Positions 1-64,000 of a DNA stretch of 64,000 nucleotides are shown here, one piece after another. A program made the translations under genes and the position numbers. Numbering within the stretch: the stretch's first letter is position 1; each line of letters begins with the position of its first letter. The stretch spans positions 124,001 to 188,000 of the forward strand of contig NZ_JAWDKA010000004.1 in the NCBI RefSeq assembly GCF_032714615.1, written 5' to 3'. The notes beneath the pieces were generated by a model. The model made no database searches. It saw nothing but the letters and a program-made list of their open reading frames with translations, and was not told the origin of the DNA. This stretch comes from Methanorbis furvi (GTDB lineage Archaea; Halobacteriota; Methanomicrobia; Methanomicrobiales; Methanocorpusculaceae).

Positions 1-103
1 CAATGCCGGTCCTGACAAAGATGCGGGTGTCTCTAAGCCAGAGGAAGGAGACGACGATCGCACCGAAGGCGACGATGTAGGTTATCGGATCAACGAAGGG
101 CAT
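1..103 (-). CDS. N-terminus of a small membrane protein (cut by window edge)
   Basis: The minus strand is open from an ATG at 103 to the window edge, giving 34 residues that begin MPFVDPITYIVAFG. A hydrophobic stretch of about 16 residues (YIVAFGAIVVSFLWL) is followed by Arg/Asp-rich residues, which fits one membrane segment with a charged loop. No Shine-Dalgarno is visible; an AT-rich stretch just upstream (about 108-118) could be a TATA element of a leaderless gene. The family cannot be recognised from this fragment. It is divergent from the Bro-N gene at 216. Confidence 0.45.
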   Translation of the reverse strand, partial: MPFVDPITYIVAFGAIVVSFLWLRDTRIFVRTGI

Positions 104-215
104 AAATGATAATTATTTGGTGCGAGTTGTCTTAATGCTGGGGGTTTGTGCGGGATGTTTTATGTGGTTGTGTTTCCTATATTCTGGATAATGAGTTCCG
201 GAGTTCTGATCTGAA

Positions 216-1076
216 ATGAGGCCTGGCTCTTCTATTAAGTTGTTTCAGGAGAAGACGATCCGGTCAACATGGAATGAGGAGGAGGAACTCTGGTATTTTT
301 CGCTGGTGGATATTGTCGAGGTGCTGACGGATTCGGTAAACCCGCGAGATTATCTGAAAAAACTTCGCCGACGCGATCCTGAACTTGACGGCTACCTGGG
401 GACAAATTGTCCCCCTGTAGCTATGGTCACCGAGAGCGGGAAGATGCGAAAAGTTCTTGCGGGAAATGCCCGGCATATTTTCCGTCTGGTTCAGTCGATT
501 CCTTCGCCGAAAGCTGAGCCGCTGAAGCTCTGGCTGGCACAGGTCGGGTATGAGCGGCTGCAGGAGATTGAAAATCCTGAACTTGCTCAGGAACGGATGA
601 AGGTTCTGTATGAGGAGAAGGGTTATCCAAAAGATTGGATTGATAAGCGTCTTCGAGGAATGGCGATACGTCAGAATCTTACTGATGAGTGGCAGGAGAG
701 AGGTATTTCGTCGGACAGGGAGTTTGCAATTCTCACGGCGGAAATTTCAAAGGCAACGTTTGGAATGACGCCTGCAGAGTACAGAACATTGAAGGGGATT
801 GCGAAAAAGAATGAGAATCTTCGGGATCATATGACGGATCTGGAGTTGATTTTTACGATGCTTGGCGAGCGGGTGACGACGGAGATTTCGCAAAAGGAGC
901 AGCCGGAGAGTTTTCCGAAGAGTCGCGAGGTTGCACGCCGCGGCGGAAGGGTTGCGGGTGTTGCCAGGACGGAGACGGAACGGGAGCTTGGGCACAGTGT
1001 TGCGACATCGGATAATTTTCTTGATGAGAGTGATTCCAGTAAGAGACGAAGAGTTGCTTCTGGTAAGAGGGACTGA
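216..1076 (+). CDS. Bro-N domain protein (DinD/antirepressor-like)
   Basis: A 286-residue protein whose first ~110 residues have the pattern of the Bro-N domain of phage antirepressors and of E. coli DinD: an early W(Y/F)SLVDIVEVLT stretch, then DYLKKLRRRD and a central RHIFRLVQSIPSPKAEP. The rest is helical and charged, with the DinD-like phrase GISSDREFAILTAEI, and ends in a basic Ser/Arg-rich tail. Bro-N domains bind DNA in phages; DinD-type proteins are linked to the DNA-damage response. The role here is inferred only. A TATA-like CCTATATTC lies about 35 bases upstream, so the transcript is probably leaderless or nearly so. It is a single gene, not in an operon. Confidence 0.7.
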   Translation: MRPGSSIKLFQEKTIRSTWNEEEELWYFSLVDIVEVLTDSVNPRDYLKKLRRRDPELDGYLGTNCPPVAMVTESGKMRKVLAGNARHIFRLVQSIPSPKAEPLKLWLAQVGYERLQEIENPELAQERMKVLYEEKGYPKDWIDKRLRGMAIRQNLTDEWQERGISSDREFAILTAEISKATFGMTPAEYRTLKGIAKKNENLRDHMTDLELIFTMLGERVTTEISQKEQPESFPKSREVARRGGRVAGVARTETERELGHSVATSDNFLDESDSSKRRRVASGKRD

Positions 1077-1124
1077 TTTGTCTCTACCCGATCTTTTATC
1101 GTCTGCGTTCGCGTAGAGTTTGCT

Positions 1125-2102
1125 ATGCAGCAGAAGGATGAGGTAAACGAAGCATTCAGGGAAATTTATTTTGCCGGCGGATGCTTCTGGGGTGTTGAGG
1201 AGCTGATGCGTTCAGTCCAAGGAGTTGTTGATGCAGTATCCGGATATGCGAACGGCAGAAGCGGCCCTGCTCCATCGTATGAGGAGGTGTGTTCAGGGAG
1301 AACAGGGTTTTCCGAGACGGTGAGGGTTGTCTATGATCCGGCCCGAGTAAGCCTATCAGGATTAGTGTTTTTGTTTTTCCGGGCGATTGATCCGACAGAT
1401 TCAGGGGGTCAGGGAAATGACCGGGGAACACAGTACCGCTCAGGTATCTATTATACTGATGAGGAGTCGGCAGTTGTTGTCAGGCGTGCGGCAGATGTTG
1501 AGCGGCGGAGGCATTCTGCGTTTTATGTGGAGATTTTGCCGTTGCTGAATTTTTATCCGGCAGAAGAGTTTCATCAGCGGTATCTGGAGAAGCACCAGGG
1601 CGGATACTGTCATATTCCAAGAGAGTTGTTTTCCTATGCCGGATCGATGCGGGTGGATCCGGAGCTGTACCCGCGGCCAAGTGATGCGGAGATTTCGCGT
1701 CGGCTTTCGTCTCAGGAGTTTTCCGTGACCCAGGAAGGGGCAACTGATCTGCCGCATTCGCATCCGCTGACGACTGAGGTGCGGCGGGGATTGTATGTGG
1801 ACGCGGTTACCGGCGAGCCGTTGTTTTCCTCAAGAGATAAGTATCAGAGTTCCTGCGGGTGGCCGGCGTTTTCAGAGCCGGTTGATGGAAACACGATGGT
1901 GTTTTCCGAGGACCGGTCGCATGGGATGCGCCGGACTGAGGTGCGGAGCAGGGCAGGAGATTCACATCTGGGACATGTGTTTGGGGGTGATGAGGAATCT
2001 CCTTCAGGAGTGAGGTTTTGCATAAACGGCTCGTCATTGAGATTTGTGCCGTATGAGAAGATGGAGGAGGAGGGGTATGGGGAGCTGATGGATCTGGTTT
2101 GA
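1125..2102 (+). CDS. msrAB: peptide methionine sulfoxide reductase MsrA-MsrB fusion
   Basis: A 325-residue fusion. Residues ~12-175 are MsrA, with the catalytic GCFWG motif (Cys20), and reduce methionine-S-sulfoxide. Residues ~185-320 are MsrB, with SCGWPAF and the catalytic-Cys motif RFCINGSSLRF (Cys299), and reduce the R-epimer. Fused MsrA-MsrB proteins are well known in bacteria and some archaea and repair oxidised proteins, probably in the cytoplasm because no signal peptide is visible. The two CxxC pairs that bind structural zinc in many MsrB proteins are absent: the first position reads DAVTGE and the second is also replaced, so this is the zinc-free type. A TTTTATCG element at about 1091 could drive a leaderless transcript. 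The gene stands alone and is followed by a hairpin. Confidence 0.93.
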   Translation: MQQKDEVNEAFREIYFAGGCFWGVEELMRSVQGVVDAVSGYANGRSGPAPSYEEVCSGRTGFSETVRVVYDPARVSLSGLVFLFFRAIDPTDSGGQGNDRGTQYRSGIYYTDEESAVVVRRAADVERRRHSAFYVEILPLLNFYPAEEFHQRYLEKHQGGYCHIPRELFSYAGSMRVDPELYPRPSDAEISRRLSSQEFSVTQEGATDLPHSHPLTTEVRRGLYVDAVTGEPLFSSRDKYQSSCGWPAFSEPVDGNTMVFSEDRSHGMRRTEVRSRAGDSHLGHVFGGDEESPSGVRFCINGSSLRFVPYEKMEEEGYGELMDLV

Positions 2103-2160
2103 AAAAATGTGTTTTGTTGGGTTGTGATATCACGAAAAGAGATCTTGCGAAAAATAGTTC

Positions 2161-2186
2161 CGGGAGTTGTTTACTCCCGATTTTCA
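2161..2186 (+). terminator. hairpin after msrAB
   Basis: CGGGAGT, a five-base loop and ACTCCCG form a perfect 7-bp stem, followed by ATTTTCATT. It lies about 60 bases after the msrAB stop and just before the 3' end of the small gene on the other strand. The T-run is weak, so a terminator role is tentative. Confidence 0.45.
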
Positions 2187-2210
2187 TTGGCGTTCTGTCG
2201 ATTGGATGTT

Positions 2211-2360
2211 TTAGTCCTTATCTTCCCCAGCAGTCGCCCGATGTGTCCGGTCAAGCCATCGATCGTTCCATGCGTAAATAGGGCCGGCGAGAATGAGGAC
2301 GGCGCCGGTAATGCCCTGTGCAGCAATGCCGATAATGAGGATAGTGGTAATAGTGTCCAT
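2211..2360 (-). CDS. small single-span membrane protein (49 aa)
   Basis: Starts MDTITTILIIGIAAQGITG and ends in a charged tail (WNDRWLDRTHRATAGEDKD). Residues ~4-30 form one clear transmembrane helix. A good ribosome binding site, AAAAAGGAGAAACATC, sits directly before the ATG at 2360, which is the main reason to believe the gene. It is convergent with msrAB and lies downstream of the 171-aa gene, with the large hairpin at 2412-2498 between them. No family is recognised. Small membrane proteins of this kind often bind a larger membrane partner, but no partner can be named here. Confidence 0.6.
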   Translation of the reverse strand: MDTITTILIIGIAAQGITGAVLILAGPIYAWNDRWLDRTHRATAGEDKD

Positions 2361-2411
2361 GATGTTTCTCCTTTTTAGTATTTTTCAAATATTTCCAATC
2401 AACGTGGTCAC

Positions 2412-2498
2412 CGAGTCCCGAAGGGACTCGAGATGCCGAGCCGGTTTAATCCTGTGGGGGTTTACCGCCTGCGGCGGTAAACCCCCCACATTAGGATT
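2412..2498 (-). terminator. two strong hairpins between minus-strand genes
   Basis: The larger hairpin pairs 2448-2469 with 2473-2498: GTGGGGGTTTACCGCC against GGCGGTAAACCCCC(C)AC around a TGC loop, extended by AATCCT/AGGATT after a short bulge. The smaller, 2412-2430, is CGAGTCCC-GAA-GGGACTCG. Together they begin 13 bases after the stop of the gene at 2511-3026. Long GC stems without a poly-T tail are not typical archaeal terminators, so this may instead be a transcript-end stabiliser, a processing site or a repeat element. Confidence 0.5.
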
Positions 2499-2510
2499 GA
2501 AGCGGGGCGG

Positions 2511-3026
2511 TCAGTTGAGGTTTTGGATGTTGTCCGCCCACTCCTCAACCTTAGCGAGAATCGCATCACTCTCGTAAGAACTGATCTTCAGATCCTTTCT
2601 GGTGAAGCTGAGGAAGTAGATCTCGCCGGTCGGATCATGAATCTTGAGACGAACGTTCCAGGAATCCTTAGTGTTGTCGCGGTCAGCGACAGCGTTCTCA
2701 TCAAAGGCAGCGGTGAGAGTGTCGTCTGCAAGAATGTGGGCAACAACCGCATCGTAAACAGCACGAGTCGGAGCATCAATAACAATACTGCCGATTACCT
2801 CGCCGAGGGGAGAGAGGTAAGCAATAGTTGCCTTGTAGTATTCGTTCGCAACACTGACACCGTCGATAGTCTCACCGGCGGTCTGGTAGGCAGTTGCGCC
2901 GAGCGGATTATCGACTGCCTTCAGCGCAGCAATGTTTGCATCAAATGCAGCAGCAGTGGTGATCGGTACAGTAAAGCTGCGTCTTGCAGCCTTCACAATA
3001 GAGGTCGGGGTGAAATCGAGTGGCAT
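2511..3026 (-). CDS. uncharacterised 171-aa protein
   Basis: An acidic soluble protein with many small residues: MPLDFTPTSIVKAARRSFTV at the start, then Ala/Asp-rich segments and a C-terminal part (DPTGEIYFLSFTRKDLKISS) that looks like beta strands followed by a helix (LAKVEEWADNIQ). No cysteine, signal peptide or known motif was seen. It is monocistronic: the upstream region (3027-3140) holds an AT-rich box near 3105 (TTTATTATTTT, minus strand) about 80 bases before the ATG, and downstream there are two strong hairpins. Codon use resembles the host genes. Function unknown. Confidence 0.6.
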   Translation of the reverse strand: MPLDFTPTSIVKAARRSFTVPITTAAAFDANIAALKAVDNPLGATAYQTAGETIDGVSVANEYYKATIAYLSPLGEVIGSIVIDAPTRAVYDAVVAHILADDTLTAAFDENAVADRDNTKDSWNVRLKIHDPTGEIYFLSFTRKDLKISSYESDAILAKVEEWADNIQNLN

Positions 3027-3141
3027 ATTCTATCGTATCCATGAGAATGCGGGCGTATTCGTAATCGTGCCGCATCACTCAGATAACTATAGACAATGAA
3101 AAATAATAAAGCTAAATTTTGTCTTAGCTTCTAATTTGGAA

Positions 3142-3348
3142 TCAAAACATCCGAAGTTTTCGCCTCACCTCCTCAGGAACATCCGCCACATAGGGTCGTG
3201 CAATCCGGTGGTTTCGCAGAGCAGAAACAACCGAAGTTTTGCCGCATCCAAGTCTCTCTGCAATCTCTCTGACGGTGAGTTTCTCCTCAACAACCAATCC
3301 AAGAAGCCTCTCACGACTGGCAAGATCAGGATACAGATACCATCTCAC
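3142..3348 (-). CDS. small helix-turn-helix protein
   Basis: A 68-residue protein. Residues ~18-50 (LVVEEKLTVREIAERLGCGK, then TSVVSALRNHRI) form a classic helix-turn-helix of the kind found in resolvases and Trp-repressor-like proteins. Both ends are short and charged. It is the last gene of a five-gene minus-strand run (5077 to 3142) in which every junction overlaps by 4-8 bases; its ATG overlaps the stop of the preceding gene. It is probably a DNA-binding protein, either a regulator of the run or a partner of the HNH protein. The target is unknown. Confidence 0.6.
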   Translation of the reverse strand: MRWYLYPDLASRERLLGLVVEEKLTVREIAERLGCGKTSVVSALRNHRIARPYVADVPEEVRRKLRMF

Positions 3349-3848
3349 GGAGTCTCCCCCAGAGGAACAATCATCGGCAGCTGCGGCTTTTTCACGACAC
3401 TGATATACGCAGGAATCTCACTTTCAGCAAGGACCTGCCGAAGATCCCCGAGATTCACCTGTTCAAACGCAATGACCCGGTCCGGAGATGCCGCTTTCGC
3501 AAGTTCGTAGAGATGTTTTCGTCCGAGAATCTTCTCTGCGTCGCAGGATCTGATGAAGACGATTTTTTCAAACACTTCCGGAAGATTTCGCCTGAGTTTG
3601 CCGATGTCAACCATGCGGGTGAGCGTATACGGGGTTTCGATGGTGTAGTGAACAGAGGTCAGGCCTTCGATGCAGATCCGATCGATTACTGCTGCATGCT
3701 GCTCCTCAAACCTTTCGGCAAGCTGCCGGAACACCTCGGCAAACTCTGCCGCCCAGATTGCATTTTCAAAAGGATCGCATGGCTCAGGATAAAAGATTCC
3801 GATCTTTTCGGCGAAAAGAATACCAGGATTGATGGGAACTTTTGTCAT
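3345..3848 (-). CDS. uncharacterised 167-aa protein of the overlapping operon
   Basis: A soluble alpha/beta-looking protein beginning MTKVPINPGILFAEKIGIFY. The middle contains EVFRQLAERFEEQHAAVIDR, and the C-terminal half has strand-like stretches such as FEKIVFIRSCDAEKIL and IPAYISVVKKPQLPMIVPL. No catalytic motif is recognised. Start and stop overlap both neighbours by ATGA-type junctions, so it is almost certainly translated with them. Such tight packing and unknown content are typical of viral or mobile-element operons. Confidence 0.55.
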   Translation of the reverse strand: MTKVPINPGILFAEKIGIFYPEPCDPFENAIWAAEFAEVFRQLAERFEEQHAAVIDRICIEGLTSVHYTIETPYTLTRMVDIGKLRRNLPEVFEKIVFIRSCDAEKILGRKHLYELAKAASPDRVIAFEQVNLGDLRQVLAESEIPAYISVVKKPQLPMIVPLGETP

Positions 3849-4102
3849 ACTCCATCCCTCAGGCTGATGTTTTCTGCGGTGCGTTCAGCGATGATCTGTC
3901 GTACCTGTTTTTTTCGGATCAGATATTCGGTGATTGCAGTACGTTCCTCAGCTCCGGTGCGAAGCGTCGGGCCGCCGCAGTTCGGACAAAGGAGAATCGG
4001 AGGATGGTCGGGGGACGGACCATCCGTCCAGTCAGAGAACTCAAATGCGGTGCCGCAGAGCGGACAGCAGTAGCCGGTGAGATGATAGGTCCGCTCAGTC
4101 AT
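3845..4102 (-). CDS. zinc-ribbon protein
   Basis: An 85-residue protein with two CxxC pairs, CCPLCG near residue 12 and CPNCGG near residue 40, which together would hold one zinc ion. The N-terminal TYHLTGYCCPLCGTAFEFSD is typical of a zinc ribbon. The C-terminus (ITEYLIRKKQVRQIIAERT) is a basic helix. It probably binds nucleic acid or a protein partner. It overlaps the HNH gene upstream by 8 bases and the 167-aa gene downstream by 4 bases. Confidence 0.6.
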   Translation of the reverse strand: MTERTYHLTGYCCPLCGTAFEFSDWTDGPSPDHPPILLCPNCGGPTLRTGAEERTAITEYLIRKKQVRQIIAERTAENISLRDGV

Positions 4103-4613
4103 CGGTCTCCACCTCGGTGTAGGTTACCCAGCGGATGATGCGGGAGACGGAATGACGGGAGATGCCGAACTGAACCGCGAGTCGTTCCTGAGTTACCCCG
4201 CCTGCGGCATAGAGCTTGCGAATGGTTCGGACGGTTTCAGGACTGAGGGCGGTGGGTTTGGCACGTTCGTTCTGGAGATGGGTGACGAGCCTGAGGTTCT
4301 GGATTCTACAGTCGGTTTTGTTGTGGTTGATGTGATCGATTTCAAGGGAGGCATCTACCGGAAGACCGAATCTGATGTTTGCAACTACCCAGATTGCCCG
4401 ATGTTTGAGAATATCGGTTCGGACGCCTTTGTGCAAAACTGATGTTGTGAGGTAGCCGTTGGACTGTTTGCGGAAGGGGACTGGACCACCTGTTCTGCGT
4501 GAGTAGATTTCTCCTGCGGAGAGATCGAAGATCCACTGGCCGCTGGTGTATTTTTCGCAGGCAAGGTAGTCGCCCAGATGGATGCCGGGAACCGGCTGGT
4601 GGACGAGTGTCAT
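4095..4613 (-). CDS. HNH endonuclease with C-terminal helix-turn-helix
   Basis: A 172-residue protein. Residues ~90-120 carry the HNH pattern EIDHINHNKTDCRIQNLRLV (catalytic His in DH, Asn in the middle, NLR at the end). An N-terminal strand-rich part (GEIYSRRTGGPVPFRKQSNG) resembles the region preceding HNH in phage homing endonucleases. The C-terminal third, with GGVTQERLAVQFGISRHSVS, is a helix-turn-helix of the NUMOD/resolvase kind. It probably cuts double-stranded DNA at a specific site. It is the second gene of the five-gene overlapping run and marks that run as mobile or viral in origin. Confidence 0.75.
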   Translation of the reverse strand: MTLVHQPVPGIHLGDYLACEKYTSGQWIFDLSAGEIYSRRTGGPVPFRKQSNGYLTTSVLHKGVRTDILKHRAIWVVANIRFGLPVDASLEIDHINHNKTDCRIQNLRLVTHLQNERAKPTALSPETVRTIRKLYAAGGVTQERLAVQFGISRHSVSRIIRWVTYTEVETDD

Positions 4614-5077
4614 GGAGCGTCCTCCGCAAGATACTGTTCTTTGAGGGTTTCTGTCCGGTGTTGAATGATCTCGGGCATATGGATCTCTTCAAAGATGCGG
4701 GCGAGGGTTTCCATTTCTTCAGATGGCGGGATCATGCCGCAGCGTTCAAGCATGCCGCGTTCGAGGTCTTTTCTGAGGAGACGATATGCAGGCCTGCTTC
4801 CACGCATGGCGATTGCAGGGAAGGCAAGTTCATGGAGCAGATCGAAGTAGGTTTCGCGGATTTTCTCCCGAACTGCTGCTGCGTCATGAAGGTTTCCGAG
4901 CCAGTTTTCCATGAGGGGACCGGGTGTTCTGGTTTTGTCGGTGTGTTTTCCGTAGAGGAAGACGCGGGTGCATGCGGTGAGGAAGTCGGTTCTTGATTCA
5001 AAGGGGGTTTGTTCGAGTTTTTTGTCGAGAAGCTGTACTTCGTTTTCGCTTACGGCGATATAGGTAGTAATTCTCAT
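4610..5077 (-). CDS. RHH-like DNA-binding protein, first gene of the overlapping operon
   Basis: A 155-residue protein. The first ~45 residues (ITTYIAVSENEVQLLDKKLE, then TPFESRTDFLTACTRVFL) have the strand-helix-helix layout of ribbon-helix-helix repressors. The rest is helical with many Glu and Arg. It is the promoter-proximal gene of the run; upstream lie a terminator-like hairpin and the mirrored heptamer clusters, which makes autoregulation through those repeats plausible but unproven. Its stop overlaps the HNH start by four bases. No family name can be assigned with certainty. Confidence 0.5.
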   Translation of the reverse strand: MRITTYIAVSENEVQLLDKKLEQTPFESRTDFLTACTRVFLYGKHTDKTRTPGPLMENWLGNLHDAAAVREKIRETYFDLLHELAFPAIAMRGSRPAYRLLRKDLERGMLERCGMIPPSEEMETLARIFEEIHMPEIIQHRTETLKEQYLAEDAP

Positions 5078-5105
5078 GATCGTTTTGATGGGGGATCTGC
5101 TGACA

Positions 5106-5344
5106 TCAGATGTCAGATGTCAGATATCAGATATCAGATGTCAGGCAGATCTTTTTCGTCAGAGGGGTCTGACGTTTTTTTATTTTTCGTGTGTGTTTTC
5201 CGAGACAGATGAGTTATATATATACTATCAAGGACAAAGAGTACCTATGAACATGCAGTAATGCAGTTGTTCGTTCTATTTTGAACAATGCAGGAATTTT
5301 TGTGATGCAGGGGTGATATCTGACATCTGATATCTGATATCTGT
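5106..5344. promoter_or_regulatory. mirrored heptamer clusters around a TATA box
   Basis: Five head-to-tail copies of TCAGATG/TCAGATA occupy 5106-5140. Four copies of the reverse complement (TATCTGA/CATCTGA) occupy 5317-5344. The midpoint of the two clusters, about 5225, falls on the AT-rich box TTATATATATACT (about 5214-5226), the only good TATA-like element in the ~490-base gap 5078-5569. The layout suggests an operator region or an iteron-like site. No gene is seen in the rest of this gap; a 63-codon frame at 5364-5555 has no convincing features. Confidence 0.55.
5157..5181 (+). terminator. hairpin with T-run inside the heptamer region
   Basis: CGTCAGA-GGGG-TCTGACG is a perfect 7-bp stem followed by seven T. 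On the plus strand it has intrinsic-terminator form. On the minus strand it would sit in the leader of the five-gene operon, where it could serve as an operator or attenuator. Confidence 0.45.
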
Positions 5345-5569
5345 TGTCAGGTACTGTAGTGGGATGAGTTACTGCCGGTACGACGACGACGAGAAAGGAG
5401 TTTGGAAAAGAGCTGAGTTTTGGCGAATGGTACAGGGACGCGGTCTGCGATCCTGGTTCTCCGGTGAGGGAGAGTTTGCTTTTGTGTGTCGGTTCATGAT
5501 TTTTGTCTCAGGTCAGGCATGTCTGGTGCCTGCCCGATTTTTTTGTTGGGTGTGAGAATATTTATGTGT

Positions 5570-6145
5570 TCATTTTGTCTTAGTATTTTGTGAGTGAGCT
5601 GTTGCCCATGCAGGTTTCGGGCGGTATTTTTCCGATTCGGCCAGTTCTTCTAACTCGTCATCGAAACCAATTATCTGTATTTTTGCGGGATGCGTGAGTT
5701 TGTAGTCAGGACACCATGTCTGCTCTCCCTTCCACATGAGATATCTCAGCCCGCACTCGGTCAGATATGTGTATAAGGCGTCTCTGTCATCGCTTATTTC
5801 CGGAGGCAGTTTATTTTTGAGTGCCGCTAACTTCTCTTCATTTGCTTGTATTTTCTCTTCAGTGTAGGGAACGTACTCTTTTCTTTGGTAGGTTTCCACT
5901 GTTGCCAAAAATGAGATGATGTCGCCTCGTTTTAACTCCAATTCTTGAAATCCTTTGGTGAGATTGAACGAGAGTTTTTCTTTGATGGAATTTCCGTTTT
6001 CATCGGTGATGTTGATAAGCATGACGACGTCTTTGATATACCGGGTATTTTTCATTTTTATGGTATACCACCCGAATCGGGAGAAGGTTCCAATGAATGT
6101 GCATCGTTTCCCAACGAGCTCACGTAAGTTTGTTGGTTCTGCCAT
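5570..6145 (-). CDS. uncharacterised 191-aa protein (possible OB-fold N-terminus)
   Basis: Begins MAEPTNLRELVGKRCTFIGT; the first ~95 residues alternate strands and turns (GWYTIKMKN, VVMLINITDENGN, GDIISFLATVETY), as in an OB-fold or similar nucleic-acid-binding barrel. A helical linker rich in Glu/Lys follows, and then a region with WKGEQTWCPDYKL. No catalytic motif was found. It is monocistronic on the minus strand and flanked by the heptamer region and the foldback repeat, that is, inside mobile-looking DNA. Function unknown. Confidence 0.55.
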   Translation of the reverse strand: MAEPTNLRELVGKRCTFIGTFSRFGWYTIKMKNTRYIKDVVMLINITDENGNSIKEKLSFNLTKGFQELELKRGDIISFLATVETYQRKEYVPYTEEKIQANEEKLAALKNKLPPEISDDRDALYTYLTECGLRYLMWKGEQTWCPDYKLTHPAKIQIIGFDDELEELAESEKYRPKPAWATAHSQNTKTK

Positions 6146-6263
6146 GTCAGTAACTTATCATTCAGGGGTTATGTAATTTCGGTTCGTCAGGGGTTTTTGG
6201 TTGGGGAAAAGACAGAACATCACGAAAATGCGAGAACGCGATGTAATTTCGTTATTTTTTTAG

Positions 6264-6783
6264 TAGGAGTTACGCGGTGTACTGTTGAGTGGTGAGGTGT
6301 CGCCTCGTGAGAAAAAAACAGCCACGGATTCACACGGATTCCAAATTTGCCAATCGTCATTATCTTGCATTCGGTCGGGACTCCGGCTAATCGCCTCCGT
6401 CCTTTTCGACCTCACTGGATAATGACTGGCAAATTTTTTTGGTTTTTTGTTGAATGGCACATGTGGATTTGTTTGGAAAAAATCAATTACAGAATTGCAC
6501 AGATTGCATTTTCAGAAAAAAATCTGAGTGGGTACGATGCGAAAAACCATAATCACCACTCCAACAAAAAACCGAAAAATTTGCCAGCTGTTATCCAGTG
6601 AGGTCGAAAAGGACGCAGGCGATTAGCCGGAGTCCCGACCGAACGCAAGATAACAGCGATTGGCAAATTAAATATCTGTGTGAATCCGTGGCGGTTTTTT
6701 CTCACGAGACCACGCTCATCAGTTACTCGATCAACATTTTTCAGAAAAGAACGGATAAATTTTCCTTGACATCACACCGCGTG
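6264..6783. mobile_element. long inverted-repeat (foldback) element with IS-like left end
   Basis: The left end TAGGAGTTACGCGGTGT matches the terminal repeat of the insertion sequence at 61483-62585. The first ~90 bases also match the element at 37857. Inside, an arm of about 150 bases (about 6303-6456) is repeated in inverted orientation at about 6556-6715, including shared GGTCGGGACTCCGGCTAATC and CACTGGATAA segments, around a loop of about 100 AT-rich bases. The right end keeps only ACACCGCGT (6773-6781) and then diverges, so this end is damaged or the boundary is uncertain. No coding sequence is seen. The rest of the gap 6146-6839 is AT-rich and has no gene. Confidence 0.7.
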
Positions 6784-6839
6784 GTTGAGGAAGTTGTTTT
6801 GTATGTATTTTACGCAGATAACATGACTGGCTTCTACGA

Positions 6840-7112
6840 TCAATATTTTTTGTGAATGTCGCCGATTGTTCCAAACGATACGATATTTACTTCCTTTTTT
6901 TCCTTGTCGATCTCATAAATTGCCGAGTAGGATCGCCCGATATGTATCCGGTATCGATTCTGGTATCCTTTCAGTTTTTCTTTATCTCCGCCACTGCCTG
7001 GATACGGATTGATTGCAAGAAGACCGAGAGCTGCAGAACATTGTAGATATTCATCGTCGGAAAGATCGTTTAGTGCTTTATCTGCTTTTGGATGAAGAAA
7101 TAACTCAAACAT
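6840..7112 (-). CDS. RelE/ParE-superfamily toxin
   Basis: A 90-residue protein typical of the RelE/ParE fold: MFELFLHPKADKALNDL at the start, a central helix pair, then strands with LKGYQNRYRIHIGRSYSAIY and a final EVNIVSFGTIGDIHKKY. RelE-type members cleave mRNA on the ribosome and ParE-type members poison gyrase; which applies cannot be told here. Conserved basic residues (Lys, Arg of NRYRIHIGR) are present, so it looks active. It overlaps the end of the antitoxin gene by 8 bases, the usual arrangement. Confidence 0.85.
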   Translation of the reverse strand: MFELFLHPKADKALNDLSDDEYLQCSAALGLLAINPYPGSGGDKEKLKGYQNRYRIHIGRSYSAIYEIDKEKKEVNIVSFGTIGDIHKKY

Positions 7113-7395
7113 TTCCCTTGCCTTTTGCTGCGGCCCGGTGTTTCATGCTCTCTTCCAAACTGATCCGGCATTCAGGATGTTCCTTCATCTCATGGGAGCG
7201 GCGATCAAGTTCTTCCTTGGAAATATCATCAATACACGGGATCGCGGTACGGCGTTTCTTCTCCTCAAGTGCAGTTATGGAAGCGGCAACTACATCTCCA
7301 TACGTCTCATTTCCTTCGCGGAGTGCGACGATTCGCCGGTGGACATCAGCGGAGACGGTGACGGATTTTTTTTCTCTGTTCTCAATCGCCTGCAT
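7105..7395 (-). CDS. antitoxin of the RelE/ParE-like pair
   Basis: A small charged protein whose N-terminal part (KKSVTVSADVHRRIVALREG, then YGDVVAASITALEE) has the strand-helix-helix layout of ribbon-helix-helix antitoxins. The C-terminal half (KEELDRRSHEMKEHPECRIS, then LEESMKHR) would be the disordered toxin-binding tail. The ATG at 7395 was preferred because the ribbon strand follows it closely; upstream in-frame ATGs at 7416 and 7419 are possible. The gene precedes and overlaps the toxin, as expected for co-translation. It probably represses its own promoter in the gap 7396-7647, where no other gene is seen. Confidence 0.75.
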   Translation of the reverse strand: MQAIENREKKSVTVSADVHRRIVALREGNETYGDVVAASITALEEKKRRTAIPCIDDISKEELDRRSHEMKEHPECRISLEESMKHRAAAKGKGNV

Positions 7396-7647
7396 GATAG
7401 ATAATGAGATTGACATCATGAAAGACTTTTTGGCATGGGAAAAAGTGGCGGGTTACTCCCGCTGCTTTGATTCAGATGGTCGTGTATTTATTGATAGGTA
7501 TTCGTACAGGATGGCTGCAGAGAGGGCGATCATTTTGTTCACTCCGTAATGAACTCTTTATGATTTTTCGCCAGAGATGTACTTCTGTGGTGAAAAAATA
7601 TGACAAGGACCTAATCGAGGGAGGCGAAGGTTTTGACATCCGGTGTT

Positions 7648-8739
7648 TCATTCTTCGGGGAGGAGGGATTCATTCGATATCCGGGTTCGTAAGAGCTGGT
7701 ACTCGGTCCGGATCTGTTTGAGTTGATTGGTTATCCGCTGCATTTCTTCATGGATGTCCGTGATCTGATCTGAGGTAGTTTCCCCAGTGTTTTCACCGAT
7801 GGTGAGCCGCATTTCCGCTTTCCGGTACTCCTCCTGCATGTCTCTTTTGCTTAAGCGGCGATAGGAGCCGGAGAGGTAACCGGTGTGTCCGGCAAGTTCT
7901 TCGGCAACTTCTGCAGAGGCGGCGAGTTTGAACTCGGTGAGGAAGAATTTGCGGAACGAATGAAAGTGAATAAGGGAGCGGCGGGTTTGCGGGTCGATAC
8001 GATATGTGCCGGATGCCTGAAGGAGTCTGTTCAGTTTTGCGGTTTCATTGGTAACAGAGTAGGGAAAAATGCGGTTATCGGCAGCCGGTTCTTTGCCTTT
8101 CAGCATATGGGGACCATTGCGCACAAATATCCATTCCCGCAGGGCAACTGCTGCTTCTTTGCTGATGAATACAGTACGGGAGGTTTCGTTTTTGGTGATG
8201 TGGGAAGGGATGTAGATTTCTTCAGGAGATGCAGTCAGGTTGATGTCATCGAAGGTTATCCGGAGAATTTCTCCAATCCGCATTCCGGAAGATGCGGCGA
8301 TGAGTATTTCGGCACGCTGGCGGACGTCGGCATGAACAAGAATCGTACGGATAATCTCGCGGGTGAGTTCTGCCTCTCTGGTGATGGGCCGGTTTTTCGG
8401 GCGAATTTTTTTGAGTCTGCGAAGCTGCGCCTCATCAGAAGCAAGTCCGCATTCCCGGAGATACAGCAGAGTTACCTGAAAGTAGAGATTGATGGTTTTG
8501 GGAGAGAGGTTATGGTTCTTGCACTTTTCTGGAAACAACTGCAGGTCATGCATGATGTTTCTGCCGGAAAAGAGGTAGATGTTCCACAGTTCGTCAAGAT
8601 TCTCCTTTGTTACTGAGAGTCCCAGAGTTATCCGGAGATAACTGCACAAAGCAGATGTGTAGGCCTGTCTTGTCGATTTTTTCGTACAGTACTGAAGAAA
8701 TTCGGATATTGCTGGCATGCAAAAAATAGGGTATGACAT
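7648..8739 (-). CDS. tyrosine recombinase (integrase/XerA-like)
   Basis: A 363-residue site-specific recombinase. The N-terminal ~110 residues form a core-binding (SAM-like) domain. The catalytic set is complete: Arg154 in SSGMRIGEIL, Lys183, His260 and Arg263 in HSFRKFF, His285 in AGHTGYLSG and the nucleophile Tyr293 in GSYRRLS. A ~45-residue C-terminal coiled coil (ITDIHEEMQRITNQLKQIRT) follows, which is unusual for XerA and more like archaeal element integrases. An internal ATG (8718) is an alternative start. It could move the surrounding island or resolve dimers. No tRNA gene or duplicated attachment site was found near it. Confidence 0.88.
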   Translation of the reverse strand: MSYPIFCMPAISEFLQYCTKKSTRQAYTSALCSYLRITLGLSVTKENLDELWNIYLFSGRNIMHDLQLFPEKCKNHNLSPKTINLYFQVTLLYLRECGLASDEAQLRRLKKIRPKNRPITREAELTREIIRTILVHADVRQRAEILIAASSGMRIGEILRITFDDINLTASPEEIYIPSHITKNETSRTVFISKEAAVALREWIFVRNGPHMLKGKEPAADNRIFPYSVTNETAKLNRLLQASGTYRIDPQTRRSLIHFHSFRKFFLTEFKLAASAEVAEELAGHTGYLSGSYRRLSKRDMQEEYRKAEMRLTIGENTGETTSDQITDIHEEMQRITNQLKQIRTEYQLLRTRISNESLLPEE

Positions 8740-8943
8740 TACGTGAAGATATGGACGGGAAAACAGACTTGTTTTGAGGTAAGATTAAGCTGCCGAAGTA
8801 ACGAAAGAGGTGGAAACATCAGCAGCCATTTTATCGATGTCTATGGTTACGACATCTTTGGGGTGAGAAGATTTTCCGGATGAGACTGATTGGTATTCTA
8901 CAGCATCATCCTTCAGTAATCTATCTCCAGAACTCCCCTATAA

Positions 8944-9146
8944 TTAATACTTATTAATTTCGATATCGTGGGTTTTGTATTGGAGTTAATCTGTTATTTC
9001 GTATGAAAAACTGCCACATATTTATACCACATTCATTAAACAGAGCATATTCGACGGAATTTGTTATCTTCACTAATTCGGACTTTTAGGAAAACATATC
9101 ATTAATATCCATACCGCATAGTTTTTTATATTTTAATAAGTATTAA
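8944..9146. promoter_or_regulatory. AT-rich intergenic region with 14-bp inverted repeat
   Basis: The gap 8740-9213 has no gene. It contains TTAATACTTATTAA at 8944-8957 and its exact reverse complement TTAATAAGTATTAA at 9133-9146. The second copy lies upstream of the SPFH operon, close to where its promoter should be. The repeats may bind a regulator or anchor a DNA loop of about 190 bases. Confidence 0.4.
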
Positions 9147-9213
9147 TAAAACAACCAATACTTGTATGGTATTTGGAATAAAATCATATTTCTCCTGCCC
9201 TATGGGAGATACG

Positions 9214-9285
9214 ATGAAAATTTGTCCGGAAAGGGCGCCTGATTTCCAAAACCCTGACGGTGGTGATCTCAATGTATCAATTTAA
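9214..9285 (+). CDS. possible 23-aa leader peptide of the SPFH operon
   Basis: An ATG at 9214, preceded by GGGAGATACG (a good ribosome binding site), opens a frame of 23 codons (MKICPERAPDFQNPDGGDLN, then VSI) that ends at 9285, 14 bases inside the next gene, whose ATG is at 9272. The overlap would couple translation of the two. It could be a leader peptide or a chance frame. Confidence 0.35.
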   Translation: MKICPERAPDFQNPDGGDLNVSI

Positions 9286-9613
9286 TGATGATACAAGATT
9301 CCATCTGGGATGGCTGTCAGCTCTTCTTCTTTTAGGTGTGGCTATAATTCTGGGCTATCTTGGGCTTGCCCCCATTCTTTGCCTGGGTATATTTTCCCTT
9401 GGACTTGGACTTGTATTGATCGTTCTCGCCTTTTTTGTCGGTACTGTTGAGATGGTGCTGGCGGGTTTTGGCGTCCTGATTGCTGTAATTGGAGCAACAG
9501 CTATTATTACCACATTTACTCATGCAGCACTTATTCTGGTTCTTACCGGTATTCTCATTGTTGCCGCAATTGTGGGAATCATCAGTCTGCTTGTTATCAG
9601 GAGGCCAACGTAA
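9272..9613 (+). CDS. four-helix membrane protein, SPFH operon
   Basis: A hydrophobic protein of 113 residues (from the ATG at 9272, preceded by GGTGATCTCA; a GTG at 9260 is a weaker start). A short charged N-terminus (MYQFNDDTRFH) is followed by four transmembrane helices made almost wholly of Leu, Ile, Val, Gly and Ala, ending in RRPT. No family is recognised. It is the first long gene of an operon that continues to 14742. Its position suggests it is the membrane anchor or pore-like partner of the SPFH protein; this is inference. Confidence 0.65.
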   Translation: MYQFNDDTRFHLGWLSALLLLGVAIILGYLGLAPILCLGIFSLGLGLVLIVLAFFVGTVEMVLAGFGVLIAVIGATAIITTFTHAALILVLTGILIVAAIVGIISLLVIRRPT

Positions 9614-9634
9614 AACATATTTTGAGGTGAATAT

Positions 9635-10180
9635 ATGGTTGATTTACGAGAAAAAATTGAAGAGGAACGCGGACTGCACAAAAAAATTCAGCTCGCCTTC
9701 CCTGGCTATCGTGGTTATCGTCTGGAAGAAGATGCCCGCGCATCTGATCTCGAACTGAGAAAACAACTCGGAAAAAAGATTGAATCAGATGTTATCGCCG
9801 TTCTGCAGGAAACTCAGGCAGCATTACTCGCTGACGGGGAGTTTATGTCCGCTGGAGAGGTAAAAGATGCAGTTGATCCGGTCAGACGAATACAAATTGG
9901 AGTAACCCGACTTCAGACCGGCGGATTCAGTTTCGGTGTTATGAACAATTTCTACATGACACCTGAACGAATCAATGCCCTGTATGATTACGACTGGTCG
10001 ATGATTGAAACTGTCATTCATCTGGAAGAAACCGCACAAAACATCTCGAGTGACGCTGCAGCTGGTGATCTTTCCCGACTGAAGAGTTACCTCAAAGAGA
10101 TCCGTGAAGAAGTACAGCTTTTTGAGAAAACTTCCCGGGAACGAATGGATACCATTCAGGGAAAAAAGGTGTTTGAGTGA
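9635..10180 (+). CDS. uncharacterised helical protein, SPFH operon
   Basis: A 181-residue charged, mostly helical protein. It has heptad-like stretches at the start (MVDLREKIEEERGLHKKIQL) and end (LKSYLKEIREEVQLFEKTSR) separated by a more compact region (VTRLQTGGFSFGVMNNFYMT). The ribosome binding site GAGGTGAATAT precedes the ATG, and the gap to each neighbour is under 25 bases. No cysteine or membrane helix is present. It may assemble as a coiled-coil scaffold with the SPFH protein. The overall length and helix content recall PspA/ESCRT-III-like partners, but the sequence gives no proof. Confidence 0.6.
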   Translation: MVDLREKIEEERGLHKKIQLAFPGYRGYRLEEDARASDLELRKQLGKKIESDVIAVLQETQAALLADGEFMSAGEVKDAVDPVRRIQIGVTRLQTGGFSFGVMNNFYMTPERINALYDYDWSMIETVIHLEETAQNISSDAAAGDLSRLKSYLKEIREEVQLFEKTSRERMDTIQGKKVFE

Positions 10181-10197
10181 CGCAGGAGAGGTGAAGT

Positions 10198-11310
10198 ATG
10201 GGATTATTTGGATTGAGTAAAAATGCCTATGTGTGGGATGACATTGACAAACCGGTTACGGTCGTAAAAAAAGTCAGGCCAAGAAACGGGAAGTTCAATA
10301 TCAATGATGATATCATCATTGGCCCGACTGAAGCAGCGATCATCGTCTATAATGGTGCAGTCAAGCAGGTCTGTACCGGACAGCAACGAATTACCCTAAA
10401 CAGTGACAACGTCGGTATTATCAAAGCAATCACCGGAGCAGTCAGTCAGATTGATGTGTACTGGGTCAATACCCAGCGGTTTATGGACAAGTACGGCGGT
10501 TCAGCCCAGATCAGAGATCCGACGATCGATGATGACGACGCCTTTGTCGATATTCATGTACACTACTCCTACTCGTTCAAGGTAAATTCCGAGGAGATCT
10601 CGCTACAGCTCTTATTTGATGCATTTGGTTTCAATGCAGACATTTCCAAAAGAGAAATAGTGGAGCGGCTGAACAAAGACACCGAACTACAGATCGGCAC
10701 GGTTCTTGCAACGGAACTGGAGCGGGTGGATGAAAACGGGAAACGGGTAATGTCAGTCTTTTCCATCAAACGGGAAAGTATCAAACTGGCAAACGCATTC
10801 TCCGCCGCATCGGACAAATCCTGTATGGAACGGTATGGAATCCACATTGTTGACATCAACAACTTCGAAGCCAAACCTGACAAAGAGTACGAGGAGATGA
10901 ACCGTGCCAACGTTACTGCCGGCTCCTTTGCGTCACGCGGCAGCAACCAGTATGCCAAAGCCAATGTCGGCGGTATTCAGATGCAGCAGATGCTCAATCA
11001 GAACAAAGTTCTGGAGGGAATGGCCGCAGGAGCCGCAACAGGAAACAGTGGAAGTGGGGGAATTGATGCTATGGGAACCATGATGGCAATGTCCATGATG
11101 AACCAGATGCAGCAGCAACAGCAGATGCAGTCAGGTTTCCCAATGGGGCAACCTACGGAGAAGTGCAGCAATTGCGGCGGAAACCTGCTTTTCGGAGCAA
11201 AATTCTGCCCGACATGTGGTACATCAACTGTTCGAACATGTTCTTCCTGCAGTAAGGAAGTTCCTGCAAATGTGGCATTCTGCCCGTACTGCGGGGAAAA
11301 ATTAACTTAA
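10198..11310 (+). CDS. SPFH (band-7/YdjI-like) protein with two C-terminal zinc ribbons
   Basis: A 370-residue protein. Residues ~35-235 match the SPFH domain of the YdjI/virion-core type (DDIIIGPTEAAIIVYNGAVK, later VDIHVHYSYSFKV), a fold that forms membrane-associated oligomers. A low-complexity Met/Gln/Gly linker (MMNQMQQQQQMQSGFPMGQ) leads to two zinc ribbons: CSNCGG...FCPTCG and CSSCSK...FCPYCG, a double zinc-ribbon module. No transmembrane helix is seen, so membrane contact probably comes through partners. The start has a strong GGAGAGGTGAAG site. It is the central member of the operon 9272-14742. Bacterial relatives occur with stress or phage-shock-like genes; the role in archaea is unknown. 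Confidence 0.8.
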   Translation: MGLFGLSKNAYVWDDIDKPVTVVKKVRPRNGKFNINDDIIIGPTEAAIIVYNGAVKQVCTGQQRITLNSDNVGIIKAITGAVSQIDVYWVNTQRFMDKYGGSAQIRDPTIDDDDAFVDIHVHYSYSFKVNSEEISLQLLFDAFGFNADISKREIVERLNKDTELQIGTVLATELERVDENGKRVMSVFSIKRESIKLANAFSAASDKSCMERYGIHIVDINNFEAKPDKEYEEMNRANVTAGSFASRGSNQYAKANVGGIQMQQMLNQNKVLEGMAAGAATGNSGSGGIDAMGTMMAMSMMNQMQQQQQMQSGFPMGQPTEKCSNCGGNLLFGAKFCPTCGTSTVRTCSSCSKEVPANVAFCPYCGEKLT

Positions 11311-11324
11311 GGAGGTAAAATACA

Positions 11325-11621
11325 ATGCCAATTATTAAATCAGATTCATTCTCCGGAGGTTCATCCGGAAGCAGCCCATCAGGAGGATATCGGCATAAAA
11401 GTCCGTTTCTGGCCCTCATTCTGTCGTTCTTTATCGTCGGTCTTGGTCAGGTGTACAATGGACAGATTCTCAAAGGAATCGGATATTTTATTACCGGGGT
11501 TATTCTCGCTCTCCTGGGTCTGGTGACCCTCGGACTCTTGTTCTTCCTCCCGCTGATCTGGTGGATCTGGAACATGTATGATGCATATCACACAGCTGTT
11601 AGAATCAACGGTGGATACTAA
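11325..11621 (+). CDS. TM2-like small membrane protein
   Basis: A 98-residue protein. A Gly/Ser-rich N-terminus (FSGGSSGSSPSGGYRHKSPF) is followed by two transmembrane helices linked by a short turn, with GLGQVYNGQILKGIGYFITG, which matches the TM2 domain pattern (G-x-GxxYxGxxxxG). The second hairpin ends WIWNMYDAYHTAVRINGGY. TM2 proteins sit in the membrane and often accompany zinc-ribbon or stress proteins. A perfect GGAGGT site lies 8 bases before the ATG and 15 bases after the SPFH stop. Confidence 0.75.
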   Translation: MPIIKSDSFSGGSSGSSPSGGYRHKSPFLALILSFFIVGLGQVYNGQILKGIGYFITGVILALLGLVTLGLLFFLPLIWWIWNMYDAYHTAVRINGGY

Positions 11622-11663
11622 GCGAAAAGATGTTCCTGTGAGTAATAAACGGAGACAAAAAAC

Positions 11664-12548
11664 ATGCAAATAGATTGTCCCAAGTGCAGAAACACCTTCG
11701 AGTTTACCCATGCAGCAGATCAGTTTACCTGTCCTTACTGCGGAACGATCACCAGTCTGAACAAAGCAGATACCCTGTATCTGTACACCATGCCTTTTAC
11801 GATCACCGATCAGCGGGCAAATGATGTGTTCAAAAAATGGGCAGCATCATCGGATAAAATTCATGATCTTCTGGTAAAATGTACCGACAAACAATGGAAC
11901 AAGTATTATCTTCCTGTCGGAAAAATTGTTCGTATTCTGGATGGAATGGAACAGGTATCCATTTTTTCTCTCAGTGAGAACAATCCCGTAAATCAGGATC
12001 TTCACATTGATACAATCCCTCCCGGAGAACTTCTCTTCTACGAAGGAGGAATTCTGGATGCTCAGGCCATTATGCCGGATAGAGACATGAATGTTCTGCT
12101 GACCGAGTACATGGGCAAACCCAAAGAACAGGCTGTGATATTTGTACCGGTATATCATCTTCAGTACAAATACGGTGGAACTCCCTACTCTCTGCTTATC
12201 AACGGAGTGACAGGTACAGTTTATACCGATGCCTTTCCTAAAGCCACGGACAATATTTACCGTGAGTGTACAAAAAAATATCTCTATATAGGGATAGTAT
12301 GCGGAGTTATCGCAGGGATTATAGGTTTATTCCAGAATACTATCTTTAGTTATGTGAATGGTTGGATGAATATGTCATACCTTCTGGGCGTGAATCCTTG
12401 GTTTGCACTGCGAAACATTGTATCCTTGATTATATTCTTAGGATCCATCATTGGTGTGATCTACTTCTCCCATCGTGATGGTTCGGTTCTTCTTGATGAG
12501 TTGGAAAAGAATCGTTCCTATGAGGAAACCACGGAGACTGAAGCATGA
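11664..12548 (+). CDS. zinc-ribbon membrane protein A of the SPFH operon
   Basis: A 294-residue protein. The N-terminal zinc ribbon is CPKCRNTFEF...FTCPYCGT (residues ~5-32). A soluble alpha/beta middle of ~170 residues contains FVPVYHLQYKYGGTPYSLLI and NGVTGTVYTDAFP, which recur in the next gene as YLPYVVVRYKYHGREYSVVL and NGRTGNVDAG. Two or three membrane helices lie near 205-275, followed by a charged tail. The two genes are therefore paralogues. The shared Y-(K/H)-YxGxxYxxxxNGxTG core looks like a conserved ligand- or protein-binding domain. It overlaps the next gene by four bases (ATGA). Confidence 0.65.
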   Translation: MQIDCPKCRNTFEFTHAADQFTCPYCGTITSLNKADTLYLYTMPFTITDQRANDVFKKWAASSDKIHDLLVKCTDKQWNKYYLPVGKIVRILDGMEQVSIFSLSENNPVNQDLHIDTIPPGELLFYEGGILDAQAIMPDRDMNVLLTEYMGKPKEQAVIFVPVYHLQYKYGGTPYSLLINGVTGTVYTDAFPKATDNIYRECTKKYLYIGIVCGVIAGIIGLFQNTIFSYVNGWMNMSYLLGVNPWFALRNIVSLIIFLGSIIGVIYFSHRDGSVLLDELEKNRSYEETTETEA

Positions 12549-13630
12549 ATGCCGATGTAGTCCGGTCAGCATCAACCGATATGAACAGCAACGTTGAAGG
12601 ATATTTCTGTACAAACTGCGGTTCGAAACTGGTACTGAACGAGAAAGAGCCTGTTGTGTATTGTGAAAGCTGTCACAAAGCCTATGTTTCTACGAATTTT
12701 TATGGATTAGAAAAGTATGTTGCCAGAGCAAAAATTCTGGAGAAAGATGCATGGGATAGAGTAAACCAATGGTTCAAAGAAGGAGGAGCACGGGATCTGG
12801 CAACCTCTGCGGAACTTGCCAGTGTCAAAACCATGTATCTCCCGTTTTGGAAAACCAAGACAGAAACACGGACAGTTGTCTGCGGATACAATGTGTACAA
12901 AGACAATAAAGGAAACCAGAGATACGAGTTCCTTAAACGCATGTACAAAAAGAACTATGTATGGGACGATATTGCCTGTGATGGTTCTGAATACGGAGTC
13001 CAGACCTATGACATATCAGTCCCTGTAGTCCCATTGTTTGAGATTCAGGAACAAATTTCCCTTGTACCGGTAACCATATCCGAATCTGATGCAAAGAAGG
13101 CCAGTACAGATGCAGTTATTGATACCGCACAGGATGATGCAGGTGCCGGGATAAGCAACGTAACGTTTCTCAGAATATTTCCCAAGTTAAAGGACTTCAA
13201 ACTGATATACCTGCCGTATGTTGTTGTCCGTTACAAGTATCACGGACGTGAGTACTCGGTTGTCCTTAATGGTCGTACCGGAAATGTTGATGCCGGTACA
13301 AAACCAGGGGACAAAGGACAACAGGCCACAAACTTCAGTATCTGTTTCGGTATTGGAAGTACACTGATCGGTGCAGGAATTGGTATCCTCGCAGCTGAAC
13401 TGATTACGATGATATGGTGGTATTCGATGTTGGATGACTATTTATTATTCCTTCTTATGTCCGATAGCCAACTTCTCCTTGGGTTTATCCTAACAGCGGT
13501 AATGGCAGTTATTCTGATATGGATTGGTCGCAGCCTTCACAAGAAGAGTCTCCACATCCTCCAGTACGGATCAGAGATCACCACCGGCAATCAGAAAACC
13601 GAATCAAAAACATCCAGTGAGGTGAGATAA
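12545..13630 (+). CDS. zinc-ribbon membrane protein B of the SPFH operon (paralogue of A)
   Basis: A 361-residue protein. The zinc ribbon near residues 22-45 reads FCTNCGSKLVLN...VYCESCHKAYVS. The middle domain shows LPFWKTKTETRTVVCGYN and the paralogue core YKYHGREYSVVLNGRTGN. Two transmembrane helices follow (roughly 265-290 and 305-335). The fold resembles protein A but with about 65 more residues before the core. Its stop is directly followed by the start of the next gene, so the operon is tightly packed. No enzyme motif is visible. A sensor or adaptor role at the membrane is plausible. Confidence 0.65.
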   Translation: MNADVVRSASTDMNSNVEGYFCTNCGSKLVLNEKEPVVYCESCHKAYVSTNFYGLEKYVARAKILEKDAWDRVNQWFKEGGARDLATSAELASVKTMYLPFWKTKTETRTVVCGYNVYKDNKGNQRYEFLKRMYKKNYVWDDIACDGSEYGVQTYDISVPVVPLFEIQEQISLVPVTISESDAKKASTDAVIDTAQDDAGAGISNVTFLRIFPKLKDFKLIYLPYVVVRYKYHGREYSVVLNGRTGNVDAGTKPGDKGQQATNFSICFGIGSTLIGAGIGILAAELITMIWWYSMLDDYLLFLLMSDSQLLLGFILTAVMAVILIWIGRSLHKKSLHILQYGSEITTGNQKTESKTSSEVR

Positions 13631-14245
13631 ATGGCATTAAAAGCACTTTCCTGCCCGGAATGCGGACATGAGATAACAGGGGAAACAGGTTTTGGTGTGG
13701 TACTGGAGTGTCCCAACAATCATTATGTAGGCGTCTCCCGCGATACACATGACGTGTACTCTGTCCCAACCCAGCTGGTAAAACCCAGTGGGCTTGATCC
13801 CAAGAAGGGAAGACTGATATTTCTTCCATTCTGGGGATTTAACGTATTCATCAATGTACGTGATCGGAAGATTCAGGGAGGCGGACTTTGGAGACTGTTT
13901 TCCGGACAGAAACTCCTAAGCGGCGATTGTGCGATGTACGTCTGTGCCGCACAACTCCCGGATGACGACGTGGATGAACTCAGCAAACACTACTCTCTCA
14001 ACAATCCTCCGGGCTCCTCCAACCTGGAGGATAGTTATCGGGATGATTTTGAAAAACTTCCTGTCTTTATCGATGAGAACACCGCATTCCAGCATGCCGA
14101 GTTCATTTTCCTCAAAAATGAGTTCGACGTCTCAGGAACATTGCAGTGGATAGACTACACCTTTGAATTCAAAGAGTTCGGTCTTGTTTATCTGCCGTTC
14201 TACATGGACACCAAGCGAAAAGACACCTACCATCAGATCATCTAA
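13631..14245 (+). CDS. zinc-ribbon protein C of the SPFH operon
   Basis: A 204-residue soluble protein. It starts with CPECGHEITG (one CxxC); the partner positions read ECPNNHYVG, where a second Cys and a His could complete a zinc site. The rest shares motifs with A and B: RLIFLPFWGFNVFINVRDR, and near the end FGLVYLPFYMDTKRKDTYHQ. It looks like a membrane-less member of the same family. The strong site GAGGTGAGATAA precedes the ATG. Function unknown. Confidence 0.6.
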   Translation: MALKALSCPECGHEITGETGFGVVLECPNNHYVGVSRDTHDVYSVPTQLVKPSGLDPKKGRLIFLPFWGFNVFINVRDRKIQGGGLWRLFSGQKLLSGDCAMYVCAAQLPDDDVDELSKHYSLNNPPGSSNLEDSYRDDFEKLPVFIDENTAFQHAEFIFLKNEFDVSGTLQWIDYTFEFKEFGLVYLPFYMDTKRKDTYHQII

Positions 14246-14262
14246 AAGGGTTATACATTATT

Positions 14263-14742
14263 ATGCAGATCGATGGAAAAAGCGTTGCTGTTGCCGCAAC
14301 ATGTATCCTTCTCGGACTTTGTTGCGGTGTTCTCCTCACCCTCGTCCTTGTGCCTTGGGGTGCGGAAAATCATGCAACCTTCGATTTTTTGGAACAGAAA
14401 AGCACTCTTGAACCTGTGATAGGAACATGGTTTGGTTCCACCTCTTTTGCCGGAATTTTTACTCTTCAATCAACCCTCGTTTTTTATGATGATCAGTCCG
14501 GCAATGTGGTGTATGAACTCAGTTCTCCTTTGATATCTGTACAGAAAACCGGTTTTGACTTCACTTGGGAAAAAGCGGATGAACAAACTTACACTGCAAA
14601 AAATTCGGTTTTTGTCATGCCGTACTCCCTTTCGGACGGAAAACATACACTGAAGACCATCCTCAATCCTTCAATCATCGGAATGTCAGATCTGGATGTT
14701 CTTTCCATTGATCTCCGATATGTAAAACAGAATGCCGGATAG
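14263..14742 (+). CDS. membrane-anchored exported protein, SPFH operon
   Basis: A 159-residue protein with an N-terminal anchor helix (VAVAATCILLGLCCGVLLTL) after a short MQIDGKS leader, then ~120 residues with alternating strands (STLVFYDDQSGNVVYELSSP; FTWEKADEQTYTAKNSVFVM). This looks like an outward-facing beta-rich domain tethered to the membrane. It is the last clear member of the operon, 17 bases after gene C. No family is recognised. Confidence 0.55.
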   Translation: MQIDGKSVAVAATCILLGLCCGVLLTLVLVPWGAENHATFDFLEQKSTLEPVIGTWFGSTSFAGIFTLQSTLVFYDDQSGNVVYELSSPLISVQKTGFDFTWEKADEQTYTAKNSVFVMPYSLSDGKHTLKTILNPSIIGMSDLDVLSIDLRYVKQNAG

Positions 14743-14766
14743 AGGAAAGGATATCTTTTCTGTAAA

Positions 14767-15342
14767 ATGTCGAAACCAATGGGCACTCCCGAAGAAGATC
14801 TCAGGATTCTTCGGGAGATACTCGTTCCTGAGATGATTCTTGAACCGGACACCGGCACCGACGGCAAGCCCCGTCTGAAACTCACCGATCCTGACAACCC
14901 GAACACCTGTGTCACGATCACGGGCCTGCTTCCGCATACGATCGCCGTAAAACCCGATGTTGCATCATGTACAGGCAGGTGTTTTCAAAGCAGCAGGGGT
15001 GAGGCAAGACGTTCGGACTACATTCTTATCTGTGCCGGAGAGAAGGAGAGATGGGTGGTCTTCATTGAACTGAAGGGGTCCATGAAGTATGCGTCCCTGC
15101 ATGGGATTGCAAGCCAGCTGCTTGGTTCACGCTGTTTTTTTGAGTATGTACGGTTTACCGGCAGGGTATTTTGGGAGTGTCCGGATTTTCTGAGTGCGTA
15201 TGCGGAGCGGTATGTGGTGTTTCCCCGTTCGTCAAGGAAAGGGGATGGGGGTATTGATGCGGGGTGTATGGAGGCTCTCGGGGTGATTGAGGTACGGAGG
15301 ATAGGGGAGAGGATGGGGGTGCGGTTTCGGAGGATGGTGTGA
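14767..15342 (+). CDS. PD-(D/E)XK nuclease-like protein
   Basis: A 191-residue protein. The central part has the pattern of a PD-(D/E)XK nuclease core: Asp84 in RRSDYILIC, then Glu101 and Lys103 in VVFIELKGSMK, separated by a turn as expected for strands 2 and 3. A Cys-containing CTGRCF segment lies just before it. The gene follows the SPFH operon by 24 bases but lacks a clear ribosome binding site, and its 3' half becomes G-rich with many GGGG runs, unlike its neighbours. It is convergent with the XPD-like helicase. It may be an independent nuclease or a degraded accessory gene. Confidence 0.5.
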   Translation: MSKPMGTPEEDLRILREILVPEMILEPDTGTDGKPRLKLTDPDNPNTCVTITGLLPHTIAVKPDVASCTGRCFQSSRGEARRSDYILICAGEKERWVVFIELKGSMKYASLHGIASQLLGSRCFFEYVRFTGRVFWECPDFLSAYAERYVVFPRSSRKGDGGIDAGCMEALGVIEVRRIGERMGVRFRRMV

Positions 15343-15348
15343 AAAGGG

Positions 15349-17385
15349 TCAGTGTTTATTATTTACATTCCATTCTTCGATCTTATTTGGCAGTGAATCT
15401 ACCGTACAGCTCATTATCTCATTTTGAATCCATTTCGGAAGATTTTTCTTAATATATCTCTGTAAATATCGTCCATCTCCTAGTATGAGCAGCCCGCGAT
15501 CATTTTCAGTTCTGAGAACACGGCCGAGTGCCTGAAGTGCTTTGTTCACTGCTGGTAGATTATAAGCGATAAAACTACCATCCTCAATCCCATATTTTAT
15601 AGAATATTGATCATTTATGAATATTTGACTTGCTGAATATACGGACAGTGGAAGCCCAATGACGAGTGCAGCCACAAGCAATTCACCCTTGAAATCCAAT
15701 CCTTCACTCCATTTACCCCCGCAGACACCAAAAAGAATTCCAGATTTACCACGTTCTGGAAGTTTCATAAACTTCTTAATCTGTCGGTCCGCTTCATCTG
15801 AATCTCGAGGTTCCTGAAACAGGATTTTTTTATTTATTGATGATCCCAACTTCCTTTTATAATAATTCATCTGATCATAGGACGTAAAATATACAGCCAC
15901 ATTGCCAGGATATTCTATCAATATTCGAATATACTTCAGGATGTTCTCAACATTTTCCGGTTCAGATCGTCGATTCAGCTTTGAACTAATATCAGAGCCA
16001 CAGAGAATCAACCTATTTTGTGGAGGAAAAATATTTGGTACTGTAAAAGACTTAACGTCCAGATCATTAAAATAATATTTTTTATAAAGATGAATTGGCG
16101 ACAGAGTACCGCTTGCGAGAACTACCGATTGAAATTTCTGAACAAAATTTTGTATAAACTCTCCCGGATTGATGTACTTAATATGAAGAGAGGGTTTATC
16201 CTCGTTCTTTGATAGATAAAACAGGTATTCTCTGTTGTTTTGAATCTGGGCAAGTTTCGAAACGAAAGAATGTATCGTGTCAAGTACCGAATTTTCATCA
16301 TCAAGCCCAATGATGAGATCAGAGATATTTTGAAGAAGAACTCCAGGATTTTTCCAGTCAGAATTCGTGACTAAATTCTGCAAAATGCTTTCAGGATCAA
16401 GTATCATTTCCTGTTCGGTTATTGGTACGGGCGTTTTTAAGAGAGCACGTAATCGATTTAGAAGATGCATTGTAGCAGAAAGATCGAATTTATCTTTGTT
16501 TACACCTTTACGCAGCATCTCCATTTCTTCCTCTGCTTTATTTATAGTTATCTCTGAAAGAGTATTTTTTAGGATGGACTGTACTGTTTCCCCAAGATTA
16601 TGTGCTTCGTCCAGCAACAGCAGAACATGATCCGGCTCGGTGATAAGATTTTTGAATAGGGCATTTTGTATGTCAGTTCGGAAAAGATAGTGATAATTGA
16701 CAATAAGAACATCTGCCTTTGGAGCAGCTTGCCACAGGACAGCATGAGGACAAAAACTACCGGAAAATTCCATGATGTCCACAGGATCGACGCGATGGGT
16801 AAGTAATTCATTACATTTGCCTATCATTGATTGTACGGGTTTTTTTGTGCTATATTCATCAGACCAGTCCTCTGTATCTGCTGAATAGTCGTAACTGTTA
16901 AGATAATATTGACAAATGGTAGGAGATTCCGAATCCTCTCTCTTTAAAATTTCTTTGAGGAGAGTACTTTTAAGGGGATTTATACCCGGATCCTGATCAA
17001 GTATCTGATTCAGAAGAGTAAGAGTATGTCGTCGAAGTTTTTGACATTTTTTGTAAATGTTTCCAGATGCTGTGGTAGCATAGGGACACAGTTTTGATTT
17101 ACCAATGAGATAACTATAGGTAAGATCACTCTGCTTGTTTTGACGAATTTGTTCCAGTTCATTAATGAATATTTTAAGTTGTGAATTTGTACGAACTGCC
17201 ACAATAATTTTATTCCTATTACGCTCAGCTAAAAATGGAATAACAATACTGGATTTTCCAGTGCCTGTAGGTGCATCAACCATCAGAATACCCTGTTCTT
17301 GTATCGTTTCAGATACGACTCTAAGCATCTCTTCCTGATGAGGACGATAGGATTCATAGGGAAAATAGTCTGATATTGCAGGCAT
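15349..17385 (-). CDS. XPD/DinG-type (Rad3-related) helicase
   Basis: A 678-residue superfamily 2 helicase. Walker A is APTGTGKSS (residues ~38-46); the DEAH box is LLLLDEAHNLGE (~258-261); the C-terminal domain has FGVCGGKWSEGLDFKGELL and the arginine-finger motif QALGRVLRTENDRG. Between motifs I and II lie Cys100, Cys114, Cys158, Cys191 and Cys212; four of these could bind the 4Fe-4S cluster typical of XPD and DinG. It unwinds DNA 5' to 3'. It is 76 bases downstream of the OLD gene on the same strand and shares its AT-rich composition, so the two probably act together. Host XPD orthologues are usually not next to an OLD gene. Confidence 0.85.
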   Translation of the reverse strand: MPAISDYFPYESYRPHQEEMLRVVSETIQEQGILMVDAPTGTGKSSIVIPFLAERNRNKIIVAVRTNSQLKIFINELEQIRQNKQSDLTYSYLIGKSKLCPYATTASGNIYKKCQKLRRHTLTLLNQILDQDPGINPLKSTLLKEILKREDSESPTICQYYLNSYDYSADTEDWSDEYSTKKPVQSMIGKCNELLTHRVDPVDIMEFSGSFCPHAVLWQAAPKADVLIVNYHYLFRTDIQNALFKNLITEPDHVLLLLDEAHNLGETVQSILKNTLSEITINKAEEEMEMLRKGVNKDKFDLSATMHLLNRLRALLKTPVPITEQEMILDPESILQNLVTNSDWKNPGVLLQNISDLIIGLDDENSVLDTIHSFVSKLAQIQNNREYLFYLSKNEDKPSLHIKYINPGEFIQNFVQKFQSVVLASGTLSPIHLYKKYYFNDLDVKSFTVPNIFPPQNRLILCGSDISSKLNRRSEPENVENILKYIRILIEYPGNVAVYFTSYDQMNYYKRKLGSSINKKILFQEPRDSDEADRQIKKFMKLPERGKSGILFGVCGGKWSEGLDFKGELLVAALVIGLPLSVYSASQIFINDQYSIKYGIEDGSFIAYNLPAVNKALQALGRVLRTENDRGLLILGDGRYLQRYIKKNLPKWIQNEIMSCTVDSLPNKIEEWNVNNKH

Positions 17386-17461
17386 TGAATGATAGTTATT
17401 CTTTCAAGAATATATACTGATAACCACGCACAGTGAAAGTGCATTTTGTTTGAAAAATATT

Positions 17462-19585
17462 TTATGTTGGATTTTTACAATCATCTATTGTCTGCTTTAT
17501 GACCAATGCATATTCAGTGACATCAAGATAGTCAGCAATAGTATTTCCCTCTTCAAATAGATTATCATAGACTGCATCCGCAATTCCTATTGCTTTTATC
17601 TCTTTTCCTTTTCCTGTAAGAATAGCCAATCCTGCGGGTGTATAATAATCTTCAAGTTCTCCTTTTCTTAGGATGTAGATATGTTCTTGCTGAAATAATG
17701 CATCCAGAATATCTTCTAGAGAGTCACTAAATTTATCCTCACCAAGTGATCGAAGAAGACTCAGTGACATTTTCTGTTTTAGGTGCTTTTGTTTGAGGTA
17801 CTCCCAAATATTTTTGAGGTCATCGCCTACCTCACCGGTAAGGCATGCTGTTTCTATAGCATCGCAGAAGGCTTTTGCATCAAGACTCTGGGAATTCGAT
17901 ACAGATCTTTTGAGAGAACCACAATTTTGAGGTAATTTGCTAGAAATTGTTGATATTTTTGAAGACAATGCGTTGAGAAGATCACTCCTATCGTACACTT
18001 TGCTTTCCGTACTCGGTAAATATAATGTTGCATCATCGGATTTCAGAGATAATAACTCTTTTCCACCATGTAAATAGTCGAAATCTGCAATTACATAATA
18101 TCTTATCCCGAGTTGAGTTAGTAACCAGATATATACAGAGAAATTGCTTTTCCCACCCACATTAATCACAGATATATTATATTTATCCAATGGATTCTCA
18201 GGATATCCACTTTCTTTTTCCAGATCCGCAATTAGTGGTAAAAGATACTCCTCGCCGCCCTCGACAAGAATTACAGCATCAGCAAAGAATAATTCTGAGG
18301 ATTTAGAATTTATGATCTTCTCCAACTTTTGGTTATATTGTTTGTAATCACCTTCATTAGGAACACCAACAATGATTGATTCTCCCGTTTTTGGATCTTT
18401 TCTAACTACTTGGATATTCTCAACAGGAGTATTTTTCAAAAATTCAGTAGAATGTGTGGTGAGAATTATCTGATTATCAGGTTTGCCTCTATCATCGCCA
18501 TGGATAAAATCATCAAGAGAAGATGACAAAGAACGTCTTGCGTGAGGATGCAAATAACATTCAGGCTCCTCGATTGCCAACAATGATCCTGATTTGTGGA
18601 TCATTTTACAGTAATGGGCAAATAATGAGATGATAACTGTACTCTGTGTACCAGTACCCTTATGATCTAATGTTGTTTCAAATCCACAATCATCAACGTA
18701 AATAGAGGCTGTTCTGTACATTTCATTAGTATGCTTTGTCATCAACTGAAAATTGACGGATGTGGCATTGATAGTATTACAGACCTGGGAGGTAATCCCA
18801 TTAATACACGGAGAGAAAATTTCATTTGCTTTTTCTCTGACACTGTGATTCAGTTCTTCTAATTCATGCCGAAGAGTATCATCGCTGGAATACCAACGCT
18901 CTTTTAACATTTTAGAGTACCAGGAATAATTATTTATTTTCAAATTAGAATAGGGACTCCGCACAGCCGGAATAATCACGCTGGTAATTAGAGCGTCTCT
19001 CAGATATTTATTAACACCATAGATAAAATCATAGGAATTATCTTTTTTGATAACAATTCCATAGTTGTTTAAAAATTCATCCTCATTATGTTGAACATGT
19101 AAAAAGATAGAGATAGAATCAGCTGAATATAATAGAGGTGAAATGAGATCAGCTTTTTTCCAATTTACAGATATACCAGGATATTCTCTTCCATCATAAT
19201 AGAGATATCTCTCATCAATATCTCCAGAATCATTTATAATCGGCACATCAACAAATGTGTAAAAAACTATATTTCGAGTATATTTCAATAACTCACCCTC
19301 GTTAAATGCGGATGCCCGTACTTCCCCATGTTTCAACTCTACGACGACAGTGAACGAGTCAGCATACTGAATGTTCCCAGTGTCATCTTTTTCCGCATGA
19401 AAATCATCTTTTTGAAAGGTCAGATATGTGGGATATTTTTCTCCAATGACCAAATCAATTGCCTTAATTATATTACTCTTACCAGAGTTGTTTTTTCCTA
19501 CAATAACATTCTTACCTTCATGAAAATTCAAATCCATTGATTTAATACTGCGAAAATTCCTGATCTGCACTTTGTTAATATACAT
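17462..19585 (-). CDS. OLD-family ATP-dependent nuclease (ABC ATPase + TOPRIM)
   Basis: A 707-residue protein. N-terminal ABC ATPase: Walker A GKNNSGKS (residues ~30-37), then AIEEPECYLHPHARRSLSSS (signature end plus Walker B) and TTHSTEFL. C-terminal TOPRIM: the invariant Glu in VILVEGGEEYLL (~440) and the DxD-like YYVIADFDYLHGG (~501). OLD proteins cut DNA, usually under nucleotide control, and GajA of the Gabija system belongs to this family. The ATG at 19585 is chosen because GGAG lies 6 bases before it. Its partner here is an XPD/DinG helicase, not the UvrD-like GajB. Low GC suggests recent transfer. The gap 19586-19944 upstream has a TATA-like AAAAAGTATATG and no gene. Confidence 0.87.
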   Translation of the reverse strand: MYINKVQIRNFRSIKSMDLNFHEGKNVIVGKNNSGKSNIIKAIDLVIGEKYPTYLTFQKDDFHAEKDDTGNIQYADSFTVVVELKHGEVRASAFNEGELLKYTRNIVFYTFVDVPIINDSGDIDERYLYYDGREYPGISVNWKKADLISPLLYSADSISIFLHVQHNEDEFLNNYGIVIKKDNSYDFIYGVNKYLRDALITSVIIPAVRSPYSNLKINNYSWYSKMLKERWYSSDDTLRHELEELNHSVREKANEIFSPCINGITSQVCNTINATSVNFQLMTKHTNEMYRTASIYVDDCGFETTLDHKGTGTQSTVIISLFAHYCKMIHKSGSLLAIEEPECYLHPHARRSLSSSLDDFIHGDDRGKPDNQIILTTHSTEFLKNTPVENIQVVRKDPKTGESIIVGVPNEGDYKQYNQKLEKIINSKSSELFFADAVILVEGGEEYLLPLIADLEKESGYPENPLDKYNISVINVGGKSNFSVYIWLLTQLGIRYYVIADFDYLHGGKELLSLKSDDATLYLPSTESKVYDRSDLLNALSSKISTISSKLPQNCGSLKRSVSNSQSLDAKAFCDAIETACLTGEVGDDLKNIWEYLKQKHLKQKMSLSLLRSLGEDKFSDSLEDILDALFQQEHIYILRKGELEDYYTPAGLAILTGKGKEIKAIGIADAVYDNLFEEGNTIADYLDVTEYALVIKQTIDDCKNPT

Positions 19586-19944
19586 ACCAATCTCCAAAAT
19601 TACTTATTAATCCCACGACAATCACACTGACATTCAGTTTGACATATACTTTTTTTATAATATGAGTATTAGATGGCAAATGGGATTAAAGATTGTACTT
19701 TGAAAAGATACATACTAAATGGAGTGAATCGGGTGATATGATCTATTGCACGTAAAAAATGAAATTATACATGTAATTTACGGTATACCAAAAGCACTCA
19801 ATCTCGTTACAAGGTTCCGCAGCCCACCAAATCATATATTCAACCACTAGCCTCATCTTCCTTCAAGCAATCACATAATACATATCATTTTTGCGTCACA
19901 CCACTGCAAAATACATATGAAAAAATGTGATGAGAGTACATAAA

Positions 19945-20067
19945 ATGGCACATATCCCATTAAATCTCAGAATACTGAGAAAGGAAAACAACAGTCTGCT
20001 TGAACTTCCGCTCCCGCTCGTGTGGAAAATGAAGGATTTCGCAGAAGAACTCCTCACGCCGCCTTAA
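19945..20067 (+). CDS. possible 40-aa protein
   Basis: A short frame, MAHIPLNLRILRKENNSLLE then LPLPLVWKMKDFAEELLTPP, ending 14 bases inside the 3' end of the convergent symporter gene. It has a balanced composition and a plausible helix at the end. There is no good ribosome binding site before the ATG. It might be a real small protein or a gene remnant. Confidence 0.35.
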   Translation: MAHIPLNLRILRKENNSLLELPLPLVWKMKDFAEELLTPP

Positions 20068-21664
20068 GCTTCTCCTCATCCAGCATATCAAGCTTCGCCG
20101 CCACCTGCACCATATCGATTGGAACCGCCACCATATTCAGCGCCGTACTCAGGAAATCCAGCAGAATCTCAAGCACTACTGCAATACCCAGTGCCTCAAC
20201 AGGAATCCCTAACTGCAGAAAAAGAATCGAGTAACACGCAATACCTCCTCCCGGTACCGGCGGAACCGCAAGAGCCAGAAGACCGCAGGTCAGAATCGCC
20301 ATAAAAATCCATGACAACGTTATTGGAACCCCGTAATAACTTGCCATAAACATGCACACGCAGAAAAAGATCGCCGCATGCCCTGGCCTTGAAAACGCAG
20401 TTCCAAGCGGCACACCAAAGTTCACCAGTCTCGTTGAGATACCGAGCCTCTCTTGACACGTCTGCATGTTCGTCGAAAACGTTGCCGCAGAAGAAGCCGT
20501 TGTTAAAGCAATCAAAAACGAAGGGAACAGTTTCTTTGCAAGAAGCACCGGAGAAATTTTTCTGCCGAGAACAACACCGCCGCCCATCAGAACAAGGTTT
20601 ACCGCAACGCAGAGAAGAATCACGGCAAACAGTTTCCAGAGATCACCGAGATTCTCAATATCGGTCAGCATCAGATGCAGAATACTCACAAAAATGATCA
20701 CCGGCAGAAGCGAAGTTATCCACTCCATCACCAGCTGAATCAGTGTGCTTGCCTGCCCGACCAGCTGAACAAGCGTTGGAATCTTCTTGTTCAGAATCAG
20801 CATCGCAAGACCGAACACCACCGCAAGGAAGATGATTTGCAGCGTGTTTCCTTCCGCGAACGGTGCAATGATGTTGGATGGGACGATGGAGAGCAGCATC
20901 GTAAAGATTGCCTGGAATTCGCCGATCCCTTGCGTTCCTCCCGAGGCACTGAACGGGAAGAAGAACAGACAGATGAACGTACAGACGACGAGCGTAAAGT
21001 AAATTCTTCCGAAGTAGCGGCCGATAACTTTGTTGCCGATGTTTCCAAGAGTCGCCGTATCCCCGATACTGTAGATACCCCAGAGCAGGGAGAGAAACAT
21101 CATCGGAAGAGCGATTGCGATCAGAATGCCGATGAAGGTGTCAAATAAGGGAGTGACCAGACCTTCGGCGATGGCATGCGAAACATCGGACGGAAGAGAC
21201 CGGCAGGCGAGACCGGCGATGAGTCCTGCAATCACGGAGCAGATCAGGTAAACGATCGGGTTGATCTTTTTCCGTTTCGGCATCAGGGCGATCTGGTTTT
21301 CGCCGTTGACGTAGTGATAGGACGGGACAAGGCCGATGTTTGCAAGAAGTGTCTGCACCGAGTTGCCGCCGGTTAAGACGCAGTCCTCTTCACCGCCGAA
21401 CGGGTTAACCCGTGGGCCCGGAACTGCGAGTGTGATGTACTGGCGGCCGAGTCTTCTGCCGCTGCGGAACGTACACTCGCTTCCTTCGCCTAAGACGGAG
21501 AGCCATTTGAGAAGAACTTTTTCAACTGCTATCTGCAAGTTTTTGGCATCGTCTGCGTCGATCTGTCCTTCCTTCAGGGTTTTTGCGGTGAGGGAGCTGA
21601 GTTCGGTAACTGCCGTTCCGGAGAGGCGGTAGGTGAGGGTTTTCGGGGTGATGTCAAGCTGCAT
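20054..21664 (-). CDS. sodium:dicarboxylate symporter with extra N-terminal domain
   Basis: A 536-residue protein. Residues ~135-530 are a DAACS-family symporter with 8-10 helices, the serine-rich hairpin IALTTASSAATFSTNM and the late motif VPPVPGGGIACY. These transporters take up glutamate, aspartate or C4-dicarboxylates with sodium. The first ~110 residues are unusual: a soluble domain (LSSLTAKTLKEGQIDADDAK, then NLQIAVEKVLLKWLSVLGEG) whose layout recalls the HATPase-like fold of anti-sigma factors, which would make it a regulatory domain on the cytoplasmic side. No operon partner. It is convergent with the possible small gene at 19945. Confidence 0.87.
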   Translation of the reverse strand: MQLDITPKTLTYRLSGTAVTELSSLTAKTLKEGQIDADDAKNLQIAVEKVLLKWLSVLGEGSECTFRSGRRLGRQYITLAVPGPRVNPFGGEEDCVLTGGNSVQTLLANIGLVPSYHYVNGENQIALMPKRKKINPIVYLICSVIAGLIAGLACRSLPSDVSHAIAEGLVTPLFDTFIGILIAIALPMMFLSLLWGIYSIGDTATLGNIGNKVIGRYFGRIYFTLVVCTFICLFFFPFSASGGTQGIGEFQAIFTMLLSIVPSNIIAPFAEGNTLQIIFLAVVFGLAMLILNKKIPTLVQLVGQASTLIQLVMEWITSLLPVIIFVSILHLMLTDIENLGDLWKLFAVILLCVAVNLVLMGGGVVLGRKISPVLLAKKLFPSFLIALTTASSAATFSTNMQTCQERLGISTRLVNFGVPLGTAFSRPGHAAIFFCVCMFMASYYGVPITLSWIFMAILTCGLLALAVPPVPGGGIACYSILFLQLGIPVEALGIAVVLEILLDFLSTALNMVAVPIDMVQVAAKLDMLDEEKLKAA

Positions 21665-21771
21665 GGATAATCGGTTGTGTAAGTGTACTGTTTGTTGTGG
21701 GGGGATAAATAGGGGGGGAGTTGTGAGAAAGGCTGGTCTGTTTATATGGGAGAATTGCCTATATTGTGGTA

Positions 21772-23268
21772 ATGATCACCGGGGTTTTGAGGAATAAGAT
21801 TGACGGGTTGTGGGAAGTTTTTTGGACAGGAGGTCTGACAAATCCTCTGGATGTGATTGAGCAGATTACGTATCTGATGTTTGTTCACGATCTGGATGAT
21901 ATGGATAATGAGCGATCGAAGGAGAGCGTGATGCTGGGGTTGTCGTACTCAAGCATTTTTGATCGGAAGGTGAGGATTTCAGAGGAGCTTTGTGATGCGA
22001 AGATTTTGAAGTGGTCGGTGTTTCGGGATTTTCCGGCAGCAAGAATGTATGAGGTGATGCAGTCCGGCGTTTTTCCGTTTATCAAATCTCTTGATTCGAA
22101 TCGTGATAGTGCGTACTCGCAGTATATGGGAGATGCGATTTTTAAGGTGCCGACTCCGGCGAAGTTAACGCAGATTGTGGATGCTCTGGATGGGATTTAT
22201 GGTTTGATGAAGCAGGGGGAGATGGATGATACGAAGGGGGATGTGTATGAGTATCTGCTTTCAAAGATTTCAACGTCGGGGACGAACGGGCAGTTTCGTA
22301 CACCGAGGCATATTATCCGGATGATGGTGGAGCTGATGGCACCAAAGCCGGGAGAGGTTATCTGTGATCCGGCGTGTGGGACTGCCGGGTTTTTGGTTTC
22401 TGTTGGAGAGTATTTGCGTGAACGATATCTTGAGGAGATCTTTTATGATAAGGATCAGCTGAGCCATTATCATGCGGGGATGTTTTTTGGGTATGATATG
22501 GATCGGACGATGCTGCGGATTGGGGCGATGAATATGATGACGCATGGTGTTCGAAGTCCGCATATTGAGTACCGGGATAGTTTGTCGGATCAGAATACGG
22601 ATGCGGGAAAGTTTTCTTTGATTCTGACGAATCCTCCGTTTAAGGGTAGTCTGGACTTTGATATTGTGTCGAGTGATCTTTTGCGGGTTGCGAAGACGAA
22701 GAAGACGGAGCTGTTGTTTCTGGTTTTGTTTTTGCGGATGCTGAAGGTTGGCGGACGGTGTGCGGTGATTGTGCCGGATGGTGTTTTGTTCGGGTCGTCT
22801 TCAGCACACAAGGCGGTGCGGAAAGAGTTGGTGGAGAACAACCGGCTGGAGGCGATAATTTCGATGCCATCCGGAGTGTTCAAGCCGTATGCGGGAGTTT
22901 CAACTGCGATTGTGATCTTTACGAAGACCGGACATGGTGGGACGGATAAGGTGTGGATGTATGATATGGAGGCAGACGGTTTTTCTCTGGATGATAAGAG
23001 ATCTCCTGTAGGGGATAATGATATTTCTGATATTGTGTCAAGGTTCCATAATCTGTCGGGAGAAGAGGGACGTGCGAGAACGGAGAAAAGTTTCTTTGTG
23101 CCAAAGGAGGAGATTGTTGGCAACGGCTATGATCTGTCGGTGAACAAGTATCGGGAGGTTGTGTATGAGGCTGAGGAGTTTCCGCCGACGATTGAGATTT
23201 TGGCGGAGATTCGGAGGATTGAGGGGGAAATTATGAAGGGGATTGATGAGCTGGAGAGGATGATCTGA
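21772..23268 (+). CDS. hsdM: type I restriction-modification methyltransferase subunit HsdM
   Basis: A ~498-residue N6-adenine methyltransferase. The N-terminal helical domain has NPLDVIEQITYLMFVHDLDD. The S-adenosylmethionine motif is DPACGTAGFLVSV (~residue 198), and the catalytic motif IV is LTNPPFKGS (~287). FRTPRHIIRMMVELM just before motif I is typical of HsdM. It modifies adenine at the site set by HsdS. A GTG at 21766 is an alternative start; a TATA-like GTTTATATGG lies ~30 bases upstream, so translation is probably leaderless. It opens the locus; the next gene starts at the base after its stop. Confidence 0.93.
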   Translation: MITGVLRNKIDGLWEVFWTGGLTNPLDVIEQITYLMFVHDLDDMDNERSKESVMLGLSYSSIFDRKVRISEELCDAKILKWSVFRDFPAARMYEVMQSGVFPFIKSLDSNRDSAYSQYMGDAIFKVPTPAKLTQIVDALDGIYGLMKQGEMDDTKGDVYEYLLSKISTSGTNGQFRTPRHIIRMMVELMAPKPGEVICDPACGTAGFLVSVGEYLRERYLEEIFYDKDQLSHYHAGMFFGYDMDRTMLRIGAMNMMTHGVRSPHIEYRDSLSDQNTDAGKFSLILTNPPFKGSLDFDIVSSDLLRVAKTKKTELLFLVLFLRMLKVGGRCAVIVPDGVLFGSSSAHKAVRKELVENNRLEAIISMPSGVFKPYAGVSTAIVIFTKTGHGGTDKVWMYDMEADGFSLDDKRSPVGDNDISDIVSRFHNLSGEEGRARTEKSFFVPKEEIVGNGYDLSVNKYREVVYEAEEFPPTIEILAEIRRIEGEIMKGIDELERMI

Positions 23269-24300
23269 ATGGAGGAGAAGAAATCCAATAGACACCTCAT
23301 ATCACAGGGAGATCAATATTTAGAATATTTAATGTCCCTAGAGTTCAAAAAAATATTTGATGACATTAACCAAAATATGTCAGAATTAAACTTAAATTTA
23401 CAGAAAATTCAATTTGGGTTCGGCGAATGTTTCAAGCTCTGGGAAAATCTAGTAAATGATGTATCCTATTCACTGACTAAATCACCATATGCATTTCATC
23501 ATCGTTTGGGAGAATTAAATTGGGTCCTTCCAACAAAAATATGTGATATCCCGCGCGACTTATTAGATTCAAATACATTATCTGATGACATCGTAACACT
23601 TTATATGAGAGATAATGCCAAAATATTCAATCGGGTTGTATCCGATATTCATGATAGATTAAGTACTGAATTTCAAAAAAAAGTATTTTCAGAATCAATA
23701 TTGACCTTTAATGCAAAATTATATCATTGTTGTTGTATATCACTATCTCCATTGATTGAGAGTTTATTGATTGATCAAAACAACGTAATGAAGACCAAGA
23801 TCAATAAAATGTTTCAAAACACGTATCAGAAAGTCTTTCACATCGAGATTGCCGACCCCAATGCGTTGCTCCTCCTCTCATTGAGAGGATTTATCGAGAA
23901 CTATTCCGCGCATAAAATGTTTTCAGAAGCTGAACCAGCCCACTTAAACAGACATTGGTTACTTCATGGGAGAATGACAGAACATCTTACGAAATATCAT
24001 TGTTTACAACTATTTGGGGCATTATGGGGTTTAACAGAATTAACCCATTATCTTGAAGATGAGGCGGGTACTGTGGATGATGTCGGAATAAATGTCGGAA
24101 TAAATGAGAGGCAGGTGCTTGAGGAAATTTCGAAGAATCCGTTGGCTACAGCAAAAAATATTTCGCAAAATGCAGGGATTACGGACAGACAGGTCGAACG
24201 TATTCTGTCACAGCTGAAGGAGAAGGGGGTTATCAGGAGAGTGGGGTCGAAGAAGACCGGGCATTGGGAGGTCGTTTTGGAAGGTGATTTGCATGAGTAG
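23269..24300 (+). CDS. HEPN-like protein with C-terminal winged helix, between hsdM and hsdS
   Basis: A 343-residue protein. Residues ~1-260 are helical and AT-rich in codon use (much poorer in GC than hsdM). Near residue 230 is NRHWLLHGRMTEHL, which contains R-H-x3-H, the Rx4H pattern of HEPN ribonucleases and of Abi-like proteins. The C-terminal ~65 residues are a winged helix (VLEEISKNPLATAKNISQNA, then GITDRQVERILSQLKEKGVI) of the type seen in RecG-like and Fic regulators. Its ATG is the base after the hsdM stop, so it is co-translated. HEPN RNases such as PrrC also sit inside hsd loci and act when restriction is blocked. The same role here is inferred. It lacks the NTPase domain of PrrC. 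Confidence 0.6.
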   Translation: MEEKKSNRHLISQGDQYLEYLMSLEFKKIFDDINQNMSELNLNLQKIQFGFGECFKLWENLVNDVSYSLTKSPYAFHHRLGELNWVLPTKICDIPRDLLDSNTLSDDIVTLYMRDNAKIFNRVVSDIHDRLSTEFQKKVFSESILTFNAKLYHCCCISLSPLIESLLIDQNNVMKTKINKMFQNTYQKVFHIEIADPNALLLLSLRGFIENYSAHKMFSEAEPAHLNRHWLLHGRMTEHLTKYHCLQLFGALWGLTELTHYLEDEAGTVDDVGINVGINERQVLEEISKNPLATAKNISQNAGITDRQVERILSQLKEKGVIRRVGSKKTGHWEVVLEGDLHE

Positions 24301-24392
24301 GTGTTTGGGGACATGCCGATGTCACTGTAAATATCACGGTAAATGTCACCATTGTCAGGATATGATTTGCCGCATCAGAGAGGTGGAATACA

Positions 24393-25589
24393 ATGAGTGA
24401 AATGGAGGGAGGTGATAGTATGAAAGGAATTGAGAGGCGGGAGAGGATGAATCTAACGGGAGGGAAAAAGGAAAAATGGCCGATGGTGCGACTGGGGGAT
24501 GTGTGTGACATTTTAGATAGCCAAAGAGTACCTGTTACCGAATCAAAAAGAGTAAAAGGTCCTTATCCATATTATGGAGCAAACGGGATTCAAGATTATA
24601 TCAATGACTATATCTTTGATGGTGAATTAGTCCTGCTTGCTGAAGATGGTGGATATTTTGGGGACAAAACGCGACCTATTGCCTATCGCGTGTCTGGGAA
24701 ATGTTGGGTAAATAATCATGCACATGTTCTTAGACCAAAACAAGACTCACATTTAGATATAGATTATCTCAATTATTCTCTGATGTATTATGATGTATCG
24801 AAATTAATTAATGGGACTACACGCTCAAAATTAAATCAAGCTGCAGTTAGAAGGATGACAATCCCTCTCCCTCCGCTTCCAGAGCAGCAGCGTATCGCGG
24901 CGGTCTTAGATCACATAAGTTCGCTGATAGCTCTGCGGAAGGCGCAGATAGAAAAGCTGGATATGCTGGTGAAAGCGAGGTTTGTGGAGATGTTCGGTGA
25001 CCCAGTGAAGAATGAGATGGGGTGGGATCTAAGAACAATTGGATCTTTTGCCAATGTTGTTACTGGAGCAACACCCAATAGAAACAATTCAAAATATTAT
25101 GAAAATGGAGTTGTCCCATGGATAAAAACAGGTGAAATTGAGGCTGGATACATTTATAATTCAGAGGAATATATTTCTGAAATGGCTCTAACAGATACTA
25201 ATTGTAAGCTACTGCCCGTAAATACGATTATGGTTGCAATGTATGGCCAAGGAAAAACCCGCGGACAAGTTGGCATTCTAAAAATTGAGGCGGCAACAAA
25301 CCAGGCGTGTGGAGCAATATTACCAAACAATAAATATTGTCCAGAATATCTTTATTATCATCTTAAGCTAGAATATAATCAATTAAGAGGATTAGGAAGA
25401 GGTTGCCAACAAACTAATTTAAATTTATCAATAGTAAAAAATTTTCCAATAATGGATGTACCTCTTGATATCCAACAAAGATTCATACCAGTTATAGAAA
25501 GAATAGAAAATGAAAAATGTATCTGTATCCAAGCATTGGAAAAACTAGAAATTATGAAAAAATCCCTCATGCAGGAGTTTTTTGGATGA
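24393..25589 (+). CDS. hsdS: type I restriction-modification specificity subunit HsdS
   Basis: A 398-residue protein with two target recognition domains. TRD1 starts WPMVRLGDVCDILDSQRVPV and ends in the conserved helix PLPPLPEQQRIAAVLDHISS; TRD2 starts GWDLRTIGSFANVVTGATPN and ends PLDIQQRFIPVIERIENEKC. The repeated central and C-terminal coiled coils set the spacing between the two half-sites. TRDs are more AT-rich than the linking helices, as expected for exchangeable domains. The ATG at 24393 has GAGAGGTGGAATACA before it; the first ~28 residues are not part of the domain. The DNA target cannot be read from the sequence. Confidence 0.92.
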   Translation: MSEMEGGDSMKGIERRERMNLTGGKKEKWPMVRLGDVCDILDSQRVPVTESKRVKGPYPYYGANGIQDYINDYIFDGELVLLAEDGGYFGDKTRPIAYRVSGKCWVNNHAHVLRPKQDSHLDIDYLNYSLMYYDVSKLINGTTRSKLNQAAVRRMTIPLPPLPEQQRIAAVLDHISSLIALRKAQIEKLDMLVKARFVEMFGDPVKNEMGWDLRTIGSFANVVTGATPNRNNSKYYENGVVPWIKTGEIEAGYIYNSEEYISEMALTDTNCKLLPVNTIMVAMYGQGKTRGQVGILKIEAATNQACGAILPNNKYCPEYLYYHLKLEYNQLRGLGRGCQQTNLNLSIVKNFPIMDVPLDIQQRFIPVIERIENEKCICIQALEKLEIMKKSLMQEFFG

Positions 25590-26659
25590 CAAAAGAGATA
25601 AAAACATATATCTGTAACTATCCCTACCATTCCAATATCCTGGCCTTTCAAAATTTTTGTAAGAGAAGAGTGTTTGGAATTGATCTACTTTGCGGCATTG
25701 GTCTCTCATTGGTTGGTGGGGCGATCCTACTCATATTCATCTCAGGTGTATTTTTCAGTTCTCAGTCCTTAGAACAGATATTACAGATAGCTCTTTCTCC
25801 CCCGATTCAATTTATCTCTCTACTTTGGCTTCTCTGTATGTTGTTTGTCATTATATGTGAGAAAAAGCACTGGGCGAATTTCAAATTTTATATAATATTT
25901 CCGCTCATCACTGCTCTCCTTGCCTCAATCTATTATCTATATCCGACACAAATTCTCTCTAACTGGTGGTACCTCAATATCTGTCTTTCTGGATTGTTGC
26001 TTTGTGGAGGGGTAATGTTCGCAATTGGACTTTTATCCTCTTATTCAGTTATCGAAGGACACCTGATTGCAAAAAAAATCCTGACCTCCCTCGACGAATA
26101 TCACTCACATCATCCTCACACTGGAATTCTCATCCCAATAAACATTCTACGTCTGGCAGATTTTTCCAGCATCGAAGGAATATCTCCATTGGCAGAAGGC
26201 TTTTTCAAATCAAAAAAAGAACCATACCGAATTTATTTCTGTTTCACTAAAAATGAAGTTGCACGTGTCATCGAAGATTCAAATGTCATTAATCTCTGGA
26301 TATTTGGTCATGGAAGTCGGGGCGGGGTTGATGTGAATGATGGACCATTTTACTATGACAGTCTGAAAAATTCAAACATCCCAAAAAAAGGATATATCCA
26401 CCAATATCATTGCAACTGCTGGATAGATGAACATGATAACACCTCTTTGGTCGATCTGCTTGTGGACGCAGATGATAAGAAGAAATCAACCGATACTGGA
26501 ACGCAAAACAGGATCCTGAAACTGTTTTGCAAAATACCTCTGTTATCATATATTGGAAATTATTTCCTGAACTCCAGAAATCCCTGGATCAACAAAAAAG
26601 GGATAAAACAGTATCTGCAAGAGCAGAAAAGTATTGAAAAATCCGAAATTGAATCATAA
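25586..26659 (+). CDS. membrane protein with caspase-like C-terminal domain
   Basis: A 357-residue protein starting at an ATG that overlaps the hsdS stop (ATGA). Four transmembrane helices fill residues ~30-165. The C-terminal half has a strand ending in a histidine, INLWIFGHGSRGG (His242), and about 34 residues later a strand ending in cysteine, YIHQYHCNCW (Cys276 or Cys278). A strand-GHG ... strand-C spacing is the signature of the caspase/gingipain/CHAT fold, so a membrane-tethered protease is a reasonable reading. The substrate is unknown. Four-base overlap with hsdS ties it to the restriction locus. An alternative is an inactive cell-surface protein, since the fold assignment rests on two motifs. 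Confidence 0.5.
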   Translation: MTKEIKTYICNYPYHSNILAFQNFCKRRVFGIDLLCGIGLSLVGGAILLIFISGVFFSSQSLEQILQIALSPPIQFISLLWLLCMLFVIICEKKHWANFKFYIIFPLITALLASIYYLYPTQILSNWWYLNICLSGLLLCGGVMFAIGLLSSYSVIEGHLIAKKILTSLDEYHSHHPHTGILIPINILRLADFSSIEGISPLAEGFFKSKKEPYRIYFCFTKNEVARVIEDSNVINLWIFGHGSRGGVDVNDGPFYYDSLKNSNIPKKGYIHQYHCNCWIDEHDNTSLVDLLVDADDKKKSTDTGTQNRILKLFCKIPLLSYIGNYFLNSRNPWINKKGIKQYLQEQKSIEKSEIES

Positions 26660-26669
26660 CATACATATC

Positions 26670-27626
26670 ATGAAAGAAGCATCAGTTCAAACTGTTCCCT
26701 GTCCCATTTGTGGTCAATCTTGTTCCTGCAACCTCTACGAAGGAAAAATACCGTTATACAACTGTCCGGTGTGCCATCAATTTGAACTTGCGGATGAAGA
26801 AATACCATATATCCAGGAAATAAAATCGACATTAGCAGGATACCTGTATGAAACATATCTGGAAAGGAAAGACCCTATTCTGATAAATGGCGATACCATT
26901 CCAAAAATTCTCTCAGATCCCCACATCCCTAAAACTGCAATGCAGAAACTGGATAAGATCATCCTGACCATGTATCGCTCTGGAGGAGATTTCACCCACA
27001 TTAATTTTTGGGAAAAGACTCCTCCTGCAATGGGGTACGCCAGAAATTTAAAAGAATTATTTTCAATGATGGGGGCATTGGATGATCTTGGATATGTGAA
27101 ATCGAGAAAAGTCATGTATGGTATGAACTCAGAATACCCCAGCCATGCGGAATATATGCTCACGATTCAAGGCTTAACCTACGCCGAATCTCTTCTCACC
27201 ACCAACATAAATTCCACCAAAATATTTGTCGCCATGAAATTTTCCGACGAACTCTTCTCTATCCGTGACGCTGCCATCAAACCTGCCTGTGAAGCATGCG
27301 GCTTCACCGCGTTTACCGTCAACGAAGAGGAACACAATGACGACATCACCGATAAAATCATCAGCGGAATCAAAACATCCCGGTTCATCATCGCCGACTT
27401 CACGTACAACAATCTTGGTGTCTACTACGAAGCAGGTTATGCCAAAGGGCTGGGTAGAATTGTTATCAAAACATGCAAAAAAGACTGGTTCGAAGAGACG
27501 GATGCAAACGGACTGCGGAAAAACCAGCTGCATTTCGACATTGCGCATGATAACCTGATTCTCTGGAAGGATGCGGACGATCTACGCGAACTTTTGGAGG
27601 CAAGGATACGGGCGACGATACTGTGA
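26670..27626 (+). CDS. zinc-ribbon protein with nucleoside deoxyribosyltransferase-like domain
   Basis: A 318-residue protein. N-terminal zinc ribbon CPICGQ...YNCPVCHQ; a middle helical/wing region; then from ~180 a Rossmann-like domain: TKIFVAMKFSDELFSIRDAA, EEHNDDITDKIISGIKTSRF, IIADFTYNNLGVYYEAGYAK. The last motif matches the nucleoside 2-deoxyribosyltransferase family (D-x-T-x-N-x-G-V-x-x-E-x-G-x-A), where the Glu is the nucleophile; the fold is related to TIR and SLOG domains that process NAD or nucleotide signals. The ATG at 26670 was preferred over a TTG at 26634. It follows the caspase-like gene by 10 bases, so it belongs to the same unit. It may make or cleave a nucleotide signal. 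Confidence 0.6.
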   Translation: MKEASVQTVPCPICGQSCSCNLYEGKIPLYNCPVCHQFELADEEIPYIQEIKSTLAGYLYETYLERKDPILINGDTIPKILSDPHIPKTAMQKLDKIILTMYRSGGDFTHINFWEKTPPAMGYARNLKELFSMMGALDDLGYVKSRKVMYGMNSEYPSHAEYMLTIQGLTYAESLLTTNINSTKIFVAMKFSDELFSIRDAAIKPACEACGFTAFTVNEEEHNDDITDKIISGIKTSRFIIADFTYNNLGVYYEAGYAKGLGRIVIKTCKKDWFEETDANGLRKNQLHFDIAHDNLILWKDADDLRELLEARIRATIL

Positions 27627-27695
27627 AAATATATTGATATCACAATGGAATAGCTTTCGAAAAATGAGGAACACACAATAGTTTCTCACCATTCT

Positions 27696-28211
27696 CTAAT
27701 ACAAACGCGTGATGGGGTATTGACTATACTTCCTGTTCCACTCATCAATAGACACAATATCAAACTCATCAATCAGAGATTTACTTCCCTCAGGCATACA
27801 GGGGAATTTTCGTGGCAGATATTTAATGATTTTATCACGAATCAACTTCCGCGACGTCCGATCTACTCTTGAAGTTGTTTCAAGAACATATAGATATATG
27901 TATTTTTTCTCCTTCCGGGAAACTAACGGGTATAACACACTGTGATAATACTTTCCCGCAATATCCTGACAGTGTTTATCTGTTTTGATCTTCTCGCCTT
28001 CAAATACTTCAGGACATCTCGCACCAGCATATGCTGAATTTTTTATTTCTACAAAAAAAATCTCCCCTTGTGTCTCCACAATAAAATCCACATCCTTTAA
28101 CAGGGAATTACTACAGATTCTGTAATGATCATGCAAACTCTTCGTAGCCCAGACAGCCCCAGAAAAATTGAAACGCACATTACTTTCTTCAAAAACCATA
28201 TCAGGACTCAT
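27696..28211 (-). CDS. PD-(D/E)XK nuclease-like partner of the ABC ATPase
   Basis: A 171-residue protein (start at the ATG overlapping the ATPase stop, with GGAG 9 bases before it). The nuclease core is LLKDVDFIVETQGEIFFVEI followed by KNS: Asp42, Glu55 and Lys57 in the (D)-x12-E-x-K pattern. It then has basic helices (RTSRKLIRDKIIKYLPRKFP). It is the second gene of a two-gene minus-strand operon with the ATPase, opposite in direction to the surrounding hsd genes. ATPase plus small nuclease pairs are common in phage defence. The exact family is not recognised. Confidence 0.65.
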   Translation of the reverse strand: MSPDMVFEESNVRFNFSGAVWATKSLHDHYRICSNSLLKDVDFIVETQGEIFFVEIKNSAYAGARCPEVFEGEKIKTDKHCQDIAGKYYHSVLYPLVSRKEKKYIYLYVLETTSRVDRTSRKLIRDKIIKYLPRKFPCMPEGSKSLIDEFDIVSIDEWNRKYSQYPITRLY

Positions 28212-29236
28212 TCCTGACAACTCCATTCCTTGGCAAAAACCTCATCAAGAAGTTGATCATATGCAGCAGCAATGGGATTATGGGTCAGTTCGCCGAACAC
28301 ACTCCTGCTTTCACACAGCACCAGTTTTTTTGCATTCTCATCCTGAAAATAGAGAGAGTGATAAATTACCTCGTTACCAGGCTGTATTTTCACCTCAAAA
28401 TACTTCGCCAGCAGATAATCATGAGTGGAAATAAACACCTGAACCCCATCCTTTTGCAGTTGCAACAACAGATCTACCAGAACAGGAATATACTTCGGAT
28501 TAATATTTGCTTCCGGCTCATCCCAGAACAAAACAGAACCATGCTCCAGAGTTCCATTCTTAATCAACTGCCACAGTAGTGCAATTTTTCGGATACCCTC
28601 TGCAACAAGGGCAAATTCCAGTTTATTATTCCCTGACATCAAATAGAACTTCTCATTATCAACGAAAACTTTCCCAGAGGTTATCTTTTGCAGAATTTCA
28701 AGATATTTCTTCCTGCTAGCTGGATCTTTTCCCCGTGAAATATCCACCTTCGCAGACGCGATAATATCCACGTACGTTGCATCAAAATCCACGTTATTCT
28801 TTGCAACCGCGGCCTCCAGATTCCAAGCATTCGATAAAATTTCCTTTGCCGGAATAAAAGTACTCGTCAAATCTCCCATTTGCTTTTCCCATCTGTCCTC
28901 TCCGGAAACCATTGCATCCCATTTTTTCGTTTTTCGATCAAAGGTACAGGAAATATTTGCTTTTTCTGAGAATACTGTAATTTTCGCAGTAACTGCTCCA
29001 TGCGCCCTCTGTGCAATCCTCTGGATCATCATATTGTCCGGTTTGAACACACGGACAAGTTTCTCATTAAAAGAAACATCTGGTCTGGTTGCCTGGCAAG
29101 CACTATAGAGTATTTTCATAAGATGAGTCTTACCAGTACCATTTTCTCCAAGAAAAATATTAATTCCATTCACCAAAGGTAAATCCAGCGACTGGAATAC
29201 CGTAACATTCTCTAATGAAATCTTGGTAAGCGTCAT
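28208..29236 (-). CDS. ABC-type ATPase (AAA_21/RecF-like)
   Basis: A 342-residue SMC/RecF-like ATPase. Walker A is LGENGTGKTHLMK (residues ~29-41); near the end, VLFWDEPEANINPKYIPVLV holds the Walker B and D-loop, and VFISTHDYLLAKYF holds the H-loop. No coiled-coil insertion is visible. Such ATPases sense or load onto nucleic acid and drive a partner effector; here the partner is the nuclease-like gene whose start overlaps the stop. It is transcribed away from hsdR; the two share the 297-base gap 29237-29533 with its repeated TTAGTAATT boxes. Confidence 0.78.
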   Translation of the reverse strand: MTLTKISLENVTVFQSLDLPLVNGINIFLGENGTGKTHLMKILYSACQATRPDVSFNEKLVRVFKPDNMMIQRIAQRAHGAVTAKITVFSEKANISCTFDRKTKKWDAMVSGEDRWEKQMGDLTSTFIPAKEILSNAWNLEAAVAKNNVDFDATYVDIIASAKVDISRGKDPASRKKYLEILQKITSGKVFVDNEKFYLMSGNNKLEFALVAEGIRKIALLWQLIKNGTLEHGSVLFWDEPEANINPKYIPVLVDLLLQLQKDGVQVFISTHDYLLAKYFEVKIQPGNEVIYHSLYFQDENAKKLVLCESRSVFGELTHNPIAAAYDQLLDEVFAKEWSCQE

Positions 29237-29397
29237 CTTGTCAGGCTCTATATTAGTAATATGGGATGAAAACTATAATAACTATCGTCAGAAAATCTCC
29301 CCTATGCTACACATCTTTGAACCTCATGTGGGAAATCTCCTATGAGCATCCATCTAATCTCTGCATTCCTGATACATCCGAAAAACCGGCATATCCA

Positions 29398-29450
29398 AAT
29401 TACTAAATCCGAATTACTAATTGTCACAAATTGGTAATTCTTAGTAATTC
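29398..29450. promoter_or_regulatory. operator-like array between the ATPase gene and hsdR
   Basis: Four boxes related to AATTACTAA occur in 53 bases: two forward (about 29398-29406 and 29412-29420) and two inverted (TTGGTAATTC at 29431 and TTAGTAATTC at 29441). This paired layout in a divergent promoter region fits binding of a dimeric repressor that controls both genes. The regulator could be the winged-helix protein at 23269; this is a guess. Confidence 0.45.
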
Positions 29451-29533
29451 TCCAACTCACAAAAAAATACCCGACCCATTCACCCAAAGCCTTTAACCTC
29501 TCTCACAACAAATACCAAAAACATCCAAAACAC

Positions 29534-32500
29534 ATGCCACCAGCATCTGATAATCAACCCCCGAAATACCAAGACATTCTTCAAACAGCTCAGGCCGCCG
29601 AAAAACTCCGTTCAATTGACACAGCAGCTGCAATCATCACCTGCCGCAGAGCACTCGAACTCTCTCTTAAGTGGCTGTATGCCCACGATAAAACACTCAT
29701 ACCTCCCTATCAGGACAATCTCGCCGCTTACCTCAACACTCCCGAACTCCGAAGCCTTCTCGGACCCGACCTCCACAAACGCATCAACTACATCCGAATC
29801 CTCGGAAACACCGCAGCGCATAGCACCACCAGTCCGGAACCGGAACAAACAGACCTTGCCTGCCAGAATCTCAACGTTTTCCTTGATCACCTCGCTGTCA
29901 GTTACCTCTCGGATGAAATCCCTGCCGGACAAAAAATATCATCTCCAAAACCCCTCAACCTCTCAGAATACAAAACCCGAAAACTCTACATCGACACCCT
30001 CCTCATGGATGCAGGATGGACACGCGGCCGCGACTGGCTCGAAGAGTACGAACTCGCCGGAATGCCCAACAAAGCAGGCCTAGGTTACGCTGACTATGTC
30101 CTCTTTGGAGACGACGGCAAACCCCTCGCAGTAATTGAAGCCAAAAAAACCTGCAAAGACCCAGCGATCGGACGTCAGCAGGCAAAACTCTACGCCGACC
30201 TCCTCGAACAAAAATTCGGCATCAGACCAATCATCTTCCTCACCAACGGCTTTGACACCAAAATCTGGGACGACGCTCACTACCCGGAACGTCCGGTCTC
30301 CGGCATCTACGCCAAGTTCGACCTCCAGAAAGAACACAACAAACATACCCAGAAAACCTCTCTAGATCAGATCACCATCAACGAAAACATTGCCGGACGA
30401 TACTATCAAAAAGAAGCAATCACCGCAGTTGCCGAAACATTCGGCAGACAAAACCGCAGACATGCCCTCCTCGTCATGGCTACCGGCAGCGGAAAAACGA
30501 GAACAGTCATCGCCTTAGTTGACCTCCTTCTCCGTTCCGGTTGGATCAAAAACATCCTCTTCTTAGCAGACAGAACCAGCCTTGTCACACAGGCAAAACG
30601 ATCCTTCGCCAACCTCCTCCCCGACCTTGCCGCAGCCAACCTCTGCGAAGAAAAAAATGTCGCAACCGCCCGGGCAGTATTCTCCACCTATCAGACCATG
30701 ATGAACGCCATCGACGATATTCGGGATGAAGAAGGAGGAAAACTCTTCACCTGCGGCCACTTCGATCTCATCATCATCGACGAAGCCCATCGCAGCATCT
30801 ACAACAAATACAAAGACATCTTCACCTACTTCGACGCTCATCTAATCGGACTTACCGCAACCCCAAAAGACGAGATTGACAAAAATACCTACGAAACCTT
30901 CCGCCTCGAATCAGGCATCCCCACCTATGGCTATGATCTCGCTCAGGCAGTTGCCGACGGCTACCTCGTTGACTTTGTCTCCATCGAAACAAAACTCAAA
31001 TTTCTTACCGACGGAATCATCTACGATGAACTCACCGACGAAGAAAAAGAAGAGTACGAAAAACTTTTCCTCGATGAAAACGGAGAAATTCCTCAGGCAA
31101 TCGACAGCTCCGCACTCAACGAATGGATATTTAATGCCGACACCATCAAAGAAGTACTTGCAACACTCTTTACCCACGGCATAAAAATCGGCTATGGAAG
31201 TAAAATTGGAAAAACAATTCTTTTCGCCAAAAATCATGCCCATGCCGAAAAGATCTACGAAATCTTTGGAAGAGAGTACCCAAACTATCCGCCCGGCTAC
31301 GTCCGTGTCATTGACAACTACACCAACTATGCCCAAAGCCTCATCGACGAATTTTCAAATTCCGAAAAGTACCCGCAAATCGCAATCTCCGTTGACATGC
31401 TGGATACCGGCATTGATATCCCTGAAGTTGTCAACCTTGTCTTTTTCAAAAAAGTTCTCAGCAAAGCAAAGTTCTGGCAGATGATCGGACGCGGCACACG
31501 ACTCTGTCCTGGCCTCATCGATGGCTCCGACAAAGACAAATTCTACATCTTTGACTTTTGCGGCAACTTCGAGTTCTTCCGCGTCAATGATCACGGTCGC
31601 GAAACCAACACGATCATGACTGTGCAGGAACGCATCTTCACTCTTCAGACTGAGATGGCCTATAAACTTCAGGAGTACGAGTATCAGACAGAATCTCTCC
31701 GCAGCTTCCGGCGTGATCTCATCTCTGATCTCCTGACAAAGGTCAGGGAACTTAACCGAGATAACTTCGCCGTCCGTCAGCATCTGCGATACATTGATCG
31801 GTATCGGGAAGAAACTGCCTGGCAGGCTCTGACCTACGAAGACACGCTCAAAATCTCTGAGGAGATTGCACCTCTCATCCTTCCCAATAGCGATGAAGCA
31901 TCAGCCGTACGATTCGATGCTCTATTATATGGTCTCGAACTCGCATGGCTGGTAAGCAAACCCTACCCAAAAGCCAGAAAAGATCTTCTGAAAAAAGTCA
32001 GGGCAATTGCCGACATCTCAACCATCCCTGAGATTCTTGCACAAAAAGAATTGATTGGAAAAATTCTCCACACTGACTATGTCAAAAATGCCGGTATCAG
32101 TGAACTTGAACATATCCGGAACAAACTCCGTGACCTCATGAAGTACCTTCCGGCAGGATCCAAAACAATCTATGACACAAACTTCAGTGATAAAATCCTG
32201 GAGACAGAATGGCATGTATCTGATCTGACCGAGGATTACCTGAGAACCTATAAAGAAAAGGCGATAGCATATCTGCGTGAACATCAGAATGTTCCGGTCA
32301 TTTCGAAACTAAGAACAAACGTTCCATTAGATAGCAATGACATTACTGTTCTTGAAAATATTCTCTGGAAAGAGGTGGGAAGTCATGAGCAGTACAAAGC
32401 AGAATATGGAAGTAAGCCCCTCGGAGTGTTTGTGAGGGAGATTGTTGGCCTTGACATGAACGCGGCTAAAGAGGCATTTTCCGTCTACTTGCAGGATGCC

Positions 32501-32707
32501 CGTCTCAATCAACAGCAGATATATTTCCTCAACCGGATTGTTGAGTACATCGTCAAAAACGGCATGATGACAGATATGTCAGTCCTTCAGGGAACACCGT
32601 TTACTGACAAAGGAACTGTCGTAGATCTTTTCTCAGGGGACCAGGGTCTCTGGAATGGCATTCGGCAGACCATTGAAAAGATCAATGCAAATGCCCAGAC
32701 CGTATAG
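29534..32707 (+). CDS. hsdR: type I restriction endonuclease subunit HsdR
   Basis: A 1057-residue protein. Residues ~1-125 form a DUF4145-type helical domain (CRRALELSLKWLYAHD; GNTAAHSTTSPE). Nuclease core: Asp187 in GYADYVLFGD, Glu202 and Lys204 in AVIEAKKTCKD. Helicase: Walker A ATGSGKTRT (~316-324), DEAH in IIIDEAHRS (~416), then LTATPKDE and MIGRGTRLCPG. The C-terminal ~350 residues are helical and contact HsdM/HsdS. It moves DNA and cuts far from unmethylated sites. It is 6.9 kb from hsdS, with accessory genes between. The start has no strong ribosome binding site. Confidence 0.93.
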   Translation: MPPASDNQPPKYQDILQTAQAAEKLRSIDTAAAIITCRRALELSLKWLYAHDKTLIPPYQDNLAAYLNTPELRSLLGPDLHKRINYIRILGNTAAHSTTSPEPEQTDLACQNLNVFLDHLAVSYLSDEIPAGQKISSPKPLNLSEYKTRKLYIDTLLMDAGWTRGRDWLEEYELAGMPNKAGLGYADYVLFGDDGKPLAVIEAKKTCKDPAIGRQQAKLYADLLEQKFGIRPIIFLTNGFDTKIWDDAHYPERPVSGIYAKFDLQKEHNKHTQKTSLDQITINENIAGRYYQKEAITAVAETFGRQNRRHALLVMATGSGKTRTVIALVDLLLRSGWIKNILFLADRTSLVTQAKRSFANLLPDLAAANLCEEKNVATARAVFSTYQTMMNAIDDIRDEEGGKLFTCGHFDLIIIDEAHRSIYNKYKDIFTYFDAHLIGLTATPKDEIDKNTYETFRLESGIPTYGYDLAQAVADGYLVDFVSIETKLKFLTDGIIYDELTDEEKEEYEKLFLDENGEIPQAIDSSALNEWIFNADTIKEVLATLFTHGIKIGYGSKIGKTILFAKNHAHAEKIYEIFGREYPNYPPGYVRVIDNYTNYAQSLIDEFSNSEKYPQIAISVDMLDTGIDIPEVVNLVFFKKVLSKAKFWQMIGRGTRLCPGLIDGSDKDKFYIFDFCGNFEFFRVNDHGRETNTIMTVQERIFTLQTEMAYKLQEYEYQTESLRSFRRDLISDLLTKVRELNRDNFAVRQHLRYIDRYREETAWQALTYEDTLKISEEIAPLILPNSDEASAVRFDALLYGLELAWLVSKPYPKARKDLLKKVRAIADISTIPEILAQKELIGKILHTDYVKNAGISELEHIRNKLRDLMKYLPAGSKTIYDTNFSDKILETEWHVSDLTEDYLRTYKEKAIAYLREHQNVPVISKLRTNVPLDSNDITVLENILWKEVGSHEQYKAEYGSKPLGVFVREIVGLDMNAAKEAFSVYLQDARLNQQQIYFLNRIVEYIVKNGMMTDMSVLQGTPFTDKGTVVDLFSGDQGLWNGIRQTIEKINANAQTV

Positions 32708-32750
32708 TCCATCACCCTAATATCTCCTGCCGCCCTACTATAGTACAACC

Positions 32751-33518
32751 ATGCCGGAACATCACACCCTCCCTGAAATACTCGCACAGGTACGGGACGG
32801 CACCCTCTCCCCAACAACCGCCGAACAGCTCATCGCAGGTCTTCCGGTGGACGAAGTCGCAAACCTTGATCTTGCCAGAACCGACCGCTGCGGCATCCCT
32901 GAAGTCGTCCTCGCCGAAGGAAAGGACACAGGTTCCCTCATCAAAATCATGCACAGCTACGTCCGTGCCGCAGGACGCGTTATTGCAAGCCGCATCACCC
33001 CCGAACAAACCGCAGCAGTACTTGCCGCTCTGCCTTCAGGCATCACCGCAGACTATCGAGAGATCTGCCGTATCCTCATTCTCTCGGACGGCACTGTCCC
33101 GAAATCCGTAGGCGGCACTGTTGCCATAGTAACCGCCGGAACCTCAGACATCCGCGTCGCAGAAGAAGCCAGAGCCATCGCCGAAGAAATGGGGACCGCT
33201 GTGCTCACAGCCTACGACGTCGGCGTTGCAGGAATTCACCGGCTCTTCCCTGCACTTGAGCGGCTCAAAGAAGCCGACATCTACATCGTCTGCGCCGGAC
33301 GTGAGGGGACTCTTCCCTCAGTCGTCGCAGGCCTTGTCAACAAACCGGTCATCGGCGTTCCGGTCAGCACCGGCTACGGCTACATGGGCCACGGCGAAGC
33401 AGCTCTCGCCTCCATGCTCCAGTCCTGTGCCGCAATCACCGTCGTCAACATCGACGCAGGATTTACCGCAGGCGCAGTAGCTGCCAGAACCGCAGCACTC
33501 ATCGGAGGAAAAAAATGA
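32751..33518 (+). CDS. larB: LarB, nickel-pincer cofactor biosynthesis (NaAD carboxylase/hydrolase)
   Basis: A 255-residue member of the AIR-carboxylase-like LarB family. The C-terminal two thirds show [20 protein letters not shown], the segment [30 protein letters not shown] and [20 protein letters not shown]. LarB carboxylates the nicotinic-acid ring of nicotinic acid adenine dinucleotide and hydrolyses the phosphoanhydride, the first step to the nickel-pincer nucleotide used by LarA-type racemases and epimerases. LarC and LarE are not in this window. Its stop overlaps the nadM start (ATGA), which puts the supply of dinucleotide and its first modification in one unit. Confidence 0.9.
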
Positions 33519-34021
33519 AACGAGGCCTCTACGTTGGAAGATTTCAGCCCTATCACAACGGCCACAACGCCGTGATTGACAGCATCGCCCACGACGTCGA
33601 CGAACTCATCATCGGAATCGGCAGTGCAGAGATCAGTCACGATCTCCGCCACCCTTTCACCGCAGGCGAACGCGTCCTCATGATCAGTCGCGCCCTCAAA
33701 AATATCGACATCCCCATCTACATCATTCCTCTGGAGGACGTCAAGCGAAATGCCCTCTGGGTCTCCCATGTCAAATCCATGACGCCGCCCTTTGACACCG
33801 TTTATACCTCAAACCCGCTCGTCATCCAGCTCTTCCGCGAAGCAGGAATAACCGTCACCTCGCCTCCCATGTATCAGAGAGAAATGCTCTCCGGAACATC
33901 AATTCGTGCCCGCATGATCGCAGGCGAAAACTGGGACGAATGCGTTCCGCCGGAAGTCGCAGACGTCATCCGGGAAATTCACGGCATTGACCGTATCCGC
34001 CAGATCGCCAAAACCGACTGA
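33515..34021 (+). CDS. nadM: archaeal nicotinamide-nucleotide adenylyltransferase NadM
   Basis: A 168-residue nucleotidyltransferase. [20 protein letters not shown] carries the GxFxPxHxGH motif, and [12 protein letters not shown] is the second ATP-binding motif (ISTxxR type) expected at the C-terminal end. It joins nicotinamide or nicotinate mononucleotide to AMP, making NAD or its acid form. Length and motifs are normal for archaeal NadM. It is translationally coupled to larB. The next gene starts 67 bases later. Confidence 0.93.
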
Positions 34022-34088
34022 CAACTCGTTCGAGATAAACTATATCGTGACGCGCATCGCAGTAATCGAAAAAAATCGGTGAATATTT

Positions 34089-35507
34089 GTGAATGTCATT
34101 GAAAATCCACTCTATCAAAAACTCCTTCTGACAGCCGTTGCCATAGGTGTTATTATGGACGGACTTGACGGGTCCATCGTCAACGTTGTCCTGCCGGTGA
34201 TAGCAGCGGATTTTGGAACCGACACCGGAACAATCTCCTGGGTCATCATCACCTACCTCCTCATGATGGCCGGATTTCTTCTCGTGTTCGGAAAGTTCGC
34301 CGACCGCGGCCATATCCGCAAAGTCTTCGTCGGCGGATTTGTCATCTTCACCATAGGCTCTGCGGTCTGCGGTCTTTCAACTGATCTCTCATGGCTGCTT
34401 GGGGCACGTATGTTTCAGGGCGTGGGCGCTGCAATGATTGCCGCAGCCGCCCCCATGCTCTGCGTCAAATGCCTGCCGGCACGAATGCTCGGGTTTGCTC
34501 TTGGAGTTTTAACCATGGCAAGTTCGATCGGATTTGCGGCAGGTCCGGCACTTGGAGGAATCCTCACGCATTACCTCTCCTGGCACTGGATATTTTTGAT
34601 CAACATCCCAATCGGCATCGCCGCAATTCCTTTCGCTCTTCGCGTCATCCCCAAAGATGTGCCGGCAGAAAAGAAACCATTCGATCTGATCGGTGCCGTG
34701 CTGCTGTTTGCCATGATGGTCTTCGGCATCTATGCACTCGAAAGAGTTCCGCATCTGGGACTCTCCAATCCGCAGATCATTCTCTGTGCCGCATTCTGTC
34801 TGATCTTTGCCGTACTGTTTGCGGTCCGGGAGCTGAAATGCAGATCGCCTCTGATCAACATCAGAGTGTTTACCGCCTGGAAATTTTCGTCGGTCGTTGT
34901 GGCATTCCTGCTCATCAACGTGATCTACATGGGAGTCATTTACCTCCTGCCGTTCTATCTGCATACAGGAATGCATTTTGACACGGCGGCAAGCGGCATG
35001 TATCTCCTGATTCCTCCAGCACTTACGGCAGTTCTTGGAATTCCGATCGGCAGATGGTCGGACAGAACCGGACGGCGGAGCTTTGCGGTCGCTGCATGTG
35101 TTATGCTGATACTGTTCAATCTGATCTTTGTCATGATCATGCCGGAGATGGGAGTTGTTCCGCTTCTCTGTGCTCTGGTACTGATGGGGGTTCTCTGGGG
35201 TCTTGCCGGCGGACCTGCCGCAAGCCGGATTGTGGAGAATGCGCCGGAAGGAGAGCGGGGAACCGGCTCGTCACTGATGGCGGTCTGCATTTACCTCGGC
35301 AGCGTGATTGGAACCGCATTGTATGCAACAATCTTTACCTTCGCAACGTCGCCGTCCGGAACCGTGGTGGCGTTTATGGATCTGGATCCCGCAACATTTC
35401 TGAACGGATTTCATTTCACGATTTTCGTAGGTCTTGGTCTTGCGGTGCTGGCAGTAGTTCTGTCGGCGGTTGTCCGTGACCAGAAGAGAGAAGAGGTAGA
35501 GGCATGA
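34089..35507 (+). CDS. MFS exporter of the DHA2 (EmrB/QacA) type, 14 helices
   Basis: A 472-residue transporter with about 14 membrane helices. Motif A-like GKFADRGHIRKVFVGG follows helix 2, and an early IMDGLDGSIVNVVLPVIAAD is the DHA2 motif D1. The long antiporter-like GPALGGILTHYLSWHWIFLI is also present. It probably expels drugs, lipids or metabolites with proton exchange. The start is the GTG at 34089, preceded by GGTGA. It is coupled by a 4-base overlap to the DUF362/ferredoxin gene, which suggests a shared task, but the substrate is unknown. Confidence 0.88.
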   Translation: MNVIENPLYQKLLLTAVAIGVIMDGLDGSIVNVVLPVIAADFGTDTGTISWVIITYLLMMAGFLLVFGKFADRGHIRKVFVGGFVIFTIGSAVCGLSTDLSWLLGARMFQGVGAAMIAAAAPMLCVKCLPARMLGFALGVLTMASSIGFAAGPALGGILTHYLSWHWIFLINIPIGIAAIPFALRVIPKDVPAEKKPFDLIGAVLLFAMMVFGIYALERVPHLGLSNPQIILCAAFCLIFAVLFAVRELKCRSPLINIRVFTAWKFSSVVVAFLLINVIYMGVIYLLPFYLHTGMHFDTAASGMYLLIPPALTAVLGIPIGRWSDRTGRRSFAVAACVMLILFNLIFVMIMPEMGVVPLLCALVLMGVLWGLAGGPAASRIVENAPEGERGTGSSLMAVCIYLGSVIGTALYATIFTFATSPSGTVVAFMDLDPATFLNGFHFTIFVGLGLAVLAVVLSAVVRDQKREEVEA

Positions 35508-36655
35508 CCGCAGTTGGTGTGGCACGATGTGATTCCTATGAGAGGGACGCGGCAACGGCAGCGGTTGCAAAGGCGGTAGCCGCGGCCTGCGGTCTGCCGA
35601 TGGTTGCGGGAAAAAAAGTTCTCATAAAACCAAATCTTTTGTCTGATGCCGGACCCAACTCCTCGGCAACGACGCATCCTGAGATTGTGTATGCGGTCTG
35701 CAAAATGGTCCTTGAAGCAGGCGGGACACCAATCATTGCAGACAGTCCGGGGGCAGGTATTGTGTATACGCCGAGGACTCTGCGAAGAGTTTACGAACGG
35801 TCCGGCATTACGGCCGCAGCAGCTGATCTTGGGATTGAGCCGTTCGTTGACACAGAGTTTTCCGAGGTTTCCTTTCCGGAAGGAAAAATGATGAAACGAT
35901 TTTCGATCATTCGTGCTGCAACCGAGGCGGATGTGATAATCTCGGTCTGTAAGCTGAAGACGCATATGTTCACCGGTTTTTCCGGGGCGGTGAAAAATAC
36001 GTTCGGCGTAGTCCCGGGGCTGGAGAAGCCGGTGTTTCATTCAAGATTCCCAAAGTCTGAGGATTTTTCCGAGATGCTGGTGGACTTAAACGAACTCATC
36101 AGACCGGATTTTGTGGTGATGGACGCGGTTGTCGGGATGGAAGGAAACGGTCCCATGGGAGGCGAGCCAAAACATTGCGGGTACGTGTTTGCCTCCTCTT
36201 CGATCTATGCTCTTGATGTTTCGGCGCAGAAACTGATCGGTATGGAGCCGGAACGGATTGGAACAACTGCTGCTGCACAAAGACGCGGTCTTTTGGATCT
36301 GGATTTTGTGGAGGAAACCGGAGACGAAGTTGTGAGAATCGCTGACTTTGCTCTGCCGCCGACCTATTTTGTGCCGCAGAACAATACCTGGTTTCGCAGG
36401 ATGATCTTATCACGCCTGTTTCAGATGGGAAAAGTCTACGCACCTGCTCCACACATTGCAAAAGAGAAATGCATCGGCTGTGGTCAGTGTGTACGAATCT
36501 GTCCGAAGAAAGCGGTTCTACTGCGGGAAGGAACGGCGGGTATAAACTTGCGAAACTGTATTCGCTGCTACTGCTGTCATGAGATGTGTCAGGAAAAAGC
36601 GATTGATCTCAAGAGAGGTTGCTTGGGCGAACTTCTCCACAAATTCGTGCGGTGA
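35504..36655 (+). CDS. DUF362 protein with two 4Fe-4S clusters
   Basis: A 383-residue protein. Residues ~1-280 are DUF362: VLIKPNLLSDAGPNSSATTH, the GGTPIIADSPGAG segment and ISVCKLKTHMFTGFSGAVKN. The C-terminal ferredoxin part has CIGCGQCVRICPKKA and CIRCYCCHEMCQEKA, ligands for two 4Fe-4S clusters. DUF362 proteins are common in anaerobes and are thought to be iron-sulphur redox or regulatory proteins; the substrate is unknown. It is cytoplasmic with no signal peptide. It overlaps the MFS gene by ATGA and converges on the DUF1016 nuclease gene with a 2-base gap. Confidence 0.88.
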   Translation: MTAVGVARCDSYERDAATAAVAKAVAAACGLPMVAGKKVLIKPNLLSDAGPNSSATTHPEIVYAVCKMVLEAGGTPIIADSPGAGIVYTPRTLRRVYERSGITAAAADLGIEPFVDTEFSEVSFPEGKMMKRFSIIRAATEADVIISVCKLKTHMFTGFSGAVKNTFGVVPGLEKPVFHSRFPKSEDFSEMLVDLNELIRPDFVVMDAVVGMEGNGPMGGEPKHCGYVFASSSIYALDVSAQKLIGMEPERIGTTAAAQRRGLLDLDFVEETGDEVVRIADFALPPTYFVPQNNTWFRRMILSRLFQMGKVYAPAPHIAKEKCIGCGQCVRICPKKAVLLREGTAGINLRNCIRCYCCHEMCQEKAIDLKRGCLGELLHKFVR

Positions 36656-36657
36656 GT

Positions 36658-37680
36658 TCACCGCCGTTCGTATCTGACCTCTTCTTCCCGCACAACCCAC
36701 TCTGAAAGCAGTTTCGCGAACTCCTCCTCTTTTGGGAGACACAGCATATATTTTGACGCAAACACCTGCGACTCTCCTTCGGGCAGCGTGTACTTTACGA
36801 CGGCATCAGATTTGTCTGCACACAGAACGATTCCAATCGGGGAACTGTCTCCCTCGTTCATCAGTTCACGCGTGTAGTAGTTCACATACATCTGCATCTG
36901 GCCGAGGTCCTGATGCGTCAGATCGCCAAGCTTCAGATCCACCAACACGAAACATTTCAGAATATAGTTGTAAAATACCAGATCGATGTAAAAATGCCGG
37001 TCATCAAAACTTATCCGCTTCTGTCTGGCAACAAATGAAAATCCCCGGCCGAGTTCCAGCAAAAAATCCTGCAGTGAGTCGATCAGTGCCTGTTCAAGAT
37101 CTTTTTCGTACCAGTCTGATCTCCCTTTCAGATCCAGAAACTCCAGGACATATGGATCCTTGATGATTTTTTCATACTCTGGTTTTGGTTCCACACGAAA
37201 AATTTCCTCTGCGACTCCTTTGGTGTCCCTGCTTGCAAGCAGTCTCTCATAATAGAGTGTTGATATCTGACGTTCCAGCTGACGCGTACTCCATCCCGCC
37301 TCAGCACATTCATGCAAGTAAAACAAACGTGCTTTTTCGCTTGAAACACGCATCAGCAGGCGATAATGCGTCCAACTCAATTCGAGACGCAGTGCGTCTC
37401 GAATTGGAAATAATATATAAAACTGTCGCATCTTACGAAGATTGGTGGAGTCAAATCCGTCTCCAAACTCCTTAGTCAGCCGTTTCGCAAGATATGCAAT
37501 GAGCGATGCCCCGTACTCGGCCCGGTCTCCCACAGCCAGAAATATTTTTTCGCCGATCTCATGATACGCGAGAACCATCGAAACATTTACTGCAGAGTAG
37601 ACTCTTCGCTGTGCTGAAATCACTGAGCCGCGAACGTCGCGGTAGACAGCATCAGAATCGGGAAAAATATTTTCCGGCAT
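36658..37680 (-). CDS. DUF1016 (YhcG-type) PDDEXK nuclease protein
   Basis: A 340-residue protein. The N-terminal DUF1016 domain spans ~1-165: helical with VSMVLAYHEIGEKIFL, FGDGFDSTNLRKMRQFYILF and LSWTHYRLLMRVSSEKARLF. The C-terminal nuclease shows FYIDLVFYNYILKCFVLVDL followed by KLG, the D-x(n)-D-x-K variant of the PD-(D/E)XK core (Asp in place of Glu). The ATG at 37680 has GAGGAGATATTT before it. This family is widespread, often in accessory islands. It is thought to act on nucleic acid, but the target is not established. Confidence 0.87.
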   Translation of the reverse strand: MPENIFPDSDAVYRDVRGSVISAQRRVYSAVNVSMVLAYHEIGEKIFLAVGDRAEYGASLIAYLAKRLTKEFGDGFDSTNLRKMRQFYILFPIRDALRLELSWTHYRLLMRVSSEKARLFYLHECAEAGWSTRQLERQISTLYYERLLASRDTKGVAEEIFRVEPKPEYEKIIKDPYVLEFLDLKGRSDWYEKDLEQALIDSLQDFLLELGRGFSFVARQKRISFDDRHFYIDLVFYNYILKCFVLVDLKLGDLTHQDLGQMQMYVNYYTRELMNEGDSSPIGIVLCADKSDAVVKYTLPEGESQVFASKYMLCLPKEEEFAKLLSEWVVREEEVRYERR

Positions 37681-37856
37681 AAATATCTCCTCTCAAATTG
37701 CGGGTGATAAAAGTAAATGGACCTGAGGGAAGATAAAAAGAACTGACAAAAAATAATTATGGAAAAATATACCGCGGAAAAATTATTTTATTTCATATTT
37801 GTTCCCGGCATTCTTCCGAGACTCCATGGGAGTAAAATATGATTTGTTTTCATGAA

Positions 37857-38058
37857 TATGAATTACGCGGTGTACTATTGAGTAGCGAAGTGTTGCCTCG
37901 TGAGAAAAAAACGCCACGGATTCACACGGATTCCAAATTTGGAATCTGCGTGAATCTGTGGTTGATTTTTCCAAGTAAAGCCAACTCACCACTAATCAGT
38001 CTACATTTTTGTTTCGTGTGTTTCGTGTTTCAAAAAATCGCATCGCGTAACTCCCATA
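37857..38058. mobile_element. 202-bp MITE-like element with IS-related ends and target duplication
   Basis: The left end TATGAATTACGCGGTGT and the right end GCGTAACTCCCATA (reverse TATGGGAGTTACGC) form imperfect terminal repeats. The 5 bases ATGAA lie directly outside both ends (37852-37856 and 38059-38063), which is good evidence for transposition. Inside is a palindrome, CCACGGATTCACACGGATTC around AAATTT. There is no coding sequence. The ends match the insertion sequence at 61483, which may have moved it. It sits 7 bases from the stop of the cyclase-like gene. The remaining gap 37681-37851 shows nothing clear. Confidence 0.8.
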
Positions 38059-38064
38059 ATGAAA

Positions 38065-38880
38065 TCATGATTCATCGCCATCAAATGCAATTTTAATCAG
38101 AGATGGATCCAACTGAAATTTATCAAAATTATTGTTCATACAAAATCGATTATAGTCATTAATGAACCAGTGATGTTTTGCACGAACTCTCGCTGAAGAG
38201 ATATCGGGTTTTGTGGGTAATTTGTCAAGAATTTCTTTATATGTATCTCTAAATTTCATCAGTTTGTTTTTTTTACCTGCTTGCATAGCAGGAGAGTCAT
38301 CCTCATATTCTTCAAGCATCAGAGTCAAAAAATCCAGATAATATATTCCATCGAAATCCTGTTCAAATTTCAAAAATATTACGACCTCTGATTTGGAAGT
38401 TTGAACTTCGTGTATTAACTCATCAGTAATAATTACTCTTGGATAAATGGAAATATTTTGCTCCGCATTATATGCATCGACAAGCCCTTTACCCCAAATC
38501 ATATCTGAATCAAGATAGACATCCCCACAAGCGATCGCTCCTCTAAACATCCACCCACGTTCTATTAACGCATAATATAAGAGATCACTCACTACCCCAG
38601 ATATCCTGAACAACCCCTCAATGATATCAACAGGATCGGTTTTGTTCGTAGTTAATTCTTGGACAAATACAATGTTGTCTGAGAATATTTTAAATTGAAC
38701 AGTCTGAAATTTTCGAAAATTTGGATTATTATCTTTTTGAAGTGCTATAACCTCATCATAGATCCCACGCATTTTATTCAGATTTTGTTCCTGTGAGTCG
38801 TCACCTAAAATAAGTTTAGTTGCCCCTAACAAATCCAAGAATGCAATTATACATTTTTTTGAATGAACTGGTTTACTCAT
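38065..38880 (-). CDS. stand-alone class III nucleotide-cyclase-like protein
   Basis: A 271-residue protein. It shows the order of motifs of class III cyclases: a first metal-binding Asp in CIIAFLDLLGATKL (Asp16), a second Asp in FKIFSDNIVFV (Asp68) and RGAIACGDVYLDSDMIWGKG followed by LVDAYNAEQ (residues ~113-141), matching the RxGIxxGxVxxG...VNxAxR region. About 110 further residues are helical. The ATG has AAAGGAGAAAATACT before it. Proteins of this type in defence systems (Pycsar cyclases) make cyclic nucleotides in response to phage; no effector gene lies next to it. AT-rich base composition. Catalysis is not proven. Confidence 0.55.
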   Translation of the reverse strand: MSKPVHSKKCIIAFLDLLGATKLILGDDSQEQNLNKMRGIYDEVIALQKDNNPNFRKFQTVQFKIFSDNIVFVQELTTNKTDPVDIIEGLFRISGVVSDLLYYALIERGWMFRGAIACGDVYLDSDMIWGKGLVDAYNAEQNISIYPRVIITDELIHEVQTSKSEVVIFLKFEQDFDGIYYLDFLTLMLEEYEDDSPAMQAGKKNKLMKFRDTYKEILDKLPTKPDISSARVRAKHHWFINDYNRFCMNNNFDKFQLDPSLIKIAFDGDES

Positions 38881-39073
38881 AGTATTTTCTCCTTTGTACT
38901 AAAATCATCGAAGAACAGATCTCCTGATATGTCATATCCACACTCATCAAAAATTCGTTACCCGAATCGAATAACGATGACAGAAATAATTACGCCCTCA
39001 CAACAGATAAAGAAAACGAACCATCCACGTGAAAAAAAGACAACAGAATCAAAAACGATTCTGCGGAAAAAAA

Positions 39074-39781
39074 TTATTTCTTCCCGTACTCCTTTCCGGC
39101 GTACTGGTACTTCTCCGAAGTTCCCCCGTGCCTCACAATATACAGCCACTGGTAAATCGACTTCATCGCCCCAAACTCAATATACCGCCGCATCGAAAAC
39201 CCGACCTTCAGATTCGTATCAAGCTTCACCTTTCCATACAGCTTCATCCGGCGGGCAATCTCAAAATCATCACCCGCATCAGCCGTAATATACATCCCGG
39301 CCTCCATAAACAGATCCTTCCGGAACGCAGTATTACAGCCGAGCGTCATATAGATAGTTCCCGTCCAGTAGCCGAGTCTTGACACAATATTGTATCCGAG
39401 AAGAGACAGCTTATGCTTAATTCCCGGCTCAAGCGGATACACAATTCCGTAAATTGTGGATGCATCAGGATATTTTTTGAAATCCGCAAGAACTTTCTCC
39501 AGCCAGTCGCGGGGGAGAAAACAGTCCGCATCAGTTGTCGCAAGAATATCGTACTTCGCAGCCATCGCACCATCATTTCGTGCGCCACCAACCTTCTTGC
39601 TCGTCTGAATAAACACCAGATCCGCATACTTCTCCGCAATCTCGCGGGTCTTATCCTTCGAGTTGCCGTCCACCACGATGATCTCGTATTGATCTCGCGG
39701 AAGCGTCTGATCACACAGACTCTGAAGGCATGCCTCCACGCCCTCCTCCTCATTAAATGTTGGAACTATAACAGAAATCAT
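39074..39781 (-). CDS. family 2 glycosyltransferase
   Basis: A 235-residue GT2 enzyme. MISVIVPTFNEEEGVEACLQ is the start of the nucleotide-sugar domain; VDGNSKDKT and the DxD-type TTDADCFLPRDW bind the sugar nucleotide; ADAGDDFEIARRMKLYG is the late ED/Q-type acceptor region. No C-terminal membrane helix pair is evident, so it is short and probably membrane-peripheral. Its start overlaps the stop of the GT4 gene (four bases), and the three genes to 42062 form one operon for a surface glycan or glycolipid. Confidence 0.88.
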   Translation of the reverse strand: MISVIVPTFNEEEGVEACLQSLCDQTLPRDQYEIIVVDGNSKDKTREIAEKYADLVFIQTSKKVGGARNDGAMAAKYDILATTDADCFLPRDWLEKVLADFKKYPDASTIYGIVYPLEPGIKHKLSLLGYNIVSRLGYWTGTIYMTLGCNTAFRKDLFMEAGMYITADAGDDFEIARRMKLYGKVKLDTNLKVGFSMRRYIEFGAMKSIYQWLYIVRHGGTSEKYQYAGKEYGKK

Positions 39782-40752
39782 GCCAAAAGCCTCTCATACA
39801 AATCCACATGCATCTTTGCAATGCGATGAATATCAAACTGCTCAACCGACGCCCGGGACGTTGTTGCCGACCGCCGCCAGAGATCCTCGTCCCGAATCAG
39901 GGACTCAGCCTCCTCATTGTTCGAGAAAAATCCGCAGATGCCGGAGAACACCTCGCGGAACTCAGGCAGATCACGGGAGATAACCGGCAGACCGCTCGCA
40001 AGCCCCTCCAGAGCAACAATCGACATAATCTCGCCGTAGGAGGGCATGAACAACAGATCTGCTCCGCAGTAGACCGCCGTAATATCAGGAACAAAACCGG
40101 TGAAGATAACATTCGAGCCGGCCTTCGCCTTTCGTTCCTCAATCAGCTTGCGGTCGCTCGACAGCAACCCGTACGGATAACCGCCAACCCACACAAACGT
40201 GTACTCAGGCATCGTGTCTGCAATGTTCAGAAAATCATAGATTCCCTTTCGAGGGGTCTGCTGGGCAACAGTCAGAACAACCGGCCGGTCATCCGAAATT
40301 CCGAGGAACTCACGAAACTCACGACGCTTCTGATCTGACGGAGCAAAACTGGTCAGGTCCACGCCGTTTGGAATCATCGTTATCGGCATATCGGGAAGCA
40401 TGTCCTGCACCTCGCGGGTACTTGGCGGCGTAATCGTTACGATGTGATCAAACTTCCGATAGATCGGCGGGTAAAAGCGATTGATGTAGGATGCTCCGGC
40501 AACATTGCCGGTGTTCAGACGAGGCGTTGAGTGAGCGGTCAGAATGCTGATGCCTTTGTTACGCATCCGGTTGAGATGGACGCCAGGCCCGAACGAGTGG
40601 TAGTGCGTGACATCCATCGAAGGACTTGAGCTGTTGTAGTAGGCCTCAACTCCCGGAACTGCGGCGATGCCTTTGTAGAGCATGCGGGCGAGGGTGGAAC
40701 AGCCGATGTACTTGAACACCCAGTAGTCTTCAACGTAGATGTTGACCTTCAT
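39778..40752 (-). CDS. family 4 (GT-B) glycosyltransferase
   Basis: A 324-residue GT-B transferase. The C-terminal domain has VVLTVAQQTPRKGIYDFLNI and the family motif YGEIMSIVALEGLASGLPVI, whose conserved Glu binds the sugar nucleotide. The N-terminal domain includes GISILTAHSTPRLN and the linker MLPDMPITMIPNGVDLTSF. It most likely transfers a hexose to a lipid or glycan acceptor. Start and stop overlap both neighbours. Confidence 0.9.
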   Translation of the reverse strand: MKVNIYVEDYWVFKYIGCSTLARMLYKGIAAVPGVEAYYNSSSPSMDVTHYHSFGPGVHLNRMRNKGISILTAHSTPRLNTGNVAGASYINRFYPPIYRKFDHIVTITPPSTREVQDMLPDMPITMIPNGVDLTSFAPSDQKRREFREFLGISDDRPVVLTVAQQTPRKGIYDFLNIADTMPEYTFVWVGGYPYGLLSSDRKLIEERKAKAGSNVIFTGFVPDITAVYCGADLLFMPSYGEIMSIVALEGLASGLPVISRDLPEFREVFSGICGFFSNNEEAESLIRDEDLWRRSATTSRASVEQFDIHRIAKMHVDLYERLLA

Positions 40753-42062
40753 TGCCGGTTCACAAAGTCCAGAACGCTGCGAATGCAGCCGTCCATATTC
40801 AGATATTCAAACTGGGAGAATCTGCCGACGAGATCAACTCCGGCAGTTCCTTCCAGATAATTTCGAACGGTTTTGATATTTTGCAGATAGTCGAGGTCGT
40901 AGACAACGTAGGCGAACTTGAAGTGATCGACTGCGGCGTGAACGACATCAGCCTTGCCTGGAACGATGCCCATCCGAACGAGACCGTCAACCGTGTGAGA
41001 AACAAGTTCTGCATCGGTCATCTTGGAGATGTCGTCGCCTTCGTTGTAGGTGATCTCGGCGAGAACTGCGGCGCAGCCTTCAGGAGCTACGTGATGCGAG
41101 AAGTTGGAGGGGAAGGAGAGGCGGTTGAACATTCCCCATTCGTCTTCGGGGACGTACATCCATGAGATGTCTGGGGCAGTTCCTTTGAATCCTACGCTGA
41201 TGCAGGCGATGGAGTTGTACCGGAGAGCGTCACAGGCGATCCTGACGGAGTCAGGAACACCTTCAAGCATCGGAAGAAGAATCTGTAAAGGAACAGTGGA
41301 GATGAACCGGTCTGCTGTGATGGTCTGTTTTCCGTTGCTGATCTCCCAGCCGTTCGCAGTCTTTTTGACGGTTGCTGCTTCGAAGTTGGTGATGATCTTG
41401 TTTTTGATCGGAGCAGCAATTGCGGTGACCAGGGATTCAATGCCGCCGTCTATTGGGTAGGAGAATACTGCCTGATGAGTGTATCCTTCGGTTTCGATGC
41501 CGATCGCGGATTTGATGATGTCGTCAACCGGCGGGCGGGGAACTCTGCCGTCCATCCAGTGTTTGGACATTTTTTCGGTCGGGTAGTTCCAGATCTTTTC
41601 ATTGTAGGGAACAAGGTAGCACTCGGCGATTCCTTTGCCGAAGTTTGCATAGATCCAGTCGCGGAAGTTTTCCGGGACCGGGACTTCTCCTTTTTCAGTG
41701 GCGATGAGATTTTTGATGTACTCGCTGATGCAGAAGTAGAGGTCTTCTTTGGGCAGGTCGGCGAGGCCGTTTTCAAACGGGTATTTGATGTACCTGTGTT
41801 TATAGTAGATTTTGGTATTTCGGTTGCGGGTGTCCCGGTTGTCTTCGAGGACATCCTGCATGAATCCAAGGACTTCGGTGTCCTTGGAGAATATGATATG
41901 TGACCCGCCGGAATCAAAGGTAAATCCGTTGCGTGTTTCTGATTGACAGAGTCCGCCAATCTTTGTTTCTTTTTCAAGAACGGTTACGTCATCGCCGCGT
42001 TCCGCAAGGAGACGGGCGAGGGTGACACCGGTTAAGCCTCCGCCGAGAATTGCCCACTTCAC
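40749..42062 (-). CDS. FAD-dependent amine-oxidase-like protein of the glycan operon
   Basis: A 437-residue flavoprotein. The N-terminal dinucleotide-binding motif is WAILGGGLTGVTLARLLAER, followed by VLEKETKIGGLCQS and FDSGGSHIIF. The size and the W/Y-rich middle (YNEKIWNYPTEKMSKHWMDG) resemble proteins related to UDP-galactopyranose mutase and protoporphyrinogen oxidase-like enzymes found in polysaccharide clusters. The reaction is not certain. First gene of the three-gene operon; the ATG is 172 bases from the ArsC gene, with a repeat arm between. Confidence 0.8.
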   Translation of the reverse strand: MKWAILGGGLTGVTLARLLAERGDDVTVLEKETKIGGLCQSETRNGFTFDSGGSHIIFSKDTEVLGFMQDVLEDNRDTRNRNTKIYYKHRYIKYPFENGLADLPKEDLYFCISEYIKNLIATEKGEVPVPENFRDWIYANFGKGIAECYLVPYNEKIWNYPTEKMSKHWMDGRVPRPPVDDIIKSAIGIETEGYTHQAVFSYPIDGGIESLVTAIAAPIKNKIITNFEAATVKKTANGWEISNGKQTITADRFISTVPLQILLPMLEGVPDSVRIACDALRYNSIACISVGFKGTAPDISWMYVPEDEWGMFNRLSFPSNFSHHVAPEGCAAVLAEITYNEGDDISKMTDAELVSHTVDGLVRMGIVPGKADVVHAAVDHFKFAYVVYDLDYLQNIKTVRNYLEGTAGVDLVGRFSQFEYLNMDGCIRSVLDFVNRQ

Positions 42063-42124
42063 GGTACTATAATGTGTGTTATAGGATTATACTCTTTATG
42101 ATGATTTGGTGTTGCGGCGTTATT

Positions 42125-42205
42125 CATGAGCAGCCCACGGAAAAGCGGAATACACGGACATGTCACGGAAAAACATCACGGAGTAGACGAGAACATCACG
42201 GAAAT
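42125..42205. repeat. single arm of the CACGGAAAA foldback repeat family
   Basis: GAGCAGCCCACGGAAAAGCG through CATCACGGAAATGAATT matches one arm of the palindromic elements at 52588 and 57146. No inverted partner arm is found nearby, so this copy is a half element, perhaps lost by recombination. Confidence 0.6.
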
Positions 42206-42234
42206 GAATTATTTCGGATTTGGAAGAGATTGTG

Positions 42235-42639
42235 TCAAAGAATGTCTGAAAGTTCATCCAGCATCCACCAACGCAACTCGTCTCTCGTTCTGCGGTAGTC
42301 GGAGAGTTCATCTTCACCGATCCATGGTTCGGGAGATCGGATCGGATGAAAAAGTAATTTTTTTGTTTTGGGAAAATGATCTCTTGCTCCCCATGCATTT
42401 TCGCAGAGGACGATGATTACGTCATACGTTTGGTCCGGCAGTTCGGTGAGATGTTTTGCCTGCATCTCAGAACAGTCACATCCTGATTCTTCGAGGCACC
42501 GAACGACGTACGGAGAGATGTTTCCTCTGGCAACTCCTGCCGAACAGATGTTCCAGTCAGGATGAAGTTGTCTGCATACGCCTTCGGCGATCTGGGAGCG
42601 GACAGAGTTATAGGTGCAGATAAAGAGAACCAAAGGCAT
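42235..42639 (-). CDS. ArsC-like low-molecular-weight phosphatase
   Basis: A 134-residue protein. The P-loop is FICTYNSVRSQIAEG (C-x5-R-S), the catalytic loop of low-molecular-weight tyrosine phosphatases and thioredoxin-type arsenate reductases. Conserved CSAGVARGNISPY and YDVIIVLCENA follow. It lacks an obvious downstream pair of resolving cysteines in the usual ArsC positions, though CDC occurs near the middle. The ATG at 42639 was chosen over a TTG at 42663. It may dephosphorylate arginine or tyrosine residues, or reduce arsenate. Its 3' end lies beside the half repeat. Confidence 0.8.
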   Translation of the reverse strand: MPLVLFICTYNSVRSQIAEGVCRQLHPDWNICSAGVARGNISPYVVRCLEESGCDCSEMQAKHLTELPDQTYDVIIVLCENAWGARDHFPKTKKLLFHPIRSPEPWIGEDELSDYRRTRDELRWWMLDELSDIL

Positions 42640-42724
42640 TGAAGAAGTATGTACTGCGGTCAATGATGAAATTGTTTACTGGAAAAAAGTGTAAAAAATC
42701 TCAGGTTTGAAGCCGTGCAGTCAG

Positions 42725-42735
42725 AAAATATATAC
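42725..42735 (+). promoter_or_regulatory. TATA box of the PEGA gene
   Basis: AAAATATATAC lies ~51 bases before the chosen ATG (42786). An archaeal TATA box places the transcript start ~25 bases downstream (near 42755), which excludes the earlier ATG at 42744. Confidence 0.5.
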
Positions 42736-42785
42736 ACTCTCGAATGAAACAGAAAAACATATTCTCAAAAAATTGTGTGATTGGC

Positions 42786-43697
42786 ATGAAATATACAAAA
42801 ATCCTCATCGTTCTCCTCGCAGCAGTCCTTTTTGCCGCATGTCTCTGCGCGCCGGCAGCTGCCTGGCATTCAAATACCGATGCAAAAGTGTCCCCCACAG
42901 GCGTTCTGATGCCGGGCGACTCTGTGACTGCTGATGTAACCATCACCTATCTCCGCGGCACGACTGTGTACCGGCTGCCCCTCTCAACAAGTCTTTCCAA
43001 TCAGCAGTGGACAGGTAAACTCACCCGTGATGACGGAACACTGATCACCGAGTTCCCTGCGGGAAAACGGTTCATTGACGGTTACTCGATCACCAAACTG
43101 CCGTATGAGGCAATTCTCACCGTGCATCTGGAAGGAACCGTGCCGGAGGGGACCGTTGGACAGGAGCTGACGATCATGAAGGTGGAGGAGATCACCAGCG
43201 GCAGCATTGTTGTTTCCACCTATGAAAAGAAGGCCGTGATCGGATCATCATCAGCTACGGCAACACCGACAGCGACCTCCACGGCAAGCGTAACACCAAC
43301 GGCAACCCAGACTACAACGACCACGGCGACGCCAACAGCGACCGCAACACCGAAGCCAACTCCGTCAACTGCGACAGTTATCATCTCCTCAAATCCGTCA
43401 GGCTCTGATATCTTCATCGACAACAACTACAAAGGATTCACACCAACCACACAAACAGATGTCAACCCCGGAATGCATACGATTCTTCTGAAGAAGGAAG
43501 GCTATCTGGATGATGCACAGACGATGAGGTTTGATGCGGGCGTCACGTACGACATGAGCTTCACCCTCGCGCCCGAAGCAAAAGCATCCGAGGTAGTGAT
43601 TGATCTCATCAAAGAGCATCCGACCGCTTCACTTGTCGTGGTGCTGATCTTTGTAGTCGGCGTTCTGATTCTGATCCTGCTCGTCAGAAGACGCTGA
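42786..43697 (+). CDS. exported PEGA-domain surface protein with C-terminal anchor
   Basis: A 303-residue protein. Signal peptide: MKYTKILIVLLAAVLFAACL then CAPAAAW. A beta-rich domain of ~120 residues follows, then a Thr/Ala/Pro linker with repeated ATPTAT-type units, a PEGA domain (SNPSGSDIFIDNNYKGFTPT then LKKEGYLDDAQTM) and a C-terminal anchor helix ending RRR. The linker is probably glycosylated. It sits on the cell surface and may bind the S-layer. The start at 42786 has GTGATTGGC before it. Confidence 0.82.
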   Translation: MKYTKILIVLLAAVLFAACLCAPAAAWHSNTDAKVSPTGVLMPGDSVTADVTITYLRGTTVYRLPLSTSLSNQQWTGKLTRDDGTLITEFPAGKRFIDGYSITKLPYEAILTVHLEGTVPEGTVGQELTIMKVEEITSGSIVVSTYEKKAVIGSSSATATPTATSTASVTPTATQTTTTTATPTATATPKPTPSTATVIISSNPSGSDIFIDNNYKGFTPTTQTDVNPGMHTILLKKEGYLDDAQTMRFDAGVTYDMSFTLAPEAKASEVVIDLIKEHPTASLVVVLIFVVGVLILILLVRRR

Positions 43698-43699
43698 AC

Positions 43700-43734
43700 T
43701 TTTTTTTTTATTTTTTATTTTTTTGATTCAGAAA
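43700..43734 (+). terminator. poly-T terminator after the PEGA gene
   Basis: Three T-runs (TTTTTTTTTT, TTTTTT and TTTTTTT separated by single A) follow the stop by 2 bases. Such tracts end transcription in archaea without a stem. Confidence 0.7.
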
Positions 43735-43761
43735 AATTATCTGATGAAATTTATTTTTTCA

Positions 43762-44042
43762 TATGGGAGTTACGCGGTGTGATTTCTGAAACGCGAATAA
43801 CGCGAATAAAAAAATCGCCAATGGCGATTTTTAAAAAATTACCAAAATTATTTTTTTGAACATATCTATCCATTTAGAAATGTATAGGATTTTTTTATTT
43901 GTGCTATTCGTGTTATTCCGCGAAGCTGCGAGGCGGTGAACAGGTCGAAGCGACTCCTGAAAGGAGGAGTTGAACACGACGGGATGGCGTGTGGAAGGCA
44001 TGCGATTCGCGTTTTGAAATATTCGCCATCGCACAACTCCTA
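43762..44042. mobile_element. 281-bp MITE-like element with IS-related ends
   Basis: The left end TATGGGAGTTACGCGGTGTG and the right end GCACAACTCCTA (reverse TAGGAGTTGTGC) match the insertion sequence at 61483; both ends lead into an inverted AAACGCGAAT segment. An inner palindrome AATCGCCAATGGCGATT is present. The flanks TTTCA and CTCAA do not form an exact duplication. There is no coding sequence. The rest of the gap 43735-44125 holds the perfect palindrome TGCCTCGAATTCGAGGCA (44081-44098) and a T-run (on the minus strand) that can end the mbh transcript. Confidence 0.75.
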
Positions 44043-44125
44043 CTCAAGAAAAAAAATCATTTCATGACAGTGAATTCAACTGCCTCGAATTCGAGGCAAT
44101 AAAAAAATAAAAAAAGAGTTCCTCT

Positions 44126-44635
44126 TTACTCTACAATCTGACTCTCGGCGAACCGGTCCTCAGTTGCGAGCAGGAACTCATTACTCATGGACAACGCATC
44201 CTTTGAACAGATATCGATGCACTGTCCGCAGAAGATACAGCTGGCAACATAAATCCGAATGCGTTTTTCCGTCTTCGTCTTCTCAGAGACATTGCCTTCA
44301 GCATCGGTCACCGAAATTTTCACCGGCGGATAAACCACCTGCTCAATCGCATGAGCAGGACAGACCTTCAGGCAAAGCCCGCATCCATTGCAGGCCGCTC
44401 TGTCGTAGACAATTTTTCCGCGGAATGCTTTCGGCTCTGCAACCGGCGGAGTAATTGTTGCTTTGCCGTTTGCAACATCTCCCAAAAATCCGGTGATGGA
44501 TTTTGGCAGACGAACGGCAGGGAACAGATTCGTCACCGGCTTTTTCACGGACTGCACAAGGATCTCCTTGAGCATGGGAAGTGACCCGCGACGCGGGGAA
44601 CGAGGCAAATTTTTGGTTTGCGACTGTTTTGCCAT
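44126..44635 (-). CDS. mbhN: Mbh hydrogenase subunit N (8Fe ferredoxin, NuoI-like)
   Basis: A 169-residue protein with two 4Fe-4S motifs, CNGCGLCLKVCPAHA and CIFCGQCIDICSKDA. It carries electrons from the donor ferredoxin towards the cluster of MbhJ. A ~70-residue N-terminal extension with basic residues (NLPRSPRRG) precedes the domain; a second ATG after it is possible, but the first has GGTGATC before it. Last gene of the operon. Confidence 0.9.
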   Translation of the reverse strand: MAKQSQTKNLPRSPRRGSLPMLKEILVQSVKKPVTNLFPAVRLPKSITGFLGDVANGKATITPPVAEPKAFRGKIVYDRAACNGCGLCLKVCPAHAIEQVVYPPVKISVTDAEGNVSEKTKTEKRIRIYVASCIFCGQCIDICSKDALSMSNEFLLATEDRFAESQIVE

Positions 44636-44637
44636 TC

Positions 44638-45639
44638 TCAGATCACCCCAAGCAGATATGCATCAGCCATCATCAGAATAATTGCAACAGCGCCAAGACC
44701 GCCCAGCACCAGCCAGTAGAGTCCCATCACCTGCGTAATTCTGAAACGTGCCATCATCGTCCGGACGACTGTGACTGAAACAACCGCGACGAAGATCACC
44801 TTCAAGACAAAGAAGATGAGATCCACGACGCCCGCGGCAACTCCGGTAAGACCAAGGAACGGCGAAAGATTCCAGGGCAGCAGGAGAATAATGCCGAACG
44901 CCGCCATCGCAACAGTCTTCACTGCCTGGGAAAGCGTGAAGAGACCAAGGTTTCTGCCTGAGTACTCAACAAGAATACCGCCGGCAAGCTCGGTCTCAGC
45001 TTCGGGCGAGTCGAACGGAATCTTCGACAGCTCTCCGGGCGTAACCCAGGCGAGCATCACGAGAAGCAGCAGGAGGGCAACAATGCCTAAAGGTCCCACA
45101 ACATCCCATGCAGAAGTCTGCATCAGGGTCAGCATCGAGAACGGATCCGCAACGCCTGCGGCCATCAGCCGCCAGGCAATCGCAATCACTGCTGCTGCAA
45201 GCGGCAGTTCATACGCAATCATCGAAACCATCTCACGCTGGGCACCAACCGTTGCATATGGAGAACCGGATGCAAAACCGCCGATAACCAGAGCAAGTGA
45301 GGGGATGATCAGCAGATAGAGCACGAGGATAACATCGCCAAGCTCGCCGAGAATCGGAGCAAAGCTGCCGAACGGCAGATACATCAGAATCGCAATCGCT
45401 GATGCGAGGGCAACGATCGGCATGGCATTGAACAGCCAGGGGATCGCATTCGCCGGAATAATATTCTGCTTTGCAAACAGTTTGCGAACATCGGTGAACG
45501 GCTGAAGAAGCGGCGGGCCGATACGTGCCTGCATGCGGGCGACAATTCTCCGGTCGATTCCGGAAAGGATCAGACCAAACACAATTGCAAGGATCGCAAG
45601 AACAATGGTTCCGCCAATTGCTGCAAGAATTACATTCAT
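44638..45639 (-). CDS. mbhM: Mbh hydrogenase subunit M (NuoH-like membrane anchor)
   Basis: A 333-residue membrane protein with about eight helices. GIDRRIVARMQARIGPPLLQ is the conserved cytoplasmic loop that meets the peripheral arm, and IPFDSPEAETELAGGILVEY is the second conserved Glu-rich loop of the NuoH family. It couples the hydrogenase module to ion movement. Start overlaps the mbhL stop (ATGA). Confidence 0.92.
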   Translation of the reverse strand: MNVILAAIGGTIVLAILAIVFGLILSGIDRRIVARMQARIGPPLLQPFTDVRKLFAKQNIIPANAIPWLFNAMPIVALASAIAILMYLPFGSFAPILGELGDVILVLYLLIIPSLALVIGGFASGSPYATVGAQREMVSMIAYELPLAAAVIAIAWRLMAAGVADPFSMLTLMQTSAWDVVGPLGIVALLLLLVMLAWVTPGELSKIPFDSPEAETELAGGILVEYSGRNLGLFTLSQAVKTVAMAAFGIILLLPWNLSPFLGLTGVAAGVVDLIFFVLKVIFVAVVSVTVVRTMMARFRITQVMGLYWLVLGGLGAVAIILMMADAYLLGVI

Positions 45640-46871
45640 TGTCTCATCCTCCGCGTTTTCTCATACGACAAACGGGTCAGCTCCTCTTTGGTGAAGATCT
45701 TTGTTCTGGATGCGTCAGCGTCCGTGACAGCCACACGATCAGTGCAGGAGAGACAGGGATCAACCGAAGCAACGATCACCGGAATGTCAGCAAGCTGGGC
45801 GCCTTTCAGGATCAGCGGCCAGACATGCAGGTTGCTGTAAGACGAAGCCTTCACTTTCCATGCGATCGGGGAGTCTGATTTGTCCATTGCAACATAATGC
45901 AGACATTCGCCGCGGGGAGCCTCATGGCGGCCGACAGCTTCGCCTTCGGCCTTCTTGCATGCGGCAAGAATTTTGGCAACTTTTTCTTCCCAGAGTGTCG
46001 GCCCCGCCGGCATGTTTGCAAGACACTGTTCAATGATTTCAATCGACTGGGCGATCTCAAAGATGCGGACAACGATCCTGTCATACGTATCGCCGTTCAC
46101 TTCGCTGCCGTAAGCAGTGGGTAAAACCGGTTTGAGATCCAGATCTCCGTAAGCTGCATATGGATAATCTACACGAAGGTCAGCCGTGCAGCCCGAAGCT
46201 CTTGCGGTCGGACCGACCGTTGAGTAGGCCATGGCTTTTTCAAACGAAAGAAGTCCGGTTCCTTTACAGCGGGAACTGATCACCGCATCTTCGAGGAAGA
46301 GAGTCTTGAGTTTGCCGAACAGATCCTTGTAGTTGTTGAGACAGCGAAGGATCTGTTCATGCTGATCCTCGGTGATGTCGCGACGAACTCCTCCGATCTG
46401 GATGATGTCATAGTTCACGCGGTTGCCGGTGATGAGTTCGATTGCATCCATCGCCTCTTCGCGGACACGCCATGCAAGATAGAACAAGGTGTCAAATCCA
46501 AGTTCGTGTGCCGCAACTCCTGCCCAGAGCAGGTGGGACTGAATGCGTTCAAACTCTGCGATGATTGTTCTGACATAGTCTGCCCGTTCGGGAACCGTGA
46601 TGTCTGCGATCTGTTCGACTGCCCGAGCGAATGCGAGCGAATGCGTCACGCCGCAGATACCGCAGATGCGGTCGGTTAAGTGAACAATCTGTACAGGATT
46701 TCTGGACAGACCCATCCACTCAATACCGCGGTGCGTCTGGCCGGGAGTGAAGTCGGCAGAGATTACCTCTTCACCGACAACCGTCAACTCGATGTGAACC
46801 GGCTCTTTTAACGCCGGGTGAATCGGGCCGACCGGCACGATGTAGGGTGCTTTCTTTGCCATGTTACTCAT
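45636..46871 (-). CDS. mbhL: Mbh hydrogenase large subunit L ([NiFe] catalytic)
   Basis: A 411-residue NuoD-like large subunit that keeps both nickel-binding motifs: RICGICGVTH near residue 67 and DPCLSCTDRVAV near the C-terminus. It is therefore a true hydrogenase and not a respiratory complex I subunit. About 30 residues follow the DPCxxC motif and may be removed during maturation. It makes hydrogen from protons, or the reverse. An internal ATG three codons downstream (46862) fits the GGAGGGG site better than the first ATG. Confidence 0.95.
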   Translation of the reverse strand: MSNMAKKAPYIVPVGPIHPALKEPVHIELTVVGEEVISADFTPGQTHRGIEWMGLSRNPVQIVHLTDRICGICGVTHSLAFARAVEQIADITVPERADYVRTIIAEFERIQSHLLWAGVAAHELGFDTLFYLAWRVREEAMDAIELITGNRVNYDIIQIGGVRRDITEDQHEQILRCLNNYKDLFGKLKTLFLEDAVISSRCKGTGLLSFEKAMAYSTVGPTARASGCTADLRVDYPYAAYGDLDLKPVLPTAYGSEVNGDTYDRIVVRIFEIAQSIEIIEQCLANMPAGPTLWEEKVAKILAACKKAEGEAVGRHEAPRGECLHYVAMDKSDSPIAWKVKASSYSNLHVWPLILKGAQLADIPVIVASVDPCLSCTDRVAVTDADASRTKIFTKEELTRLSYEKTRRMRQ

Positions 46872-47454
46872 CCCCTCCGTCGAGCGGGGCGGGCGGCCTG
46901 TTTACAGGACGGCCGCATGCCCAGAGATCCTTTACCATTGAGTCGGGAATTTTTTTGTCGTCTTTGCGGAGCGGATACACACCGTTCGGGAAGTCCTGCG
47001 GCAGGAAGAACTTATGCGGAGCCGGTGCAAGGCCGTCAATAGTGATTCCCAGATACTCGGTCTTCTCATGTTCGGTAAATGCAGCGCCTTCGAGAATATC
47101 AGTAAGCGTCGGCAGGCGGGCATCGTTCTTTGGAAGATCCAAAGAGAAGATCACCATGTACTCTCCTCTCGCAACGCCGCCGTAGATCGAGAAGATGTAC
47201 TGTATCCGAAGATCAGGCGAGTCTGCACCCTTGTCATATCCTGCAATGCAGGAGAGATGCGGATACCAGATCTTCATCAGCTCTTCAGCTGCTGCGTGAA
47301 CCGCGTCTCGGCGGATCGTTATCCAGATATTGATGTTTTCAATTTTTTTGCTTCCTTCAGCCCGCCGTTGAATGCGGGTGTCAAGAATCGCCGAACCAAG
47401 GGCGGCGGTAAGTTGTGCCGTGACCTCTTCAGGCGAGAGAATTTTATCGGTCAT
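46864..47454 (-). CDS. mbhK: Mbh hydrogenase subunit K (NuoC-like)
   Basis: A 196-residue soluble subunit of the NuoC type. The family core is KIWYPHLSCIAGYDKGADSP and later ILEGAAFTEHEKTEYLGITI, followed by PQDFPNGVYPLRKDDKKIPD. It has no cofactor and holds MbhL and MbhJ in place. It overlaps both neighbours. Confidence 0.9.
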   Translation of the reverse strand: MTDKILSPEEVTAQLTAALGSAILDTRIQRRAEGSKKIENINIWITIRRDAVHAAAEELMKIWYPHLSCIAGYDKGADSPDLRIQYIFSIYGGVARGEYMVIFSLDLPKNDARLPTLTDILEGAAFTEHEKTEYLGITIDGLAPAPHKFFLPQDFPNGVYPLRKDDKKIPDSMVKDLWACGRPVNRPPAPLDGGDE

Positions 47455-47888
47455 GCCTCACCTCCTCCCTGTAATCGTTCAAGTTTTGCAATTGCGGTCA
47501 CCACGCCCTGAATGATTGCCTCCGGACGCGGGGCGCATCCGGGGACGTAGACGTCGACAGGAATGATCTGATCGATCGGACCTGCAAGGTTGTAGGAGGT
47601 GCTGAACACACCGCCGGACTGACCACAGGTTCCAACAACCATCACCAGCTTCGGGCCGGGCATCTGGGCATACACGAGACGCAGGCGGTCCGCCATCTGA
47701 TTGGTGACGGGACCAGTTACCAGTAACACGTCTGCATGACGCGGGGAGCCGACCAGTTTTACGCCGAAACGTTCGGGATCATAGCGTGGCGTAAGGGTTG
47801 CGACAATTTCAATGTCGCAGCCGTTACAGGACCCGCTGTTGAAGTGGAACACCCACAGCGACCGGTTCAGTGAAGTTGTCAGCTTCAT
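47451..47888 (-). CDS. mbhJ: Mbh hydrogenase small subunit J (NuoB-like)
   Basis: A 145-residue subunit. CNGCDIE, the Cys in VVGTCGQSGG and the Cys in YVPGCAPRPEA supply the four ligands of the 4Fe-4S cluster next to the NiFe site. The ATG at 47888 overlaps the mbhI stop and follows FHFNSGS-type NuoB spacing; a longer frame upstream to 47936 lies inside mbhI and is not used. Confidence 0.93.
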   Translation of the reverse strand: MKLTTSLNRSLWVFHFNSGSCNGCDIEIVATLTPRYDPERFGVKLVGSPRHADVLLVTGPVTNQMADRLRLVYAQMPGPKLVMVVGTCGQSGGVFSTSYNLAGPIDQIIPVDVYVPGCAPRPEAIIQGVVTAIAKLERLQGGGEA

Positions 47889-48223
47889 AACAGAACCACC
47901 ACCGCGAAGAGAACAACCACACCGATCAGGAACCATGAGACGTAATCGTTCACAATTCCTGAGTGAAGCGGGATGAGTTTGTCATAGTAGGACTTGAGAG
48001 CTGCGGTAAATCCCCAGTACATGTTGCCGGCACGAACGTGGACGGCGCCTTTTGCAGGCTCGGCATTACCGGAGAGGTAGGGCGAAGTCTGTTCGGTGTC
48101 CTCATCATAGTCTGACTCGCCGCATCTCCAGATTATCCAGGAGAAGAGGAGAGCGACAAGAATGACGCACAGCCACACGAGAGGATTCCATACGCCAAAT
48201 CCTGTTGTAAGAGTTCCGATCAT
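47885..48223 (-). CDS. mbhI: Mbh subunit I (small membrane subunit)
   Basis: A 112-residue protein with a helix near each end (LVWLCVILVALLFSWIIW; WFLIGVVVLFAVVVLL) and a soluble loop of ~60 residues between them containing AVHVRAGNMYWGFTAALKSY. In the Pyrococcus enzyme, MbhI links the antiporter-like and hydrogenase modules. Assigned by position and topology. Confidence 0.82.
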   Translation of the reverse strand: MIGTLTTGFGVWNPLVWLCVILVALLFSWIIWRCGESDYDEDTEQTSPYLSGNAEPAKGAVHVRAGNMYWGFTAALKSYYDKLIPLHSGIVNDYVSWFLIGVVVLFAVVVLL

Positions 48224-49797
48224 AATCCACCTCCAAGAACGGATGCAATATACTGACCCTGATTCAGCAGGGCATCAGCTGCCGGAGCGACCAGAGTATT
48301 TACGACGAGGTCAGGCACAAGACCGAACGCGACCACAAAGAATGCGAGAATTGCCATGCCGGCGAGCATTCGTTTTGGGACCTCGCGGACTTTTTCGTAC
48401 TCGGGCAGTTGTGGGCCCATGAACACGGAGTGGAAGACCTTCATGAACGAAGCAAGCGTCAGGATACTTACGACCATGGCGATTACGGCGATTGCCGGAT
48501 TGAACGCGAACGTTGATTCATAGATCATCAGCTTTGAGGCAAAACCGTTGAACGGCGGAATGCCTGCGATCGCAAGGGCACCGATTAAGAAGAAGATCAT
48601 CGTCCACTTCATTTTGTGGCCGAGTCCTCCCATCTCGTTGAGATTCCACACGCCGGTACGGTAAATTACTGCACCAACCGCAAGGAACAGCAGTCCTTTG
48701 TACATCGCATGGTTGATGATGTGGAAGAGACCTCCTTCCATTGCCATCCTGCCGAATGCGTCGGTGAGTGCAATATCGCCGAGAACTGCGAGGGCAACGC
48801 CGACTCCAAGCAGCATGTATCCGGTCTGGGATACTGCGTGATACGAGAGCAGGCGTTTGATGTCCTTCTGCGGAATTGCCATCGTGACACCGATAAACAT
48901 CGAGAGAACACCAAGGATGATGACGACCCAGCCGACAGTTTCTGAAGTGAACACATGTCCGTACACCGAGAAGAGAATACGAAACATTCCGTAGAGTCCT
49001 GCCTGGCTTGCGACGATCATGAGTGCAGTGATGCCGGACGGTGCAACCGAGTAGGCGTCGGGCGTTGCAAAGTGGAACGGTACTGCTCCTGCTTTGGTGC
49101 CGAGTCCTGCGATGAAGAGGACAAGTGCCAGAATGTTTAAGGATGTCAGTGTAAGCTGGGATGCAATCACCGCCATGTTCAGTGAGTTGTACTGGGCGTA
49201 CAGCAGACCGATGGCAAAGAGAATCATCAGTGCGCCAACCGTGTTGACGATCAAATACTTCAGTGCCCCTTCTGCGGCAAGTCCGCCGTTGCGGTGGTAC
49301 GCAATTAAGGCGGACGCGGCAAGAGAGTTGATCTCAAGGAACACAAAGAAGTTGAACATGTCGCCGGTTGAGACCATACCGAAGATACCTGCGGTGAGCA
49401 GGAGATAGAGGGCATAGAACTCTGAGCGGTAGCTTCTCTTGCTCTGCGAAAGGGTGAGGTAGAGAATTACTGCAAACGAAACGATCGCAGCAGATATCAG
49501 CATCAGTGCGCCGAACCCGTCGATCGTAAACAGAATGCGGATAGGAATTCCGCCCGAGTCGGCAGGAATCGTGCCGACGCCGGGAGCAGCGCCAAACACG
49601 TAGACGATTGTGCCTTTGGCGTACACCTGTGCCGCAAGAAGAATGGCAACGAGTGATGAGACAAAGGATGCGAGAATCACCCATGCGTCACGGATACTTG
49701 ACAGGAATCTGCCGATGACCGGTGTTAAGAATGCGCCAAACAAGGGAACTGCGATCAGCAGTGCCGGAAGGTTTGCAAGAAGAACGTCAGCGTTCAT
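48220..49797 (-). CDS. mbhH: Mbh subunit H (MrpD/NuoN-like ion-translocating subunit)
   Basis: A 525-residue membrane protein with about 14 helices. Key charged residues sit in membrane segments, as expected: GIFGMVSTGDMFNFFVFLEI (Glu of helix 5) and LLSYHAVSQTGYMLLGVGVA (conserved Lys/His region), with KWTMIFFLIGALAIAGIPPF towards the end. It is the main candidate for proton or sodium pumping. Overlaps mbhG and mbhI by four bases. Confidence 0.93.
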   Translation of the reverse strand: MNADVLLANLPALLIAVPLFGAFLTPVIGRFLSSIRDAWVILASFVSSLVAILLAAQVYAKGTIVYVFGAAPGVGTIPADSGGIPIRILFTIDGFGALMLISAAIVSFAVILYLTLSQSKRSYRSEFYALYLLLTAGIFGMVSTGDMFNFFVFLEINSLAASALIAYHRNGGLAAEGALKYLIVNTVGALMILFAIGLLYAQYNSLNMAVIASQLTLTSLNILALVLFIAGLGTKAGAVPFHFATPDAYSVAPSGITALMIVASQAGLYGMFRILFSVYGHVFTSETVGWVVIILGVLSMFIGVTMAIPQKDIKRLLSYHAVSQTGYMLLGVGVALAVLGDIALTDAFGRMAMEGGLFHIINHAMYKGLLFLAVGAVIYRTGVWNLNEMGGLGHKMKWTMIFFLIGALAIAGIPPFNGFASKLMIYESTFAFNPAIAVIAMVVSILTLASFMKVFHSVFMGPQLPEYEKVREVPKRMLAGMAILAFFVVAFGLVPDLVVNTLVAPAADALLNQGQYIASVLGGGL

Positions 49798-50141
49798 TCT
49801 TTGAGCCTCCGCATCTCGTTCGCATTCACGGTTCCGTACTTCTTGTAGATCAGCATCACAAACGAGAGCATGAGTGCTGTTGTTGCAACGCCGATAACGA
49901 TGTTTGTCAGAGTCAGCGCCTGAACGGTCGGCATGACCATCTCAACGCCCTCCGGAGCGCTGGTGAAGATTGGGGCAATGCCTCCTTCACGGTAGCCGAG
50001 GCTGACGAGGAAAAGGTTGACCGCTGCTTCAAGGATGCCAAGACCCATGATCATTTTGATCATGTTGCGTTTGAGGAGAACCATCGCAAAGCCGATGCCG
50101 ATAAGAACAGCGACCGCGATGAACGGAAGGTTTGCGATCAT
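49794..50141 (-). CDS. mbhG: Mbh subunit G (MrpC/NuoK-like)
   Basis: A 115-residue protein with three helices. ALTLTNIVIGVATTALMLSF is the conserved MrpC/NuoK third helix, and LLKRNMIKMIMGLGILEAAV includes the conserved Glu. It forms part of the membrane ion path with MbhH and MbhF. Confidence 0.9.
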   Translation of the reverse strand: MIANLPFIAVAVLIGIGFAMVLLKRNMIKMIMGLGILEAAVNLFLVSLGYREGGIAPIFTSAPEGVEMVMPTVQALTLTNIVIGVATTALMLSFVMLIYKKYGTVNANEMRRLKE

Positions 50142-50659
50142 GACTCATCCTCCGTCTGGGCAAAGCTGACAGTTTCAGTTTCGTCCTCTTCATTGAGTGA
50201 CTCTTTGAGTCCTGCAAACATGTAGAGGAGAACAACCGACAGACCGCCGAAGACTTCGATACCAACCGCAAAGTTGAGCACCGGAATAATTCCTGCGGTG
50301 AAGAGGTCTCCTGCATTCACACCGTACTCGACCGGGTTGCCGAAGAGTCCGCCGCTTGCGTTCAGCCAGTTGAAGAAGAACGAAGACGCGAGCACGAGTC
50401 CGGCAAGGGCTGTGCAGATGAAGAGGATGAGACCTGCGGATTCAATGAGTTTGAAGTTTTTGGCCTCGATGAAATTTTCCATACACTCGCGGTAGTAGTA
50501 ACAGACAAGAACAAGGGCAACGCCGGTGGCGATCACTGCTCCTCCCTGGAATCCTCCGCCCGGAGATATGTGGCCGTGAGCTACGACGTAGAAGCCGAAG
50601 ATGAAGATGAACGGAATAAGCAGGCGTCCTGCTGATCTTCCGATAAGACCTGTTACCAT
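50138..50659 (-). CDS. mbhF: Mbh subunit F (MrpB-like)
   Basis: A 173-residue subunit with four helices and the MrpB hallmark YVVAHGHISPGGGFQGGAVI. It ends in a ~20-residue acidic tail (ESLNEEDETETVSFAQTEDE). The helices pair with MbhG. Starts at the ATG at 50659, one base after the mbhE stop. Confidence 0.9.
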   Translation of the reverse strand: MVTGLIGRSAGRLLIPFIFIFGFYVVAHGHISPGGGFQGGAVIATGVALVLVCYYYRECMENFIEAKNFKLIESAGLILFICTALAGLVLASSFFFNWLNASGGLFGNPVEYGVNAGDLFTAGIIPVLNFAVGIEVFGGLSVVLLYMFAGLKESLNEEDETETVSFAQTEDES

Positions 50660-50660
50660 G

Positions 50661-50936
50661 TTAGTGTCTCCTCCTGAAGAACATTGATACGCCTAAGACG
50701 GCGATGAAGAGAACGGTTGCTTCGCCAAGCGTGTCAAATCCACGGAAGTCGAAGACGATTGCGGTGACCGCATTGTTTGATCCAGTGTCAACCTGCGTGT
50801 GATCGATGTAGTACTGATCCGTGTTCGAAGTAAGCGGGTGGCCAAACGAGAGGCCGAACGCCGGCAACAGCAGGATCAGCGTTATTGCAATCACGAGGAA
50901 AATGGCAAGTTTTGGTGGTACCGAACAGCGTGCCAT
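50661..50936 (-). CDS. mbhE: Mbh subunit E (MrpA C-terminal-like)
   Basis: A 91-residue protein starting MARCSVPPKLAIFLVIAITL at the ATG 50936; a longer in-frame stretch upstream lies within mbhD and is out of register with it. Helices lie at both ends, with a loop containing NTDQYYIDHTQVDTGSNNAV and the conserved VFDFRGFDTLGEATVLFIAV motif of MrpA/MbhE. One base separates it from the mbhD stop. Confidence 0.88.
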   Translation of the reverse strand: MARCSVPPKLAIFLVIAITLILLLPAFGLSFGHPLTSNTDQYYIDHTQVDTGSNNAVTAIVFDFRGFDTLGEATVLFIAVLGVSMFFRRRH

Positions 50937-50937
50937 G

Positions 50938-51204
50938 TTATTCACTCTCCTCGCGGGTTGTTCCACGGATGGCAATGATGAGAATTGCAGTCGAGATTCC
51001 TGCACCAATGGCAGCTTCTGCGATTGCAACATCAGGTGCCTGCAGGATGAAGAACTCGAGAGCGAGCAGGAAACTGAATGCTGCAAATGCGATTGCTGCT
51101 GCGATGAGATCTTTGAGGAAAAAGACGGCGATCGCACAGAGAATCATTGCTGCAAGGAAGAGAATGTGTAAGATGACGTAGCTTGCAGGGAAGAGTTCGA
51201 TCAT
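50938..51204 (-). CDS. mbhD: Mbh subunit D (DUF4040, MrpA-like)
   Basis: An 88-residue membrane protein with three helices. LKDLIAAAIAFAAFSFLLAL and FFILQAPDVAIAEAAIGAGI are the conserved DUF4040 segments; their buried Glu and Asp are thought to carry ions. It overlaps mbhC by four bases. Confidence 0.9.
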   Translation of the reverse strand: MIELFPASYVILHILFLAAMILCAIAVFFLKDLIAAAIAFAAFSFLLALEFFILQAPDVAIAEAAIGAGISTAILIIAIRGTTREESE

Positions 51205-51578
51205 TTTCGTGCCTCCTGCTGTGCGGTCATTTTGTGTTCGTCCTTTTTAAGGGCGTCCATCTGAATCTTCGGCGTGTTTCCCGAGCGGTATGCACTGCGG
51301 GCGATTGCATGGGTCGAGGTTGATGCGGTGACAACAACGATGATTAAGGCAAGCAGCACGTGTGCTCCGTAGTTGAACCATGCTTCGTCTCCTGCGGCAT
51401 ATAATGTGTATGCGTAGAGGAGGACGCCAAGTCCTGCGAAGAGGAGACCAAAGCTTCCAACCAGGCCTGCGGCATGGATTCTTGTGTAGAAGTCCGGGAA
51501 CCGGAAGAGTCCAATAACACCGAGAACACTGAAGATTATGGATATGACGATGAAGAGGATGATGATTTCGTCAATCAT
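51201..51578 (-). CDS. mbhC: Mbh subunit C (MrpG-like)
   Basis: A 125-residue protein with three helices and the MrpG motif GLFRFPDFYTRIHAAGLVGS, followed by ALIIVVVTASTSTHAIARSA. The C-terminus is a charged tail of ~25 residues. Supports assembly of the antiporter module. Confidence 0.9.
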   Translation of the reverse strand: MIDEIIILFIVISIIFSVLGVIGLFRFPDFYTRIHAAGLVGSFGLLFAGLGVLLYAYTLYAAGDEAWFNYGAHVLLALIIVVVTASTSTHAIARSAYRSGNTPKIQMDALKKDEHKMTAQQEARK

Positions 51579-51841
51579 TCGAGGTCACCTCTGATGAGTT
51601 TTGCGACATAGAGTGTTCCAACAAAGGAGAGCAGGGCGTACACGATTGCAACGTCGATGAAGCCCGGCTGGGCAAACCGAATCGAGAGGATGATCATGAT
51701 GATGACAACGAGTGCGTTGATGACGTCAAGTGCGAGCATCCGGTCAGCGTTGGTCGGGCCCAGCCACATCCGAATTCCGCATGCGAAGATGAGGAGGACG
51801 AAGATGATTGAGGCTATCATGAAGATGTCAATGTCCATCAT
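51575..51841 (-). CDS. mbhB: Mbh subunit B (MrpF-like)
   Basis: An 88-residue protein with three helices and the MrpF pattern IRMWLGPTNADRMLALDVIN. GGAGG lies 8 bases before the ATG at 51841; a second ATG follows at once, so either may be used. It overlaps the mbhA stop. Confidence 0.9.
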   Translation of the reverse strand: MMDIDIFMIASIIFVLLIFACGIRMWLGPTNADRMLALDVINALVVIIMIILSIRFAQPGFIDVAIVYALLSFVGTLYVAKLIRGDLE

Positions 51842-52383
51842 TCGGTGATCCTCCGAATCCATTTAACAAGGTTGAGTTTGGCAAAAATATTACCGGGTTC
51901 GCGGATTTCTGCCGGATCGTCACCGATGTCAAGGCAGTGGATGTAGAGTTCGCGGGTTTGTTCGTTGACGTCAACCGTGGCGGTTCCAGGCTGGAAGGTG
52001 ATGGAGGTTGAGAGCAGGAGTGCTCCGGCATCAGTGCTGAGTCCGGGACTGAGTTTGATGATTCCGGGTCTGATGTTTTTGAGAGTAATGATCTTCCAGG
52101 CAACGGTGAGGTTGGCGATAATCAGTTCGATTACAAACGGAATGATATAGACTGCAAGCAGCAGCCAGCGAAGCGGGTTAGCCATGGCGTAGCGTTTGCC
52201 CTGCCAGAGTTTGAGACATAGCAGCCCGGTAATAATCGAAAGAATTAGCCCGATTACGAGCTCTGATACTGACCAGAGCAGGATTGAGTTGGTAGGGCCT
52301 GCGGAGCCGACAGATAATACAAGATAGATGATAAATGCGGCGATAGTTGCCGAGATGAAAGGGATGATGCTTTTTTTGGTCAC
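51838..52383 (-). CDS. mbhA: Mbh subunit A (MrpE-like), first gene of the operon
   Basis: A 181-residue protein. Two or three helices fill the first ~110 residues; VYIIPFVIELIIANLTVAWK and the C-terminal LSTSITFQPGTATVDVNEQT then LYIHCLDIG are MrpE motifs. The GTG at 52383 is used because GGAGGAG lies 8 bases before it; the longer frame to 52476 starts too close to the TATA box. Its presence first in line completes the A-to-N order. Confidence 0.87.
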   Translation of the reverse strand: MTKKSIIPFISATIAAFIIYLVLSVGSAGPTNSILLWSVSELVIGLILSIITGLLCLKLWQGKRYAMANPLRWLLLAVYIIPFVIELIIANLTVAWKIITLKNIRPGIIKLSPGLSTDAGALLLSTSITFQPGTATVDVNEQTRELYIHCLDIGDDPAEIREPGNIFAKLNLVKWIRRITE

Positions 52384-52476
52384 GGGACTATCTCCTCCGT
52401 GAGGTTTGTGTTCAGCGATTTGTTCATACACACCTCCCCAAGACGGGGTTCGAGCAGGTCCGGTTTGGATCTGCAT

Positions 52477-52490
52477 CTATTATAATAGAA
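52477..52490 (-). promoter_or_regulatory. TATA box and palindrome upstream of mbhA
   Basis: TCTATTATAATAGA is a perfect 14-base palindrome and a strong TATA-like box on the minus strand, about 95 bases before the mbhA GTG. It would place the transcript start near 52450 and leave a ~70-base leader. The palindrome may also bind a regulator. Confidence 0.5.
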
Positions 52491-52587
52491 TGTTCATGCA
52501 ATTAAGGTGTGTGTTCACAGAGGGGGTAGTGTTGTTGTTTGGGTTGCCTCTGAGTTTGTCTTTGAGTCGTCTCCGAGTTTGTCTATG

Positions 52588-52822
52588 AGCCGCCCACGGA
52601 AAAACGGAAGACGCGGAAGTCCACAGAAAAACATCACGGAGCAGACGTGAACATCACGGAATTAGAAAATAATTTATTTTTGTGGTGTTCTCGTCTGCGT
52701 GAGAACGATGAGTAATCTCTACAACCCGTTCGATAGAAAATAAATCATTTCCGTGATGTTCACGTCTGCTCCGTGATGTTTTTCTGTGGACTTCCGCGCC
52801 TTCCGTTTTTCCGTGGGCAGAG
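52588..52822. repeat. 235-bp palindromic foldback element
   Basis: Arms 52588-52665 and 52749-52822 are near-perfect inverted copies (CCCACGGAAAAACGGAAG ... CATCACGGAGCAGACGTGAA). The central ~83 bases are AT-rich. A 23-base tandem repeat (CTCTGAGTTTGTCTTTGAG / CTCCGAGTTTGTCTATGAG) lies just left of it at 52548-52593. No coding sequence. The gap 52491-52874 holds no gene. Confidence 0.75.
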
Positions 52823-52874
52823 CGGAAACGTACTGCAACACCAACCTGATCGAAAAAAAACGACTCAGAAATGT

Positions 52875-53243
52875 TCAGCTACAAATGATCTCGATCTCTT
52901 CGGTGATGTTTTCTCCTCCCCAGGTACAGAGCTGGTCGAGGATGGGCATGATTGATCTGCCTTTGTCGGTGAGTGAGTATTCTACTTTGGGAGGGATCTC
53001 AGGGTAAACGGTTCTGGTGACAAGTCCGCTTTTTTCAAGGTCCCTGAGTTCTTTGGTGAGCATTCTCTGGGTGATTTTTCTTGGAAGGGCCGGCTGGATC
53101 TGGCTGTATCTGAGTGTTTCGTCCATTAAGGCGTAGAGTATGTGGGCTTTCCATTTCCCTCCGATGATGTCAAGGGCTGCGTCAATTCCGCAGATGTATT
53201 TTTGTTTTTTGGCGTTTGGAGGGATATTGTCCATTAGTATCAT
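52875..53243 (-). CDS. HxlR-family transcriptional regulator
   Basis: A 122-residue winged-helix protein of the HxlR type: CGIDAALDIIGGKWKAHILY, then PALPRKITQRMLTKELRDLE and the wing RTVYPEIPPKVEYSLTDKGR. The N-terminal Cys in ICGID, conserved in redox-sensing members, is present. It is divergent from the flavoprotein gene and probably regulates it and itself. An internal ATG three codons in is an alternative start. Confidence 0.9.
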   Translation of the reverse strand: MILMDNIPPNAKKQKYICGIDAALDIIGGKWKAHILYALMDETLRYSQIQPALPRKITQRMLTKELRDLEKSGLVTRTVYPEIPPKVEYSLTDKGRSIMPILDQLCTWGGENITEEIEIICS

Positions 53244-53299
53244 TTGTGTGTGAATAAGACAAATATGTTCCTACCATCTATATGTGGCATACCTGCAAA

Positions 53300-53309
53300 A
53301 AGTATACTT
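53300..53309. promoter_or_regulatory. palindromic box in the HxlR-flavoprotein divergent region
   Basis: AAGTATACTT is a perfect 10-base palindrome, ~50 bases before the flavoprotein ATG, and overlaps the only TATA-like element of that side. It is a likely HxlR operator. Confidence 0.45.
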
Positions 53310-53351
53310 CAGAAGATGCGCCGATTTTTTTGGTGCGTCGGAGCTGATGGT

Positions 53352-53888
53352 ATGAAACAGGTTCTGGTTATTTCGGCAACTCCGCGGAAAGGCGGAAATT
53401 CGGATGTTTTGTGTGATGAGTTTGTTCGCGGTGCAAGGGAGGCTGGACATTCTGCAGAGAAGATCTTTTTGTGTGATAAAAAAATCGGGTTCTGTACTGC
53501 ATGTGATTACTGCCAGACGAATGCGGGCGAGTGTATTCAGGATGATGATATGGCTGAGATTTTGGAGAAGCTTGTTTCTTCTGATGTGATTGTTCTTGCG
53601 AGTCCGGTCTACTTCCACACGCTGAATGGCCAGATGAAGACGCTGATCGATCGTGTGTATGCACGATTCACTGAGGTTCGCGGAAAAGAACTGTACTTTA
53701 TGGTGACTGCTGCGGATACGGAGGTTGCAAATATGCAACGGACGATCGAGTGCTTCCGCGGTTTTGCAGACTGTCTGCCTGAGTCAAAGGAGATGGGTGT
53801 GATTTATGGTACCGGAGCGGTGGCAGTTGGGGACATCAAGAAACTTCCGGCTATGGGGCAGGCGTACGAGATGGGCAAGGCAGTGTGA
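53352..53888 (+). CDS. flavodoxin-like NAD(P)H-dependent FMN reductase
   Basis: A 178-residue flavoprotein. MKQVLVISATPRKGGNSDVL has the FMN phosphate loop (S-x-T-P-R-x-G-G-N-S). CTACDYCQTNAGECIQDDDM is the Cys-rich motif of the iron-sulfur-flavoprotein/NQO-like family, and ASPVYFHTLNGQMKTLIDRV is the second flavin-contact motif. The Cys spacing (CxxCxxC...C) could bind a 4Fe-4S cluster as in archaeal Isf. The ATG at 53352 follows GGAGCTGATGGT; the longer frame begins inside the promoter. It probably reduces quinones, oxygen species or metals. The T-rich 53895-53960 region can end transcripts from both sides. Confidence 0.88.
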   Translation: MKQVLVISATPRKGGNSDVLCDEFVRGAREAGHSAEKIFLCDKKIGFCTACDYCQTNAGECIQDDDMAEILEKLVSSDVIVLASPVYFHTLNGQMKTLIDRVYARFTEVRGKELYFMVTAADTEVANMQRTIECFRGFADCLPESKEMGVIYGTGAVAVGDIKKLPAMGQAYEMGKAV

Positions 53889-53984
53889 GAGAGGGGATTT
53901 TTTGAAATATTTTTTTGGTGAAATTATTTTTGGATGAATTTTTTTTCAAAAAAAAAGAAACGGGTCAGAGTCCCAAGAAAAAAC

Positions 53985-55319
53985 TCAGACAACCGGTTTT
54001 ATCATATCACTCTGTGATGCCGGAACCATTCCTGCCGGATTCACTGTCTCAGAGATAACCTTCATCAGCACCTCAAGGCCCTGAACAAGCTGCTCATCCT
54101 CAATCACCAGCGGCGGCATGATCTTCACAACCGTATCCTCTCTGCCCGACAGCTCAAGAATCAGACCATTCTCAAAGCATGTCTTTCTGATCTGCTGCGT
54201 GGTTCCGCACGGATACGCCCCGAAATCAATACCCCACATCAGACCAAGACCGCGGAACGTCAGGGCAGGATCAATCTGCCGCAGGCGTGCTGCCAGATAC
54301 TCCTCGACAATTCTTCCCTTGCGAACCGCCTCGGCCTCAAGACCATGCTCCACCATGTACTCGATTGCTGCCTTTCCGGCAACAAACGCCAGCTGGAACC
54401 CGCGGAACGTCCCGTTGTGTTCGCCCGGCAGAAGAACATCATACTCAGGCTTCACGAGAGCAATCGAACACGGCATACCAATACCGCCGAGCGACTTTGC
54501 CATCACCACAATATCAGGGACAATACCCGCACGCTCGAACGAGAAGAACGAACCCGTTCTGCCGCAACCGGTCTGAATCTCATCAAGGATCAACAGCATA
54601 TCATGCTTATCGCACAGCGCCCGCATATCGCGGAGCCACTCGTTCGACACAATATTAATGCCGCCCTCGCCCTGCACAGACTCAAGAATTATTGCGGCCG
54701 GCTTGTCCACACCGCTGTGGTCATCGCTCAGCAGCATATCGATGTAGGCGATCGTATCAAATCCCGGCATCATCGACGGATGCGGAACATGCGTCACATT
54801 GCCGAGTGCGACCCCGCAGGCATCGCGTGCCGACCTCTCGGTCGTTAACGCAAGCGAGCCAAGCGACATACCATGAAAGCCGCCCATTAAGGCAAGCACA
54901 TTCGATCTGCCCTTCACTTTCCGGGCAATCTTCAGTGCGACTTCGACAGCATTCGTGCCGGTCGGCCCGGGGAACAGGACCTTATAGTCAAATCCCCGCG
55001 GAATGAGAATCTCTCTCTCCAGACACTCAATGAACTCGCCTTTTGCGATCGAGTACATGTCAAGGCCGTGGAGAAGTCCGTCTCCCATTAAATATTCAAC
55101 AACTTTTCCCTTGATATAGTCATTATTATGACCATAGTTGCAGCTTCCTGCTCCACAGAGGAAATCAATGTATTCTTTCCCACTCTGATCGATCAGTACT
55201 GACCCTTTGGCTTTCGAGAAGATAACCGGATATTTTCTGCAGTACGATCTCACGTTGCTTTCGAAGGTTTCGAATACCGTTGGTTCCATTAAGACGTCGT
55301 TTGTGTTTCTCTGACCCAT
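53985..55319 (-). CDS. EctB-like diaminobutyrate-2-oxoglutarate aminotransferase
   Basis: A 444-residue class III (type I fold) aminotransferase. The PLP lysine is in VVMAKSLGGIGMP; LILDEIQTGCGRTGSFFSFE and LFPGPTGTNAVEVALKIAR match the EctB/Dat family. It converts aspartate semialdehyde and glutamate to 2,4-diaminobutyrate. No ectA or ectC lies nearby, so ectoine is not the obvious product; the neighbouring decarboxylase may point to polyamines. The ATG at 55319 has GGGGGTG before it. The gap 55320-55635 has no clear gene. Confidence 0.83.
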   Translation of the reverse strand: MGQRNTNDVLMEPTVFETFESNVRSYCRKYPVIFSKAKGSVLIDQSGKEYIDFLCGAGSCNYGHNNDYIKGKVVEYLMGDGLLHGLDMYSIAKGEFIECLEREILIPRGFDYKVLFPGPTGTNAVEVALKIARKVKGRSNVLALMGGFHGMSLGSLALTTERSARDACGVALGNVTHVPHPSMMPGFDTIAYIDMLLSDDHSGVDKPAAIILESVQGEGGINIVSNEWLRDMRALCDKHDMLLILDEIQTGCGRTGSFFSFERAGIVPDIVVMAKSLGGIGMPCSIALVKPEYDVLLPGEHNGTFRGFQLAFVAGKAAIEYMVEHGLEAEAVRKGRIVEEYLAARLRQIDPALTFRGLGLMWGIDFGAYPCGTTQQIRKTCFENGLILELSGREDTVVKIMPPLVIEDEQLVQGLEVLMKVISETVNPAGMVPASQSDMIKPVV

Positions 55320-55635
55320 AGACCACACCCCCACTTGGAATAGGATAGTATGAATTTACAGGCAATCTTACTCTGCAGAATTCACTGCGCCGAGATTACA
55401 TATTCATGTTGCCGCCCTCACGGCTTAAAGGTGTCCCTTGAAATAAAAGGCCTATGGCCTGATTTATGGACTTTCGGACGTTTTACTTGGACTTCAAATA
55501 CCCCCCTGAAAACCCCAATTCCCCATCCATGACACGGGGGGGGTTAAATGGTTTTTGGCAGAACATTTTTTCAAAAACTCTCTCGCGCATACAAAAGTAA
55601 TCTCAGCTGTCCTGAATCACTGAAAAAAAGAAAAA

Positions 55636-57075
55636 TTATTTCCCAACGGTGATTTCACCGCGTTCATTGACGCCGATTACTTTTTCACCGGATTCACGAA
55701 GGGTTTTGATGTAGAGGATGACCTGTTCGGTGAGTTTTTCTCCCGGACAGATGAAGGGGATGCCGGGCGGATAGGGGATGATGGATGATGCACAGATTCG
55801 TCCGGCACCCTGTTCGAGAGGGATGCGTTCTTTGTTTTTGGGGATAGGGAAGAGTTCGAGTTTTTCTTCAAACACGGTGTTGACGGATTTTTTTGGCGTT
55901 CTGGCCGTGCCAGTATGTTCGCGGCTGATTGCAGTAAGAGCGGCAATCAGCCGCTCCATATGCTGTCTGGTGTTGCCGATTCCGGTCATGCACATGAGGA
56001 TGTTGCCGGTTGTGAGTTCTGCGTAAATTCCTTTTGCGATGAGGAGTTCTTCAAGTTCTGCGGCGTCGAGTCCTGCATCACTCATGTCAAGGTTGAGTTT
56101 GGTGATGTCGAGATTGATTGATTCTTTGGCATCAAAGGGGTTGCCGATCACAACAAGCCCGGGGATGTTTCCCGCCTCTTTGTAGAAGTAGAGGAGAGCG
56201 TCATGCCATTCATGCATCAGCTGATCTTTGTGCTGGTCGAGAATTGCGGCATTGATGTCAAGCGAGGCCATGAGGAGGTAGGAGGGGCTGGTTGACTGGA
56301 TCATCTGAAGTTTGTCTTCGAGGGTGTAGCGGTCTACACGGTCTGAGTTGAGGTTGAGGACTGCGCTCTGGGTGAAGGAGGCGAGTGTTTTGTGAACTGA
56401 GTTGACGATGATGTCTGCTCCCTGCTCTTCGGCAGATTCCGGCATGTCGGTGCATCCGGCATCCCGGAAGAATTTGAGATGAGCTCCGTGCGCCTGATCC
56501 ACGATGAGGATTTTTCCATGGGCGTGGACGACGTCTGCGATTGCCCGGATGTCAGAGCAGATGCCGTAGTAGTTGGGGGAGGGGAGGATGACTGCTTCTG
56601 CTTCAGGATTTTCTCTGATGCATCGTTCGATTTCGTGTGCGGTGATTTCTCCTGAGATGCCGTACTCGTGGATCATCTCCGGATATGCGTAGACCGGCTG
56701 GATGTCTGCAAGAACGAGTGCGTTGAAGATGGCTTTGTGGGAGTTTCTGGCCATGATCAGTTTTTTTCCTTTGGGAACTGATGCCATGATGGCGGCGATT
56801 ACGCCGCCGCTTGTTCCATTGATGAGGAGGTAGGATCTTTTTACGCCGTAGAGGTTTGCGTAGTTTTCCTGTGCGGCTTTGAGGATTCCTTCGGTCTGAA
56901 AAAGGTTGTCTGCGCCCGGGATTTCGGTGATGTCGCAGTCCATGATTTTTTGAAGGAAGGGCTCAAAGCCGAATCGTTTGTAGATGGCAGAGCCTTTGTG
57001 TCCCGGCATGTGGAAGGATACGGTCTGTTTTTTTGCGTGATGAAGTAGAAAATTGTGAATGGGAAGGTTGGTCAT
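55636..57075 (-). CDS. Orn/Lys/Arg decarboxylase (type I fold, PLP)
   Basis: A 479-residue enzyme of the SpeA/LdcC-like AAT-fold group. FHMPGHKGSAIYKRFGFEPF is the family N-terminal motif; INGTSGGVIAAIMA binds PLP; SVHKTLASFTQSAVL holds the PLP lysine; VDQAHGAHLKFF holds the conserved Asp-His pair. The N-terminal wing domain of E. coli-type enzymes is missing, so it is the short form. Its product is putrescine, cadaverine or agmatine; which one cannot be told. The ATG at 57075 follows AAGGAGATGTC. Confidence 0.88.
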   Translation of the reverse strand: MTNLPIHNFLLHHAKKQTVSFHMPGHKGSAIYKRFGFEPFLQKIMDCDITEIPGADNLFQTEGILKAAQENYANLYGVKRSYLLINGTSGGVIAAIMASVPKGKKLIMARNSHKAIFNALVLADIQPVYAYPEMIHEYGISGEITAHEIERCIRENPEAEAVILPSPNYYGICSDIRAIADVVHAHGKILIVDQAHGAHLKFFRDAGCTDMPESAEEQGADIIVNSVHKTLASFTQSAVLNLNSDRVDRYTLEDKLQMIQSTSPSYLLMASLDINAAILDQHKDQLMHEWHDALLYFYKEAGNIPGLVVIGNPFDAKESINLDITKLNLDMSDAGLDAAELEELLIAKGIYAELTTGNILMCMTGIGNTRQHMERLIAALTAISREHTGTARTPKKSVNTVFEEKLELFPIPKNKERIPLEQGAGRICASSIIPYPPGIPFICPGEKLTEQVILYIKTLRESGEKVIGVNERGEITVGK

Positions 57076-57145
57076 GACATCTCCTTGTTGATAGAAACGT
57101 TGACACGGGAGAGAGATTAGTATTGCGATGCTTTGGGATCTTTGC

Positions 57146-57423
57146 CCATAAATTCGTTTATTGGCAAACACTGTTCGCGATCGTAGCTCCGCCCACGGAA
57201 AAGCAGAACACACGGAAATTTCACAGAAAAAACATCACGGAGCAGACGTGAACACCACGGAAATGAATTGTCGGATTCCGTGATGTTCACGTCTGCTCCG
57301 TGATGTTTTTATTTCTGTGTTTTCCGTTTTTCCTGCGAAGCAGTGAGCAGGCCGAAGACATGCGAATCGTGGGCGGAGCTACGATCAATGCCGAAGATTG
57401 GTTTCCAATAAACGAATTTATGG
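57146..57423. repeat. 278-bp perfect-ended foldback element
   Basis: The outer arms CCATAAATTCGTTTATTGG (57146-57164) and its exact inverse (57405-57423) flank a second perfect pair, GATCGTAGCTCCGCCCACG (57179-57197) and 57368-57386. Further in, ~90-base arms match the element at 52588. There is no coding sequence. Two separate perfect inverted pairs at the ends suggest that one foldback inserted into another palindrome. Confidence 0.8.
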
Positions 57424-57483
57424 ACATGTCGATTTTTTCGAAAAATAGCAGTGGGATATTTTTGCGAACTCAAAAAAAAAAAT

Positions 57484-58356
57484 TTACCGCTGCACCCGAT
57501 AGCAGCCACTCTCTTCCCGAACAAAAAATCCTTCATCACACATCTCGCCAAGAATTTTTTCAACACGCTCGCCCGACTCTCCCACCGAACATGCAATCTC
57601 TTCAATATTTTTTCCATCGCATGCAAGAAGTGCCCGGAGAACCGCCCCCCTCACCTGCCGGTCGGAGCCTTCAAAGGCTGACTGCTTCACATACTGGCGA
57701 CTCCGACGGTTCGGATTCGGCACTGAGGTCTTAAGAGCAGTTCCAAGATCCATTAATGCCCAGTACCACTCGCGTGAGCGGTCCGGTAGAAGGCATGCTT
57801 CAACAAGCGGGAGAATATCGCGGTCATCCACGACGAAATCGTCAGCGAAAAAGTAGTGGATGAAGACACGGCGGATGTTGGTCTCGATAAACACGACCGG
57901 GCGGTTGAAGGCAAATGCAGCGATTGAGCATGAAGTGGCCGGGCCAATTCCCGGAAGTTTTTCCAGCAGTTCCGGATCCTCCGGCAGAACGCCGCCGTAT
58001 TCATCTGTTACCTGCCGTGCGAGTTTCTGCAGCCGCAAGGCACGACTGTTGTAGCCCATTCCCTGCCATGCGGAAAGCAGTTCGGTCTGCGGGGCTGCTG
58101 CGAGTGCGGCGAAGTCAGGAAACTTTTCGATGAACTTCGGATACATCACTGCAACCCGTGGTACCTGCGTCTGCTGGAGCATGACTTCAGATACCACAAT
58201 CCGGTACGGATCAAACCGCAATCGCCACTCCATCTCATGCCGCCCTTTTGCTTCGTAGAACTCCATCACTTCGTCCTGAAAATCGCGGACGAGATCAGGC
58301 GTCATACCTGAACTGGCAAAACGCTGACGAAACTCGGAGATGAGATGAGGGGACAT
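57484..58356 (-). CDS. MutY-like A/G-specific glycosylase lacking the Fe-S cluster
   Basis: A 290-residue HhH-GPD glycosylase. SEVMLQQTQVPRV has the MutY-type catalytic Glu; LPGIGPATSCSIAAFAF is the helix-hairpin-helix; VVFIETNIRRVFIHYFF aligns with the catalytic Asp region of MutY but has Glu in place of Asp. The four Cys ligands of the usual C-terminal cluster are absent (TSVPNPNRRSRQYVKQ instead). A C-terminal winged helix (ALLACDGKNIEEIACSVGES) replaces the NUDIX-like domain. It probably removes adenine opposite 8-oxoguanine, but the changed catalytic residue makes this uncertain. Confidence 0.8.
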   Translation of the reverse strand: MSPHLISEFRQRFASSGMTPDLVRDFQDEVMEFYEAKGRHEMEWRLRFDPYRIVVSEVMLQQTQVPRVAVMYPKFIEKFPDFAALAAAPQTELLSAWQGMGYNSRALRLQKLARQVTDEYGGVLPEDPELLEKLPGIGPATSCSIAAFAFNRPVVFIETNIRRVFIHYFFADDFVVDDRDILPLVEACLLPDRSREWYWALMDLGTALKTSVPNPNRRSRQYVKQSAFEGSDRQVRGAVLRALLACDGKNIEEIACSVGESGERVEKILGEMCDEGFFVREESGCYRVQR

Positions 58357-58424
58357 ACTAATTTCATTCGTATCAGTTGCGAAGTAAGAAAAGCATTTGG
58401 GATCAGGATGCTTTGATGATTTTC

Positions 58425-58627
58425 AAACGCGAATAGCGCGAATAAAAAAAATCATCAATGACGATTATTCAAAGAGAAGTTACACAGTGTGATTCTGTGA
58501 AGTGACGCATGACCTCAGAAGAGTTATTTTTCAACGTGATGCAGGTAACTCCTGTTTAAAATAAAAAAATGAGTACTTTTCTAAAAATCGCCATTGGTGA
58601 TTTTTTATTCGCGTCATTCGCGTTTCG
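58425..58627. repeat. nested IS-related repeat between mutY-like and cbiN
   Basis: Outer inverted arms (58425-58466 and 58584-58627) share AAACGCGAAT and the AT-rich spacer found in the element at 43762. Inside lies AGAAGTTACACAGTGTGATT (from about 58476) and GTAACTCCTG, degenerate IS-type terminal repeats. It appears to be an older, rearranged copy. No gene is present in the gap 58357-58657. Confidence 0.6.
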
Positions 58628-58657
58628 AAAAAGTGAGTCGGTGAGTAGTTTATCGAA

Positions 58658-58960
58658 TCACTCACTCTCTTTTCTGCCCTTCGCCCCTCTCCAGTATCCG
58701 AAGAAGTAGCCCACAATAATCGCCCCGATCGCAGTCTGTACGCAGAAAAACAGCGACTCAATCTCTCCGCTTGGCGGCTCCCAGATTGGATTGAACCATG
58801 GTTCATACCCCGTACTGTCAATCATATCAGCAGCTCCGCCGTCAGCTCCACCCCAACCCTCCTCTCCCTCGCCACCGGAAGGAATCAGCATGAGAGTACC
58901 GACAACAAAGATCACAATGACTGCAATACCGAGAATAATTTCGAGCGTTGCCCGGTTCAT
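58658..58960 (-). CDS. cbiN: CbiN-like cobalt/nickel transport subunit
   Basis: A 100-residue protein with one helix at each end and a loop with an acidic Gly-rich stretch (SGGEGEEGWGGADGGAADMI), YEPWFNPIWEPPSGEIESL and a C-terminal basic tail. This is the CbiN layout, the small subunit that helps CbiM capture metal. Its start overlaps the cbiM stop by four bases. CbiQ and CbiO, the other usual partners, are not downstream. Confidence 0.87.
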   Translation of the reverse strand: MNRATLEIILGIAVIVIFVVGTLMLIPSGGEGEEGWGGADGGAADMIDSTGYEPWFNPIWEPPSGEIESLFFCVQTAIGAIIVGYFFGYWRGAKGRKESE

Positions 58961-59652
58961 GCTGCCTCACCCTGAATTTTTGCGATCTCTTCATCACCAA
59001 TAACGCCGAGTCCTTTCAGAATATCAGGCTTCACGCGAACGATGTACTTCGCCACAAGACCGCAGATGATACCCTCAATGATCGCGAGCGGAATCTGGGT
59101 GACTGCAAAGATTGCCGCAAACGCAATGAATGCCGAAAGAATGCTGCCGTCAGCAGGGAACGCAAGAGCAAGCTGGAGTGAAGTAACCGTATAGGTCACA
59201 AGGTTTGCAACCGCAGCAGTCACAAACACCGCAAGACCGAGACCAACCTTGCCGGTTTTTCTCAAACCCACAAACACGATCCATGCAACAAACGGTCCGG
59301 CAATTGCCATCGAAAACACATTTGCTCCCAGCGTCGTGAGGCCTCCGTGCGCAAGAAGAATTGCCTGAAAGACCAGCACGATGGTTCCCAGAACCGAAGT
59401 TATCCATGGGCCGAAGAATGCGGCGGACAGACCGGTTCCCGTAGGATGAGAACAGCTCCCCGTAACTGACGGAATTTTGAGTGCAGAAAGTACGAAAACA
59501 AATGCCCCGCAGACAGCCATCAAAGGAAGAACGCGTCTGTCCTGCTGTATCATCTGTTTCATTCTCCACAGGCCGTACATAACACAAGGTGCCGAGAGCA
59601 GAGCCCACAGCACGCACCATTCGATGGGTAGATACCCTTCCATAATGTGCAT
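58957..59652 (-). CDS. cbiM: CbiM cobalt/nickel ECF transporter substrate-binding subunit
   Basis: A 231-residue membrane protein that starts MHIMEGYLPIEWCVLWALLS. The N-terminal Met-His-Ile-Met, whose His binds the metal, is the CbiM signature, and it decides the start at 59652 in place of the longer frame. Six or seven helices follow, with SCSHPTGTGLSAAFFGPWIT as the conserved loop. It captures Co2+ for cobalamin-type cofactors (needed by methanogens) or Ni2+. Confidence 0.92.
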   Translation of the reverse strand: MHIMEGYLPIEWCVLWALLSAPCVMYGLWRMKQMIQQDRRVLPLMAVCGAFVFVLSALKIPSVTGSCSHPTGTGLSAAFFGPWITSVLGTIVLVFQAILLAHGGLTTLGANVFSMAIAGPFVAWIVFVGLRKTGKVGLGLAVFVTAAVANLVTYTVTSLQLALAFPADGSILSAFIAFAAIFAVTQIPLAIIEGIICGLVAKYIVRVKPDILKGLGVIGDEEIAKIQGEAA

Positions 59653-59703
59653 CAAAAATAATTGATCTAACGAGTATTTATTTGTGATCAAATAAAGTTG
59701 CAA

Positions 59704-60043
59704 TGTGTGTAAGAAATATTACTTGTTTTATGATGCGGAAACAGAGCTGTCTGAATGGCGCATGAGGGCATCCTTTGATCAGATTTCAGGTTTGTGCCCT
59801 ATTCCAGATGCATGACCGGGACGTTTTGATGATTCCGCCGCAAAAATCCAATTAATTGATGATCTTACTGACTCTATTTTATGGGGACTCATAGAGGGCA
59901 AATAAGGCTCTGAAAACATCGGGCAGGGTGTTTGATCGTCTGCAAAAGCCCCGTCCGGAGGGGGTGAACGGCCGAATCACCGAATAACACTGTATATGGG
60001 AGTATTTTTGCATCCCTATCCGGTATTTTGAAAAAAGGAGGGG
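59704..60043. other. intergenic region upstream of cbiM, no gene seen
   Basis: The 340-base region contains two GC-rich hairpin candidates (one is CCCCGTCCGGAGGGG, about 59950-59964) and many short repeated GGGCA motifs, but no open frame with a start signal. It could hold a regulatory RNA for metal control. No consensus of a known cobalamin riboswitch was found. Confidence 0.35.
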
Positions 60044-60985
60044 TTAGACTGCTTTCCAGAGGAACTTTTCGCTGCGGAGCCCCTTCTTTTTCTGGCCTTT
60101 CGGCGTCTCGGCAAGATCATCCACAATGCTCCTGAGCATGGAACTCGCCCCGTCGGCCTGATTCACGAGCCATGCCTCGGCAGTGAGCGGCACGACATCG
60201 CCGTAGATGCCGTGATGGGACTGGATGATGTGGCGGAGCTGCAAGAGCTGGGATTCGGAGATGAGATTTTTGTACTCATCGATGAACATGATTCCCATGG
60301 TGATGTGTTCGATTAAGTTGTAGGTGTCGTTGGGCACGTAGCCGTAACCGACTTTGTCGAAGCAGAATATTTTTCCGATGTCATGCAGAACCGCTCCGGC
60401 AATGACCATGTCGCGGTTGATCTCGGTCCTCGGCATTGTTTCGACCAGATTGAGTGCGATCTTTACCGTCTCAAGGGAGTGTTCGCAGAGCCCGCCGGTG
60501 TATTCATGATGGCGGCGGATTGCTGCCGGGCATTCATAGAATCTCTGGTCCAGACAGCAGGCAACAAACAGCCTGAGGTCTCCGTTGATGATGCCTGCAA
60601 CAATTTTCTGCAGTTCGGCTGCGTTGCCTTTGATGTCAGCCGGCGTAAAGATGAACTCGGTGGCCTGGCCGTTCATCAGGGTGACCGGTTCGTTCATCAG
60701 CGACTCAAGCGTCTGCTCTGAATCGGAAAATATGTACAGCTCGCCGGTCTGTTTTGTTTTGCCGACACCGTTTACTGCGTAGACAGCTCCGGTTTTTACC
60801 GCCCGTGCGGCTTCTGCTACACGATTGCCGTAGACTTTGCACTCGATTGTTCCGGTCCGGTCAGCGAGTGTCATGTAGAGAAACTGTTCGCCGTGTTTGC
60901 TGCGGAGATCAGCACGCTTGATCAGAAAAAGTGATCTGACCTCGGTTTCGTTCGCGATATTTTCTATGTAGAGGATTTTTTCCAT
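60044..60985 (-). CDS. OB-HD 3'-5' exonuclease of the YhaM type
   Basis: A 313-residue protein. The N-terminal OB-fold (~1-100: FLYMTLADRTGTIECKVYGN; GKTKQTGELYIFSD) binds nucleic acid. The HD domain follows: RHHEYTGGLCEHSLETVKIA and the doublet AGAVLHDIGKIFCFDKVG, then QLLQLRHIIQSHHGIYGDVV, supply the metal ligands. Bacterial YhaM degrades RNA or single-stranded DNA from the 3' end. A C-terminal basic tail (KGQKKKGLRSEKFLWK) may add RNA affinity. Monocistronic. Confidence 0.87.
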   Translation of the reverse strand: MEKILYIENIANETEVRSLFLIKRADLRSKHGEQFLYMTLADRTGTIECKVYGNRVAEAARAVKTGAVYAVNGVGKTKQTGELYIFSDSEQTLESLMNEPVTLMNGQATEFIFTPADIKGNAAELQKIVAGIINGDLRLFVACCLDQRFYECPAAIRRHHEYTGGLCEHSLETVKIALNLVETMPRTEINRDMVIAGAVLHDIGKIFCFDKVGYGYVPNDTYNLIEHITMGIMFIDEYKNLISESQLLQLRHIIQSHHGIYGDVVPLTAEAWLVNQADGASSMLRSIVDDLAETPKGQKKKGLRSEKFLWKAV

Positions 60986-61229
60986 GAATATTTCCGTGCG
61001 TATGTAGTTGGGGGTCCGGCAATAAATGGTTGTTTGATTCAGAATGTGTTGAGTGTTGTCTGGGGAGATTTTTTTCGTGACGCATGGTTTGCCGAGGAGA
61101 TCCTCATAAGCGCTGGTCTCACCGGCATTTTGCGGTGCTTGCGGGCCTTGGAACGTTCGGGGTAAACAATATGCTGATTACGAGGATGGGATGCTACGGA
61201 AGAGTGAGTTCGTTTGCGGCGAGTATTCT

Positions 61230-61313
61230 GTGATACCACAAAAAGATTTAGTAGTTCTCTGCGCCCATCTCGGTGTGCTGTCCTGCAACGAATAAATCTT
61301 TTTGTGGCATCAC
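61230..61313. repeat. 21-bp stem-loop pair
   Basis: GTGATACCACAAAAAGATTTA (61230-61250) is matched in inverted orientation by 61293-61313 with one mismatch; the loop is 42 bases. It may be a small mobile palindrome or a transcript-end structure. The rest of 60986-61482 contains no gene. Confidence 0.5.
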
Positions 61314-61482
61314 ATACTTTTTCAGATATTATTTGCACCATATAGAGATTGCAGAGAGATACTAATATCCACACAGATTGGGGAAAAAAGAATTACTATA
61401 TTTATATATGAAATACGATGATATTCATATGTGAAACCAGTGAAATACAATGCAATATGCCAAACATGTACAATATATTTTA

Positions 61483-62585
61483 TAGGACTTACGCGGTGTT
61501 TTCGAACCGCAACCTTGAGGTACTTTGGAGTTGTACTCTTTCCTCATTCAGTCTCTCTTGTATGACCCGCTCTAAGACAACCGATCTGGATTACATCCAT
61601 TTTCTCATCTCCGAATATTGTAGTTTCAGCTGCTGTGAAGCTGAACGTTGTCTTCACTATGATTCCCGTCACCCATATCATGACTCATTCGGTCGCCTTC
61701 TGGAAGAACGTACTCCTCAACACACTGAGGCTTTGTGGAAGGATGTTGGCCCCTTTGTGTCTCTTACTGGCGGTTATCTGACATCATTGACGACTCTACT
61801 TTGGACAAGCCCCACTCGCGCTCCATCAGTCCCACTGGCATTCATTGGAGCGACAAACATCACAAAATGTTTCAGGGAATAAGTCTGGTAACACCCGTCT
61901 GGACTGATGGTATCTCCACATATCCTCTGGATTTTCGTATTTATCACAAGGACAGCGATGGAAAAACCAAAAATGATCATTTCCAGGATATGTTGAGAGA
62001 ATCTGCTGCAAGAGGCCTCAATCCTGATTGCGTCCTCTTTGACAGCTGGTATGGAAGTGTTGACAATCTTCACCTTGTTCGAAGATTGGGTTGGCACTTT
62101 CTTACCAGACTGAAGAAAAATCGTCAGGTAAATCCTGATAAGTTTGGTAACAAGCAAATTCATGAGATTTGCATCCCGAATGGAGGATGTGTCGTCCATC
62201 TCAAAGATTGCGGAATGGTGAAGGTGTTTCATCGGGGTGATGATGGAAATGGAGTTCAGTTTTGGGCAAAAGATATTTTGAATTTAGAGGAGAAAACCAG
62301 ACAAATATATGCAGTATATGCCTTCAAGATCCAGAAATATCATCGAAATCTCAAACGATATTGTGAGTAGAACGGTGCCAGGCAAGAACACAAAGATCAC
62401 AGAGAGCACATATACAAATGGCAATCAGGGCGTTTATACGAATGGAGTGGATACGAACAAGGAGAGGAATATCAATGTTCCAACAAAAGATGAAGACAGC
62501 AAGAATGGCAGTATTCAGTAAAATGCAAGAGTTGGCCGGTGAACTATTCAGATTTCACGAGGAAAGAAACACCGCGTAACTCCTA
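61483..62585. mobile_element. insertion sequence with 5-bp target duplication
   Basis: The ends TAGGACTTACGCGGTGTT (61483-61500) and AACACCGCGTAACTCCTA (62568-62585) are terminal inverted repeats with one mismatch in 18. TTTTA lies directly outside both (61478-61482 and 62586-62590). The single gene is a broken DDE transposase. The same ends occur on the non-coding elements at 37857 and 43762, so this is the probable source family. The size is 1103 bases. Confidence 0.87.
61562..62579 (+). pseudogene. frameshifted DDE transposase (IS701/IS4-like)
   Basis: Three reading frames join to give one protein. Frame 2 from the ATG at 61562 (MTRSKTTDLDYIHFLISEYC ...) runs to about 61740. Frame 1 continues to ~62366, with the conserved SDIIDDSTLDKPHSRSISPT (first catalytic Asp), WTDGISTYPLDFRIYHKD and SWYGSVDNLHL (second Asp). 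Frame 3 gives VERCQARTQRSQRAHIQMAI, which includes the third acidic region, and stops at 62577-62579 inside the right end repeat. At least two single-base shifts are needed, so it is not active as it stands. A transposase from elsewhere could still move it. Confidence 0.8.
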
Positions 62586-62779
62586 TTTTAGTATTTTTTT
62601 CTGAAATTCATAAAAAAATTATGAATAATAAATAGAAATACCATATAAATTCAATAGATACACCTAAAGGCGTATCTCATGCTGATATATCGCAAATAGG
62701 AATAAATAAAATGTACACCTGCAAGTAGATTATGGGAAAAAACATATACATCACAACACCATAATTATAAAGATGAAAA

Positions 62780-64000
62780 ATGGATTACATAATAAATAAA
62801 TTAAACAACCAGATAAGTATATCTGACCCCACAACATACGACTATATTATACATTTGCGGATGCGAATAGAATACAGCTTATTTTTATGTTTAGGGTATC
62901 TCTGGAAAAATATCGAAAAAATTCCCGCCGCACAGCAAAAAAAAATAGTTTCAGATCTGAGTAATTTATCCATTGGACATGTTGTTGAAGCTATTCGAAC
63001 TTTAGATCTCAATAAAGAAGTATTTAGCAAAAAATCTAGTATAGAAATTCTAAATAATTATCCATCTTTGCGCAATAGCAAAATAGGGCACGGATATGCA
63101 ATGGGGAATGACGTTGCTTCCGCATTAATTCCTTTGTATGACAATTTATACGCAGAAGTTCCTTTTTTACAAGAAAAATATGATTTAATTGTTGTTGAAA
63201 ATCAAATGAATGAGATATATAAAGGAGTTAGATTTCCATATGACAGAAATGGGGAAGGAGAAAGATGGTCTTGTGCGGCAGATTGTTTTCAAACTCAAGA
63301 GAGTTATTTTCCAAGAACATACATATGTATAAATGGAAAATATTGCAAAATATCCCCATTTATTCATATTACGAGAAGCTCTCATATCCACTTATTCAGC
63401 TCTCTTCAAGAAAAACTTCTTGGAAAATCTAAGATGTGTCATTTGTTTAGTGAAAGCGAAGATAGCAAAACTACTATAAATTTTCCAGAATTGATCTGTA
63501 TTTCTGAAATAGAGGATACACGACGCCGCAGCTCTAATGGAACACTAATGAGTAATTTTAAAAATAATTATTTTCAATACATAGATGTTGGAATAAATAC
63601 ACTTGTATTGGATTTTCTTAAAAAAAATCGCGCATCAGTTTCAGCTACAATATGGGGCCATGGTGGTGTTGGAAAAACAGCATGTATACAAAGCATATGC
63701 AACAATCTATTTAATGATACAAATAAAACATTTTCATATATTATATTTATTTCGGCGAAAGACAGACAATATAATACCAAAACCGGTAAAATAGATACCA
63801 ATAACGAATCTGATATAACATACAAATATTCGGAGATATTAAATAAAATTATTGAAGTAATACATGGAACAGAGAATCCCATTTCAGAGGAGAAAGAAAA
63901 TTTACTGAGTTATTATGAAGAAAAAATACGATCATTTGATGATAAGATACTTATAGTTATTGATGATTACGAGACATTTGACGATTTCGAAAAGGCAAAA
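62780..64000 (+). CDS. N-terminal part of a STAND/NB-ARC-type NTPase (cut by window edge)
   Basis: The frame is open for 407 codons from the ATG at 62780 to the window edge. It has three parts. Residues ~28-130 are helical, with SLRNSKIGHGYAM (Arg98, His104), the Rx4-6H pattern of HEPN-like ribonucleases. Residues ~130-285 are a mixed region with Cys and Phe. Then come Walker A ATIWGHGGVGKTA (~290-302) and Walker B KILIVIDDYETF (~389-400), which mark a STAND NTPase. The protein would continue with the rest of the NTPase and a sensor region. Strongly AT-rich, right after the insertion sequence. Antiviral STAND (Avs) proteins have this overall layout; this one is only partly visible. Confidence 0.72.
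   Translation, partial: MDYIINKLNNQISISDPTTYDYIIHLRMRIEYSLFLCLGYLWKNIEKIPAAQQKKIVSDLSNLSIGHVVEAIRTLDLNKEVFSKKSSIEILNNYPSLRNSKIGHGYAMGNDVASALIPLYDNLYAEVPFLQEKYDLIVVENQMNEIYKGVRFPYDRNGEGERWSCAADCFQTQESYFPRTYICINGKYCKISPFIHITRSSHIHLFSSLQEKLLGKSKMCHLFSESEDSKTTINFPELICISEIEDTRRRSSNGTLMSNFKNNYFQYIDVGINTLVLDFLKKNRASVSATIWGHGGVGKTACIQSICNNLFNDTNKTFSYIIFISAKDRQYNTKTGKIDTNNESDITYKYSEILNKIIEVIHGTENPISEEKENLLSYYEEKIRSFDDKILIVIDDYETFDDFEKAK

Follow-up and report, generated by a model that had tools for sequence, protein, structure and literature searches.

Does an OLD-family nuclease gene that is followed by an XPD-type helicase gene represent a variant of Gabija, in which an OLD nuclease (GajA) is joined to a UvrD-like helicase (GajB)? 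The question is raised by two neighbouring genes in a 64,000-nt stretch of the Methanorbis furvi genome (referred to here as the window), which the original prediction read as a possible Gabija-like variant. The features concerned, in window coordinates, are as follows:

15341-19859, no strand assigned: exchangeable cassette of about 4.5 kb carrying the OLD and helicase genes, swapped in the sister genome G019
15349-17385, minus strand: accessory XPD/Rad3-family Fe-S helicase, 678 aa, without a Shine-Dalgarno sequence
16750-17088, minus strand: cysteines C100, C114, C158 and C212 of the predicted helicase Fe-S cluster
17386-17461, minus strand: OLD-helicase intergenic gap, 76 nt, with a T-run after the OLD stop codon
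17409-17416, minus strand: TATATATT, a sequence resembling an archaeal TATA box, at -31 to -24 relative to the helicase ATG
17462-19585, minus strand: OLD-family ATPase-TOPRIM nuclease, 707 aa, with an ATG start and a GGAG Shine-Dalgarno sequence at 19592-19595
18077-18262, minus strand: OLD TOPRIM core, from E442 (VEGGEE) to D501/D503 (DFD)
19475-19498, minus strand: OLD Walker A motif, GKNNSGKS, residues 30-37

The OLD ORF is intact and, in addition to the Walker A and TOPRIM motifs listed above, contains KGTGTQS, LLAIEEPE (Walker B) and TTHS. In Pfam, it matches OLD-like_TOPRIM (E=1e-17) as well as AAA_15 (E=1e-38), and its core motifs are intact, in line with the earlier description of a gene with full ATPase and TOPRIM motifs. 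The helicase ORF is also intact, and matches Helicase_C_2 (5e-36), DEAD_2 (6e-14) and HBB in Pfam. In NCBIfam, it scores 262.8 bits with the rad3 model (TIGR00604) vs. a cut-off of 246.95, and far below the respective cut-offs for DinG, YoaA and Csf4; all four of its Fe-S cysteines are kept in common with the XPDs of the order. An XPD/DinG-type helicase gene with Fe-S cysteines had indeed been described after the OLD gene on the same strand, and the minus-strand order is OLD, then helicase. Both genes are AT-rich, again as described, with a GC content of 35.2% for OLD and 37.3% for the helicase vs. 54% and 52% in the genes on either side.

The identity of the helicase bears on a housekeeping reading of the locus, according to which the helicase is the host's XPD, or OLD and XPD together serve in repair or the cell cycle as a unit comparable to archaeal Cran1, a class 5 OLD protein that works in the cell cycle (PMC12796447). 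XPD is a family of repair helicases, which fits such a role. However, the same genome encodes a second XPD elsewhere (contig C2, 202933-204939; 53% GC). This copy is about 40% identical to the window helicase, has a nearly identical counterpart in the sister species G019 and is conserved throughout the order. In an XPD tree for which XPDs from archaeal families elsewhere in the phylum served as the root, the window helicase forms a clade (support 99/97) with a second-copy XPD of genome G006. This clade stands beside the order's 18 housekeeping XPDs, which are themselves grouped at 86/95, a support that leaves the exact branching of the two helicases relative to the housekeeping copies unsettled. 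The window helicase is found outside the vertically inherited XPD clade, the host orthologue being the separate copy (L062), and a contig scan with the helicase as query returned a single housekeeping XPD only. Judged from its sequence, the window helicase is thus an accessory, fast-evolving XPD paralogue distinct from the host orthologue, the outcome that the original prediction had named as one of its refutations having come out the other way. Furthermore, the OLD-XPD pair is absent from the other members of the genus and is replaced by a reverse transcriptase cassette in G019, as expected of an accessory rather than a core locus. The housekeeping reading therefore appears barely credible.

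The accessory XPD of G006, which is another member of the genus, is encoded at 1316-3373 of locus L080 (contig C6), with a gene for a D12-class adenine methyltransferase downstream. At 57% GC, this locus is compositionally unlike the window helicase. No OLD gene was found beside it on its 5.2-kb contig, and none was matched in the genome at E<=1e-10, G006 being only 71% complete.

Is the OLD protein a GajA? Class 1 OLD proteins are encoded by isolated genes, while class 2 genes always occur in tandem with a gene for a UvrD-like helicase; class 1 proteins are also shorter than those of class 2 and lack their C-terminal helical bundle (PMC7049728). In a tree of 40 OLD proteins, the window OLD falls into one group (100/98) with five OLDs whose genes lack a UvrD gene directly downstream, namely those of Geobacillus pLDW-1, Thermus pTMY, Methanomethylovorans hollandica pMETHO01, G071 and G012. 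For the G071 protein, a same-strand gene for a UvrD-like protein of 1018 aa precedes OLD by about 760 nt, in an arrangement unlike that of gajA-gajB. Of the 13 UvrD-linked OLDs, 12 are found in a separate 13-row clade (99/94), and the 13th, from G221, is part of a small third group. In the PDB, the top match of the window OLD is the class 1 enzyme of Thermus scotoductus, TsOLD (6P74; 8e-21), the matches to class 2 TOPRIM fragments are at 4e-5 and 0.002, and those at E<=10 include no full-length GajA. Its class 1 traits further include the intact ABC ATPase and TOPRIM core motifs and the lack of a UvrD neighbour.

Two defining features of Gabija were tested: a nuclease of the GajA (class 2) lineage, from whose 99/94 clade the window OLD is excluded, and a UvrD/PcrA/Rep-like GajB in tandem, the place of which is taken here by an XPD/Rad3 protein. 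Since neither is present, the pair falls outside Gabija and, on the basis of these sequences, is not Gabija by descent. The PADLOC label GajA for the window OLD was rejected as too permissive.

The window OLD is long for class 1. Much of its extra sequence separates the TOPRIM DFD from a C-terminal KGELEDYY, and is common to its nearest relatives; the long C-terminal region is also present in the Geobacillus, M. hollandica, G071 and G012 proteins (658-696 aa). These OLDs make up a long subgroup, separate from the UvrD-linked clade, whose members come from archaea and from plasmids of both bacteria and archaea. The G012 gene, which comes from the same genus (contig C3, locus L069, 5316-9150), diverges from an AAA_21 ATPase gene that is followed by a DUF4276 gene. 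The latter two may be a PARIS-like or related pair, and a gene for a Fic protein is found downstream.

As had been proposed, we searched for further OLD-XPD/DinG pairs. OLD and XPD were each searched for in 394 genomes of one archaeal phylum (136 genera), with a capped number of first candidates per genome, and the neighbours of 49 archaeal OLD loci beyond the window were examined by means of local profile HMMs, which pick up DinG-type helicases less well than XPD; some of the flanks were just 1.5 kb. UvrD adjoins OLD at 22 of these 49 loci, which serves as a good positive control. XPD was found beside OLD at none of them, nor at the Geobacillus and Thermus plasmid OLD loci. On virus contigs, where no XPD was found, 15 OLD loci (several of them short) had neither an XPD nor a UvrD neighbour by local HMM. 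A tblastn search of phages and plasmids returned distant XPD/DinG matches alone (up to about 28% identity), with no overlap noticed with OLD records among the matches listed. The search, which covered phages, plasmids, virus contigs and one archaeal phylum but no bacterial chromosomes, thus yielded one pair, and the OLD-XPD pairing is a singleton among the 50 archaeal OLD loci inspected. Within this sample, the single occurrence is an outcome that the original prediction had named as a refutation.

The spacing of the two genes is also distinctive. The helicase reading frame opens 59 nt past the OLD stop codon, and its ATG is located 76 nt past it. By frame coordinates, 21 of the 22 pairs with UvrD have a UvrD frame that either overlaps OLD or opens no more than 4 nt from its stop codon. 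The position of TATATATT is one that a TATA box for a leaderless helicase mRNA could occupy in archaea; the chance of finding TATATA in this stretch is about 2%, or about 3% if TTTATA is also counted. A Shine-Dalgarno sequence is present for OLD and for most of the window's genes that are internal to operons, and absent for the helicase. Together, the gap, the box and the missing Shine-Dalgarno sequence are suggestive of independent transcription of the helicase.

These observations also weigh on the reading from which the analysis started, namely that OLD is a GajA whose UvrD-type GajB has been swapped for an XPD. The GajA models of PADLOC are in fact the top models for the window OLD (176.8 bits), followed by Old (172.8 bits). 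However, the UvrD-linked clade does not include the protein, which in the PDB matches a class 1 enzyme best and no full-length GajA at E<=10, and the spacing of its gene from that of the helicase is unlike that of UvrD pairs. We thus regard a Gabija variant as very improbable; with an OLD that belongs among partnerless OLDs, a pairing seen once and genes that are not coupled in the manner of gajA-gajB, the original assignment does not hold.

The surroundings of the pair are those of a site where defence genes are exchanged. In G019, the closest relative, the flanks are 93-94% identical to those in the window, with sharp boundaries around the replaced segment (window 15341-19962 corresponds to 7847-13475 of locus L120, G019 contig C3, 146000-164000). 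At this site, G019 encodes a RT_UG5-nitrilase protein (1089 aa; 688 bits in PADLOC), which is a DRT-class defence reverse transcriptase and matches no Pfam family, together with a DEDDh exonuclease; alongside them, a gene for a PDC-S01 ATPase has been inserted. The left flank of the cassette in the window is a PDC-M47B-like gene (14767-15342), beside which no PDC-M47A partner was found. It is the last in a series of genes for zinc-ribbon and membrane proteins (9260-14742), largely conserved in G019. To the right are a symporter gene and, beyond it, a type I restriction system that encloses HEC-02 genes. This system (21766-32707) comprises HsdM, HsdS and HsdR, with both an opposite-strand HEC-02A/HEC-02B pair and two ORFs without an assigned family lying between HsdS and HsdR. 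Positions 26634-27626 encode a protein of 330 aa whose cysteines are zinc-ribbon-like and whose C-terminal part reads like a nucleotide-binding domain; it has no Pfam or PADLOC match.

Judged from its gene content, the site is an exchangeable defence hotspot, at which an OLD cassette and a defence reverse transcriptase cassette alternate in sister archaeal genomes. The locus accordingly behaves as defence cargo, in line with the original expectation, being swapped for the G019 cassette and having defence genes in its flanks. Its location in such a hotspot favours an antiviral function of the cassette.

Joint exchange is also the main argument for a functional OLD-XPD pair, since both genes are swapped as one segment. 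They could form a true two-gene defence module, Gabija-like in its working and assembled independently of Gabija, in which the 5'-3' Fe-S helicase would supply or sense unwound DNA for OLD. The genes are adjacent, intact and of similar composition, and jointly fill the cassette; being its sole genes, on one strand and with similar codon usage, they may have been acquired together. Moreover, helicase-nuclease pairs are common in defence, as in Hachiman (PMC12278908) and Gabija (PMC10781630). Similar AT content and codon usage were considered as a sign of a unit and set aside as unspecific, since the codon usage of the pair matches other, unrelated AT-rich cargo equally well (HsdS, the G019 reverse transcriptase and the G012 OLD). 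Against such a module stand the single occurrence of the pairing, the fact that relatives of OLD and of the helicase each occur without the other, and the gap with its separate TATA-like box. On balance, we consider the two-gene module unlikely, though still deserving of attention. Were it true, the nuclease-helicase partnership would have at least two origins among OLD proteins; cooperation of OLD and XPD would amount to convergent nuclease-helicase coupling around OLD enzymes, and to the recruitment into immunity of an XPD repair helicase, here an archaeal paralogue. Of the original idea of a system made distinct by its helicase swap, the adjacency of OLD with an XPD other than the host's own is real, the descent from Gabija is not supported, and no recurrence was found in the sample searched.

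The explanation that we favour, and hold to be probable, is that OLD acts alone, and that the accessory XPD is a co-resident on one defence cassette that is not Gabija by descent. The AT-rich 4.5-kb segment would then be an exchangeable antiviral cassette in a Methanomicrobiales hotspot. From it, a long class 1-like OLD would act independently of the helicase as an ATPase-gated TOPRIM nuclease against invading DNA, the most likely activity by analogy with the P2 and Ts OLD enzymes (PMC7049728), and the 5'-3' Fe-S helicase would most likely be made from its own promoter. Counting against a lone OLD are its C-terminal region, which at 707 aa takes the protein beyond typical class 1, and the fact that the swapped segment holds these two genes alone, on one strand and similar in codon usage.

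Four known systems invite comparison. Gabija, which forms a 4:4 nuclease-helicase complex (PMC10781630), likewise consists of an OLD gene and then a DNA helicase gene on the same strand, in a defence region. It differs in the clade of its OLD, in its SF1A UvrD-like GajB, replaced here by an SF2 XPD (5'-3', Fe-S), and in its overlapping or abutting genes, vs. a 76-nt gap in a pair seen once. Type IV-A CRISPR DinG/Csf4 shares the SF2 XPD/DinG superfamily with the window helicase, which has a PADLOC typeIV_DinG match of 315 bits. This label is too permissive, since the NCBIfam csf4 model gives 57.8 bits vs. the 400 required, and no type IV cas genes were matched among the neighbouring ORFs tested. 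With archaeal XPD/Rad3, the helicase shares all helicase motifs, the four Fe-S cysteines and about 35-41% full-length identity to the order's XPDs, but it is an extra paralogue on a long branch, AT-rich and without a conserved position. Finally, class 1 OLD proteins (P2 Old and TsOLD, 6P74) resemble the window OLD in their ABC ATPase and TOPRIM domains, in having no UvrD partner, as in its partnerless group, and in providing its best PDB match, whereas the window OLD is about 180 aa longer than TsOLD (707 vs. 525-528 aa) and is followed by an XPD gene.
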